Assembly: GCA_023078555.1 (NCBI GenBank)
Contig: CM041196.1
Location: forward strand, 7,017,985 to 7,081,984
Source of the DNA: Ulva prolifera
Taxonomy: Eukaryota > Chlorophyta > Ulvophyceae > Ulvales > Ulvaceae
DNA length: 64,000 nucleotides
Reading direction: 5' to 3'
Position numbers and translations under genes: made by a program
In this document: one piece after another, positions 1 through 64,000 of the stretch
Layout: each line of letters starts with the position of its first letter
Numbering within the stretch: the stretch's first letter is position 1
The notes under the pieces: model-generated
What the model saw: only the letters and a program-made list of their open reading frames with translations
Told to the model about the DNA's origin: nothing
The model's database searches: none

Positions 1-261
1 ACTGGGCAGGCCCTTGCGCCACACATGTAGACTCGCGATATGGCGACTGGAAATCAGCGGACGACGCACGGCACGGCAACATCGACAATATTTCTTACGG
101 CGCTCATTCTGGGTCTGCTGCGCATCATTGGTCTACGAACAAAGTCGCTCGAGTCACACTTGGAGCGCCGCAACAGCCAGACGTTGTGCGTGTTACATCA
201 GGTCTTCTCCACTCGTACCAATCTCTAATTCCTCAAGGATAACACATCTACACTTTGAGTG
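1..261. other. Upstream region of the eIF1A gene
   Basis: No convincing exon is seen. Short overlapping reading frames on the plus strand have no recognisable protein character. The segment most likely holds the promoter and 5' untranslated leader of the eIF1A gene, whose ATG follows immediately. No clear TATA box was identified. Confidence 0.4.
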
Positions 262-1612
262 ATGCCAAAGAACAAAGGAAAGGGAGGAAAGAATAGACGG
301 AGGGGTATGGTCCTCAGTGGCTCTTTGTCGCCCTGCGATCTTTGTGCAAGTGCTGCTGAGCCAAATTACTTATGTTTTGAGCTTCTGCGTCCATGCTGTG
401 GTGCTGTATTGCGTGGTGTGGCGTGCAAGGTTGGTTGAGCTTGTACACATCGTCACGGCACATTCTTCCGGTAATTTGCGCGGTGCTTTCGATCGCGTGC
501 GCCTGCACACCTTAGCAAAGGCGTTTCATGATCATGTAGCTGTTTTCATCGCTATGCTGCCTGAGTAGCACAACCGAAGCTGCCGTGGCTGCTGCTGACC
601 GCTGCAGCTGCCGTGGACATGCAGTCAGTGCCGTCCAGAATCAAAGCTGACTCACAAATCGCGTGTTTCCGAAATGTACCAATACACTTCTGTGGATCTT
701 CAGGAAAGAATGAGAACGAAGAGAAGCGAGAATTGATATTTAGGGAAGATGGTCAAGGTATGCTAGCATCAAACGTGTTTTCAGTTTTCCGCAAGCACAT
801 TGTAGATCCATCGCCCCAGTTGCTCGGGAACTGATGGATCGGCTGGGGGGGCTACTCTCTGTGGCTGCTGTTGTAAATTGTTCCAATGTAGTCTGACACA
901 TGAAGTCTCTTCTAGCCCTGCCGACACAGATAGTGCTCAGCAGTCAGTGTTCACATGGACCATATGGTTACATATTCTTACACGATGTCTGAATGCAGAA
1001 TATGCTCAAGTATTGCGCATGCTTGGCCAAGGGCGCCTAGAAGCGCAATGTATGGACGGTGTCAAACGTCTGTGTCATATCCGCGGAAAGATGCGGAAGA
1101 AAGTTTGGGTCAACGTTGGAGATATCGTCTTACTGGGGCTTCGCGAATACCAGGTGCGTCAGCTTGAGTGGGTGAGCTGATATTCATTGTCCTGGTGATC
1201 CCTGGCTGCTTTTCATCTACGCTTACTGGGGATTTCCAACCGGGCCAAGCGGGTCTGTTCTGCGGCAGATTTGCAGCCATGGCAGATCGATTTCACATCC
1301 GCCATCGTAGTATTCTGCGACACTCTCATCATACGGTGATGGGCATCACTGGTTTGGCCACTCCAGGTCAGCGTTGTGCATCCTTGTTCCAGAATTGCGT
1401 ACAGGACATTGCAGCGTGCATACACCCACATATGTCTTCAGGATGAAAAAGCGGACGTCATCCTGAAGTACATGGCAGACGAGGCGAGAAATTTGAAGCA
1501 GTATGGGGAGCTGCCCGAGAACATCAGGGTGAACGACGCTGATGTCTTCGAAGAGTACGAAGGGGAGAATGACGACAATATGATTGAGTTCAATGATGTC
1601 GACGACATATAG
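262..1612 (+). CDS. EIF1A: Eukaryotic translation initiation factor 1A (eIF1A)
   Basis: Four exons (262-304, 704-757, 999-1153, 1442-1612) give 140 residues, the usual length. eIF1A binds the A site of the 40S subunit, promotes scanning and start-codon selection with eIF1, and contacts eIF5B. The protein opens with the invariant basic tail [15 protein letters not shown]. It continues through the OB-fold with [20 protein letters not shown] and [19 protein letters not shown], and ends in the acidic tail that finishes DDI as in animals and plants. Every intron starts with GT (GTATGG, GTATGC, GTGCGT) and ends with AG, and all junction phases agree. A TGTAA lies about 43 bases after the stop. No other family fits, and the gene appears complete and intact. 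Confidence 0.97.
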
Positions 1613-2919
1613 ATTTGCCGTTTTAGAATGCTCTGATGCGCTCTCTGTTCCCGTTGTAATTGGGCAACGGGAATGTTGCTAAAATGTTGCTAAAAGCAAT
1701 GTAGCACCAATGATGGATTACACTATGCTGTGAAGAGTGCATTGCAACAAAACGAAACACACAAGTACAGATGACAGATGTATCCATGATCAAGTGCAGT
1801 GAAATTTCACAGACGTTCCTTCATGCCGCGCGCACAATTAAGAAGACAGATGAGTTTCTTCTGTTGTCCTATGGAGTAAAGGATCATTACACACTAATCA
1901 GATCCACATTCTGCGGTTTAACGATTGTTCAATACGCTGGACCGCCATGCCCGATTCTGCAGCCTGGGTGAAGCAGTCTTTCATTGTCAAAAGTCATGCC
2001 TTCGTTGAGATGGTGAAAGCTCCCATTACTTTCGTTTGCTTAGTAAATTGTGCGGTGTCTGCAACTGCCGGAATGCCATAGATGTAAGGCAATCTTTTCT
2101 GTCTTGCTGAAGTCCACCCTGCAGCAGCAACACGCCTCGACACGCCAGTTGCCGTGCTCTGGCCCAGTTGCACTGACAGGTAGACGGGAAAAGCGTAGAC
2201 TCACGGCTTGACTATGATACTCCGAGACTTTAGTGTCTTCACCGTGGGCATGATCACTAAACTTTTACGATTGTGGCGCTTCAGGTACCTGGCACAGACA
2301 GCGATGCATGCTATGGGTCCTCAAGGGTTCCTGAGGCGGAACGGGAGACAAATACAGCTGGCCATGAGAGACGTGCGTTCAAATGATGGGAAGGTGCGGC
2401 AAAGCATGATTTTGATGCCAAGCAATGGCTTGGTGGTGTGCCGCACTTTTGTTGTCGAGGTGGTCACCAGCTTCCTGGAACCTTCAGTGCACGTTTGTGG
2501 CGTGCGCACCGGCCCGGGACAGGACGCCCACTGCCGCACACACATCAAGCCGAAGAGCACACGCATGGTAAAAGCCATTTCTGAGCCTGACCTTGGCGAT
2601 TTCCTGTCTCACAGCCACACGATCTGACCCGTCAGCCTGTCATCACTCTGGCACGTCCGGGATCAGCACTGCGTACAGCTTGACCGGACTGGCAAGACGA
2701 CGCAAGGACTCACTGCACAGATGTGTTAGTCCTCAGTGAGAACTCTGTCTGCATATGACGCAATGAAGGTTCGTGACGAGCAGAGACAGAGCCACTCATC
2801 AACCAAGGGCCATATTCGAATTGGAGGTGGCACAGCGTCCGCAGAACGCAGCTATATAATCAAGAGTCGGAGACCTAGTAGGTATCGGATTAATTGTTGT
2901 GTGAAGAATCGCTGCTGTC
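1613..2919. other. Intergenic region between eIF1A and the MFS transporter
   Basis: Apart from the eIF1A 3' end, I see no gene here. A plus-strand frame of 139 codons (2208-2627) and an opposite minus frame (2321-2578) are open, but neither has a recognisable motif or consistent splice context. The right part should hold the transporter's promoter. Confidence 0.4.
1655..1659 (+). promoter_or_regulatory. Polyadenylation signal TGTAA (eIF1A)
   Basis: TGTAA lies 43 bases after the eIF1A stop, inside a small stem (CCCGTT ... AACGGG). TGTAA is the usual polyadenylation word of green algae. Its use here is inferred from position. Confidence 0.5.
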
Positions 2920-5900
2920 ATGGCTCGTGGCGCTGCAGGCTTTGGGAAGCGCTCTCCGCTTGTCAGATGGCACATATTTGCCACGTGGTGCGCTTCGTAC
3001 TGGCCGTGGGCGTTTGTTGAACGCGATCACGGCCATGTTCACTGACACTTGTACAGATAAGCATGCTCTTGTTGCGCTGGCGTCGACTCCAAGTCCGGCG
3101 CACGATGAGGCTTGCATGAGGTCGTGGACACAGAAGCGACACCAACCGTCTGTATTGTTCTGCAGTCTGATCATGTGCATGCATTCCATCAACATCACTC
3201 TACCATGGACTATCGGCGTCTTCATGGTCCGCAACTACATGGGAATTAGCAAGGATGCTGCAACGTCGTCGTCACATAGCCCTGGCCAGCACTCGGAGAT
3301 GATCGGGAGCGCTGAGCCACCCACGAGTGGGAGCAGCATGGCGGTAGCACCATCTCCCACTTTTGAGGTTTTAGTTTCCAAAGGACAAGTTGAAGTGGAT
3401 GGGTCAACTGACGGGCGCCGGTCAGAACCGGCACCGGCTGTATCTCCAGAGCAGCGGGTCAAGCTTGAGGCCCACGTTGGCTACCAAGCAGGGATCTTGT
3501 CGTCAGCATTCTCCATATCGCAGGTGAAAATCCCTCTCGTTCACTGTCAGCCAAGCAGTGCTGTCACTCATGGGCATGAGGTGCCCAACAGCGCTGCAGA
3601 TCAATGCCATGAGCACAACACTTTTGTAGGTCTTGACGGCCATGGCGTGGGGCGCCCTGGCAGACTCAGCCGGCACCAACCTTCTAATGCAGATTTCACA
3701 GGCGTCCGCTGCCATCGCGAATCTGGCACTGGGGTTCGCGCCCTCGTTCTGGTGGGCGGTAGGTGCCCGCTTCGTGGGAGGGCTTGTGAACAGCATCACT
3801 GGCGCAAACAAGACCAACATCGCTCAGAGCTTCCACTTGGCACATCAGGTATCCAGTCTCGCAGCTAACACTGCTCCGTTGATGTGAGGCAAGAACCACA
3901 CCAGTTTCCCTCCCAACCGCCAGCGTATGTGCCGACAGCTCCGCAAGCTGGCGGCCTCGCGGGACCCGACAGCAGTGGCGCAGCCCCTGTCCTTGCACAG
4001 TGCTCACATCAACGCCATGCTAGCTGCTGCGGCGTGATCTGCCAGGGCCCTGCTCCGCATGATCCCCTCGCCACCCTGTCGACACACCATCGATGAAACC
4101 AACACACCACCATGACGCGCCCCCTGTCGCCACGCTGTCCCGCCCCTGACACACTCTCGCTATTGCAGCCCTACGTGTTTGGACTGACGATGTCGTGCTG
4201 GGCGGCCGGGGCCATCACCGCGCCCATCGTCGGGGGTGTGCTGGCAGAGCCTTGCCGCACGTGGCCGTCCCTCGCGCACTCCCGCCACTGCACCCCCGGC
4301 GCGCTGCTCTCGCGGTTCCCCTTCATGCTGCCGTGCATTGCGACGGCCGTGCTGTGCATGCTGTCCTTCTGCGTCGGCGTCGTCGCACTCAGCCCGAGTG
4401 AACAGGTGCTTGCTGCATGGCCGCTGGAGGACACAGAAGATGAGCCGCTGTTTGGGCACGAGGCTGAGTCACCTGGGCACGACGGAGATGAAAACTTCTG
4501 CCACACGTTTGCTCTTGGAGATGGTTCTGACCGATCGGTGCGCAGCCTTCTGGACAGCTCCGCCGAGCTCTGTTCCTTGCTCGCCTGCATGCATGCTGCT
4601 AGCGTGATGCTCTGCTACAAGCAGCACTGCTGTCAAGTTTGGGTCTCAAGTACAGGTGTACATTGCAGGAGACGGACGACTTGCTGACACATACCATAGA
4701 GACGTCAGATCCGCCGCAGACACTGCAGTTGAGGGCGACCCACAATTCCCAGGCCCAAGAGAGTTGTCATCGCCGCGGCAGCATCGAGCTCTCGCAGATG
4801 CGTTGCGCTGCAGGTGTGCACGAGAACCTCATGCCTGCAGCCGACGTCCTTTGCAGCATACGGGCGTTCCGGCCAGTTCACACATCTGTCTGCGTCCGCC
4901 CAGGACAAAGCAATGCTGCAATTAGCACGCTGGAATATCTATCTACATGGTGGCTCCAACATGCGATGTCACCAAGCCCCACGTAGCGCCTCAAGAGCGA
5001 TCCATCAGGTCACCACCAGCGCCTGCACTCGCCTCAGAAGCTACCATGGGCGCAACATGCTCGGACATCCGCAGTTGGTCGGTGGTTTCGAGATTTGACA
5101 CAATGCGTGTTGTATCGGGATCGCCAGCACATGAATGCACATGCTGTGCTGAGACCTTGCTGATTTGTTTCCATGCTGTAATCGTGGTTTCCCGATATAC
5201 AGAACAAAGACCCCATGAGAAGGCTCTGCTTCACATGCCTGAGCCTGATGCTGGCACCCTACATCTGAAGCAAACCTCAGTCGAGGCAGCTGGGGCCAAG
5301 GACCAACCTCTCAAGCATTCCGCCAGCGACACAAGCATCCTCAGCGCTGGAACTCCGAAGCTGCCCTGGTGGAAAGACAGGTGCGCTTCAGCCAACTACA
5401 CACACATCAGACAGCCAAATCGCGACGGCATCGCACCAATCACCTGTTCCGCACTTCGAAGTACGTTTGGCGTCTCTGCGCGTGGTCTCACGTTAGCTTG
5501 GCATCTTCAGCCGGCGGCAGACTGACCTGCCACACTCTCAACTGCAGCATGGGACATAAGCACACATGCGCTCTGGAGAGAGCCTGCATAGTAGGTAGTA
5601 GTAAGACGACGCAGCGGTCGCTGCTTTCTGGCACCTGTTTGATCGTGTAGTCTCATTGACGCTGAGACCGTATGGGACGTGCCGGAGGTGCCATAGACTG
5701 CATGCTGTCCAGAGGCCGACACTCCAAGAAGTGTTGAGCAGGCAGCGCGTCCTCTGTGAAGCAGGCAGGTCAACCTTCGTTCGATATGCAGGCAGGTCAA
5801 CCTTCGTTTGATCGGTTACTCCATGCTCGCAATCATGTTCAGCATCCTCGCAGAGTCGGTCCCAATCTATGCGGCCATGCCACTCCGCCACCACGGCCTC

Positions 5901-6730
5901 GGCTGGAGCAGTATACAGCTTGCGGTGCCCATGAGCGTCGGCGGCCTGTCTCTGATGGTCAGTGCCACCCTGATCTACCCCAGGGTGAACCAGGCTCTGG
6001 GCTGCAAGCGGTGCGTCCTTGCATTTCTGTTCGTTTCATGCCACAGAGCTCCATGCACACGCCAGTGCAGCTGTGGCTGATGTTCTGGGTGATTCACAGC
6101 TGTGATGCGGTCACCACCTCCTGCTTCTGCTGCCGCCCATCACTCTGCGATGTTGCTGTGAAAGAGGCGTGTTACATGGCGCTGCAGCTGGTCCACTGGA
6201 CCAGGCGTTGTATCGTTGGCCTGCGAAGTCACGTCTTTTGACATGTGCCTTCAGAAGCTGGTCTGTGCGCCTGGTTCGTGCGGGCTGAGTCACCAGGAGG
6301 ACTGGGCCCATGAGTGCTGAAGGAAACGCACATGTTGGCATGCAGGACATGTATTGCTGGCCTGATGTGCATGCTTCCAGTCACAACGGTGTACCCCAGC
6401 CTTTCCTTCATTGCCGAGCACACCCATGGTGCTATGGTAGTCATGGCAGCACTGGGTGCGATGCAGAACGTCGCAATCAATTTCACGTTTGCGTCAGGAA
6501 ATGTTTTAGTGAATGAAGCTGCCTCGAGGCCTGAGCTGAAGTCGCAGATTGGCTCGATCAACGGCGCAGGTCACATGCTGTCATCAGCAGTCAGAGCGAT
6601 AGGTCCAGCTATAGCAGGCTCGTTGTGGTCGATGATCACGGCGACAGATGTTTCAGGAGGTGTATTCATACCATTTTCGATTTGCTTTGCTTTGGCAATT
6701 GCCAGTATCAAGCTGTATGCATCAATTTGA
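2920..6730 (+). CDS. MFS transporter, ZIF-like / TetA-type
   Basis: Eight exons (2920-2987, 3166-3523, 3630-3848, 4169-4537, 4669-4813, 5203-5380, 5792-6010, 6346-6730) join in phase to 646 residues. The order of hydrophobic segments and the phrases FMVRNYMG, ARFVGGLVNSITGANKTNIA and SINGAGHMLSSAVRAIGPAIAG match the major facilitator subgroup that includes plant ZINC INDUCED FACILITATOR-LIKE proteins and bacterial tetracycline antiporters, probably proton-coupled exporters. Motif A (about residues 149-158, GALADSAGTN) keeps Asp but lacks the usual basic residues. A serine-rich insert of about 70 residues separates TM1 from TM2, and a long polar loop of about 100 residues (exons 5-6) joins the two halves. 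The substrate cannot be told. The start rests on an ATG whose exon ends at a GTGCGC donor and completes TM1. Confidence 0.85.
5761..5814 (+). repeat. 27-bp tandem duplication across a splice acceptor
   Basis: Two near-identical 27-base units lie end to end (5761-5787 and 5788-5814), each beginning GCAGGCAGGTCAACCTTCGT. The second supplies the GCAG acceptor used in the transporter model. The first offers an equivalent acceptor exactly 27 bases upstream. Using it would add nine codons without a stop. Confidence 0.85.
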
Positions 6731-7200
6731 GCAGCGGTGCATGGCGGTTTTCCTTTCGCCAGTTGTCAGGGATCAGGGTGCTACAAGTGTCGATGTACAC
6801 TGCAATCAACTGTACTGAGTTGCTTGGAATGTGCAATGCAGTGTAACCGCATGCCAACGTGACCACAAGTGCGATGCTGGACGAGCCCCAACGTTTTGCC
6901 CCCAATTCATCCAGCAGGCTTTTTTGTTCTCAAATCGCCATACGTCGGACGCACACAATCTAAATGTTGCGCATGGGTCGTACAACTCAACATTTGAAAC
7001 GTGACCTACAGGCGCATTCGAACAAATCCTAATGTTGTTTCCGTGAGCGTGAATTGATGCCCTAGACACCAGACTAAACTCCAATAGCCGACGAATCTTG
7101 CCGTGTATTTTGGCCGCGTGCCTCGTCACCGCGGATTCAGCTGCGTCGACAAGGCAACAGCTGCATCTCGTTGTGAGACACGGGACGGCTTGCTCATGCC
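6731..7200. other. Intergenic region before the coiled-coil protein gene
   Basis: It contains the transporter 3' end and presumably the promoter of the next gene. A minus-strand frame of 182 codons (6806-7354) crosses it but shows no domain and overlaps the first exon of the next gene, so I do not accept it. Confidence 0.4.
6842..6846 (+). promoter_or_regulatory. Polyadenylation signal TGTAA (MFS transporter)
   Basis: TGTAA occurs 112 bases after the transporter stop codon, a position suited to 3'-end formation in a green alga. Confidence 0.4.
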
Positions 7201-10200
7201 ATGCCATCGCTATCACAACTCCGCCTGCGCGCAGATAGAATAAGCAATCGGATAATAGAACTCCAGTGCGACCTGCGTGGCATTGAAAGACGCATCCGGA
7301 TCCTTGAAAGCCGTGCCGTCGGTGGGCATTCACGAACGGTACGCAGGACCACATGAACTGCTGACGTGCTGGTCCTTCGACATGCTTGCGCTAATTACGT
7401 GACACGTTCCTGAGCTCAGGTTTCCAGGGATCTGGAAAACGTGCTACTGGAGCGAGAGGGAGTTCTCTGCAACATCAGCGAAGCTCAACAAGCCCTTCAC
7501 AACCTAGAGGAGCTCATCAAATTAAACGATGGTCATGTCGCATCAGATGCACGTTCATGTGCTAGCACACCTTCGAAGAAGAGATCAAGTGCAGTGCAAC
7601 CGGGCGTTGTCGCTCGACAGCCTGTTGCACGTGCAGGCACAGCAGGTTCCCCCAACTCGTTCAAACGCCAGTCCCGATCGACAACCTCACACTCACGCCA
7701 AGAGCGGACGACATCTCTTACCATCAGGCGCACACCCGATCAGACGATGGACAACGCATGTCCCGCCACGTGCAATGTTGCTACCAGCATGACATCTTTT
7801 CCTGCATCAACCACAGCTCCGGCCCAATCGTCCGCCAACATGATGGACGGGCCGGCATCTACATCTGCTTCTCACGAGACTGCTTCCAAGGCGACCACCA
7901 AAAATGCACATGCAGCAGGGCATGCTGGTGTTCACCACGCAGGCGCATCTTCGAGCAGTCCTTCACGGGCAGCCCCCCCAAGCACCGCGCACACGCCGAC
8001 ATACTTTCACCTTCCTCTTCCACCGCAGCCACGTGAGCTCTCTCCTCCCCCGTCAACAAATCTGTCTACACCTCCTGCCTCGCCCTCACAGCAGGCCGTC
8101 CCGTCCAGCCCAGGGCAGACTGATCTACATCACTGCTCGGCTGGCTTCGGTTGGCCGCAGGTGCCAGACCCCTCTGCTGCTGTGAATTCTTGGTTGGCAG
8201 GGCAGCCTGATCACAACTGCTCCCCACACTCCCCAGCCAATGTCCGAAGTGTGCCCGCTGGATCCCCTTTCCCCCAGCAGCTCTCCCCAATGCATGTGCC
8301 TCAAGGGCAAATTCTCCCACAATACTACCAAGCGCAGTCGCTGCATGATATACCTCCCAGGCCCCAACAGCCCACATGGTGCAGCAGCCACCAGGCTGGA
8401 ACAGTGCAGCCTCGGCCCAGTCAGCAAGCTTGCCACACACAGCCATCCTTTCCGAATTACCCCCCACGCGCCTCTGCTCAGCAACCTTGGCCATATCACC
8501 CAATGCCCGCTGTCCCCAGGTCGGTCGATGCAAACGTAGCAGATATCCGCAAGGTGGAGAGTTGGCTTCAAGCTGTTGGGAAGGCTCGAGGCTGGGACCT
8601 GCAACTGCTGGACGACCTGCTGGCTCAAGACTTGGCAGCAGTGCTGGCGTCTGATGGTCCATCTGCCTATCCAGCTGGTGGTCGATCACCTAGCGGCCAG
8701 TGTTGTGAGCACACGGCTGCCAGCGAGCCGATGCAAGCCTGGTCCAACCCACTGGCCCTGCAGAAGTTCGTTGCAGAGTGTGCAGGGCGCCCGCAGTCGG
8801 ATAGGCGAGCAGCAGGAACTGCTGACACGTTGGTCAATGCAGTGCAGAAGCACCTGCTGCGCAGGTCAGACAACCGCGGTGCACATCAGCACGCGGACGT
8901 GTTGCGACAATCGTTCGACCTGCTGGAGCGTGGAGCCGCCTCATCACGTGTGTATATTCCAGCATCGCAGCGACGCGATGCGCATGCACGAAGCGGCCCT
9001 GGCCATGGGTTGCTTCACATCCAGTGCACGAAGAACACGCCCCGGCCACACGAGGTGCAGAGCCAGATGGATCGCGATGACAGCTTTCCGGGCTTCCAGC
9101 ACGCTGGAGAGGTGGCGTGGCCCACACCTATGGGGAGGAATGGTGGTAATGCTCATGCAGTACAGAGCATACAAACACAGCAGGATGGCGCCTGGCCACA
9201 GAAAGATGGGCAGCAGGATCTACCAAGTCAGACAGGTGGTCAGGGCAAGGCGAGCCTTGGCGCGGGCGCGCCTTGTGGCATTGCAGGCACGGCCCGGAGG
9301 AGAAGTGGCAGAACAGAGGGCAGCAGGCATGGCAGATCCACTGCACCAGAGCAGGAAGCAGTCCTGACAGTTACATCCAGTAGTGGGGAGGCGTCAGACG
9401 AACGGGAGCATATGCAACAGCGTGCTGACCAGTGCACAGGTGGAAGAAGAGTTGATGTGCAAATTGCACGGAGCAAGAAGGCAGCACGGTCAACACTGAA
9501 CTTGCTGCCGGGGGACCAGCAGGCAGCAGCATCACCGCTCACAGCCCACGGCAGTGTGGGCCCCTCATGCAAGGAGCGGCTGCCTGGCAACGTATCCACA
9601 AAGCGCACAGTGAAGCTGCAGCGCCAGCCGGCGTCGCCTGCAAGCATGTCTCCCATGGCTGCAGCATTGCAGACGCCACACGGCACCGCCGACACAGATC
9701 AACCGCTGGTCACACTTGCCAGACAAGTCAGTCTTCAGAGCCACAGGTATACACCAACATGTGACGCAAGCCGTGCAATTGTCTCTGCTTGACACTTCTC
9801 CTGATAGGTGGTAGTTGGTGATGAATTCTGTAGCCCGGTTGATATATCCAGGAGGCAGGCTGGTCGTGCGTCCACATGAATGCATGCTGTTCATTGCTGT
9901 GTTGTCGCAAGCACGTGCACTTGTTCTTGTGGCCGTCATTCTATGCACAGGTGATGTGTAAATGCCGGTTGCAGGTTGGAGTTGGCTGCTGAGAACGTAG
10001 CACACACGCATCACGCTGCACTGAACCCCTTTCATTGGATTGTGCGTATCGTCAGGCTTGTTGTGCGAGTGCCTTGGCGGCGGCGGGCGAGGCCTCAGAT
10101 GCGGTCGCGATTTGCGGAACCTGAGCCTGTAGCCCATAACCGGTCTTTGAGGCCTGCTTCTGCGGCGCTCTTGTCTGCGTCCCTGAAGAGCGATTCCGTG

Positions 10201-10317
10201 CCTTTGGAGCCGGTTGCAAGTATCCCTCCCTCGCAAGGACATGCTCCGGCTGGCATGCTGAACTCCGACGATGACCGAGTCCGCCGTACGATTCCCCTAT
10301 GTTGTATGCTTCCCTAG
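7201..10317 (+). CDS. Large disordered protein with N-terminal coiled coil (unknown function)
   Basis: Three exons (7201-7338, 7420-9746, 9975-10317) join in phase to 935 residues. The first exon and the start of the second encode a charged helical stretch of about 85 residues containing DLRGIERRIRILESRAV and DLENVLLEREGVL. Its heptad-like pattern vaguely recalls the bMERB (MICAL/EHBP1 C-terminal) coiled coil, but I would not assign that family. The rest is low complexity, rich in Pro, Ser, Gln, Ala and His, with two more ordered patches: KVESWLQAVGKARGWDLQLL and WSNPLALQKFVAECAGRPQ. The C-terminal exon carries a strongly basic run (VPWRRRARPQ). There is no signal peptide or membrane segment. 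A TGTAA follows 33 bases after the stop. A scaffold or nuclear role is possible but unproven. Confidence 0.65.
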
Positions 10318-11212
10318 CCATGCGCGCCTTTTGCCTTGCCCCTGCCGGATGTAAAGCCATGTGTGCCTGTGCCATTTTGCTGCCAAGCGCCTGTGGGGTA
10401 GGGTATTGCACGAGGTTACGAATACTTATGCAGCAGATACCAATGCAGGTAGCCATACCAGAGTGACCAGGAGTGCACTGTTCCGTGCACAAGCACCACG
10501 AACTCTCGGGGCGATCTATGAGGAATGAGCCACAATTGTGACAAGGTCTGCATGACGGTCGGCTCTGGCACGATCCGAATTGGCCGAATCCAACGAGTCC
10601 TTACAACTTGGGGCGATCACATGGGGATGCAGACGGCGGGTCGCTGCACCACTCTTAACCTTCGAAGCTTAATTTTGTGCATGCTCTGTACGTTGCGTCT
10701 CCAGTGCCTTTGCTAGCTGGCACTGGTGCACCATGGGGACCCTCGAGGCCACCTCTGGCCACCATGCATGCACCTATGTGGTATACCTCTGGGCATCATA
10801 GAACTGTAGGAATAGTGACACAGGGAAGTGTGAGCGTGGTTTTCCTGTTTCACGGACGATGCTGTGGTTGGCGTCCTGGTCGTTTGCGGGCCAGTGTGCT
10901 TTGAGCTGGCGCACTCAGGCAGTGCTCAGGCATGCATGCAGGCCATGGCAGACCATATGATATCCTGTTGCTGTGTGTGCCACAGTGTGCCCGTAGCATG
11001 CGCCTGTAGCAGTCTGCAAGACAGTACATCGATGCAATGCGGGCCTCAAGGTACATCTTTGTGGAATTGTGCGGTCGGACGACAGTTGCGTACTGTTCGT
11101 ATAAACTTTATATTGAATATTAACATGTGGCTCAATTTCGTTCGAGATCCTGACATGCTCTACAACAAAGCGGCGACGGTGCCCCTCAGGAAAATTGTCT
11201 GTACAGAGTCTG
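10318..11212. other. Intergenic, gene-poor region
   Basis: No gene is recognised. Short reading frames on both strands lack conserved motifs or paired splice signals. This is the start of a roughly 9-kb gene-poor block. Confidence 0.35.
10350..10354 (+). promoter_or_regulatory. Polyadenylation signal TGTAA (coiled-coil protein)
   Basis: TGTAA lies 33 bases after the stop codon, supporting that stop as the true 3' end. Confidence 0.45.
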
Positions 11213-11360
11213 CAGCTGTATGTATGTGCTTACAAAGGACAGAAACCACGCCTGCTACCGATTGTCGGAATCCATCAATTCTCAAATCTACTTGCTCATA
11301 TGAGTATTCATGGCACTACTAGCCTAGTAGGCTGGGCACGTGCTCGCACCACAGCCGTAC
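11213..11360 (+). repeat. Dispersed repeat, diverged copy A
   Basis: This copy has the family core TTACAAAGGACAGA, then a GGAATCCATC-like stretch, then GGCTGGGCACGTGCTCGCACC. The same order recurs, better conserved, near 12.8-13.05 kb and 13.9-14.07 kb. Confidence 0.5.
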
Positions 11361-11646
11361 CGGCAATACCTGCCAAAGATTGTGGCCCCATACGGAGCAC
11401 ATAAGCATGCCCTTTGCACATAGCCACACTGAACCGGCGCAAAGCGTTCGTCAGATTCACACCATATGCATGGTCCACCGCACCACACCCGGTGTGAGCA
11501 CCCGGGCCGGGACGCAACCTCAGCTAGCTGATTCAAAAGTGCCATAGCAGGCCGCCCCAATCTACCATGCGTTTCCTGCGACAGTGGCGCAAACGCACCA
11601 AATCATACGCGGCACAAAATCATACACAGATCCAGACATGTGTGTT

Positions 11647-12130
11647 TGTGGTGAAACCAGGAGTTTTCAGGAGAATCATAAGCATGGCTCAATAGGAGAC
11701 TGCTGTGTGAGGGAGCTAGAAGCTAGCATATCAAGAGGTGGTTGTACGCATGGTTGCTGTACACGTGCTCGACGCGATCCCTGCGATAAAGGGACTCAGA
11801 AAGCGGGAGCGTTTGTTGTTTTGCACATAGGTAGACATTATGTGTCTGTGTGCTTGTTTGCATATAAGCCTTGTGTTGACTCCAGTAGGACATCTTGTCT
11901 ATTGGAGTTAAACACAGGTATGGTGTCCTCTAGCTGACATGCATGGATATGTGGTTGGTTTGTGCTTGTGGACACATAGTCTGCTGAGTTGGTATAACTC
12001 AGCATGTTGAATGCAGGCTGCATGAATCTGTGAGCACTCTAGAGGGAGACACTCACAGCAGCTATGTTCTTTCACAGGTATACTTCTACTTAGTGTATAC
12101 CTCTGTAATCTTGTCTATTGGAGTTAAACA
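11647..12130 (+). repeat. LTR, left copy
   Basis: 484 bases, beginning TGTGGTGAAACC and ending TTAAACA, in plus orientation. It matches the right copy almost throughout when that is reverse-complemented. Confidence 0.8.
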
Positions 12131-12147
12131 CAGATTCATGCAGCCGG

Positions 12148-12631
12148 TGTTTAACTCCAATAGACAAGATTACAGAGGTATACACTAAGTAGAAGTATAC
12201 CTGTGAAAGAACACAGGTGCTGTGAGTGTCTCCCTCTAGAGTGCTCACAGATTCATGCAGCCTGCATTCAACATGCTGAGTTATACCAACTCAGCAGACT
12301 ATGTGTCCACAAGCACAAACCAACCACATATCCATGCATGTCAGCTAGAGGACACCATACCTGTGTTTAACTCCAATAGACAAGATGTCCTACTGGAGTC
12401 AACACAAGGCTTATATGCAAACAAGCACACAGACACATAATGTCTACCTATGTGCAAAACAACAAACGCTCCCGCTTTCTGAGTCCCTTTATCTCAGGGA
12501 TCGCGTCGAGCACGTGTACAGCAACCATGCGTACAACCACCTCTTGATATGCTAGCTTCTAGCTCCCTCACACAGCAGTCTCCTATTGAGCCATGCTTAT
12601 GATTCTCCTGAAAACTCCTGGTTTCACCACA
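12148..12631 (-). repeat. LTR, right copy (inverted)
   Basis: 484 bases on the minus strand with the same TG...CA ends as the left copy. The polypurine tract and pol remnant directly precede it on the minus strand, so in element terms this is a 3' LTR. Confidence 0.8.
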
Positions 12632-12742
12632 GCCCCCCTGAATCATCAGACTGATTCAATCTGAGAGATCTGCATTCCCAGCGCCTTTGCTCCAGCCTCC
12701 TGCTTCGGGCCTGGAAGCGCCTTGGTGAGGATGTCAGCTATA
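12632..12742 (-). mobile_element. Copia pol C-terminal remnant and polypurine tract
   Basis: On the minus strand a reading frame with IADILTKALPGPKQ runs to its natural stop just before a GGGGGG purine tract that abuts the LTR. This is the characteristic RNase H tail of Copia polyproteins (compare the family pattern VADIFTKPLP). Only this end of the coding region is present. Confidence 0.8.
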
Positions 12743-12743
12743 C

Positions 12744-12809
12744 ACAGGCTGCATGAATCTGTGAGCACTCTAGAGAGAGACACTCACAGCAGCTGTGTTC
12801 TTTCACAGT
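12744..12809 (+). mobile_element. Further LTR fragment of the same family
   Basis: This stretch repeats an internal part of the LTR (around 12017-12078), including GCTGCATGAATCTGTGAGCA and CACTCACAGCAGCTGTGTTC. It is in the orientation of the left LTR and directly joins the dispersed repeat on its right. Confidence 0.65.
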
Positions 12810-12810
12810 G

Positions 12811-13045
12811 TTACAAAGGACAGAGGCCGGGCTCGGAGCATACATGTATGTAGTTACAAAGAAGAGAGGCCGGATACCGGGCCGTTCCTAGGAATCCATC
12901 TGCGAATCCACTCACGCATTCATGTATGTAGTTACAAATTTAAAGGACAGAGGCTGGGCAGCGAGCCGTTGCTAGGAATGCACACGCAAATCCACTCACG
13001 CAGTCATGGCACTAGGCCGGGTACGAGCACGCACCACAGCCCGGC
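12811..13045 (+). repeat. Dispersed repeat, clustered copies
   Basis: At least three partial units lie in tandem, each with GTTACAAA, AGAGGC(C/T)GGGCA and CGTTGCTAGGAAT followed by ACGCAAATCCACTCACGCA. The last is the longest and ends in a GCACCACAGCC segment shared with the diverged copy near 11.3 kb. Confidence 0.7.
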
Positions 13046-13170
13046 GTATATATGCATGAAGCCATCATGATAGCTGCAGCTGTATCCATAGCGGGACATT
13101 GCCAGCTGTACGTCAATGATGCAGGCATGTATGCCATTTTCTGTAGGCCTGCGCATGCGCAAGCTCAGGA

Positions 13171-13220
13171 AATATATATAATTATATATTTGATAAATAT
13201 ATAATTATAAATAATTATAA
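13171..13220. repeat. AT-rich inverted repeat
   Basis: An almost pure A/T stretch contains ATATATAATTATATAT facing ATATATAATTATA and can fold into an AT hairpin. No coding function is seen. Confidence 0.6.
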
Positions 13221-13623
13221 GCCTTCGTCACACTCAGTGCTCTGGCACATGTGTAGAGGCTCTGCATGAGCAATGAATTGTGTTACAAGGAGAAGCTCAG
13301 AGAGTCGGGTGGTTCCGCAGAGGCCGCACAGGAACACAGCGCGACGAAGCCACACCCGACGCAGACACTCAGGTACTGCCGCTGACTGCCGGAGCATGCA
13401 TGCACACGCAGACAGCCCCGCGCACACATTCACATGCACGGATACCCACATAATCTCCCATCACCAACATCCAAAAAGGATACAGCAATTCAGATATACT
13501 TGCCTTAGGCCTTAAATTTACAGTCGTGCGGAGGCGGCGCCACACCCAGACGCTGCAGCCACATCAGCAAGCCTGTTGTGGAACGCAACTTGGCTGGGCC
13601 ACCCCGCCCATACGTCTCCCTAA

Positions 13624-13827
13624 TTACAGCGGCGCCAAGTTGATCATCTTCATGACGACGCCGGTGCGGCCATACTTGTCGTGCTTGCGCTGATTCGCAG
13701 CCTCTTCCGTGGCGTCTTGGGAAGCACTGCGGGGCGCCCGCGGACTCGAGGTGGACAGAGGGTGCGTGACCCACTTGTCCCTGACTGCTGGAGCATGCGA
13801 TAATGACATCACCGCGCTGAGCGTCAA
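13624..13827 (-). CDS. Possible terminal exon or gene remnant (unknown)
   Basis: A GC-richer minus-strand patch in the gene-poor block reads through to a stop, with a charged C-terminus containing RKHDKYGRTGVVMKMINLAP. The composition differs from the AT-rich flanks and looks protein-like, but no upstream exon was found and the family is not recognised. A second minus frame overlaps it. It could be a relic carried between repeats. Confidence 0.2.
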   Translation of the reverse strand: MTLSAVMSLSHAPAVRDKWVTHPLSTSSPRAPRSASQDATEEAANQRKHDKYGRTGVVMKMINLAPL

Positions 13828-13937
13828 TGCGAGTTAACTAGGAATTCCAAGGATGGCTTTGAATAGGGCACTTTCAACTGCTGCGGCGGCTACTTCGCCG
13901 CGCCACACTCGACCTGGTCATGGGTGTTGGGTTGCCT

Positions 13938-14070
13938 ATGTATGTAGTTACAAAGGACAGAGGCCGGGCAGCAAGGCGTCGCTATGTATGTACGAGTAGT
14001 TACAAAGGACAGAGGCCGGGCATCGAGCCGTTGCTAGGAACGCACACGCAAATCCACTATGTATGTATGC
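13938..14070 (+). repeat. Dispersed repeat, third cluster
   Basis: Two units follow each other, each starting TATGTATGTA and then GTTACAAAGGACAGAGGCCG. The second continues with CGAGCCGTTGCTAGGAACGC and ACGCAAATCCACT as in the 12.8-kb cluster. Confidence 0.7.
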
Positions 14071-14886
14071 ATGATTACCTATTGCTTATGTGGCTGGTGC
14101 ACACGTTCCAGAGGATTATGCGTTTGTAGCATTTCCGGTGGGCGCTGGATTTCTGGTGCCTCATCAGCTACCGTGACGGCTGACGATGGCGGCTGCCCCT
14201 GCGGACATCACGATGCGGCTCAAATTCGCTCGCCGGTCCGCAAGCCGCTGTGGGGAGCCATCGTCGCTCACAACACCCTTCTCATGGCGATGTGGTGGAG
14301 CACCATCGCGCGCTACGAGTTACGCTCTGTGATTCGCTGCACGGCGCAGACGGTGAACTCGATAATCAACAGAGACCCGTCACAGAACCTCGGAGCGCTA
14401 TGAGCCATTCTGTTGCAGTAGGTGCCATGCAGCTGCGCAGCTGGGCGGCCGTCGCGAGAGGTCCTCCTGCAATTATGGCTGCCTGCGGCCGGGTGAAGCG
14501 CCGTTCAGACGGCAGCGGTGCCCATTTTAAAATTTGGCCCTCGGTGCGGCAAGTGCACGCTGTAGCTGCACCATTGGTTTCGCTACTAGTATGGGTTTAC
14601 AGCGCCTGTTTTGTAGGAATATTAATGGCGAGGCCAGCGCCCGGCGGGCCGGCGGCGACGTTCGGGACAGAACTCACTGCTCACCCATGGGTGCAGCCTG
14701 TCAGTGCTTGTTGCATCTCTACATGTGCACTGCCACGGAGAAGCAGAAATTGACCGGCACCATCAGCGAGGGCACATTGCGCCAGCACCGGAATTCCGCT
14801 TACGTGACAGGCGTGCTGCGTCCGTGACTGTCTCACTGTAGCTATAGCTACTATATAGTATATATCACAGGAGCTACAGCAAGTTG

Positions 14887-14904
14887 GCTCACCAAGGGGT
14901 GAGC
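14887..14904. repeat. Short hairpin GCTCACC...GGTGAGC
   Basis: A perfect 7-base inverted repeat separated by four bases. Similar CTCACC/GGTGAG pairs occur at 18407-18424 and 18789-18802. Confidence 0.5.
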
Positions 14905-17900
14905 AACCAGGGTGAGCAAAGGGCTGAGGACATGTGAATTTGAAGAAACGAGCCCAAAATGGAGCGCGGATCGGCCTCGCAGGTAGTGTAGTTCCTGCTG
15001 AATTCATAGATGTCGCTGTGGTGCAGAACGGGCATGTTTCGGCAACGTTCTGGGTGCGTTTGCATGTGCGGCATCACGACGAAACATCTGTAGTTTGTCC
15101 CACGGTGGCCACGGAGCTCCGCTCTGAGTAGCCCGAGTTAGGTAAAAATTCCTCACCGATGCTCAGATGCGACGAGCCGTTCCATGCGCGCGTGTTCTGG
15201 CTGACAGTTATCTCTGGTGTTTGATAGTGCTCCTTACCGCGAGCCTTTGTTCCATGTTGTTTACAGCGCATTACGTCAACAAACGGCTTCTTGGACGACT
15301 ATATGAGTTTGTGTTGCATTATTGACAGGCTTGGCTCCGATAGCATCCGGCAAGTCGCTGAATGTGCGTGCTATTGGCTTCCTGTCTCAGCGCGGACATG
15401 CACGGTGGGACGTTGGTCCTGCGTCCGTCGCGAGCTGCGACGGCAATTCGTAAATAAATTTCCATTGGGAGGGTCTATGACCAATCTTTCTTGTGATCGT
15501 AGTCGCACTTGTAGCAGGGTCCCTGTTGGGTGAACGTCATGGATTCGGAGACGGTAGCCTTTGTGAACTCCGGGCGCATCGTCAGCGGAGCACAGGAGAA
15601 TACAATGTGATCATCTGCGTGTATTCTTGCTATTATGAGTCCTCATGTCCAGGCAGCGCTGGTTGCCGGGTCCTGTTGCATCCACTGCCAGTAGTCGCGA
15701 CCGATGCATGGTAACGCATAGCGAGTTGTGCCCGTGTTTCTGCAACTAGTATTACTCCAGGCTGCGTATGTGCGATCATGCAGCCTCGTTTTCGTCTTTC
15801 GGTGTTGCGCTGCGGAGGACGTGGGTACCCCACGTTGTGGTATATTGCCGTGTCACAGGGCACACGCGTCGTCGCCCGACTAAAAACAGTTCGTACGACG
15901 TTCCTCTGTCTTCAGTGAAAGTTGCAGCTCTGAATTTGCACCGCAAGGTCTGTTATGCCAGTCGCTCACCCCTGCAATGCGCACCCCCACAGTATTGCCA
16001 CCGCCACACCTAGTGGCTCACCTTCCAGGTGCACCACTGTGGGTGCGCGATCTGAACGCTGGTGAGCCATTGATTGGTGCGCAAAACAGGACACTAGGCT
16101 GATCAATTGCCATTTCATGTGCAGTATGTAGTATATTTCAGTGAAACATACTTGTAGACATACATTCTCGTTACAGTGACCTTCACCTCACCCAACGGGC
16201 CAGCGTGCCCAATCACAGCACTGCTGAACGGGCCTCAGGCTCTACACTACACAACATGCACACATGCAGCAGCTGTACAAGACAGTGGTGCTTGGACAGG
16301 TAATACGTCCCATGAGCATGGATGTCGCATGTCGCTCCTCTCTACGGTCATTACTCTCCGGGTTCTGTGAGGATCCTGCTCTGTCAATCCGAGTTGCCTG
16401 CATACACCAGAGGTGTTCACAATCTGTGTATCACTGTACCCACGCCGGAGAGCCCACAGAAAAAAAAGGTCGCATCTAAGGAACTCAGTCTGGCTACACC
16501 GGTGTCATGCTGGCCCTGGCCAGGCGGATGGGACAACACCTGCCAGATACCGTCATGTACGCAGATTGGCTCCTCTACTCTTTGCGAGACTGATCTGGCA
16601 GGAGCTATAAAGTTCCAGGCGGAGGTGCCTCGCTTGCTGGCTATGCCGGGCGGTGAAATCTTTCGGTTGCCTGCAATCATGTTGACATAAATGTGAGGAC
16701 ACGAGCCAATCGGTCACAATTCCACACACATACCAATGTGGCATAAATGTATGGATGACTGCAAGCTATGACTGTGAGCCCCACATTGACAGACACACCT
16801 TCCACGCTAGACTGACTCTGTCAAAGCTGTTTTCATGGTGAGTCACGAGATGCTGTCAATTGCTGATCTGCATTCATGCACACTGCTTTGATTTTCCGCA
16901 TGCCACTCACTTAGGCCCGGGTCGCAACCCAATAGCAACACGGGCTGGCAACACACCCAATGACACAGACACCGGAGAACGCTTGGCCAAAACTGGTTTG
17001 TAGCTTTTGCAACGCAAGTTTCTGTTTACGTTGTTTCACCTGATAAACCTGTGCACCTGCACAAACGTTTAGTGCTGTGTGTTGAAAAGATGAAGCCTAG
17101 TGCAGCGGTTGAGCGTACACCAGCGACAACGCATCAGTTCCAGTATATCAGCCGAATAAATGTAGGCATCAGTGGCGTTCATGTTGTGACTTCGACTGTA
17201 TGGCTGTGGACGAGAACTGTGCACCAGAATTGTTGCACAGCCGGTCACAATGCGGACGTACCAGCTACAGATAAGTATCGTCATTTGTCAGCATTGCGAT
17301 CACGTATACACAGCCACCTGTCAGAGCCACCCAAGGCGTCCCACAAGCACGTCAACGCTATGTCAATCAGTATGCCATGGCAATGCATTCGCAAACGTCC
17401 GAATCACGAGGGCAAGATGATTTTGCCAGCCGATCAGGTATAATAAACGCCCGTGCAAAAGCGAAGAAGTCGTGATCTTCGCCGGACTCGCGGCCTGCTC
17501 TTGGAACAGGTCGATCAACAACGCAATTCGCGTAGAATGCACAAAAGAAAACCTTACAGGTCCATACGAATGAAATAAAAAGTGTCATACTTGCGATGTA
17601 AACTGCGAAAGCTTGTTGCAGAATATCTGCTCGCGTAGTGCCGCAGAGTTGCAGCTAACACTGCAACGTGCACCAGCTGCTGAGGAAGACGAGCTGGCAT
17701 AATCGAAGTCCTAGGCTGATGAATCACATATTTCATGCTCGCACGAAGGAAGATCGCGCCATGCAACGGCTGCAGGTGACGAAGCAAAGAGCAAGGTAAC
17801 CCGATGCTGCGACGGTATATTTACTTGTCCACACTGCCGACATCAACTCTGAATCTTGGCATTGACACTTGATCGGGGACATATATCCCGGACGTAGCTG

Positions 17901-18406
17901 GCAGCTAGTACCTGCCCGCATCTTTCACGCCGCGACGTGGCAACAAGGGACATCTGGTCTACATTGCGCAAATAGTGCTGTGCACAGCGCTAAAGAAAAT
18001 CCAGACAGGTGGCCGCCACATTCGCTCACTGGCTGATGATGACAGAGGACGTGCACTGGATTGGCACGAAAGTAAGTGTGATGGCGATGCGTGCGCAAAT
18101 GGACTGCAGGATGCGCAGCACGCAGTGCTGCGTGTATGACTTATGCCGCACCCACCATTCACATAATAAATTTCCGAAATCAGTTTGATCGAAACGCATT
18201 TATTTCAGCTGCCATACTTGACCACGCCTCACACATTGTGCGCCCGAGCAGCGAGGGTTGCAAGCCGTAATTTACCGCTCATGCCACACAATAGATTTGA
18301 TTAGGAAGGCCTAAGATCTTGTCCGAGGCCGATTGTCTCGCGCATGCGCAAATTTGGCGACATCCAGGCACCATGCGCACCCCGCGCTGCGCACCCTTCC
18401 ATGACA

Positions 18407-18424
18407 CTCACCCCTTCCGGTGAG
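18407..18424. repeat. Short hairpin CTCACC...GGTGAG
   Basis: A 6-base inverted repeat with a 6-base loop, preceded by GCGCACCC words. It resembles the hairpins near 14.9 and 18.8 kb. Confidence 0.45.
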
Positions 18425-18788
18425 CCAAACCTTGTTTCACTTCCTCAGCAATGCAGGTAGCACTACATCTAGGACATATAGACCTCATCATATGCGCCGA
18501 AATGCAGCTATGGCCAAGCATGCAGCTGCCCGTTGCGAAAAAGTCATGCTGTCTAGAAGGCACACCCTCGGACTGCTCACCGCCAACTGAGTGCTCACCT
18601 CTGCGGTGCGCCATGGCCACGTCACGGAATGTAGAACATCACAGATACCAGTGATGTGGACCACCCAAAGGTATACGCAGACACTAGAACACGTAGCCTG
18701 CATTGACTGCCCCCTCAATGCTCTTTCAGAGCCTTTTTCGCCAAGGTACAGTCTCGCTCACCCACATTTGGCGCACCCCCGTCAGTGG

Positions 18789-18802
18789 CTCACCCTGGTG
18801 AG
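18789..18802. repeat. Short hairpin CTCACC...GGTGAG
   Basis: A 6-base inverted repeat with only two bases between the arms, again near a GCGCACCCC word. Confidence 0.45.
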
Positions 18803-19162
18803 GCAATGTGGCCGTAGTCACTGTGATAGCGCCTGAGCCCCATGCCACAATGGCATGGTGGCGGGGTGGGAGGGCCTGCTTGACTGAGCCAGGTCGTGCA
18901 CATCCATGCTGGTGCGTAGGCCGAGAAGTGTGGCTTAATCAATTGCTCAAAGGCCGGCAGGTTTCCCGGAAGCGCATCAGCAGCTAGTGAGAACGCTGTC
19001 TGCGCATACATACGTTATGGCGGGAGATGGCCGGGGGCAGTTCGCTGCGCTTAAGTAGTTGTTGCAAAGGTACGTACGCTCAACCAAGGACGGCGTCCAT
19101 CGCCCTGGCGCAGACCCGTCTTGCAGCGACTCTTCGCGCTGGTATAGCAGCTGTGTACATGC

Positions 19163-19739
19163 ATGCATGTGCACTTCTGTCAGACGGGGTACCCAGCAGC
19201 TAGCAATGTGCGAGCTGATGCACAATGTGTGCTCCCTGACCAAAATCTCGGCCAATCCTTGCGGCTGTATACGTCGATGCTCGGTACCCACGCCCGCGCG
19301 CTGGAGGTGAGATTTTTGCGATCCTGCCCAGTTGCTCCACTCGGCTGCCTGACACAGGTCGCTGTAGGCTTTGGCGAGAGCGCCTGCAAAGTGATTCGAT
19401 GCGTATGCTGAAAAAAAGATGCAGCAAACACAGATTTGCTTGAGATTGCACACTGAGCAACATGGCGAGTGTTTACATCGCCATATGCAGCCCTGCGGGC
19501 GCATAAGTGGTCGCAACGGGCGCGGCGAGGAATCACAGAGTCATATGTATCAACTTTCTGTTGACAACAATCTTCTACCGATTGTTTGGTGGTCAATGCT
19601 GGCGTTATGGCTCTGGAACCTCACGACGTATACCGTCGTGGTGTCTGCAACACCTGGTGTGGGTCCCAGCAATCTGCGGTGCCGTGGACCGAAATTTCAA
19701 AGGGAGATAAACACCGCGGATAGTTCGGGATCTTCATAA
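19163..19739 (+). CDS. Tentative small protein with one hydrophobic segment
   Basis: Three exons (19163-19306, 19358-19402, 19491-19739) join in phase 0 throughout, with donors GTGAGA and GTATGC and acceptors CACAG and TGCAG, giving 145 residues. The first exon includes LGQSLRLYTSMLGTHARALE. The last contains a hydrophobic run NLLPIVWWSMLALWLWNLTT that could cross a membrane. No family is recognised. Three minus-strand frames are also open across the same bases, so coding is not certain, and the start ATG lies in a TGCATGCATG run. It ends 266 bases before the RBM45-like gene. Confidence 0.3.
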
Positions 19740-20005
19740 ACGATCGCGCTCAAACAAGGTGCCCATGCATATTGCAGACGCCACCGCCTGACCACACAAG
19801 CCACTGTTGCACAGATGTAGTAATGTGCATGCTGTCGCGCGTACAACTTCTGCATGGGTGGGTTTGCATATTCCTGCGACCGACCATAAGTTGACTGTGT
19901 CAGTGCGATACGATCTCTTCCGATTGATGGACTTCAGCTAGCGCACTGTGACGTATTAGATGGGACTTTGACCTGCATTTCGCCGGCCTGGCTGCATAGT
20001 GACTG

Positions 20006-23000
20006 ATGGACAAGCCAGCGGGGTCAAGACTGTTCATTGTTTGTGGACATGCTTTAACGGTGTGCTAGATCCTGGTCTTCCTGCTTCTCTTCGCCGTGTG
20101 GTGGGTTGCCCACTGTTGTTACGCTAACTGATGTCGAAAGCCGTTACTAGCCATCGCCCTCATCTGAATAGCTATTGGCACTCATCATGATCGGCGCGCT
20201 TGCTTTGGGCCTAGGATCAGTTTGGCATGCGGCCTTGACTGGAATGTTGCGAAACCGCGCCTGGGGTGACCAGCACAGGACAAATTTGCAGCTGCACAAT
20301 GCAATCAGATGTATTACTTTGTTTGCATGTGCATATTGAGCCATTGGATTCGCAACTAGGCAGATGCCTTTCCGGAGAGACGTTTCGGACATATCTTCGT
20401 CGGCAAAGCGCACTCCATGTAGACTTTAGATGGGCGTAACCTGCTTTAACGTAGAGCAGCCAGGAGGATATTCTGGTCATCATTGTTGAATGCGCTTCTC
20501 CGTCTTTCCTCAGAAAGGTTTCCAGTTCAGCATCATAGTCAGTACACATTCACTGCCTAGTCAGGCTCCAGAATCTGGCTGCAGGAAACGGCGCTGAGAA
20601 GTGCATGTTCGGAGCATGGAACTGTTCAGCATGTCAAAATGCTTCCCGAAAAAGGAGGTCCGCTGATGCTGCCGATCCCACATGCACAGTGTTGGAGACA
20701 TTGATCCTGGCACAGTCCAGTAATGAGAATTTCTTGCAGTGGCCTATGTCAAGTTTCCCACTGCTTCACAAGCTGCAAAAGCGCTTGAACATTTGAATCA
20801 ACAGACCATCAAGGATGGCAAGGTCACTGTACAGCTCAAGGTCATGTTTGCAGACCCCGTTGACAAAATTCATAACTCTGAGAACAGGTAATGTCGTCTT
20901 ATGACATTGTTACTGTCATCACGCTACGTGCTGCAGTCTGGTGATGATGCACCATTGCAACATTTTTAATAATGGCAGTGCTTCACGCTGTGCAAATGCA
21001 GAAATGACAACTCGACTTCCCGAAACTTTGACCCAGACAATACTCCACCGAGATCCCGCCTATTCTTGGTGGTGCCACGGGACACTAGCCCAGACCCTGT
21101 GGAGGTGTGTACCGGCAGGTGCAGATGATGTGCTCTGGAGTATGATGCTGTGGATACCTATCCGTCAATGTTCCTTCTTTGTACACCTGTGATAGTTACA
21201 GATATGCCTGGAGTATGTGGTCAGAGGACACATTGACTGTTTGCGTAAGCCTGAGCTGCTCATACCGTCTGTATGCTTACAACGCACTTATTCAGTGCCT
21301 TGCAGCAAGAGATGAGCAAATACGACGGTCTTGAGTATGTGAAGTCGGACCTTGTCAAATCCAAAGGCATTATATATGTCAAGTTTCGACTTGCTTCAAG
21401 TGCTTTGAAGGCTAAGGAGGACATTGAGCAGAACAATTACATGGTACGACTCACCTGAGCCGGCGTCATATGACAACGCTGGTCTACAGATGCTTGACGC
21501 CTAGGCTACCTGATTGCAGCTCGTTGGCAAGCGAGTGAAGGTGTTTGAGGCCGAGCCGAAGTCGTCCAGCAGGGATGGCTATAAAGAGGAAGACAATCGG
21601 CGAATGTTCTCCCAGTCAGGAACACCTACAGACATGTCCAGGCCGGGCCATCTCAGCAGCCACTCCCGATATTCTCCCGCGCTGGTTGATTGTGATCGGA
21701 ATTTCTGGGGATGGCTGTACGCGCAGAACTGCGATGTTCATCATGCCACACAATCTTTGAAGAACATCAAGCAGCTGTATGCACGCTTTGTTCAGGAAAC
21801 CGGTGCATTGCCTGGAAATGCCATGTCGCAGTCTATTCCATCTTGTGATGACTGGGTATGCACCTTCTGACGCATTGTGTTTGTGTTGGAGAGACATCTT
21901 ATGATGACGTTTCGATACAGATGTTGTGGCACACTGCTCAGTCTTGAGGAACATGGCTGACGACATTTGTGCTATAGGTTTCTGGTCCAAGATGTGTTTC
22001 CGCGGAGGGCAAAACACTGCTTGGCCCGCAGCTTGGTCCAGTGGGTCCTCCGCAAATGCAACATGCACATGGTGGCAACCTGAGGATGTCAAATCCAATA
22101 GGCGCTTTTACGGACCCAAACGTGAGTGGCAGTGCATACTTCAATCCTCTGGAATCCCAGGCTGTGCCCCACATGATGCAGCAGCACTGCCATGGCGGCA
22201 GTGTGCCTGGCGCAGCCTTCCCTACAGCACAGCATCCAATGCATAGTGCTCATCCGGTCTCTTCAGCAGGTTTTGCCCAGGGCATGCCTGCATTGTACAA
22301 GCCGTCTCCAGAGCCATTGTATAGTGCCCAGGTTCCTTTTCAGAGCTACATACCGGGACCAGGGATATCGTCTGATATCTTCACTCAGTCCTTGCCGCTT
22401 GAAGACAATTCTTGGAGTCATGGAAGCAGCCATAGCTGCAGTTTGCCAGCGGCCAGCAATCCACAGCAGTCTGTTTCAGGATCTGCATCCATGCCGACTC
22501 TAAGTTCAATGGGGCATGGTTCCCTATTGCATGGCCCACACGGCAGCTTTCAAGGACATAGTTCATCGCTCAGTAATCCTGGATCAATGGCACATCCCAA
22601 CGCAAGCTTTCCACCACCTGGTCTCACTCATTGCAGTGTCCCAAGGCCCCCTCCTCAGGCCCCCTGGCCACACATGCAGACCAGAATCAGCGCAGGGGGT
22701 ACAGTCACCTCTGCCAACACTGGATTTGCATCAGATATCCGCAATGGTTCAGGGCTGCAGCAGCACACTGCCCCAACGTCGCCTACTCTGCCTCCTGGAT
22801 TCCAATATGCTGGCAAGGGCTCCCGGCAACTTATGGTCCACTTTACGATTGCATCCAACGTTGAAGTGGCCAACGTCAATAACTACATGAGTGGAATCAC
22901 GTCCCAGCTTGATGGAATTGAGAGCTGCACACCTATACCCGTCCCAAATCACACTGTGGCGGTGAGCAGCACTGATCACCTTGTGTGTCGGGGCACTCAC

Positions 23001-24241
23001 ATTGCACTGGAAGAGCTTGTATAATGTGGGTTACCTGTGGTCATGCAGGTCTGGTATCACTGTGTTTTTCTGACCCCCCACCACGCGGACATCGCGTTGA
23101 AAAGCCTTTCAATGAGTGATGCTCCACCGTCTTGTCGCTCAAAGCTGATTGTGTACTGTGCTCTCCATGGCCCAGCCGCAGCAGTCGCGGTGTCTGGCTC
23201 TTATCCACCTCCATCAAATCCAGCGTCGTTCAATGGAGGCCGTGTGTCACGGGGATCTGGAGTATATTCGACATCCAGCACATGTGCGCTGTCTTGTTGT
23301 TGAGCAGTCACCCCAAGCACGAGACAGCAAGGGCTGCTTATTCCTGATGTGACAGAGCTTGGCAGCACCAGGACATAGACGCTGTTGCATTGTGCAGGTC
23401 TTCCATTGCCTGGGCGTTTGACCCCAACCGAGCATCAAGCACAGGGCCAGTCGTACAACACGCCGCAAGCAACCGTGTCTCCTCAGTTGCCCACCTCTCT
23501 GGTCCACCTTGAGGATGTAAGTGCAGCTGATCCCACAGGTATGTGCTTTGAGTGGCATGCTGTCAGTTGACTTCGGTGTTGCTGACTTCAAATGCTTGCT
23601 GACATATATATCACGCTGATTGCACGTACAAAGATCATGCATGACAAACTTGGAAGATCAACAACGCTCGGACAGGTATGCCATATGTTGAAACACAGGT
23701 TGCCTTCCATGTTGCAGGGCTGCCCAATGGTGTTCACAAATCGTACTCAAGTGACACTCAGACTGAAGTGTCTACAAGCAAACTGAAAGTCTCAGAGAGT
23801 GACATATCTTCATGGCCCAAGGCTGCTGCTGAAGTGCTCTTTTTCCACATGTCCCAGCTCTCCATGCCAGAATATGCCTTGGGACAGTACTTCAAGCAGT
23901 TCGGTGACGTCAAGAGTGTGGTCGTGCACCCACATGATGGCAGGTACGAGCTTCACATAGATGCTTTTGGTCACATGTGCGCTTAGTCTAGTGGAGGTTG
24001 CTGGGCAGGCCAAAGACCTCACGCTCAGTGCTATAGATTCAGGGTTATATACAGCAAAGGATTCTCAGTATGGCGTGATCCCTGCTAAGATGCATACAGG
24101 TGGGGGGCCGTCACATTCGAGGACAGCGAAGCCGCTGAGAAAGTCAAAACCAGTGGACGACTTGACATGTATGGATGCAAGCTCACGTGCTTGGCAGATG
24201 ATATTGCGCCTCCCGTCGATGCTGAGAGAACTGCCACATGA
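20006..24241 (+). CDS. RBM45-like RNA-binding protein with four RRM domains
   Basis: Eleven exons (20006-20059, 20585-20657, 20740-20887, 21002-21104, 21306-21443, 21520-21855, 21978-22961, 23049-23241, 23398-23516, 23699-23943, 24100-24241) join in phase to 844 residues. RRM1 (about 8-82) begins SRLFIVCGHALT and has the RNP1 motif KGVAYVKF. RRM2 (about 108-180) has RLFLVVP and KGIIYVKF. A Ser/Pro/Gly/His-rich linker of about 400 residues follows, then a weaker RRM3 (about 588-650, QLMVHFTIASNVEV) and RRM4 (about 735-815, VLFFHMSQLSMPEYALGQYF). The wording of RRM1 and RRM2 resembles animal RBM45, which binds GAC-type RNA and acts in nuclear RNA processing. That role is only inferred here. CELF/Bruno proteins are an alternative but fit less well. 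All junctions agree in phase. Confidence 0.85.
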
Positions 24242-26471
24242 CACAGTGCCTATGAGTCACAGGCACACGTCCTGTGCAGCCCGAGAGCAGGTGACCCTCG
24301 CTGTGACAGGACAAGGGTGAGATGACGAACCTGCCCTGAACACGATACGTTGTCTAGATGCTGAATACAGGTTCTGCGGTTCCACATGGGTGTTGTTGAC
24401 ACCCACTCGGTTTTGCATATGCTCAATGGCGATGGAATATTGCTGCAGCCTGGTAGGCTTTGCGCATCTTGAGATCTTCGTCGTAGAAGTTACCCCATCT
24501 GGGTGGCAAGTGATTGACTGCGGGTGGTGTTCTGTATTGCGGGAAATCTGGTAGTTTGCAGATATGTGCTGAATATGGGAAATCGAGATCCGCTGGTTAA
24601 TGGTGCGGATGCGTAGATGTAGCCTGCGCTGACCATGCACGTGCTGTGCATAGTCTATGTATTTATTAGATAGTCAAGTGAGTCAGGTTGTATAGCCACT
24701 ACAAATAGGAATGCTGAGTTGGAGACTGTGGAGCTGACAGACATGTCATGTTACATGTAACAGTCTATGGTTTTCCAAAATCTTATTTCATCATGTCCTC
24801 GTTTTGTGACATCATCATTCCAGTTGCATAAAACGTCCGCAAATGTTATCCACAGTTGCCGAATGTAAGAATGAGGTCTGCTGTGCTGTTGTGTCCTGCA
24901 CGCATTCCAGGATGATGTATACGGCTCACTGCCAGTGCAGGTCAACTGTGTTGTGGCACTGGCTATCTGCTTATCGGCCTATATCGGATGTAATAACATA
25001 CTAACAAGGTCTTGTATGTTATTACATCAGACTACGGACATAAATCTTGCGGATCCATGAGCATGGCAAGGCCATGTGCACGCCATGTGCACAGAGCATG
25101 TATCATAATTATAATTATCATAGATTTTTTGGAGACCTCATGTGGCAGTGATCGATCAGCCACCAAGACTGATCACAGCATGAAGTCAGCATGCTGCTAC
25201 AAGTGCTGCCTGCCATCACAACGACTCCACTTCCGAAGCATCATCAACACGAGCCAAGCCTGTAATTCGTAAGTGCGGACGGCGACTGCCAGCCACCATC
25301 ATCACTGCCAACGCCGCATAAACGAGCAACAGGCACTACTGTTGCCCACTAACCTTTGTGGTGCTCGTGTGGGTGATGTTTTCGTGCAGGCATGCGGTGG
25401 TGCCTTGGTGTCCAGAGGTGTGCGCATGCACATGCAGGCCCCCAGAAGGCGACTGCAATGGGATCCTCAAGGCTCTCTCTGTCCCTGCCCTGCGACAACT
25501 GCTAGACTCATACTCCGCCAGCACGCAGGACCCTGCTCAGGAGGCTATTTCTACCCGGGATCTGAGGCGCGGTGTGCTGGTGGACAGGGTGTGATCTGGA
25601 GCACAGTCCGCCTGGCGGACATGACGATGCGGGCCATAGTCCTGGTTGGAACAGCGGCCTTTAAAGCCCAATTGGCGTTCTCGGCTCCCCAGTTCTGCCC
25701 GATCCCTCAGTCGATGCCGATTTCTGCTGATTAAAAAGAACAGCAACATCGTGAGATGATGCACCCAAATCGGACCGCATGTTTTTGCCAGGACAGGGCC
25801 TGGAGCTGGCAATGGAGACAGTCCCTAGGGCGAAATGGAGCGACACAAGTGCCTCATGTATCAGGTCACACTCTATCCCAATCGGTCAACCTGGCCCACG
25901 CTTTTGCAGGAGTGCACGACACGCAGCCTCTTCATTGACAGCTTGTGGTGCTGGGGGAGGGTTGCATTTGACGCGAGTGGACGAAGGCAAAGGGCAATCG
26001 GGTGCACTCACTTTGCATCGTCCCCGTGCTACTGCCTGGACCATCACGCCTGCATGACAATGACCTCGCGGAACCAGCTGCATCAAGGCATGCCAAGCCT
26101 GGCCTTCGGCGACGGGTTGCGCGGTCGGCCGCAGCAGCTGCCTGAACAGTCAGCATTGAACGCGGGAGGCACCACTTGCGGTGAGTGCTCACTGACTCCT
26201 CAGGCTCGTAATCTGAGCCGTGCTGCGTCGCAGGCCTGTGGCGTGATCAGAACAGAGCAGCCACGGCCAGACAATAAGAGTCAAATTGTTGGCGGATGGC
26301 GTGAAAACGATTCTTGCCTGATGCGTAAATCAAGGGCAGCAGGGGTCTCGTGCTGTCTGGGAGCCGTCTGGACAGCATCAAAGTGTCTGTGAATAGCACG
26401 CTGTCGTGCATAACGCTAGTTGGTAAGCATTGTGTCAATTGCGTGCAATAACCTGTAGACCGGGCAGCTGC
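24242..26471. other. Intergenic region between RBM45-like and FKBP genes
   Basis: It holds the RBM45-like 3' end, a strong hairpin near 25.0 kb and a GC-richer patch at 25.17-25.60 kb. That patch contains a GTAAGT donor after an ATG-led frame (MKSACCYKCC...) and a protein-like stretch LKALSVPALRQLLDSYSAS. I could not assemble a consistent gene from it. A frame at 25.83-26.39 kb is also unassigned. Confidence 0.3.
24987..25028. repeat. Perfect 15-bp inverted repeat (hairpin)
   Basis: GATGTAATAACATAC at 24987-25001 is matched exactly by its reverse complement at 25014-25028, with a 12-base loop. Each arm contains TGTAA, so the structure presents polyadenylation words on both strands. Confidence 0.8.
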
Positions 26472-28260
26472 ATGCGGCTGCTCCGAGGTGCAGGTCCCCA
26501 GAGGGCCGTGGCGTGCAGAGCGCATTCCGATGGCAGGCCACGTGCGAAATCTCCGAAACATCACAACCAAACGCTAGTATGCCTTCTTCGGCGAGTATGG
26601 CGCATCCAGGCGTCGCTGAGGATGGGTTGGAGATGCTCAGCGAATCTGCCTGCAGTGCCGGGAGATCGATCTACTTACGTTGGTCGGCGCCTGCACACCG
26701 CAATAACATTGGATACATCAGCTCAAGAATGAAGGATTGATCTGTGCAGAGCGGAGCTTAGGCAAGCGTGCGGTCGTGGGGCTGCTGGGAGGCCTCTGCG
26801 CCCTCGGTGTGGCTGAAGCGCCAGCCCGAGCTGATGGCTTGCCCGGTTTCAAGAAGGACATGCGGCCTGTCAGAAGCCGTAACAAAGTCGATGCATCGTT
26901 GTACTATGACGGCCCTGAGAATCTGAAGTACGCATCGGGTCGTCCTCGTTCTGTGTGTGTGCGTGGATCATGCAGGCGACCTGGTCAGCTGTTGCACCCA
27001 ATACATGCTGTATTTGCATCGTGTGGGCTAGCAAATTGACAGAGCCCGTCCCGAGATAGACAAATACCGTTGACGATGCTTCTCTAGGTTGCAGTGGGGC
27101 AATGTACACCACAAGTTGTTGCGTTCAGGCTCATGATCGGTACTCCCTTATTCACGGGTTCAGCATACACATCGGCCGCCCCATGTATGATCGCACCGCG
27201 GCTCATTGTTCAGACACATCAGTGGACGTTCTGTACAGGAGCCCACCGTGAGGATGCTGAACATTCGTTTGGCATGCCGCTGATACTGCCGATGCTGGTG
27301 TTGTCTGACCACGCGTTTGCTAGACATCCAGCTTTCTGGGTCCGGCTCATGAGTCTCTCAGGCAAGAAACATTGAGACGATCAAGCGTGCTCTACAACGC
27401 CGCAGTTTGCAAATTCAGAACCACCGTGAAGCCACTCGGGCATTCGCCACAGTCATCAATGGCAGGGTTGCTCGTGCCTGCCTGCCCTTCGACACAGCAC
27501 CCGTGTGCTGTTGAAGTGACCAGTCTAAGGGCTGCTCCGCCGCAGGTTCACACATGTGTGCATGCATGCAGGATGTACGACGTCAAAGAGGGCGACGGGC
27601 CGGAGGTGGTGGAGGGGGACCGGGTCGTGGTGCACTACGAGGCGAAGTGGAAAGGCATCACGTTTGTGACGTCGCGGGTCGGCGCCGGGGTGACCGGCGG
27701 CGAACCATACGGCTTTGACGTCGGCGCCACCGGCTCGACCAGAGCGCTCCGGGGCCTCGACCTCGGCGTGCGTGGCATGCAGCGGGGTGCCGTTCGCAAG
27801 CTCATAGTTCCTCCAGAGCTTGCCTATGGGGAGCGAGGCACGCCCCCTCCCTCCTACCAGGTAGATGTGTGCACATGTATGCACTAGGCCACATTGAAAG
27901 CTGAACGTACCTGACTGGTGCAGCAGTGATTATGATATGTGGCACTCGGGAATCTTGTTGACTCAGGCAGGAATTCGCATTGGTGCCATGCTCGATCGTG
28001 TGCAGCATGGTCGCACTGCAGGGAGTGGCACACGATCGATGCCCGGGTGTTGACCTGTCGATGCCCGGGTGTTGACCTTGGGGCTTGGCCCAGTCACCAG
28101 GGTGATATACGTTGACAGCAGATAGTCGTCAGAGGTATATTATGTTTATGCAGGTGTTGGGGAGATCCCTGGCGGGGCGACACTGGACATCGAGGTGGAG
28201 CTGCTGAGCATCAAGGTGTCTGTGTTCGAGCGGGCTGGTTTGAAGAAGCCCACTGCGTAG
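26472..28260 (+). CDS. FKBP16-4: FKBP-type peptidyl-prolyl isomerase, thylakoid lumen (FKBP16-4-like)
   Basis: Four exons (26472-26541, 26750-26927, 27572-27860, 28165-28260) give 210 residues. The start encodes a bipartite plastid peptide: a basic part (PQRAVACRAHS), then KRAVVGLLGGLCALGVAEAP ending in the AxA-type site ARA before DGLPGF, so the mature protein should be in the thylakoid lumen. The FKBP domain (about 84-200) has VVVHYEAKWKGITFVTSR, GGEPYGFDVG and LDLGVRGM, closely following plant FKBP16-4. The FKBP12 active-site Trp position appears to be Leu (RALRGLD), as in many plastid FKBPs, so isomerase activity may be weak. The last junction is the least certain. The chosen acceptor keeps phase and puts IPGGATLDIEVELLSIK after the PPPSY segment, but a TGCAG acceptor 13 bases upstream paired with a GTATGC donor is an alternative. 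Confidence 0.88.
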
Positions 28261-28885
28261 TGCCCAGGACAGACCGTCACTCGACGTGCAGGCTGCTGCT
28301 TACGCGAAGTTATCGTGGCCTGGGTAGAACGAGAGCAAGCCGTCCGCATGCCTGGCTGCAGGTGGCAGTCCGCTCTGCCGACACTAGGGTCATACGTACA
28401 GTACAGCGATAAGGAGCACACAAACATTCCAAATACCTTCGCATTCACTGTAATGCTCCTCAACTCCATCACAAATGCAGACGTGGCACCTTGTTTGCGT
28501 CTGCCCTGTGGTTCATGGTCCACGACGCCGTGAACGTGTCTACAAGGGCACATCAGCTGGGGAGCACCGCGATGTGCGGATCTGCATGGAAATGGTGAAC
28601 AGATATAAGCGCTGGGCCAAACGGAATATCATTTGCGCAAGCAGCAGCGTTTGTTGGTTGTGGGTAGCAGCATGCATGTCGAGGTTATCTGTCGCGTGTC
28701 AGCCATTCAAGTGCCTGGACGAGCCCCTGCAGGGCCCTGGTGCACCGAATTTCTGGAGTTGTTAGAAGCAGATCCAGTAGCCGATCCCTTATACGCAATG
28801 GAACACAAACAACTTGCTTGCGATCATTTTCCTCGATAAATAGCCTTTGCATGAGTGATCGGTAGCAGCACAGAGACCTTTCGCA
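28261..28885. other. FKBP 3' untranslated region and RED promoter
   Basis: Plus-strand frames in this interval show no domain. A 224-codon minus frame (28685-29359) runs into the RED exons and is treated as a shadow. Nothing else is seen. Confidence 0.4.
28449..28453 (+). promoter_or_regulatory. Polyadenylation signal TGTAA (FKBP)
   Basis: TGTAA occurs 189 bases after the FKBP stop and before the RED gene. It is a plausible 3'-end signal, but position is the only support. Confidence 0.35.
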
Positions 28886-31800
28886 ATGGGGCTTGACAAC
28901 GACGCCTTTCGGAAGTTCCTCGAGGAAAAGAAGCCAGCAGGTCAGAAGAAACAAAAGCAGCCAAAAAAGAAGAAGGAGGCCACCGGGAAGCATGGCAAAA
29001 AACCTGGCGCCGCGGAGGATGAAGACGATGGGCCGAAGTACAGGTGCGACATGGTCAGATGAGGCAAGCTCTGTAATTGAAAAAATTACAAGAATGCCAA
29101 CTGGAATCCTGTCATATGTTTCCATGGCGTGATCGGGGAGTGTGCACGCTGCGGCATGCTGTTTCACCTGCGTTGTATGTGCCGGTCTTCCGGCAGTGGT
29201 TCGTGGTACACAACGGCGTGTTTTGATCATTATCAGCTGACAAATATCTGCTGGGTGTCTCAGGGATCGTGCTGATGAGAGACGCCGCGGAATCACAGTG
29301 GAGGAGGGTGCCCCATCTTTCCTCACAGCAGAGGAGACTCGATACCTTGGCGGTAGCATGGACCGGACCCACCTTGTGCGTGGGCTTGATCGATTGCTCC
29401 TGAATCAGGTCCGAGGTGTGAACGCCAACCAGGAAGCAGCAGAGGAAGTCGAAGACATCAAAGCGGCGCCATCAACAGAAGAACCAGCACTCCCGACACA
29501 TTTCAAGTCCACAGTGGGCAGGGCCGTAGCCAACTGCTTGCTCAAACCACCGTCGTCCAGTGTTGCCGAGCTTTTCCAGCCGAAGAGAATGGCGTTTGTG
29601 TACTTTGGAAATGATGCAGCAGCGGAGTCGGACGACGAAGAGGGTGAAGCGATAGAATGGGGGGGTGAGGCGCAGATCTCAAGCGTCCCGGAGACACTGC
29701 TGAGGTCCAAAGCAGACTGCCCGGTACCTCCTGATGCCATGAATGCTGCTGCCGATGCAGCGGTCCTGACCGAGGTGGTCGGTGTGATGAAGGCTGTCAA
29801 GATAGAGGGCAAGCACCGTGGGAAAGACCGGCGCCGCAACAACACTGAACCTGACGCAGCCACTGCAGCAGTGTGCACCCGCCTCTTTCCTGCCGACCGT
29901 TCTGGCGCTCTCTGCAAATCGCTCTGTCCTCTGGCCCCTTGTCACGCAGAGGGGCAGAGCTATGCGGTATCAGCAGAATGTGATGCTGCACGGCGACGTC
30001 GCCGAGGCTCCACGGAAGCACAGAGACCATGCTTGTCAGCGCTTGTATACGTTGATCATGCCGGACAGCCAGATTCCCTCTACCTTCCCCGATCTCCCCA
30101 AAGCATGCGCCCTGTAATGAGCGTGGCCAGGAGTGTGGCCAGGCTTAATGCCCCTGATAGTGTCAGGTACATTAGGTAATGCTTTAGAATTACTCGGCCA
30201 TAACATAGTCGGAACTCGTCAGGTGGTGCTCAGCAGCGTGTGTGGACATCGTGCAGGCCCAGAAGGACAAGGAGCAGCACATCCTGAAGCTCAAGATGTA
30301 CGAAAACCCGAAGCTGGTGGCTGAGCTCGCGGCCCGCAAGCCTGCGGCGGCCACGACTCGGCCTCAGCCAGCCTCTCGAGCCGGCCAGCCTCTGGAGCCC
30401 GCCAAGGACCCGGCGCCGGGTGCCCGCGGCCAGAACGGCGCCGCTGGCACAGCCGCCGACGCGGACTCAGACTCGGGCATCTTTGATGATGTCGGTGATG
30501 ACTACCAGGTGGACGTGTCATCGCTCAAGAAGAGTGCAAACGCCAATAAGCCCGCTGCGGTACGGACCGTGCCATCTGAACTTAAAGAGCCCTGCTGTGG
30601 CTGACGTGTGTGGTTGAATCGGCGAGAAGGCAGCCGGAATGACCTGGCGTTGAGAGCAAGATTGCGTGCGGAAAGGTTTCTCTGCCATTCTGCCTTTTGC
30701 GACCTGTACATACTTCCTATCAAGCCCGTGGCTTGACCAGCTCCGTGCTGTCGCCGTGTTCTAGTGCAGTTCTGGGTGGGAGTCCCGGTACATCTCCATG
30801 GTTTGCAACGACCCCGCATGATCTGGGAACTGGGTTTATGATCAAGGCGGTTGCCCCAGCACTGCCTCAAGGCAATAGGCAAGGCCTCCACAGCATATTC
30901 TCTCCCTGAGGGTCTTGAATCACAGTGTCCGGGCGGATTACCCGAGCTCGAAGCAGAGCCCCGAGAGTGTGGCGTCGGTGCAGGGCAAGCTCTTTGATGG
31001 GCCGAGCTCCACCAGCGACCTCCCGCCGACGGCGCAGCATGGCCACGCCGACGGCAACGAAGGCGCGCGCACCCACCCCCCCCAGTGCGGCCCCTCTACA
31101 CCCCCGCTCCTCATGTCCACCTCCAATTCCATCTTCAGATGGCTCTGTTGGGAGTGGCAGTGTGGTGTGGCAGAATGCATGACAAAGGTTCCTGGCTGGT
31201 GCGAACGTGCGTGCGCGTGTGCGTGGCTGTTGCCAATCACGAGTGAAGGCAGCGGCGCAGTGACGAGGACGCTCGCGGGACCTGCAGCCGGCAGCGTGAC
31301 GCTGCCAGCATGGCCGCAGTCGCTGACTCTGGAGGGGTGACTGCGTGTTGAACTTCCATGACTCTGAGCACCGCTGCCGCATCTACTCGACGTCACTCAC
31401 TCGTAGCGGGATCGTCATAGCGTCATATGCTGTCTTGGGTGTCGTCTGTGTGGCCGCGTAGGCGATCGGGTGCTCTCTACCCTGGTTCCAGCAACCTGCT
31501 GATCTTTCACAAGATGTAGCAGACCAAGCCGCTGGTTTGAGCTGTTTTGTCAGAACGATTTGCTAGCCTCTGCGGGTGCGTGCATCCGAGGGGGCGCCTA
31601 TTAATCGCGCCTGGGGGGTCAGCGCTGCTCCTGTGGAATCAACAGCTGCGAATCTGCTGCAGGCCGCACGCCGCGTGGCCGCCGCCACACGCCGCCGGCG
31701 CGTACCCCCCGGCACACATGCCCCATGCATACGGCTACGGCAGCATGCCGCCCCCGGGCCCCTACGGCCAGCAGGGCGCCTACAGCCACCAGGGCTACTA

Positions 31801-33049
31801 CGATTCGTTCGGCAACTGGGTGCCGTACACGGCGGCTGATTACGCGCAGTGGGGCCACGGCGGCGCGGCGGCCGGGGCGGGGCTGTACGGCGCGGCCGCG
31901 GCGGCGCAGCCGGGTGCAAAGGATGACCAGTCGGCGGCGGCACGCGGGAAGGGCTTCGCGGCAAAGATGGGTGACCGCTCGCAGGTCAAGTCATCGTTTA
32001 CTCTAGAGCAGCGGAAGGCGCGTATCGGGAAAGGCTTTGTGGAGGGGCAGGGTGATGAGTACGGAGCGGAGATCCTCGTTGGTGGTGGCGGCCTGGTGCG
32101 TGGCCCTCTCTCTGTGGCGACAGTCCTTCCCTTGCACATGCTCGCGCATCCGATGGAGATCACACTATCCTTTGTTGTTGGTGTCACTGCTGTTAGTCAT
32201 GCCCCAAGGCCAGGCTGATTTGCAGTGTTTCTCTGATCTGCCTGTGTACTGTGGCAGAGAATATGTTTGCTGCGCATCCGACGACAATGTCTGATGGTAG
32301 CTTCGCGTGAGGATGGTGGTATCCATCTGGTGCTCTGCCGGATTTGTTCTGAGCTGCAACGCCGCTAAGCAGCTGTGGCGCAGCGGAGGCTTGTTGGATG
32401 TGGAGTTGTTTTCTGCAGTGACGCTGCTCCTTTGGTGTGGTGGCCTGTATCTGTGCTAGTGTGTTTGTGGGTGAGTGGAACGACGATGTAATCGCGTTCG
32501 GGATCCACATGAGGCTTGTGATTGTTTCTTGAACACAGCACTCTCGAGGCTGTGCAGGAGGATGAAGAGGAGGACCTCCGGGACATGGAATCCCGTGCTC
32601 GAGCCCTCAACCGTGCAGACTTTGAGACAGATGAGCAGTTTCAGGCTTACAAATCTCAACGGGAGGCAGCACCGAAGGCGGCCTTCCAGTTTGGCGTCAA
32701 GGTGTGACCGCAGTGGCTGATACATGCACTGTCAGAGTGCCGCACTGCTGCCCTTGTGTGGAGGTGACACCGGATGTGTGGTGGTGTGCTGCTTGGCACA
32801 CCCGGTTTGCATTTGTTCGCTGATGTGGCAGTGGTGCAGATGGCCGATGGCCGGAGAACTCATAAAGACATGGAGAAAAAGAACAACAGCAAGATTGACA
32901 ATGAGCTCAAGAAGCTGCGCACCATGAAGGGCGAGAAAGCGGGGCGTAATGTCGACTTCACACAGTTTGATGGTGCGTTTGGAAGCGGTCAAAAGGATGG
33001 TGCAGCTCCGACCCCGGCTCGGAAGCGGCCCAAGCTGCAGGGTTTGTAG
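28886..33049 (+). CDS. Spliceosome-associated protein RED / IK (SMU2)
   Basis: Seven exons (28886-29043, 29264-29870, 30257-30559, 30984-31084, 31663-32095, 32558-32701, 32840-33049) give 651 residues. RED joins the pre-catalytic spliceosome with SMU1. Family marks appear in order. After a Lys-rich start comes KYRDRADERRRG, then YLGGSMDRTHLVRGLDRLLL, FQPKRMAFVYF and LLRSKADCP. Next come the IFDDVGDDY segment (IFEDIGDY in animals) and, at the end, FETDEQFQAYKSQREAAPKA with AFQFGVK and a basic tail. Instead of the animal Arg/Glu/Asp repeats there is a Gly/Tyr/Pro/Ala-rich middle (about 390-500). The end of exon 2 is the weakest boundary; the other junctions use GTGCGC-like donors and TGCAG acceptors in phase. 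A TGTAA follows the stop by about 60 bases. Confidence 0.9.
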
Positions 33050-34783
33050 CGCAGTTGTCATTTGACAGAAATAGCCTGGGCTGACGCCTGTGCTACTCGT
33101 CTGGACGTGTAATCTAATTGCTCATTCCAGGCCAGCAATTCGTCGTTTTGCATGACATGCATATTGTCTGGCTACATATAGCACGGGAGGCGGGCCAGCT
33201 GAATTGAAGAGCGGAGCTGCGTTTCCCTTCTGTGTTGTGATCTTAAAACATTTGCACATACATGCAAGGCTCTGGTGCTGAAATCCACATTGACATGTCG
33301 TGCTGTGTCACCGTCATGGCTCAATCTCCACCCAAGCATGATAGCAACACTGTTCCTGGGCCACGCCACGTTCTGCTACCGTGCCAGAGTGATGCATTCA
33401 CACGTGCTCTGTGTCTGATGACCTTGGCTTGAGTGTGTAGATTCATGCGTGTGCAGTGACTCGCAACAAATCTTCAGCCGATACGGACAAGCCTGCTTGC
33501 TTTGGGCCGGGTGCGTGGGTGCCGGTGACAATTATAATCTCGAAATTCTCAGGCGGGAATTCGTACGGACAGCAACGTGCACGAGTATTGTAACACCTAC
33601 TCTGCCTCACCCGTGACATTCGCGTCGAGCCGGTGTTCGTCCCTGTTGTTCCCAGCGATCTTGATAGGCGTCTGCAGGCCTGACAGCCTGATGATACGAT
33701 ATCCAGACATCTGTCTCTGCTTTCTCTGTGATTGTTGGGAGTCAAGCGCGTGTGAGCATTTTTTCTCTTCCAATCTGCCGGTGGAGCCAAGGCTGCAACA
33801 CGATCTGCAACCCGTACGGCATGTATATGCACGTCATGATCCAAATAGATATAGCATTGCTGTATTCGGATCAGATTTTGTCCGTGAGCTACGCACAGGC
33901 AACAATAGGACTCGCGACATCATGGTGTAGCGGTGAACAATTCCGACACGCTCAGACGCGGTCGCCGCAGTGGCCGAGCCGTGAATTTGAACACACCACA
34001 GGGAACAACATTCACACTGCAGATGTATGCCAAAAACTTGACATTTACAGCCATTTGCTTGCTTTATGATCTCTGACAGCGCAGCTCCATGCGCTTTTGG
34101 CCCTGACCTTCGTCTGGACGACACACGACGCACAAACCATACATTAATTGCCATGCAGCGGTATATTTGCAGTAAAGCATGCACTGACTGATTTATGTAT
34201 AGTAATAATATCGAATAGTGTTCAGAAAGGGCTCAGACACGCAATCCACAGGCAGCTCTCTTCCGCTGCTCCGCACAGTGATGTAACGCTGCCGCATTAC
34301 TACCTGCTCTCGCCAAAGTGCGCCCTCCCTGAACCTCATTACAAATTACTGCTTTCTGCTGCCTGCGTGGTGTGTGATTGCCTTACTTGGGGTAGGCAGA
34401 GAAGTAGAAGAGCGTGGGCACGATGCGCTCTTGGGCAAGTGCCCGTACGGTATACGCGGAGTAGCTTCGGCATTCACGCACATAGAATATTTATGCTTCA
34501 TGTGCGGTCGCATTGGCGGACTGTCAGAGAATTGGGCCTGAACTCGTTCGGGCCTTCACCAATGCTCACGAGGCGATGCTAAATCAAGAGCAGACAAAAT
34601 CCACACGACACAATCACGTATACGTTCTATGTCCTCATTACGTTGTCTCATTCACTCACTGGCAGAAAGTGCGTTGGTATGGGCCGCTTTGCCTTCGTCA
34701 GACAGACGCGCGCGGATCGATAGTGCCAACTGCATGGTGTGTACACTTGCACTGCGACGTCTGCAGGAAACCAAATAGCGCAA
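33050..34783. other. Intergenic region between RED and the giant disordered protein
   Basis: No gene is recognised in about 1.7 kb. Overlapping frames at 33.4-34.2 kb on both strands have neither conserved motifs nor convincing splice pairs. Lower GC than the flanking exons suggests non-coding DNA. An additional upstream exon of the next gene cannot be excluded. Confidence 0.35.
33108..33112 (+). promoter_or_regulatory. Polyadenylation signal TGTAA (RED)
   Basis: TGTAA lies 59 bases after the RED stop codon. Confidence 0.45.
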
Positions 34784-37700
34784 ATGGACGCAGCCAAGAT
34801 CAACGAAGAGAATCGTCCAGGACACGGCAATCAGCGCCATGGCGCGTCCTCAGCATCAGATTTACACTCATCACAAGGCGCAGCTGCTTGTCCTGCTGCC
34901 TCGCAGCTCGCTCGCAGGAAGGGCCGCTCCTTTGGGACGTCAGTTATAGCGCATTTGAGACCTACTCAAGACTTTCAGCCGGCTTCATTTCCACAATCGC
35001 CGACCTGTGGACACCATCCGGCCTCAACAGGCACAGTCAGCTCCACACAGAAAGATGCCGAGCCTGTGGCAGCGCATGTGACCCCGGAGAACGCTCTACA
35101 TGGCCACAATGAAGCTGAACGAGCGTATTTCGCAGCTCCTTTGGGGCAGCAGGGTACACCGCCGATGACTGCCAGGAGGTCGCATGGAACAGCCATGATC
35201 GCTTCCTTGCCTCCAGCCTCCGCAACCACACCCACTATTGACCCACTGCGCCAAACAAAGCCTCCGATGGCCAAGACGCCACTGTCTCAGTGTATGGGCG
35301 GTACTCTCAGCACACACCGGCCAGAGCCTGTGCCAGAGACCGTGCTGGGAGAAACCCATGATGATCCGAACAGCCCTTTCGCCCCGGCGCTGTTGACTCA
35401 GGTGGTGGAAGCAGCCGCCCAACCCGAGCATTCTGAAATCATCCAGGAGCAATCCTCTGAAGGAGCCGCTGATTTGAGGCAGATTTTGCGCTGCAGCGAT
35501 GAGCAGGAGCCAGGCATCACAGCTCCTCCAGTTGCAATCGCTCCTGTCAGCTCCGGACTTGCGCCAGAACATGCTCGACCACCTCACGTTCCAAAGTCTG
35601 CGCCAGGGACAGATGTGGGACGTACACATGAATGCTCCCTGGCATCAGGTACAGGTGCTCCACGCTGTGCCTCTTTGCTGCCTGTGTGAGCTGCCCTGTC
35701 CCACTGATGCCATCCCACTGTTCCTCCATATATCCCATTCTGGTTCAAGTGGCTGCATGGCTCATCACGACGTGATGTTGTCACGCAATGTTGATGTGTA
35801 CAGGATCAGATGGCCTTGGTGAAGCACAGCCACCGCCCATGGTGGCCTCTTCCCCAAGTCTGCAACTGCAGCAGAGCCTGGCGGCCCGAGGCTTCGCCAG
35901 ACCGAGTCCAGGTACAGGCAAGCCTGCCAGGGGGTCGCACGGCGCTGCCATGCTCATGCACCTCTGCAGCAACCTTCCTGCAGCAGCACAGCCGCCTCTG
36001 GGGTCTCCTGCCCATCAAGCTGCTGGAGGGCCCGCTCCGAACGGCAGCTCTTTGCCACCTGCTAGTGGCCCTCGCACACAGGTGCTCGCTCAGACACCCG
36101 GCGGCACAGTCAATGATGCCGGGGCTGCAGGTGTGCCAGCCATGGCGGTACAAGCAGGGAGCGCAGCTGCACCGCGGCGTAAGTCAGCTGGGGCTTCCAT
36201 GGTTGCATCCATCGCAGGGCAACGCCGTGACAGCGATGACACGGCCATGCCACCTGATGCAGACGCCCAGACTGGCACTATGGCCAGCCCTGCTGCAACC
36301 AGTGTGGGCCAGCCCAATGAGGTTCCAGCCGCAAAACAGAAGGAATCAGGTATGAAGCCTGGCACACTGGTGCATTCAATTAAGTGCTGCAGCATACCAT
36401 CTTCAGCATGCTGGCAGTACATGTCCATAATGTGTATGTGATTGCTGCCGACCCCAGACGAAAGCGGACACAGAACCGCATGTGGCTGGCTCATGTCATC
36501 TGTGGCAAAACAGTGTTTGTTGCGTGTTCCTGCCTGAAATGAGTGCACGTAGGTGCCGCGCTCATGCATCCTGCCTTCTCAATTCGTCTTGAGCGCTTGG
36601 CAGGCCAGGGGAACCTGACCTGCACTTTGCAGTGCTTGCAGCCGGACCGCTGTAGGTCAGCATGTGCAGGCTCTGCCATGCGAGTGCCCGCACTCATACT
36701 GGACAGCGGCGGATCCTTCTCAGACAGTCAGAGCTTTGTCAAACAAACTCAAGTGAATTTTGGTTGTTCGCATCATATACCCGTTCAACCTTGACGACCA
36801 TGTATACATGCGAATCTCAGATGTTGGCATGTGCAGGTGATGTTGCGCTGCTGGCAGACCGTCCGCAAGCTCTCACCGTGACCCTCCCCGCATCGAGTGA
36901 CATGCTCCCCGGATCTTCGGTGGTGTGTGCGTCAGTCGATGTCTGGATCCGGCCGGACGGCACCTCCCCGCGCACATGCGACGCTGATAGTGGCGCCGAC
37001 ATGCATGGCGACACCGACGAGCATGTGCATCAGGCCGGCGACGGGCTGCGCCAGATCCAGCTCGATCCAGCTCCTGCCGCCGGGGAGACTGCGAGCGTGC
37101 AGTTCACTGCCGTGGCGGCAGTGTCTCCGGCAGACTCTGACACTGTGCGTAAGACGCTAGACGTCTTTGTCACAGACGCAGCGTCCGACCAGCGACAGGG
37201 CGGCGACGGCATCACCCACCCAGCGGCTGCAACACTGGCGGGCGAGGCCACGTTGCCGTTTCCGGCTGGCAGAACACCCACGCCCTCACAGCGCTGTGCA
37301 GACCGCGAATGTGCGGGAGAGTCGCCGGACGCGGCGGACGTCATGCAAGTGACGCCCCGGCAGCACCACCGCTATTCCACCCTGAGCACTCCGCTCGAGT
37401 CGGGCAGCGCGAGCAGCGGCAGCCCGGCCGGCTGCGGAAATGTCACTGGCAAGGGGGAAGGCACGCTTCAATACCCCGGCGGCGAGGAGGAACGCCGGCA
37501 GCGGGCCCTCGCCCGCGCCTCCCTGAAGCGCCGCCAGGCCACCTGCACCGCCTCTCCTCCCGAAGCTGAGGTTTGTGGCTCAAAGCGCCACCGGCGAGCA
37601 ACCCGGGCGCTGGACATGGCTGCAGCGAGCCGTCGTGCCGGTGGAGGCGCGGTGAGTGAGGCGGATGGAGCCGTGGCCGGTGGCGACACAGCGGGGGCTG

Positions 37701-40700
37701 CCGCAGGGCAGGCTGGCGCAATGGCGATGCCGGAACTGTGCAACAGCTACAGCCCGATGATCCACGGCGCGGCGCAAGAGGGTGGCGATGAGCGAAGCAC
37801 CGAAGTCACGCCGCAGCTGCTCGCTCCAGCGTGTGATGCGGTGAAGGCAGACCTTGCCGCTGCTTTGGACGCCGCAGGCACGCTCCAGGAAGCTGATGCG
37901 ATGCAAGTCGGCCCGGTGCCGGGCCAGGCTGCAGTGGCGCCTACGGCACCCGCCAACCATGCAGGCGCTACGCTACCCTGTGGTGCCGTGCATGATGTGG
38001 ACATGCATGGCGGTGCTGACGACACGACGACGCCGTGCCCTGATGTGCCGTGGCTGGTCGGCAGCCGCTCGCCAGGGCCTGAGGCCTGCGAGCCGACCAC
38101 GACGGAGCTCTGGGGCGCGCCGGCTGATGCACGGCCGGTGTCCGGGACGCCTCTGACGGCAGCATCCCTACCTCCGATCCTGGACCGTGCACTCCGCAAG
38201 GGTCACGAGCCGACTGCCGACGCCCCAGGGCAGCTTGTGGCCGCTGCTGCAGCCGAGGAGCACAATGCGCCCACTTCTCAGCAGCCAGCTGCTGCAGAGC
38301 AAGAGGCGGTGCATGCATGCCCTCCAGCGCCACCACCAGCAGCTGTTGTGTCAGACCGTGCCGAGGCCGTGAGCTGTGCTGCAGAGGTAGAAGGGGGGCT
38401 GCCATGCGCAGTGCAGGAAGACTCCTCTGCAGCGGCCGCGTCACCAACCCTTGAGGCTGGGACCTCGACGCCGCCGGCTGGGCCTGCAGCCCCCGGGTAT
38501 GCCGCGCAGTCCCCACAACTCGCGACTCCATCCTCCACGGCAGCGCCGGCAGCAGGGGACCCTCCTTCCTTGCAATTCAAGCGCTTCTGCATCACACCTG
38601 TGAGGGAGCTGCGCAAGCGTCGCGGCGGGCGGCCCGTCAGAGCCTGCGTGACGACTCCGGAAAAATCGGCGAACGCCCCCCCGGCTGGGGTCAAGCGTGT
38701 GTCGCCGCGGCTGCGACATGAGCGCAGTTCGGCTGGGGCCCCGGCCGGAGATGCGGCAGTTGCTGAGGCCGCTTCGCCCGCCGCAGTGGTGCAGCCGTCC
38801 CGACCACGGCGCAGCAGCCGCAGCAGCGCCCCCAGCATGCCGGTGCACGGCTCAACACCGTGCACCGGGCAGCTGCAAACCTGCGCTGCAAGCGTTGTGG
38901 CGCCTGAGACTGCCGAGATGCCTGCGGCTACCGACGCGCTGGGAAACGCTGAGCTTCCTGGCTGCGATGGGGCGCCTCCGATTGCCGAGATGCCTGCCTG
39001 TGCTGAGGTGCCTGCAGCCGCCGAGGTGCCTGTGTCCGTTGAGGCGCCTGCGCCCGCTGAGGTGCCTGTGCCTGCTGAGGTGCCTGCAATAGCCGAGGTG
39101 CCTGTGCCCGCTGCAGTGCCCGCAGTCGGAGAGGTTCCGGCCTGCGATGCTGAAGGTCCAACAGGCGCACCTGAGGCACACCAACGCTCTCTTCATACTG
39201 GAGACGCACCACCAGGACAGGTCACGGATCCAGAATGCACCACAGCCGCTCCTGCAGCAGCTGATGCTGACTCTGCCCCATCCACCTGCATGGACGCTCG
39301 TGCAACCTGCACGGTTGAGCCAGCAGTCGGAGGCGAGGCAGTGGAGCCGGTGCAGAAGGGCCATGCCCCCACAACGCCTGCGCCGGTGTCCCCGGAAGCA
39401 GCAGCGGCATCGCTGAGCATGCCCTGCCCGCCGCAGTTGCCCTCACCAACACTCCTGCAGCGGTGCGAGCCCCCGGGCTTGACGGAAGAATCACCCTGCA
39501 CCTCGGCCACTCCAGGCCGAGGCAGGAGCGCCGTCACGAGCACCGACGGCAGGCCTGCAAGCATATGTGGAGGAGCACCAGTAGCAGAGGAGACGCCCGC
39601 GAGTGTTTCCCGTGACGCGCTCGATGACGTCGGCACCAGCGGGCTTCTGCTGAAGCGGAGCCCACCCGTGCTGCCAACACCCGCGCCGCTGCCAGCTGCT
39701 GCGGTGGACGATCCCATGGACGGCATGCATATCGCCGTCGAGAACAGCTTCATGGCTTCCCCGGGGCCACCCCCGGCCGTCCCAGCTGCGTATGACTTGC
39801 ATGAGGTACACTGCGCCGTTGCCGGCGCTCTGCCTGCTGCAGCTCGTGAGGTGTTGGCTCGTACTGCAGCAGACGATCGCCGTGCCTGCGCGGCCAAGCC
39901 TGAGCAGGACAATACCGCAGCAGCGTCGGACGGTGTGAGTGGCGAAGCTGCAGCGCACATTGCGACGGCTGGCGGGGACCTCGCGCCGCCGCCCAGCTGC
40001 AGCGCCGCGCTGTTTGATCCCGACGTCGAGAGCCCGAGGAGCTGCTCTGCCTCAGGGTCGCTCGCGCAGCAGCTCCTGTGCATGCATGAAGGGAGGACCG
40101 CGGCGCTGGCTGCGGAGCTTGCTGATGTCATGGCCCCTGTGCTGGCGCCCATGGCGGCGCAGGCGGCCGAGACAGCGCCGGAGGGAGCGGCGCCTGCGTC
40201 CTCCGGGGTCCTTGCGGCCAAGCGCGTGATTCTCCCAGCGCAGGAAATGCTCGACGAATCGCTCAGGCGCAAACGTGTGCTCAGCCCCAGCAAGGTCGCC
40301 GCTCGAAACTGGGGCCCACACAGGTCTGAGGCCGCGCCGCAGATGCACACCTCGGTACGCCCTGCGCACTGCAGTCTCTGTGGGACTTGTGCAACGGTCG
40401 GTCGTGTGATACAACCTCGCCGGGCATGCACGGAACGCGGATTGCCGAAACTGTCAGACTCTGCGTGTGGTGCGGGTACATGCCCCGCTTCGACCCGCAT
40501 GCGCCATATGAACAGGAGGGCTTGTGCAGGGACCGAAGCTATCCCGGGGGCACCAGCTGCTGCAGGCTGCAACCATGCAGGGCAGCTCCCCCGGCTGCCA
40601 CCCCGGCTCCACCAGCAGCCCCCCCGGCGGCTCCGCGCCGCCGCTCCGCATGCACACGCCCCCTGGCTCGTACACCTCCCCCGTGCTGCGCCTCAGTGAG

Positions 40701-42373
40701 TCCCCGAGCCGCGAAGATGACAACTCCAACAGCCCCCTGTTCTCAGCTGCAGTCGGCGTCATCCGCTCCCCGAGCCGCATGCGTTGCAGCCACTCTGCCG
40801 GGCCCCCTGTGTCCACCTCGCCGCACAGGGTGGACCGCAGTGGCCGGGCGCCGCTGCCTTGCGCACCCCACCTGAAGCCCCACCCGCCGGTGTCGCCGGG
40901 GGCATGTGCGCCCCATGGCGGCCCGCCAGCTGCTCAGCGCTCCCCGATGCGGGCATCAAGCGCCGGGCTGATGCAGCAGGGCATGCATGGCAGACACCAC
41001 CCCGCGCCCTCGCCACAGCTGGGCATGCATGGGTATAGCAACGGTCCGCGCAAGTGGCGCCATGGCAGCGCACCTGGTGCGTATCCCTCCACCTGCTGCC
41101 ACCCTGCGTGTCTGACCACATTGGCGGCCTGTTGTCGCGTAATCTGGGCTCTGGAGCGCATGTGGCTGGCTGCAGAAACAGCATGCATGTGGCCTCAGCG
41201 CGAGGCATGAATGCAGGGTCTGCCGCGCCCCTGGGGCCGTCGGCGACGGCCGCGCTGCGCAACAGCATCGGCCCACAGCGGGCGCGCCAGCGCCGCTGCC
41301 GCCTCAGCCCGGCGACGTCGGCGCCGGCGCTGGACGCGATGCGTGGCGCTTTCCTGGACCTCCAGCTGGCCATCGCCGCGAGCCGGGGGGAGCCGTGGGC
41401 GACTCTGAACAGCTGTGGCGTCCCTCTGTCCGACCCCCTGGACCTGCCAGCCCTCGCTCAGAAGTGCGCTCCACCCCTTGAGTGCACATGCTATGGGATA
41501 CTGACAGTGCGCTGGTGCCACATGGTGCGACTACGCATAGGGGACGTGGTCATGCAAGCATGGGGTCACATTCGGTCATGTGAGGGGGTGCTGTGTAGGT
41601 TAGCGACACAGGCGGTGGCGGCGGCGGGGAGCACCCCAAAGGGGGAGTTTGCCAAGGCGCTCGAGGGGGCCCCCAGCGAGTGGACCACGCTGCAGGCCTC
41701 GCGCATCTCATGCTGGCAGCGCCGCAGCGGCAGCGACGCGCCCGCCAGCGACACGGCGGCAGGTGGCGGGGATGCGCCGGGCTGCGGCGTCACGCAGGAG
41801 GCCTCCATGGGGGCTGCGCCGGAGGGGCCTCTGCGGCGGGGGCTGCTGAAGCGGTCCCCCCTGCCGAGCGTGGTCCCGGCGGCCCCCCCGGTCGCACCTC
41901 TGCTGGACTCCAGCAGCGCGTTTGCCATCGGGACGCCGCCGGGCCCTTTCAACCGCGAGGACCCGGCGCTGCTCGCCTCTGGTAGCCATAGCCTTCTTGA
42001 GCCACCGGCACTGCCGCTGTTCCAGCAGAGCGCGCCTGCCTCCACAGCGCCTGCGGACGCGCCGGCGGCGGAGGAGCTTCCGCGGCAGCGGTCGGTGCGG
42101 TTCTCTGACCAGGCGGCGGTGAAGCTGTACGCCAACACCGAGGAGCCCAGCCGGGTCGCCGGAGTGCCGGAAGGGCTGGAAACCGTTGCGACGCGCAGCC
42201 CACAGAAGCGCCGGTGCAAGCGGCGGCGTACGGGGGCCTCTGGAGGGTCTGATGTGCCCGAGGTGTTGGGGGGCGCGGAGGAGGTGGAGGAGGGGGAAGT
42301 GGCTGAGGGGCCGATGCAGCTCTTGCCCGCGCTGGAGGCAGCAGCCGTGGGTGCAAGCATGTATGCACTGTAG
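34784..42373 (+). CDS. Giant intrinsically disordered protein with RVxF motif (unknown)
   Basis: Six exons (34784-35648, 35804-36349, 36837-40354, 40530-41076, 41217-41463, 41599-42373) join in phase to 2165 residues. Almost all is low complexity (Ala, Pro, Thr, Ser, Glu, Gly) without membrane segments. Recognisable pieces are three copies of a basic/serine motif (residues about 43-57, 128-143, 411-425), an Ala-Glu-Val-Pro repeat (about 1185-1240), and basic Ser-Pro sites such as RVSPRLR, RVLSPSK, IRSPSR and LLKRSPLP. A helix-prone stretch near 1850 is followed by an RVxF-type site RSVRF (2072-2076), the docking motif for protein phosphatase 1. The pattern suggests a nuclear or mitotic phosphoprotein scaffold. 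KNL1 and RIF1 share RVxF sites, but their folded domains are absent here. The family is unknown, but coding is well supported by phase. Confidence 0.72.
38981..39145 (+). repeat. Coding minisatellite (Ala-Glu-Val-Pro repeat)
   Basis: Degenerate 15-24-base units on the theme GC(T/C)GAGGTGCCTG(C/T)(A/G) repeat about nine times inside exon 3 of the giant disordered protein, giving AEVPAAAEV-like runs. The period varies in whole codons. Confidence 0.7.
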
Positions 42374-42634
42374 CCTGGCTGCGCGTTATGGATCGTGGCC
42401 TGGTGTGATGTATTGATCGGCGTCAGGAGCTGAGGGTGGGTGCAGCAGGCAGGTGCAGTGCTGCGTTGTTTTTTTCTGCCTTGTTTTAATACAACTGGAG
42501 CGTGGAGCGCTTGTTCTCCCATGTGTCAGACTGCAATGCCTTGGTCGGCCTGAGCTCCAAGACAGCTGGTGATTGCCGGGGATGTATGCAGATTGCATGT
42601 TCGTAAGACACTGCGCATGTGTTATTGTATGCGT

Positions 42635-42639
42635 GTAAG
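42635..42639 (+). promoter_or_regulatory. Polyadenylation signal TGTAA (giant disordered protein)
   Basis: TGTAA lies 262 bases after the stop codon, the first such word downstream that I found. Confidence 0.35.
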
Positions 42640-43198
42640 AGATCATTCATTCAAGCCTGGCTCGGTGTGGCTAGCGGTGCAATGTGACCATGGCCACTGC
42701 AGTGCAGAGGCGGAGTGCTGCCAGCCAAACTTGTACGTGGCCCCATCGGCCATTGGAAGAAGTTGTCAAACTTGCCAACGCAAGTAACCTGATGGCTTCT
42801 CACTACGTTACGCCTTCGCCTATTCCCGAAGTACCCGACAGGTTGCATCACTTGGCGCGACAAGGGCACTGCAAACATGTGCATGGCCATGCCGACACTG
42901 AACTAGGCGCGCGCGCAGATTGATCAACACCCGATGATCGTCGAGCTATGCTGGGCTGTAGTGAGCTGTATACGTCTACTTTGGTGTTGGTCTGCATGAT
43001 CGGGATGCTGGATCGCGATATCTTTCAAGGGCACACACACTGCAGTGGTCGACCAGCCACCGTAAATGTTCACCAGTCGCTTTAAGCTTGTCGATTCCCG
43101 GTACTCATACGAATCTGTTTACTACGACCAGCTACGTAGTTCACCTGCGCTTGTGTGCAGCCTGCAGCGTGACTATGTACATCGTTTTCATATAAGTA

Positions 43199-43246
43199 GC
43201 CCTCAAAGGCTGCCACGTTCCTTGGCCCTCAAAGGCTGCCACGTTC
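43199..43246 (+). repeat. 22-bp direct repeat, period 26 bp
   Basis: CCCTCAAAGGCTGCCACGTT occurs at 43200-43219 and again at 43226-43245, with one matching base on each side. It is a simple local duplication. Confidence 0.75.
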
Positions 43247-44780
43247 GTCGTTCACGGAACCTCGGGCAGGCGCCCGAGCGGCGCGGCCTCCTCGAACGGC
43301 AAGAAGGGTGATGTGCCGTGACGTCGCTGCAGGACACTGACTGTCTCGCCAGTAAGCACATGATGGTCATACGACATGGAGTGTCACAGAACACACGACA
43401 AAACGATTCCCTCAGAACGGCCCTGTCGGCAATGCGGGAGCTCCAGCTAGCGATGGTGTAATGTCTGTGTAGACCAGTGCTTGGTTGGTTCGCCAGGCAG
43501 TAGAGGAGCAGCAACTGCGTGTTCAACCTGCCAAGACGGTTCAGCATGAATTTGCACACATTTGCGGTGCTTGGCTATGCCATGGTACAGACCGAGCAAT
43601 ACGCTGATAACCGACTGACGCTGCAGCGCGCTGCCGGTTCACCAGCGCATTGCAATGCATTGCCACAAGCCTCGTGAGCTGCACGTGGCCCAATGCATGC
43701 AGAGCTGTGCGACATCACTCATGCACGACAACGACACCAGCAGCAACAAAGTGGACAGTATGGTATCGCAGCTGCGTTGCATTTCCGGCACACCAGCAGG
43801 ATCACGGCCTGGCGCGAGCTATACACAGAAGACACACAGAACAAGCTGCCACACAGGATCGCCAAAGATCATATCGAACTCATCTCGGTGCTCAGCTGGG
43901 CCAAGTCCACTGCATTGGGATGACAGCGCTGACGCCACTTGACAGCCGGTCTCGCCGCGCGCTCCACATGCGGGCATATCGCCATGCCTCATGCTGGAAG
44001 GAGTGCACTGACCGTGTGTCGGTCTGGAACTTTGTAGCCGGCGTCTGCCACACGCGGCCTGAATGCGGTCCAGAAGACCATGGTGTGCGTAGTGTCCAGT
44101 CTAGCTGGCGCTGGTTGCCGCAGATGGCGGGCAGCGTTGCCGTACAAGCACTTGGCGAGGTGGGGATGCGGGATGCATGCATGAGCGCCTACGGGCAACG
44201 CGACTCGCCGACTTGATGCTTACAGTCGATGATAAACTGGCGAACTTGCATCCTTGTCCGTTCGTGTGCATGTCGCAGGAGTCATTCTGCGTGAATGTCG
44301 CGTCGGGGCCGACACAGGGAGTGTAGCAGCGCCAAGTCCTTGCATTTCACAGAAAGGCCGCCGCTTTCAGGTTAAATTCCATTGAGTCAGCGCATAGCAG
44401 CCATCAAGTTTGGGCGCCACGTGAGTAATGCCGCACCACGATGTAACGGGGGGAGGGCGCAACTTACTGCGCTCAGGCTTTCATGAATGCGATCCGGCAG
44501 CCGGCGCCCTTTTTGTGCTTTGTATACCGCTGTGCCGGGCCTTGAGATCACTTTTGCTTACCACTGACGACGAACTCCGTTCCAGTTTTTACAGACGATT
44601 CACTTGAGATTTCTCTGCAGCAAGCACTGGGTAGCTGGCAGGGCCACAGCGTCGCAGATCCTACTGATTAAAATGTTTCGTTAATTCATTATTATTATTC
44701 CTTTGATATAATTATAAGCGGGTAAACAGTGCAAGCCATCGCGGATAGAGCATTCGTGTCGCATTGTTCCGCGAAAAATC

Positions 44781-46544
44781 ATGGACGTTGAATCGCCACG
44801 GACTCCCAAGAATGAGTACGCCGCTTTCTGTTACCGCCTGCCTGTATCACGGAGCTTTGGAGTCTGTTGGAGCAGCGGTTTCTGTCGAGGCATCTGTGGC
44901 ATCTTGCGCGTCCTGCCGACGCTACGCCAGGTCCCGTCCTGGGGTGCGCCGAGTCGGGCAGGAATCACCTGATAAACTCACGTGCATGACTGCTTAGCAT
45001 CTGCCTGAGACGTGTTTGAAGGCATGCGTGTCCGTACTTTACGTACAATTATCTGGGGACCGCGATTTCAGCCATCGCTCGCTTTGGCGAATCGCAGCTT
45101 ATACCCGTTCCGGCGTGGAGACACAGCGCATGTATGTTTTTTGCCTTTTCCTCCCTCATTGTCATGTGCCAGACGTTGCTCCGGCATCGAATCGTGGCCG
45201 TCATCAAGGCGCAACGTGCATGCGCTTCCTTGTCCATGTGTGTCGTTCGTCATTGACTGACATCCCGTCGAGCACCTCGACAATGTCCGGACAGCTCGAA
45301 GACAAAACAGTTGTTCATGTCTGTGATGTGACATATTCTTCGCGCCCAGATCAACATCGTATTTCCCAGCTCATCTGCTTTGCTGCACCTCTCGTATGGC
45401 CGGCGATTCACTCAGCCAACAGTCATACTTACGAATCAGAGCAGTGGAAATCAGGGATTGGGCCGCTGTGCGGTATTCCACAGGCGTGCTTCGGACATTC
45501 GTTTGACGTGCCTAGCTTCAGACGGTTGCCTACCGGCCTGTTCATTGTTATGACGAACGGCGACCTGGTCTCGTATGACCAGCCTCTAAAGCATGTGGCA
45601 CTACAATTTATTTCTGTTGTTCATTAATGTGGCGGGCGTTGACGTGTCATTCCGGTCGTGGTTGACCACGATAGACTCAGCGATGTTCAGGTACTGCGAT
45701 GTACTAAAACGCTCCAAATTGCAGGCTTACGTACGTGAGGATGGGTTTCAGAGACGTATCATCTACTTCTTCTTTTGCCCCGTCATGCCAAGGCATGGGC
45801 ATGGAGACATCCTCAGAGTCGCTGCCCGCCTGTGGCCCGTCCACAGAGTACAGCCAATCGGCGTTGTCTTCGGAACTCTCATCCACCGCCATCGATTCGG
45901 ATAACCCATTCGCTGACTCTCCGTCGGGCTCTCCCAGTCAAGCAAGTCGCTTCAGCCAGAATCCGGAGTTGTCCCCGCTTCGAAATTGTCAGGACACCTC
46001 GTTCAGAAAAACCGCGTTCATGGACGACCCGAAAGCAATGTCAGTCCCAATAGCGTCCAACTGGAAACTTCCCAGGTCTCTTTCTAGAGGCAATTCGCAA
46101 GCTGCGCCAGAGAGCAGCCCTCTTCGTTGGTACGCATCTTCGCAGGTTGCTCAAGTGCTCTATTCTATTCTGCGTGAACTTGGGCGTGTCATGGTTATCA
46201 ACTTGGACTATGCTGGCTGGCAGGTGTGTGCCCTGTGCAGGTCTTTTTCAAACGTGCAGAAAAGGAAAGTCGACCCACGGCTCAGTCTCTCTTTGCCTAG
46301 GGGTAGGTCAGAGTCAGCAGGCTCGTTCGAAGGCCCAGATTCTGATCGATCGTACTTCGACACTGGCAGAAGCCATCACGCTACTACAGCTCCATTGTTC
46401 TCATCGGCATCCGTCGGTGCTGTAGGCAGTGCTGGGTATTCAACAGGCACGTTGCTGAAGCATTCCAATCGGCTGCTTTCATGGGATCATTTAAAACGAC
46501 TGGAGGCTTCAGAGCCTGGTACCATGGACCCCTACCTAACCTAA
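44781..46544 (+). CDS. Serine-rich protein of unknown function (238 residues)
   Basis: Three exons (44781-44815, 45752-46129, 46241-46544) join in phase. The 35-base first exon begins MDVESPRTPKN and ends at a GTACGC donor. The second continues EDVSSTSSFAPS. The 111-base second intron also starts GTACGC and lacks in-frame stops, so a spliced and an unspliced reading are both open. The protein is rich in Ser, Pro and Leu, probably disordered, with a conserved-looking block RWSFSNVQKRKVDPRLSLSL and the C-terminal end LLSWDHLKRLEAS. There is no signal peptide or membrane segment. Ser-Pro sites (SPRTP, LSPLR, SSPLR) suggest phosphorylation. No family is recognised. The long first intron, and so the start, is the weakest part. 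Confidence 0.5.
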
Positions 46545-46586
46545 GGAGGGTATTTATTTACATGTTGAATATGGGTGGCATCGAAG

Positions 46587-47201
46587 ATGGTCGGTGAGTT
46601 TTCCCACGTTGTGATGCTTGGGGAAGATAGAACATACCGGTGCGGAGCATGTGGATGTTCTGGAGTAGGTTGTGATAAGCTGCATCGGGGGTTGCTGGGG
46701 TCCAGCCACAGCTCGACACATGGCCGAAGACTTGCGTGAAATGCAGCTGTTGCTGCAGTTGATCCTGGCGCGCTTGGTGTTCTGATTGATAATATACCTC
46801 TGGAAGGTTGTGGCTTGTATGTAGAATGCAATTACTGTCTTGGAAAAATGGTGAGCCTCAAGTAGAGGTCTCGGAGTTCGTGAGTTGTTACAGCTGTATG
46901 TGCCCGTTTACAACCTAGTACATACGCCCAATATTATGTATACAGGCGGTTTGTAAGTGTGGCAACCACTGTTATGCTGGCATAGCCTTGCACGGATTTG
47001 GTTCACCTGGTGAGTCTTAACAGGTGTGCATTATGGCCTGGTGCTGCTTCTGGAACCTGCAGTGAGGGTGGCGTCCATGGCGCAAACACTTGCATGTGGT
47101 GCCCAGCCACCCTCTTGCATGGCGGCTGTGGTACAGGTGCATATGATTCAAACAAACACTGCAGAATTTGCAACCCCAGCAGCTTGCACCGCGTGCTTTG
47201 A
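46587..47201 (+). CDS. Candidate small cysteine-rich protein (68 residues)
   Basis: Three short exons (46587-46664, 46946-47009, 47137-47201) join in phase with donors GTAGGT and GTGAGT and acceptors ACAG. The product has eight Cys in the order C-x2-C-x-C-x4-C-x-C-x3-C, then C-x2-C near the end, with His at 34, 42 and 55 (YRCGACGCSG, AVCKCGNHCYAGIALHG, NKHCRIC). The CxC clusters recall metallothioneins, but the paired CxxC with His would also suit a zinc-binding fold. Neither is established. A longer third exon in the same final frame (from about 47025) would add more Cys. It begins 42 bases after the stop of the preceding gene, which is unusually close. Too short for routine gene callers. 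Confidence 0.38.
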
Positions 47202-47877
47202 ATTTGACACGCTGGTTGGCCAAATGTGGAGCAAGCCCGAGCCTTGCCGAGCTCGGTGCCCTCACCGGTGCATGCTTTGTATACAGATGAGGCTATGTGA
47301 TCAGCATGAGTCTTGCCTGCGGCTGTGCATGGCCGCACAGAGATGTGTGCAGGTTGCACAATTAGGTGTGACTTTGCCCACAACTTGCAGTTAAAGGGTC
47401 TTGGCTGTCACAGCACAATACATGACCACGGTAGCCACCATGTGATTTGGAGGTATGTAATGCGAGGGTACATAATTTGACGAGGTGACAGTAATCATCC
47501 CCATGGAACAGACCATGTGTTGCCATTATATTCGGTCTCAGATCTTAATCATGTGTACTGTCAAAACATCGTACATGTCTCTTTCTGTGTAGGGCTGACT
47601 AGATCACTCACAGCAGTGTGTATGACTGCATGACGCCATACTAACACGATCACATAGCCACGGTCCAGGAGACACCGACGTCTTCGCCACGCACTGCTGC
47701 AAAAGCTAGCTGCTGCCACAGAGAGCAACAGCAGCAGTTTAGTCCAGTACGCAGAGGATGGGCAAGCAGCAACACTCGATGCCACGGCAGCTCTGACGCA
47801 GCATCAGCTTGCTGCCTCACTGCTCTAGCGCAAGGCCAGTCCGGCCGCCAGGGCTATGTGGCGGTCCATCAGGAGCC
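47202..47877. other. Convergent intergenic region
   Basis: It lies between the 3' end of the plus-strand cysteine-rich candidate and the 3' end of the minus-strand MEKHLA gene. Open frames (for example 47026-47394 plus, 47561-47785 minus) show no domain. I see nothing else in it. Confidence 0.4.
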
Positions 47878-50486
47878 TCACGCCGCAGCCTCGTCCGCAG
47901 GCGCGGGCGCTGCCGCCTGCAGCGCCTGTAGCCGCTCCTTGCGCCGCAGCAGCTCCTCCACCGCCTCCTGCACCCGCCCACGCGTCAGCACAAGCGAGGC
48001 ACCCAATCCATCCCAAAGCCACCACAACGGGGCCAAACGCCACTCCTGGCCACTACAGCGCTGCCTGGAGTCACCAGGATTCCAGAACACCAACTCTCCC
48101 CCTTGGATGTAAGCACTACACAGGACCCGCCGCACGAGCACAATGCTGGTGGATGTCTGGCATCACATATACATGCTCGAGCCGCTGCAGAAGCATTGGC
48201 ACGGAACGTCACGCTCCCCGGACGCGGCCAGACGCCAACAAGGTTTTGCGGCTGGGCTGCCATGGCGGCTCTCGAGGACCCACACACATCGAATATGTGC
48301 AAGATTCATGTAGCACGCAAGAATCATGTGGTGCCACGTGGGCGGGCCCCGAGGGGGGGCGGGGGGCACACCTGGACCTCCGGGCTCTTGTTGGTCATGC
48401 CCTCCTGCTCCTTGAGCGCCCGCACGGTGACCCCCTGCTCCTCTACGGCCGCCTCGGCCTCCGCTAGTGCCTCCGGCGTCGCCTCCGCCGCCTCGGCGTC
48501 CGCGCCGGCGCCGCAGTTGACGACGGTGCCATCTTCAAGGGTGTACGTGTCAAACCAAGCCGCCTGCCCCACTATTGTCCCTGCAGCGCGAGCGTGGCCG
48601 GTCGGCTTTGCTGTGTGTTGGAGGAATCTGGAGAACGTGTGCGAGCACATCTTCATGAGTGCGTGGCTCAGGGGCACAGCCATGCGGAGAGGTGGGGGGC
48701 GCAGAATATCGCTCAGAGTCTGTGGTAGGCTTGGGCACATGTCCTGGACTGCGGGGCGAGCAGGTGTGATGGTATGGTGGCCCGAGATTTTGGCCATGCA
48801 TGAGCGGCGCCAGCCAGGAGGCCCTCAGCACGGGGCTCATATGAACGCATGCATGGACGACCACGTGGTGCTGCTGAGCAAGCATGGGTGAATTGAGTGG
48901 CCAGCTTTCTTGTGCCCGGCAGCTTTTCTGGGCCCCTGTCAGGTCTGTGAACTATTGACATGATGTGAATGCTGCTGGGGAATCCCGTTTGCCCATGACG
49001 GCTTACGGCGTGAGGTGCTTCTTGAGCACACGTTTCTGATTCGATGGCCATTCGGCCACTGCCCGATACCGGACCAACGGGAGCCTGTGGCTCTGAGCGA
49101 GGCGGTGTGGCACGTGGATCAACAGCATGCTCCGGTTGAGGTGTGACCACGCTATGGCTGAGGTGTGACACTATGGCTGAGGTGTGACCACGCTATGGCT
49201 GAGGTGTGTCGGAGAGCTTCGAAAATCGCCAACAGGAACTGCGGTCGGGCTGGGCTCAGCACCTCTGAGCCAGTCAACGTGGTCGTGCGGCGCCAGCACG
49301 TGCGGAGAGCCAGTGCACGGCACAGGAATGCAGCTTGGAAGCAGACAGAGCACAGAGGCACATGCGATGTGATGCACTCCTTGTAGGCAGGTGGATCAGA
49401 TCCACAGCAGCAGGGGCTTGCTGTGGCAGGGCTGCCTCACCTGTTGGGGAAACGATGTTCCAAAGGTTCGGCTCTACCTCAAAGACCCGGCCTTTGACCC
49501 CAATTTTTCGACCCTTACGCTTCGCAACCACTAGCTCTATATCCGAGTTGGGTAGTTTCCGGCTGTCCCCCTCGACATCATCACTCTCGTTGCCCTCATC
49601 CTCCACCTCCTCTGGCTCCGCTGCGGCTTCATTCGTGGGGGAGGCGGGTCCGCTGGGGCCGCCCGGGACGATAAACTTGAGGAACTCCTCACGACTAGCC
49701 ATCTCACTGTCTTCAATGCCCGCAACACAAATTGTGGACCTGACACCAACGAGGTCGTGGTATGACTCTGCTTCAAAGGCGTCCAGTGCAGCCTGCACAC
49801 ACCCGGTCACGGTCTGCCCCTGGCCTTGATGAGGCCCTCACACCACCGGTAATGAAACATGTAACGTTTACCGGCGTTTTAACGGCTGATTTGGCAGTCA
49901 TGGAGCCTGCAGGATCGTGCCTGGTTCGCATATGTGTAGACTGCATCTTCATCTGGCACATTCGGAGCGAAGCGATTATGAGAGAGGATTGCAAACGGTG
50001 CATTGAATACAACGTCTGCGATCTTCTCTATCTCGGCACTCTCTATCAGGGGCTTGCCTGCTGCTCGCCTGTAATCTAGATCCTTGTGGACCTGATGCTC
50101 ATTGTGGCCTGTGCCTTGAATATGCCCCATATGCATCCAATGATCCATACGTTGCACATGGGGCTCAAAATCAATTGTTGTGTCTCATTACTTCAGGGTC
50201 AGGGACGCTCACTGCGGGACAATGTGTCAATACCGGAGAGGAAACTGCCGCACCTGTAGCTCTCGATCATCAACAGATGCTGCATGATAACCTCTGTTTT
50301 CTGCCAAGGTTGTAGCTTGGGGACATCTCCAAGCAGACCTCCGCTTTTCTTCGCCCCCTTCTTCCCACCCTTCTTCTTGCCTTTCTTGGCCTCACACGAC
50401 GCCGATCGACAGGACAGAGGTGCCAGAGCGAAACGATGACCTGCCCAAACCGGGGCCATGCACGTTGGAATCAGGCTGGCACGCAT
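47878..50486 (-). CDS. MEKHLA-domain protein with C-terminal WHEP domain
   Basis: Five minus-strand exons (50486-50254, 50068-49921, 49792-49441, 48580-48372, 47967-47878) give 343 residues in phase. The start (MRASLIPTCMAPVWAGHRFA) looks like a plastid transit peptide, followed by a Lys/Gly-rich patch. Residues about 62-260 form a MEKHLA (PAS-like) domain: MIESYRRAAGKPL, FNAPFAILSHNRF, VYTYANQAALDAFE, GRVFEVEPNLWNIV and VGQAAWFDTY, interrupted by an acidic insert. Residues about 286-330 form a WHEP domain (AVEEQGVTVRALKEQEG, then EAVEELLRRKERLQAL), an RNA-binding helical hairpin normally fused to aminoacyl-tRNA synthetases. Small-ligand sensing coupled to RNA binding in the plastid is a guess. 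Intron 2 starts with GC. It diverges from the alternative oxidase gene. Confidence 0.85.
49136..49210. repeat. Intronic tandem repeat, about 22 bp
   Basis: The unit GAGGTGTGACCACGCTATGG repeats three times with one shortened copy, inside intron 3 of the MEKHLA-WHEP gene. Confidence 0.75.
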
Positions 50487-51273
50487 CTTGGCTGCAATGG
50501 ATGGATGCTTCACGGCCGCGGTGGTGCCGGCGTTGTTTGCGGGATGGTCCCTTCGCACAGAAACCACGTCACAGACGTCCGTTCAAAAGCAAGCAGATAT
50601 TACTGTCTACTGAATGTGTCAGATCCCTGATGGGCATCTCGGACAGCCATTGCGATGGAACGTGGCCCGTGGCGTTTGGTGTCCACACCAGCCAATTCGG
50701 ACATTCCTTCTGAATTCAACATCAGATCCGCAAGCTAGCGCGGGCCTCAGCAAAGAATGGCTCGAACACCAGTGAAAGCTTCCTGACGCGCCTCGGTGTC
50801 TATTTTTTGCGGATCTCCGCGAGCGTTGCAGCGCATCCTTGCACCACCGTTGCCGCACCAAGCGCTGGATGCGGCTTTGTTGTTGTGTGACAGAGTCAAC
50901 CTGTGTGGAGGGACGGACATGTCCTCGGATTGAATGTCTCTAGGCAATTCGAAATGTGGTCCTAACCTGTACGGTGTGCCATGTGAAATATTCGGTGGGC
51001 ACGCAATTCGCCGCATGGTCGTAATTGCCGTCAGCGATGTGGTCAGCACAATGGCTGGGGTGCATGTGGCCACCAGGAGGACTGAGACATTCAGGCATCC
51101 ACATCATGTATATATTCACTCCATACTGGCGTGTTCGCTGGATAATCAACTACTCCAGTTCCGCTGCAGCCGGAGGTTGTCGACACGACTGTGCACAAGT
51201 ACACGCCTGACCTTGCTCAAGTTCTTGAAGAACACAACACGTTACATTACATTCATAACATCGTCTGCTCAAG
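50487..51273. promoter_or_regulatory. Bidirectional promoter region (MEKHLA-WHEP / AOX)
   Basis: The two flanking start codons point away from each other and are 787 bases apart, so this interval must carry both promoters. Frames inside it show no protein character. I found no specific operator. Confidence 0.45.
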
Positions 51274-53360
51274 ATGCTTCGACACATTTCGTCGTCTGCC
51301 GTGCTCATGGCAAGACAGGGCATGGCAGACGTGGCCACGGTACCGGCTTTGAGTGCACTGGCCAAGAATGCAGGCAACTGGGCACACGGAGGCCACGCCA
51401 AAATTTTCTCAATCGCACAGGTAAGTACTCTCATATTGTTACTGTTGGCGCTCGGCTTGATTGAGCAGTAGGCCGTCACGGCGGCATCTTGAACGCGGCC
51501 CAACCTGCCAGTCACCTGGTCATGCGGTGCACGGCTACGCCTCTTGTAGCCGGTGCTTCCGTCACATCACGCAATCTATACCAGTCACTACAACCACAGC
51601 TTTGTACTTGGCGTTTTGCGGCCATGCCTTGATCGAGGTCAGCTTCTGTTCGGAGGTTGTGTCGGCAAGTCTGCAGGCACCTTCCTCGTACTTCAGCTCA
51701 GCTGCAGCCGAGGCGAAGGGCTTCGCGCAAGGCATCTCAAAGAATGAAGAGCCGACTACTGAAGGTCTGCCTGGTGGCAAGGAGTACAATCCCGCGCCTC
51801 ACCCCTCCAAGGCAGCGACAGACCAGGATGCGAGCTACCTGCTGATGCACCCGGTGTACTCCAAGGAGTACGTCGAAAGTGTCAAGCCGAAGCATCGGCC
51901 TCCCGAGAACGTGCGCACTATCCGCATGACGCTATTGAAGTGAATGGCTGGTTCGAGCTGCACATGTGGTCAGGCTGTACGACCTCGTGCTAGCACTGGA
52001 GCATCACCCACTTGCACTGGTCTCCACCTTCCCGCCATTGCTACCCAGCCGCTGTCATCCCATCGCCTGTGGCCGTGTGCAGTTCCTAGACAGGCTCGCG
52101 TACTACAGCATCCAGACCGTGCGGGCGTCGTTTGACCTCATCACGGGGTACCACCCGGACCGCATGAACCGGGAGAAGTGGCTGACCCGCATCGTCTTCC
52201 TCGAGACCGTTGCGGGCGTCCCGGGCATGATGGGCGCCATGATCCGCCACCTCCACTCGCTACGCCTCATGCGCTGGGACCACGGCTGGATCCACACCCT
52301 CCTCGAAGAGGTGCCTCCCTGTGCAGCCCTGCTGCTCCTCTGCTCGCAGGCCCGCTTGCTAGGCCTGTGCTCGCAGGCCCGCTTGCTAGGCCTGTGCTCG
52401 CAGGCCCGCTTGCTAGGCCTGTGCTCGCAGGCCTGCTCGCTGGCCCTGTGCTCGCACTGCACGCTGGCCCCGCGTTATTACCGCTTTATTGCCAATTTAT
52501 TTCGATGGGTCTCGGTTACCATGTGTGACGGGGGCAGATTCCGCGATCCTACAGCATTGCAAAAAAATTAAAAGTGCTATAGTAATCCTGCCTCCTCGTC
52601 TTGCTCCGTGAATCACACCCTCCTCGCAAGATGCCTCCCCACCTGCCCCTGCCAATTGCATGCAGCCTATGCAAGGTACACCACACTGCCTTGAGGCCAG
52701 AGCGCACGCACATACACGCACACATGCCTTGGTGAGGTGCACAGGCCCCAGCTGCCCCGCGCTGGTAGACACCCAACACACTGGTAGACACCCAACGGCC
52801 GTGCCGAGGGGAGATCGACCGCAGGCCCCGGATTACCCTTCCAATGTGTGCGATTCGCATCCTTGCAGAACACACGCATGGCGCTCATGCATGCAGCGAC
52901 ACAGGTCATCCCATTCGCAAACCCAGGGCGCCGTGGCGTGCAGGCCGAGAACGAGCGCATGCACCTGCTCACATTCCTGCAGCTGAAGCAGCCGGGGCCA
53001 TTCATGCGCGGCCTCGTGCTCGCGACCCAAGGCGTCTTCTGCAACCTCTTCTTCCTCTGCTACCTCGTCTCCCCGACGTACTGCCACCGCATGGTCGGCT
53101 ACCTCGAGGAGGAGGCGGTGGTGACGTACACGCACCTCCTCGCCGACCTCGACGGCGGCCGCCTGCCGGAGTGGGCGGCCGAGGCGGCGCCGGACATCGC
53201 GGTGCAGTACTGGCGCCTCGAGGCGGGCGCGACGGTGCGGGACCTCGTGCTCGCGGTGCGCGCCGACGAGGCCTGCCACTCCCACGTCAACCACACCTTT
53301 GCCGGCATGAGGCACGACGAGAGCAACCCCTTCTCGAGCGGCTCCCACACCGTGCCGTAG
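51274..53360 (+). CDS. AOX: Mitochondrial alternative oxidase
   Basis: Four exons (51274-51420, 51677-51910, 52083-52310, 52944-53360) join in phase 0 to 341 residues. AOX moves electrons from ubiquinol to oxygen on the matrix face of the inner mitochondrial membrane without proton pumping. The first 45 or so residues resemble a presequence (MLRHISSSAVLMARQG). The diiron ligands are visible in FLETVAGVPGM (Glu168), ENERMH (Glu207, His210), GYLEEEAV and RADEACHSHVNHTF. The two short membrane-binding helices are present, and the protein ends NPFSSGSHTVP. No Cys occurs before the catalytic domain, so the plant regulatory disulfide is missing. There is no fungal-type extension. A 27-base repeat lies in the third intron. 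The match to green-algal AOX is strong and the gene looks intact. Confidence 0.97.
52341..52448 (+). repeat. Four-copy 27-bp minisatellite in AOX intron 3
   Basis: The unit, starting TGCTCGCAGGCCCGCTTGCT, is present three times exactly and a fourth time diverged. It starts 31 bases past the donor. Its period is a whole number of codons and the exon's frame stays open through it. Confidence 0.9.
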
Positions 53361-54575
53361 CTGCGGCTGTGGTGCCGGGCGGAGGGCACAGCGAGGGCAG
53401 AGTGTGTGGAGGGCTGGCTTCACCAGCGTTCTTGTGCGAATGAAGCCTTTCGTGAATTGTAGGCCAGCGTGTGCGTGTGATGAACCCCCAGCCTTCCTCA
53501 GCAGTAGCGTGGCTGTACCTGACAGTAGTTTTTGTTGTGTGTGACGGCTTGCATGAGCTAGCCTAGTGACGCACCGATGGCTGCTCTGTGGAGTGCTGGC
53601 CACACCAAGGCAGGAGAGGCCTGCTCTGCTTCAACTGGTAGGCGCCAAGCACACGTTGTAATGAGGGTGGCCCAGGCTGCCAGAGGCACAGTGGGTTCAG
53701 TGCCACCAGGGATGAACAGCAGCGGACATGAGGCCAGCCCATTGCATAACAGAACGCCAAGAATGCTGCAAAGCACCCCAGTGACATCTGGCAACAGGCA
53801 CAGAACCGGGAGATCACAAGCTTCAGTGTTCCAGAGTCGGATGGGCAGAATTGTAGAAGCTTACATGCTATATGATAGGGCAAACACAATGGATCACATT
53901 TAGACCAGCATCGCTTGTCGTCACGACCACAGGTCCCCAGTGTGACTGTCTGACACACAGCAGCCCCTGCCACAAGGATGCCTCAGTCTTCCACATAGAG
54001 GTGTCGACCATGCATACACTCCAAGCCGCTAGACACATGTCGTCACCTGGACAGTGTGGCAACTTGTGCTGGGGCACTAGACACCAGGAAGGTGGGGCCT
54101 CCATAGTGCTACCGGCGGCTATTCCACATCTCAGGCAACGAGTGCCAGCAACGTTCGAATCAAATATCTCTGGCCATGAGGGCCGGGCCAGTGCCTACCC
54201 GAGGCCACCTACTCCCATGTCCACTTCTGCCGAGCCGCAAGGAGCACTCTGAGAAGGGCCCCGCGGCACCGTAGCACTACCTACCACACCTCATACACAA
54301 GCTCCTTGCGGCCATGAGCACCTCAGGTACAACAGCCGAATCACAAATAACCAAACTGCAAACGGCATAGCGTGACCTCACAATCTACACGATGTGCCCT
54401 GTCAGCACCGCCCACACCCCTGCGTTTCATTCAATACGTGCGGCGCCTCAGCCACTCTTGTGGCCACCTCGCCTCGCGGGCTTCACGGCCTTCTCACGCG
54501 CAGCCAGCGCCCAGCGCACAGCACCGGCCACCGCGCGCGCGGGGGGTGCTCGCGGGGGCGGAGGAATGGAGCGCC
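53361..54575. other. Convergent intergenic region (AOX / RND protein)
   Basis: It lies between two 3' ends. Frames at 53.6-54.7 kb on both strands lack motifs. TTACA at 53859-53863 would read TGTAA on the minus strand and could serve the RND gene, though it is about 700 bases past its stop. Confidence 0.4.
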
Positions 54576-57500
54576 TCAGACGGTGTGGATGTACTGCAGG
54601 TGGCTGGGCGGCGCGGTCTGCGGGGTCGCGGGGGCGGCGGCGGGGGTGGCTGAGGGGCGGTGCACGAGCATGCTGCGCCGCGCGAGGCGCTCCATGAGCG
54701 CGCGCGCCTCCTTGTGCTCCAGCAGCACCTTGTAGCCGACGCGCAGCAGCACGAGCGCGAGCGCGGACGACATCACGACGAGCAGCAGGCTGCCGAGGTT
54801 GCCGAGGGGCCCCCGCTTGCTCACGAACCGGCTCGTCGCCGGGGCGATCATCTGCACACGCATACGCTGATTAGTGATACAACGATACACCTGTAACGGC
54901 AGGCAGCGCCACGGGAAGCGCACGCCACAAGGAGAGGACCACCGCACACCCGAGCCGCCGACGCCAGTCCATGTGGACTAGCACATGAGCTGCTGTGGCC
55001 GGAGGGCTCTTGTGTGGTAGTGGACTGAGACTGGAGCACGGAGGGAAGTGCACAAAATGCACACATGGACTGTCTGCAAAAGCAGCGTTAGAGCGCATGC
55101 AGCTAGATGGAAAAGACGTGTTCAGTGTGGGCGAGGGGTCCTCTGCCGCACACCGGCCGGGGCAGCAAAGGACCTCGTTGCAATGGCGGCATCAACAGCC
55201 TGACTCACTGCTGCATGAGCCTGGCAGTTTGTGTCATGGCCACGCAGGTATCTCCCCAGGTGCTTTGGCATCGGCGACTGCAGTGGGCAGCGGAGGCAGC
55301 GCAGCACCAGAACTCGGCAGGGACGCCGCATGAGAAGGCAGCAAAGGTGGCGTGGGGGGCGCACCATCACGGCGAGGCCGATCATGCATACGAGCATGAA
55401 GCGCACGGCGCGGCTGCGCATCACGGCGGCGATGGTGCGGCGGGTGAGCGTCGCGGCCGGCGGCGGCCGCGTGCGCGTGTTGACCGGCCCGAACATCGCG
55501 ATCATCGGCGTCAGGAAGAGCAGCGCAAACAAGAGGCCGACGCCCATCGTGACGGAGAGCACCGCGGCGAAGCGCTGCAGGATGAGCGTGCGCGTCGCGA
55601 ACAGCGGCAGGCACGTCGCGACGGTCGAGAAGCCGGAGGCCACGATCGGCATCCCCACCGACTGCAGCGCCTCCCTGCAGCGCGGGGCGGCGTGTCTACA
55701 TGTGTGACACGGCGAGCCTGTGAAGGCGCATGCATGTGGGCATACATCCGCGAGGATCTGTCAGGAAACGCATGCCAGATACGGCTTGCTGTGCGGTTGT
55801 GGGGGGGCACGCGGGGCGCTGGCAAGCCGCTGCACGGCCATGTTGCAGCAGTGTCCTGTCACGATGCGAGCGCCTCTGGCGCCGCTACGCCACTCAGACC
55901 CCTCGAAGGAGAGCACTCGCATGCAGCCCACACCTCCAGCTCTGACCGCCTCTGGAGCCAGCATGGCAGGCACGCGTACATGATGACACATCAAAGGCAC
56001 GGCTCCGTCATGCATGCTGACAGCAGGCTCGCATGTGCGTGTGGAGCGGGGGCGCACATGGCCATGCCGAAGCGGTCCGGGGCGCGCGAGTGCACGTAGC
56101 TCTCGCAGATGTGGATGCAGAAGTCGACGGCGAGGCCGACGAGGCTCGTGATGGCCATGCCCTCGATCGCGCCGAGCGTCCAGCCCCAGGTGTACATGAG
56201 GCCGAGGACCGCGAGGTTCGTCATGAGCACGGTGCCCGTCGCGAGGAGCGTGAGCAGCGGGCGGCCGGTGAACACAAACACGACGGCCGCGGCGAGGCCG
56301 ATCGAGAGGAAGACGGTGCTGTACACCGACGCGGAGATCTTGACGTATGTGACCGCCGTCACCCAGTCCTCGGATGCGACAAACATGCCCTGGTATGGCT
56401 CCTCCTGTAGCAGGGGTGGGGGTGGGGGGGAGCGCTTGTGGCCACATGTCAAAACAGGGCTCCGTGAAGTCTCACGTTGCAGCGGGCCTACGACTTTGCT
56501 AGCACATCGAGCATTGGCCGCTTCTTGGCGCAGATGCTGCAGCTGCAGCGCCGCGTCTGAAAGAGTCTCTGCATCCAGCGGTGTCAATTCCTCATGAGCA
56601 TGCATGAGGTCTGCATGCGCCACAGCTTGCATGCGGTACAAGGCACATCATCCAGCAGCAGCCCCAGAAGGCCAATGTTGGGTCGCCGTGCAGTATTTCC
56701 AGGGCTGCCTCCCAGAAATTAGACCTGAATATTCGGAATTGTTGCATGTGATCGGGCCCGACGACCCAACACTGCAGGACGCCATGGATAATCTCCACAA
56801 GACGTGCTCGGCAGCCTGGGCCGGGCGCTGGCGGGGAGGCCGCACCTCCTGGATGAACTGCGCCCAGGCGTCCCAGTCGTTGTAGGAGTGGAAGACGTCG
56901 AGCGGCGCGGAGCTCTTGACCGTGGCCGTCAGCACGCCGACGCGCAGCCACGCCACCTCCGGCCACGGCGCGTCGCCGTCGTACGCAGCGCGCAGCACGA
57001 CGTCGGCGCGGGGGTCGGCGCGCGCGTACCCGATGCTCTTCCGGAACTTCTGCACACACGGGCAGAGGTTCGGCCGCGCGTCAGCATCCGCCCCCCCGGC
57101 AGCGCTCAGTGGCAGCGGGTGCTGGCCATGCAGCAATCTGGTGCAGTCATCTGCCACAATGCTGCCGTGCATGTGGACACCGGCTCTGTGTGCCAGGTGC
57201 TGTGGCGCTCTGACCGCCTTGTCATGCAGGCGGTCCCTACGTGCTGACTGCCTCTCTGACTGGTGCCGTGGTACTCCACTTTGACCAGCGCTCACGCATG
57301 CATGCGCATGATGTTGTCCCTGCGGTGCATCCTGCCTCCCTGCCGCTGTCTCAGTAATACGTGCACACGCAGCAGCGCGGGAGAGGCAGGGGGGAGCACA
57401 CGGTGCCCTCGCCGGTGGTGAGCATTCGGAAGACGGCCTCGTTGAATGCGGCGCCCGTGGGCAGGCCGGTCGCGTTGTGCAGTCGTGCGCAGTAGGGTTT

Positions 57501-60500
57501 GCCGGCGACGTCTGGGTCCCACTTGCCGGCGCAGAAGTCGCGCACACCCTGCAGCGCGTCGGTCTGCAGCGCGCCTGCGAGCTCCCGCCGGTGGTTCGTC
57601 GGCACCATTGTTGATGTCTGCACGGGGCTGCACAGTCAGCGCAGGCGGTGGCGCGTGCGTGCCGGTGGATGAGAGCTGGCCGTGCTGCGGCATGAACACA
57701 CAGCTCCGTTTCCAGGACACGGGCCGGACGAGGCGGCGTGAGAGCTAGACCTCGGACCTCTCATGCAGCAATTGCAAGCAGGGCAACCACGTGTTTGTGT
57801 CATCCTCTCCGAGCAGGGCGGGACCAGTGACAGCCATCAGAACAGTCACACAAGGAATCTTAGGAAAACTGGTTTCAACAGGGCAATCGGTATCACAGAA
57901 ATAGATTGAAAGAACCATGATGGCAAAGTGTCAGCAAGAGGGGAGGGCGAACGTTGAAGGTGAGGGGGTTGACGGCGCCCTCCAGAGCCTCAAACAGGTC
58001 CCCCAGCTGCCGCATCACCAGCAGCTGCGTCTGCGCGTCCGACAGGTTGAACCTGTCAGGCGCCGCAAACTCGACGAGCGTCGGCACCGGCGGCCCCACG
58101 GGGTCCCCCCCGACGGTCGGGCTGTCGTCGATGCCGCCGAGGGCCACGCCCCACACCAGCGAGGCCGCGACCGTGCTGAACACGCCCTGCAGGCATGAGC
58201 GCGCCCACTGTCACCAAACTGCGGGGGCGAGAGGGTCGAGTGGACACATCGATGCAACGGCGACGGCACGGTCAAGTGCGTATGTCATCACAGGGACACG
58301 GTACAGTGGTGGTCCCGTGCTTAAGCAACCCCAGTAGGACAGGCCTCTGGCCACAGGCAACCAACAAAACGGGCTTTGTGCTTCAAACATTCTTTCATGC
58401 ATACAGACTACGTGCCGGTGCGTCCAGGAGCACCCTGTTGCACCCAGGTGATTGGTGTCTGCTTGGAGTGATGGAGTGATGGAGGGGGGGAGGGGCACAC
58501 GGTTGCGGTCTCGACGATGGGTTTGTCAGGGTCCGCGCCGAGGTAGCCGGCAGGGTTTGCGGCGAAGCCGACGGGGTCCGCAAAGGCGTCAGTGAGGGGC
58601 CGGGCGCATGAGAAGCACACAGGCACGTTGTCCGCCTCCTCGCTGTTCTGGTAGCGCCAGAAGAACTGCACGTTGTGCTCGTGCTCGAACAGCGGCGGCT
58701 CGCTCGTCGGCGGCTGCCGCAGGTTGATCGTGCCGATGGTGCCCGCCACCGCCGCGCCGACCACGAGCGCCACCGCTAGCCACCGCACCCTGCACACGCC
58801 GCACAACTCGTCTTGCATGGGCACTGACCTTCGCATCGCATGGCACCACAGCATGCTCCTCCACCTCAGGATGTAGACCGCCCTGAATTGAGAAACATCT
58901 GAGCTCAATGTTGTAGGGCGGGACTCAGGTTCTGATCGTGGCTGCGATTGAGAGGCAGGCCGCCACAGCTCACACATCTATCCAATCCGGTGTATCCCAC
59001 AAGTAGCCCACCAAACCAGCCTTGCATGCTGACCCAGTCACGCCGCCTCCCCCGCACGGCGCCTCCGGCAGGCGGACGGTCGGCAGAACCCCCGAAGCAG
59101 AGCAGCAGTCGCAACGGTCGGCAGGTGGAACGCACGAGAACACGGCATGGACTGCATAGGAGACGCCGGTCTGGAACAGCGCCTCGGCACGCGTCGGGGC
59201 TTGCCGCTCCGGCTCCGGCACACGCAGTGGCGCGCGGTCTGCGGCCGGCGTCGCGAGGCGGTGGTGCGGCGGTGGCTTGAGCAGCGGCCACGCGACGCGC
59301 CCAAACTCCAGCACCCGCGGCGGCGCGCGCGGCACGAACCCCGGCCGAATCGACATCGTGTACACGGCCGTCGACACCGTCTCGAGGCAGCAGCACAGCG
59401 CCGCCCACGGCCGCGGCCGCGCCGCGGGGAGGACGCCGGCGAACACCGCGGCCTCGTCCGCGCGGCGCAGCGCCGGGAACATGATGTGGCGGTCCCACAC
59501 CGCGATGCAGACGGGCAGCCATGACACCGCGAGGATGTAGTTTGTGACGACGAGGGTCGCGAGGAGGAGGCCGAAGGACTGCACGGCGGGGATCGGCGAG
59601 AAGACATTGGCGGCAAAGGCGAAGGCGGAGGTGGTGGAGGTGGCAAGGGTGGCGCCGGAGGCACGGGAGAAGGCCTGCGTGAGGCGGGTGTCGAGCGCGA
59701 AGTGGCGCGCGTAGGGCCGCGTCTCCTCGAAGAAGGAGACAAACACAAAGATATCGTCGAGGCCGATGCCGAGGATGACGAAGGGCGCGAGGAAGTGGAG
59801 GAAGTTGATGTAGCGCCAGCCGTGCGTGACGGCGTACGCGAGCCACGCGAGCGGGAACGACGCCTGCATGCATGAGCGGTTCAGAGGCTGCACAGCGTGC
59901 ACGCGCCCGGCGCCCCTCGCCGGGGGGTTCATTGCAACCCAGGACCAAGCGCAACGCGTTACAACGGGTCGCACGGTGTCGGCGGCATGGGGCGGTGTTT
60001 GTGCACAGCAATACCATGTCATCCGGACACTCGGATCCGGAGTCATTTTGGCAGCAAATAGCTTGCGCCAACAGGTAAGGACCCTCGGTCACTGGACCAG
60101 ACAGGCGGAGTCCAGATACGGGGGACACCTGTGAACACAAAATCGCGTAGCCGTGGCTTCAAGGACACTGGGGGGGATGTGTTTCCCTGGGGGGCGGGGG
60201 GCGCACGATGATCTGGAAGAGGCCGGCAGCTGTGAGGAAGGTGGAGCCGGTGCCTAGGCGCAGGAAGAGCGCGGCGGCGACGAGGGAGAGGCCGACCCAG
60301 CGCGCGTCGCGCATCAGCTGCCGGTCCACCTGCCGCTGGATGATGTCGGTCTCGCCGTAGTTGATGATGACCGCCTCCGACGCCTCGTCCGCAAACAAGT
60401 CCATCAGGTCTGCATGCCACACAGCCGGTGGCTGCAAGAGGGTGAAACGAGGGGTCCCACAAACAAAACACAAGTTGTTCTCTCGAAAGCGCTCTCCACA

Positions 60501-63500
60501 CACACACGCGCGCATACGCACACACAGGGAGCAAAGGGAAGCAGATCCTGATGGACCAATGCATACCACGACAGCGCACGCCAACGATATACGGCAGTGC
60601 ATCACGAAAGTGTGGTGTGTGTGGGGAGGAGTGCGCTGGGGTGTGGCTGCCGGCGCCGGGGGCGCGCACCGTTCATCATGTTGTCGACGTACTCGGTGGA
60701 GGACGACGGCTCGGAGAAGAGGACGACGGAGTGCAGGTAGCGCGAGTGGTTGCCGTCGGACTCGAGGTCAAAGAACAGCGTGAAGTTGTTGTCCACGAGC
60801 ATCATCGCCGTGTCCGCGATCGGCCGCTGCGGCCTGCACACGCGTCGCCGCCGACGTGAGTGGCCGCCGACGCACCCTGACATGTAGTGTGACTGATTCA
60901 CACACGCGCATGCATGTGCTTTGAGCTACGGCCGACGACCATCCACGGCTCCAGTTTACACAGGGGTGTGCATGCATGAAGATGCTGTGCGGCTGGGTGT
61001 AGAGGTGGCGCCCCATGATGAACGTGCAGCTGCACCGTCAGCGAGGGCACTGACAGAAACGCGTCGGCAGGCGGGAAGCAGTGCCTTTGAACCCAGGAAA
61101 CTGACAGCCACAAGTATGTCCTCAGGGTTCCAGTGATAATCAAGCTTCTGCAGAGGGGAGGGGGGTAGGGGTTAGGGGTGGAGGGGGGCGCACTTGGGGG
61201 CGATGTTGTAGAGGGGCTCCTCCGCGCCAGACTCGATGCTGGAGGCGTAGATGACGGTCGCGAAGCTGGCGGGCGCGTGGCAGCGCTCGTCCTCCTGCTG
61301 CCGGCAGATCTTGGGGTAGCTGGGGTGCTCCATGATGCGCTGCTCCACGAGCCGCGACTGCACCCCACCACCATCCTGGGCGCACACATCATGCATGTGC
61401 ACCGACCACCAGCATGACGCTGCTGTGCATCCTAGACGATGCACGTGGTCGAACATCCACGTAAAGTGCATGTAGCTCATGCATGCAGTCGCAGCTATGC
61501 AGGGGATCTGCACCTTGGTGACGAGCTCCTCCGTGATTGCCGAGTCGCCGGACTTGTAGCGGTAGAAGATGTTGAGCATACGTGTGATCTCGGAGCGCAC
61601 GCCGGGCTCCCCGCCAAGGTCGGCGGACGCGAGCAGCCGCCGCGCCGGCGCCGCCGGCGCCTCGACGCGCCAGAAGTCCCGCAGCCGCTCGATCGTGCGG
61701 TCGGCGTTGATCGCGGCCGCGGAGTCGTGGTCGCTGATGAGCAGGCTGGAGAAGTCGTTGTTGGTGAGCGGCCGGTTGAGGATGGCCGGCACGGCCGTGG
61801 CAGAGAATAGGAGGAACAGGAGCAGCATCGTGAGGAGCGGGAAACGGGCTACAAGGCTCGCGACGAAGCCTGGCTGCGTGTCACTGCAGAAACATGGGCC
61901 AGCAGTTGGAAATCTATCTGTCATACATTTGGCATATGTGGACCCGATCAACAGGGCTCGTCAATGTCCTGAAAGGGTACAGCAGAGTTCACCCAGATTT
62001 GCTTTGATTCACGTCCCGCCTGCTGGGGCAGGTCGCAGATGCAGTCCAGTACGCAAGAGTGCGCCCGCTAGAATGGGGCTGTGCCCACAGGCCGGGAAAG
62101 GTACCCTGCTCCCACACCCATGCACCTGGCTGCGCGCTTGCGGACAGCGAAACTTGAGACAGTGGCGAACTCAAACACAGCGCAAGCACTGCAGCAGACG
62201 CTCAGCGGCATGAGCAGAAGACGCACTTGAGGCTATTGAGGGTGGGGTCTCCGGGCAGCAGCTCCGCAGAAGAGGGGTTGGCGCCGCCGCCACCTCCACC
62301 ACCACCGACCGCAAGCAGCAGCTGCGTGCTGATACCGCTCTTGCCCCCCTGCGGCCCCGCACACTCCTCCTCCCCCTCCTCGTCCACCTCCAGCACCACG
62401 CTCGCGAGAGGTCCCGCCACGTAGCCGACGTACGCGCCCCCACCAACGGACACCTTGCTGGCATCCCCCTGCACCGTGCTGCGCGTGTCGCTCGGCGCGC
62501 CCCCGCCACGCGCCGAGCCCGCCGCGCTGCTGCGCTCGCTGTGCAGCGCGGACGAGGAAGCTGCGGAGAAGCCGCTGACCGCAGAGATCTCGGACGTGAG
62601 CGCGGAGTCGAGCGGCCGGCGGCGGCCGCGCGCGAGGTGCGCTGGCGCGCGTGGCTGCAGGCGGCCGCTCGCCGACGTCGGCCGGCTCGCCTCGGACCCG
62701 AACGCCTGGCTCGCGAGGCTACAGGTGTCCGACGGCGCCTCCGAGGCGGCCTCACTCGGCCCGATGCTCGCACGCCGGCCGCTGGGGCGCAGCCCCGCGG
62801 TGATGTCGGCGGAGGCTGCGCTCTTCAGGGAGGAGCTCCACGCTGCGGTCGATGCATGCGAGGTGCGCACCGGCACGCTGCGCGCCTGGCTGTCGCCGCC
62901 TCCGCTGCTGCCGTGGAACAGCGAGCTGGTCGCACTCTCATGCGCATGCATGGGGTTGGACGCGCTGACCATCTCCACGGCACCCGCCTGTCTGGCCTCA
63001 CTCCCGGCGGCCGAGGCCGCAGCGCGAGAGAGCAGGGGGCCCTCGACCGGCTGCCGCACGGCGGAGAGGGCCGAGCTGCCGGACGCAACGCTCGCGGCGG
63101 GCGCCGCCGGCGTGGCGCTCTCGCTGTTATCACTACCGCCCCCAAGCCACGGTCTCCAGGTGCGAGGCATGCGGCCGAACCAGGACTGCCGCGCCCGCGC
63201 GCTGTGCCTGCTGCGCGCTTCGGCCGGGCTGCTGGCGGGGATCAGCGGCGACTCGGGGCTCTCCTCTCGATCCTCCGCGTCATCCTCGCCGTTGTGCCCC
63301 GGGAACAGCGCCGTGACCGCCGGCGATTCCTCCACCAGATCGGCCGCGTCATCGTCGCGGGAGGGGGTCTGGTGGTGGTGCGGCGGGACGGGCGGGGACG
63401 TGCGGACCGCGTCAGACAGCGCAGCAGGCGGCAGCGCGTCCCCGGTCTTCATGCATTCGTCGTCATACCATGCCGGCGCGGCGGGAGGGGTCGCCGCCGG

Positions 63501-64000
63501 AGACCGGTTCCCGGTCACGCACACGTTCTCCGAATCCTCCTGGCCCGGTGCGGGCGGCTCGTCGTCCGAGGCGGAGCCGTCGGGGCGGCGGCGGGGCTGC
63601 ATCTCGCGGATCGGCCGACGTAGACGGTCCTTGGCGGCCGGTCTCAGTGGGGGCCGGTCGCTGGTGCGGGGGGAGACGGAGGGGGAGGGCCGCGTCGGTG
63701 ACAGCGGGGCATCGGGGGTGGCTTCCAGGGGCACAGGTAGGCCTGCAGCTCGCAGGTCCGCCACGCGTGGAGGTGACGGGAGGTGCGGCGACGTGGAGGA
63801 GCCGCAGGTGGCTATGGGGTGGTCATGGACGGGGGGCAGGTCCTGAAACTGGCGGATCGGGGAGAGGACGGTGGCTCGGCCGAGCGGCGACGGAACGTGG
63901 GAGGCTGACTCACGGGTGGCGGGCAGCTGATCATGTACGGCCGGGGAGAGGGCCCCGATGGGGTCAGGGCTGAACGGGCGGGGCGGGTCGTCGCCAGGTG
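54576..64000 (-). CDS. Dispatched/Patched-like RND membrane protein (5' end outside window)
   Basis: Thirteen minus-strand exons (64000-62227, 61883-61514, 61357-61194, 60833-60670, 60409-60207, 59863-59058, 58789-58501, 58186-57953, 57617-57369, 57049-56846, 56404-56058, 55674-55365, 54851-54576) join in phase to about 1796 residues, still open at the window edge. About 590 Ser/Pro/Ala/Glu-rich disordered residues precede TM1 (PLLTMLLLFLLFSATAVPAI). The sterol-sensing-like repeat has ILGIGLDDIFVFVSFFEE and the second half LVGLAVDFCIHICESY, positions where Dispatched and Patched carry membrane Asp residues for ion coupling. Two lumenal domains follow TM1 and TM7. The substrate is unknown; a lipid or sterol is plausible for the family. 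NPC1 is an alternative, but its N-terminal domain is not seen. The disordered N-terminus is likely cytoplasmic. Confidence 0.88.

Follow-up and report, generated by a model that had tools for sequence, protein, structure and literature searches.

MEKHLA occurs as a stand-alone bacterial protein, as in Leptolyngbya (locus L013) and Rhizobium tumorigenes (WP_111218365.1), each of which has the same domain, at full length, as the algal protein described here, and a MEKHLA protein from Chlamydomonas is reportedly included in the founding paper on the domain. The class III HD-Zip proteins of land plants resemble the algal protein in being eukaryotic and in having MEKHLA fused to other domains, but they carry a homeodomain, a leucine zipper, and START, as set out in sections of PMC3794426 and PMC4496561; none of these, nor any synthetase domain, was found in the 340-residue algal protein, for which Pfam at E 1 returns MEKHLA and WHEP only. 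A section of PMC3794426 also records the MEKHLA domain from Chlamydomonas, and one part of PMC12003273 describes the chlorophytes examined there as lacking HD-ZIP proteins.

The WHEP hairpin is treated as an appendage of aminoacyl-tRNA synthetases. According to a passage of PMC4072531 (2014), its occurrence in non-synthetase proteins had not been reported, and for plants sections of PMC7564348 locate it in GlyRS and cytosolic AsnRS and describe it as missing from the organellar form of AsnRS. The initial annotation, which had WHEP occurring mostly on synthetases, is backed on this point by the first source and, for plants, by the second. The same sections of PMC7564348 describe WHEP domains as mainly serving contact with RNA or protein. 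A database-level exception is the InterPro WHEP-TRS entry among the domains listed for legume NLR proteins in part of PMC11734081, and the Monosiga APG5 entry with WHEP-TRS mentioned in a section of PMC3407069 carries synthetase domains too. The appendages of GlyRS and plant AsnRS belong to the same hairpin family as that of the algal protein, but the latter has no synthetase catalytic domain.

A further comparison is with the PAS-ANTAR-LOV photoreceptor (PAL), in which a PAS-type sensor is combined with a small RNA-binding output domain (as described in part of PMC12797116). PAL differs in being bacterial, in using ANTAR and not WHEP, and in containing a flavin LOV domain; the likeness is an analogy of design, and kinship is not implied.

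The locus from Ulva prolifera encodes a MEKHLA domain followed by a WHEP hairpin. The literature search returned no paper with both domains, and no algal MEKHLA-WHEP protein among MEKHLA papers on cyanobacteria, Chlamydomonas, green algae, or the chloroplast. Compared with this literature and with prokaryote genomes, the architecture appears to combine known domains in a new way without being of a new kind, and other algae may well carry it and databases may well list it. If other algae lack it, it would be a lineage oddity; if it is common to them, a conserved function would be likely. Here a hairpin treated as a synthetase appendage is borne by a probably PAS-like domain, and a small protein of two domains could reveal what a lone WHEP binds and whether a sensor controls it. 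It would also join class III HD-Zip as a second type of MEKHLA fusion in eukaryotes, and it bears on the recruitment of a bacterial domain in the green lineage.

Gene Model and Fusion Point

The locus lies on the minus strand of the window, the whole 64,000-nucleotide stretch of DNA analyzed here. Joining five minus-strand exons from 50486 to 47878 gives a single open reading frame of 1023 bases that remains in phase and encodes 340 amino acids; the start codon is the ATG at 50486, with no earlier in-frame ATG after the preceding in-frame stop, and the stop codon is at 47878. Exon 1 (50254..50486) includes the start codon, a presequence-like segment (residues 1–31), a Lys/Gly-rich stretch at approximately residues 32–50, and the N-terminal helix region of MEKHLA as far as ESY-R. 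It is separated by intron 1 (50069..50253; GT-AG, 185 bases) from exon 2 (49921..50068), which encodes MEKHLA core with the motifs APF..SHN and YTYAN. Exon 3 (49441..49792) encodes the remaining core, including a 46-residue acidic insertion (residues 170–215) and the strand RVFEVEPNLWNIV, and is followed by intron 3 (48572..49440; GT-AG, 869 bases). Exon 4 (48372..48571) contains the last MEKHLA strand, VGQAAWF, an acidic linker (residues 257–282, net charge −7), and the first helix and loop of WHEP. Intron 4 (47968..48371; GT-AG, 404 bases, phase 0) splits WHEP into two halves, the second of which is encoded by exon 5 (47878..47967) together with an Ala/Pro-rich tail and the stop codon.

Intron 2 (49793..49920, 128 bases), which falls inside MEKHLA, is of the GC-AG type with the non-canonical donor AACCAG/GCACGA. 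We chose this donor because it keeps the conserved YAN-A motif, in which Tyr and Asn are invariant across the 116 bacterial relatives. A GC-AG intron in this position on the minus strand is a possible gene-prediction trap.

The lengths of all four introns are 2 modulo 3, and read-through of each meets a stop after 13–55 codons. Third-position G+C is 0.67 overall and ranges from 0.49 to 0.88 by exon. The nearest TGTAA polyadenylation signal is 966 bases past the stop codon and, with a mean spacing of about 1490 bases, carries no weight as evidence. Read from the sequence, the five-exon gene model is likely to be correct.

Both domains were recovered by Pfam, each above its cut-off and in the order MEKHLA then WHEP, and the joined frame is open to the final stop, in agreement with the initial annotation, in which the exons had been read as one in-phase protein carrying these two domains. 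MEKHLA (PF08670) scores 55.3 bits (E 8.5e-15) against a cut-off of 23.7; the match covers residues 72–166 and profile positions 6–91 of 143. In a comparison made with and without the insertion, the better of two matching stretches covers profile positions 8–91 when the insertion is kept. When the 46 acidic residues 170–215 are removed, the match rises to 61.5 bits and covers profile positions 8–142 of 143, which is the whole domain including its last strand. For WHEP-TRS (PF00458), with a cut-off of 32.5, the full-length protein scores 33.9 bits (E 3.2e-08) and its 89-residue C-terminal piece alone 37.4 bits; the synthetase hairpins of the same genome both fall below the cut-off (AsnRS-like, 26.4 bits; GlyRS, 22.0 bits). 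A search of the 340-residue protein against NCBIfam returned nothing at E 1, and a 42-residue piece holding only the end of MEKHLA had no Pfam match on its own.

The fusion rests on no doubtful inter-domain junction: exon 4 encodes both VGQAAWF and the first WHEP helix, and exon 5 completes the hairpin. VGQAAWF, at the start of exon 4, aligns with bacterial GQAA-F; GQAA occurs four times over the six frames of the window, one of them in this gene. If the MEKHLA and WHEP exons instead belonged to separate genes linked by chance splice signals, the great length of intron 3 (869 bases) and the need for a GC donor in intron 2 would be readily accommodated, but the end of one domain and the beginning of the other occur in a single exon, the joined MEKHLA is full length once the insertion is left out, and the phases agree. 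The nearby minus-strand ORFs tested, 16 of the longer ones from 46544 to 51931, likewise had no match to any other domain in Pfam at E 0.1. We rejected an exon-joining artefact on the grounds of the shared exon and the complete MEKHLA, and consider an annotation error of this type very improbable.

Bacterial Relatives and Ancestry of the Two Domains

A scan of prokaryote genomes identified 114 relatives, the best 80 of which were retained, and MEKHLA is present above its cut-off in 79 of 292 genomes of the cyanobacterial phylum. Among the 91 MEKHLA matches listed, 77 score at least 126 bits and occur in open frames of 154–302 residues. The 14 weaker ones all score 46 bits or less; three are in frames with stops, and 11 are in frames of 395–1782 residues, which are likely other PAS-containing proteins. 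The 116 bacterial MEKHLA ORFs from fetched loci, a set that includes two pairs of identical proteins fetched twice, are 137–269 residues long from the first Met, with a median of 156. Tail length was measured on the 82 of these 116 that contain the motif GQ[AC]A (the other 34 fall outside this measure), and all 82 end within 22 residues of it, whereas the algal protein adds a WHEP hairpin. The algal MEKHLA is 32% identical to that of Rhizobium (WP_111218365.1) and 33–34% identical to that of Leptolyngbya (L013).

No MEKHLA-WHEP fusion was seen among the bacterial relatives. The two-domain order, which the initial annotation had proposed seeking in cyanobacteria, was represented there by its MEKHLA half only, with WHEP found in 0 of the 292 genomes and no fusion; the built-in controls of this search were silent, so absence is not demonstrated by the search alone. 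The WHEP family model used on cyanobacteria did recover the AsnRS-like gene in the algal genome. No relatives were found in the viral contigs scanned.

No recurrent bacterial neighbor giving a hint of function was found among ORFs of at least 110 residues in short flanks (approximately 1.5 kb for the cyanobacterial-phylum set). Among the 25 largest families in these neighborhoods, none except MEKHLA itself occurs in more than four of the 31 cyanobacterial-phylum loci, and one neighbor family is present in 15 of the 116 bacterial loci, none of which is in the cyanobacterial-phylum set.

In the first of two trees, the smallest starred set containing the algal row comprises 34 rows, and 30 of the 33 others come from cyanobacterial searches or have cyanobacterial titles; in this tree no branch is longer than that of the algal row, which connects to a second long branch. 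In a second tree, for which 70 of the 117 rows were retained, the algal row fell in no starred set, and AU tests rejected neither placement (p 0.558 and 0.647). The algal end branch is 2.48 and 4.07 in the two trees. The trees thus leave the algal MEKHLA unplaced, and plastid ancestry is unsupported by them. Two metagenome bins titled Klebsiella pneumoniae (L011 and L016) have a MEKHLA that groups with Syntrophobacter-titled and gammaproteobacterial bins, and their titles look doubtful.

Family search of the algal genome identified only one other WHEP. The gene that contains it also has an OB-fold exon and encodes a class II (D, K, N) synthetase, which we read as AsnRS. The WHEP of this gene (L002, C8:104020-104187) resembles the insertion described for plants in a section of PMC7564348. 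The GlyRS of the same genome has a WHEP-like N-terminal hairpin, as read by eye, that is also split by a phase-0 intron. We considered and rejected this intron as a trace of exon transfer from the GlyRS WHEP: both introns are phase 0 and mid-hairpin, but they are placed differently in the two genes, at residues that do not align by eye.

Taken plainly, the sequence unites a domain of bacterial type with a eukaryotic hairpin. The hairpin would most likely have come from a eukaryotic synthetase gene, and MEKHLA from a bacterial gene, perhaps that of the plastid ancestor.

Localization and Prospective Function

Residues 1–31 of the algal protein include three Arg, one His, six Ala, and four Ser, with no Lys, Asp, or Glu, and the Lys/Gly-rich stretch with its flank (residues 32–56) has a net charge of +7. 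Measured to a shared Ser in the first helix, the N terminus is 52 residues longer than that of the Leptolyngbya relative counted from its chosen Met, or 29 residues longer if the whole bacterial open frame is coding. By composition and extra length, a transit peptide or organelle presequence is plausible, and the protein may enter an organelle, of which the plastid is the likeliest. It could instead be cytosolic or nuclear, with a weak presequence and a Lys-rich stretch that serves as a nuclear or RNA-affinity tail; the charge of residues 32–56 would suit such a location, as would the plant distribution of WHEP in cytosolic AsnRS and GlyRS and not in the organellar AsnRS form (PMC7564348, in the sections noted). 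However, the lack of acidic residues in an Ala-, Ser-, and Arg-rich N terminus and its excess over the bacterial relative fit a presequence, and we regard a location outside the organelles as unlikely.

An AlphaFold2 model of the Leptolyngbya relative, made with 34 sequences, has a pLDDT of 93.7 and shows the helix-strand order of PAS domains with extra N-terminal helices. A Foldseek search of the PDB with this model gave 370 matches with E values no higher than 0.001, the top one being the FAD-binding PAS domain of NifL (2gj3, E 1.6e-7). Many LOV domains are among these matches, and at rank 42 is the RNA-binding LOV receptor 6hmj, which we take to be PAL. The model of this bacterial relative supports a PAS-like fold for the MEKHLA family, and a flavin cofactor is only a suggestion. 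Sequence searches of solved structures returned none for the whole algal protein and none that was credible for the bacterial MEKHLA profile.

We defined as conserved those columns in which a residue is common to about 90% or more of the 116 bacterial MEKHLA ORFs, of which there are 33. The algal protein keeps 22, although one of these, G194, aligns inside the acidic insertion and is doubtful, and changes 11 (L98V, P120A, W138Y, P145R, R147T, A150V, E151A, Y219R, R223K, R230V, and I233V). With one in three of these positions changed, the bacterial ligand, if any, may not be retained. The algal hairpin contains seven basic and 11 acidic residues, for a net charge of −4; the two synthetase hairpins of the algal genome are likewise acidic, at −5 (AsnRS-like) and −2 (GlyRS). 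RNA binding is possible but, because the algal hairpin is acidic, not favored. Compared by sequence with solved structures, the hairpin gave only weak matches, first to a Utp14 chain (E 0.42) and then to GlyRS (E 2.8).

The explanation that we tentatively prefer, with somewhat less than even confidence in it as a whole, is that of an organellar PAS-like MEKHLA domain controlling the docking of WHEP. On this view, the gene would be nuclear, and its 340-residue product would run from a presequence-like N terminus through a Lys/Gly-rich stretch to a PAS-like MEKHLA, which bears an acidic loop, and then to WHEP at the C terminus. MEKHLA would be a small-molecule- or redox-responsive, probably dimerizing module, and the hairpin would be its output, docking the protein to a partner such as a translation-machinery protein, RNA, or tRNA, with docking set by the state of the PAS-like domain. 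The open gene model, the two domains, and their fusion within an exon are what the sequence contributes to this explanation, and the remaining steps are our proposal.

Alternatively, the hairpin may be for protein-protein docking only, in a synthetase complex or another assembly, and MEKHLA a structural dimerization domain that does not sense. The acidic hairpin and the altered conserved positions of MEKHLA are compatible with this, as is the description of WHEP as contacting either RNA or protein (part of PMC7564348); however, the 22 conserved positions and the full MEKHLA length that are retained fit a working domain, which leaves docking without sensing rather unlikely.

The initial annotation had suggested a ligand-sensing domain tied to an RNA- or tRNA-binding hairpin and acting on plastid translation or tRNA, and this reading is weakened by the 11 changed positions and by the net charge of the hairpin. 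In its fullest form, a PAS-type sensor from the plastid ancestor would have captured a synthetase hairpin and become a signal-controlled, RNA- or tRNA-binding plastid regulator of organelle translation, which we consider decidedly unlikely. If the regulator reading is correct, the protein would be the eukaryotic parallel, in design, of bacterial PAS-ANTAR-LOV, and its WHEP would be the first one described with an independent role outside a synthetase.

Copy Number and Genomic Surroundings

Family and protein searches identified one MEKHLA-WHEP locus in the 88.9-Mb, 44-contig genome, although exons are seen singly in such searches and a diverged copy could escape them. A genome-wide search with the hairpin returned only the two exons of the gene itself. 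The chlorophyll a/b-binding family gave 38 exon-level matches in the same genome, which marks it as that of a photosynthetic eukaryote.

Assignment of WHEP to an adjacent synthetase gene was considered and rejected, as no synthetase-like exon was found among the nearby ORFs tested. Among ORFs of at least 30 residues in positions 38001–58000 of the window, none resembles the GlyRS or AsnRS-like exons of the genome at E 0.01; this is a weak test, as it covers two enzymes only and also missed the WHEP of this gene.

Upstream of the MEKHLA-WHEP gene and on the opposite strand is a gene for alternative oxidase (AOX; 51939–53357, plus strand) of two or more exons, with Pfam scores of 102.5 and 192.6 bits; it is the nearest Pfam-named opposite-strand gene among the ORFs scanned. 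A tandem repeat of 4.4 copies of a 27-base unit (52337–52456) adjoins an AOX exon. Elsewhere in the window, Pfam identified an exon of the Patched/sterol-sensing-domain type (58973–60088, minus strand; 56.8 and 50.9 bits), an FKBP-type isomerase exon (27324–27884, plus strand), and an exon resembling the RED N-terminal region (29241–30176, plus strand).
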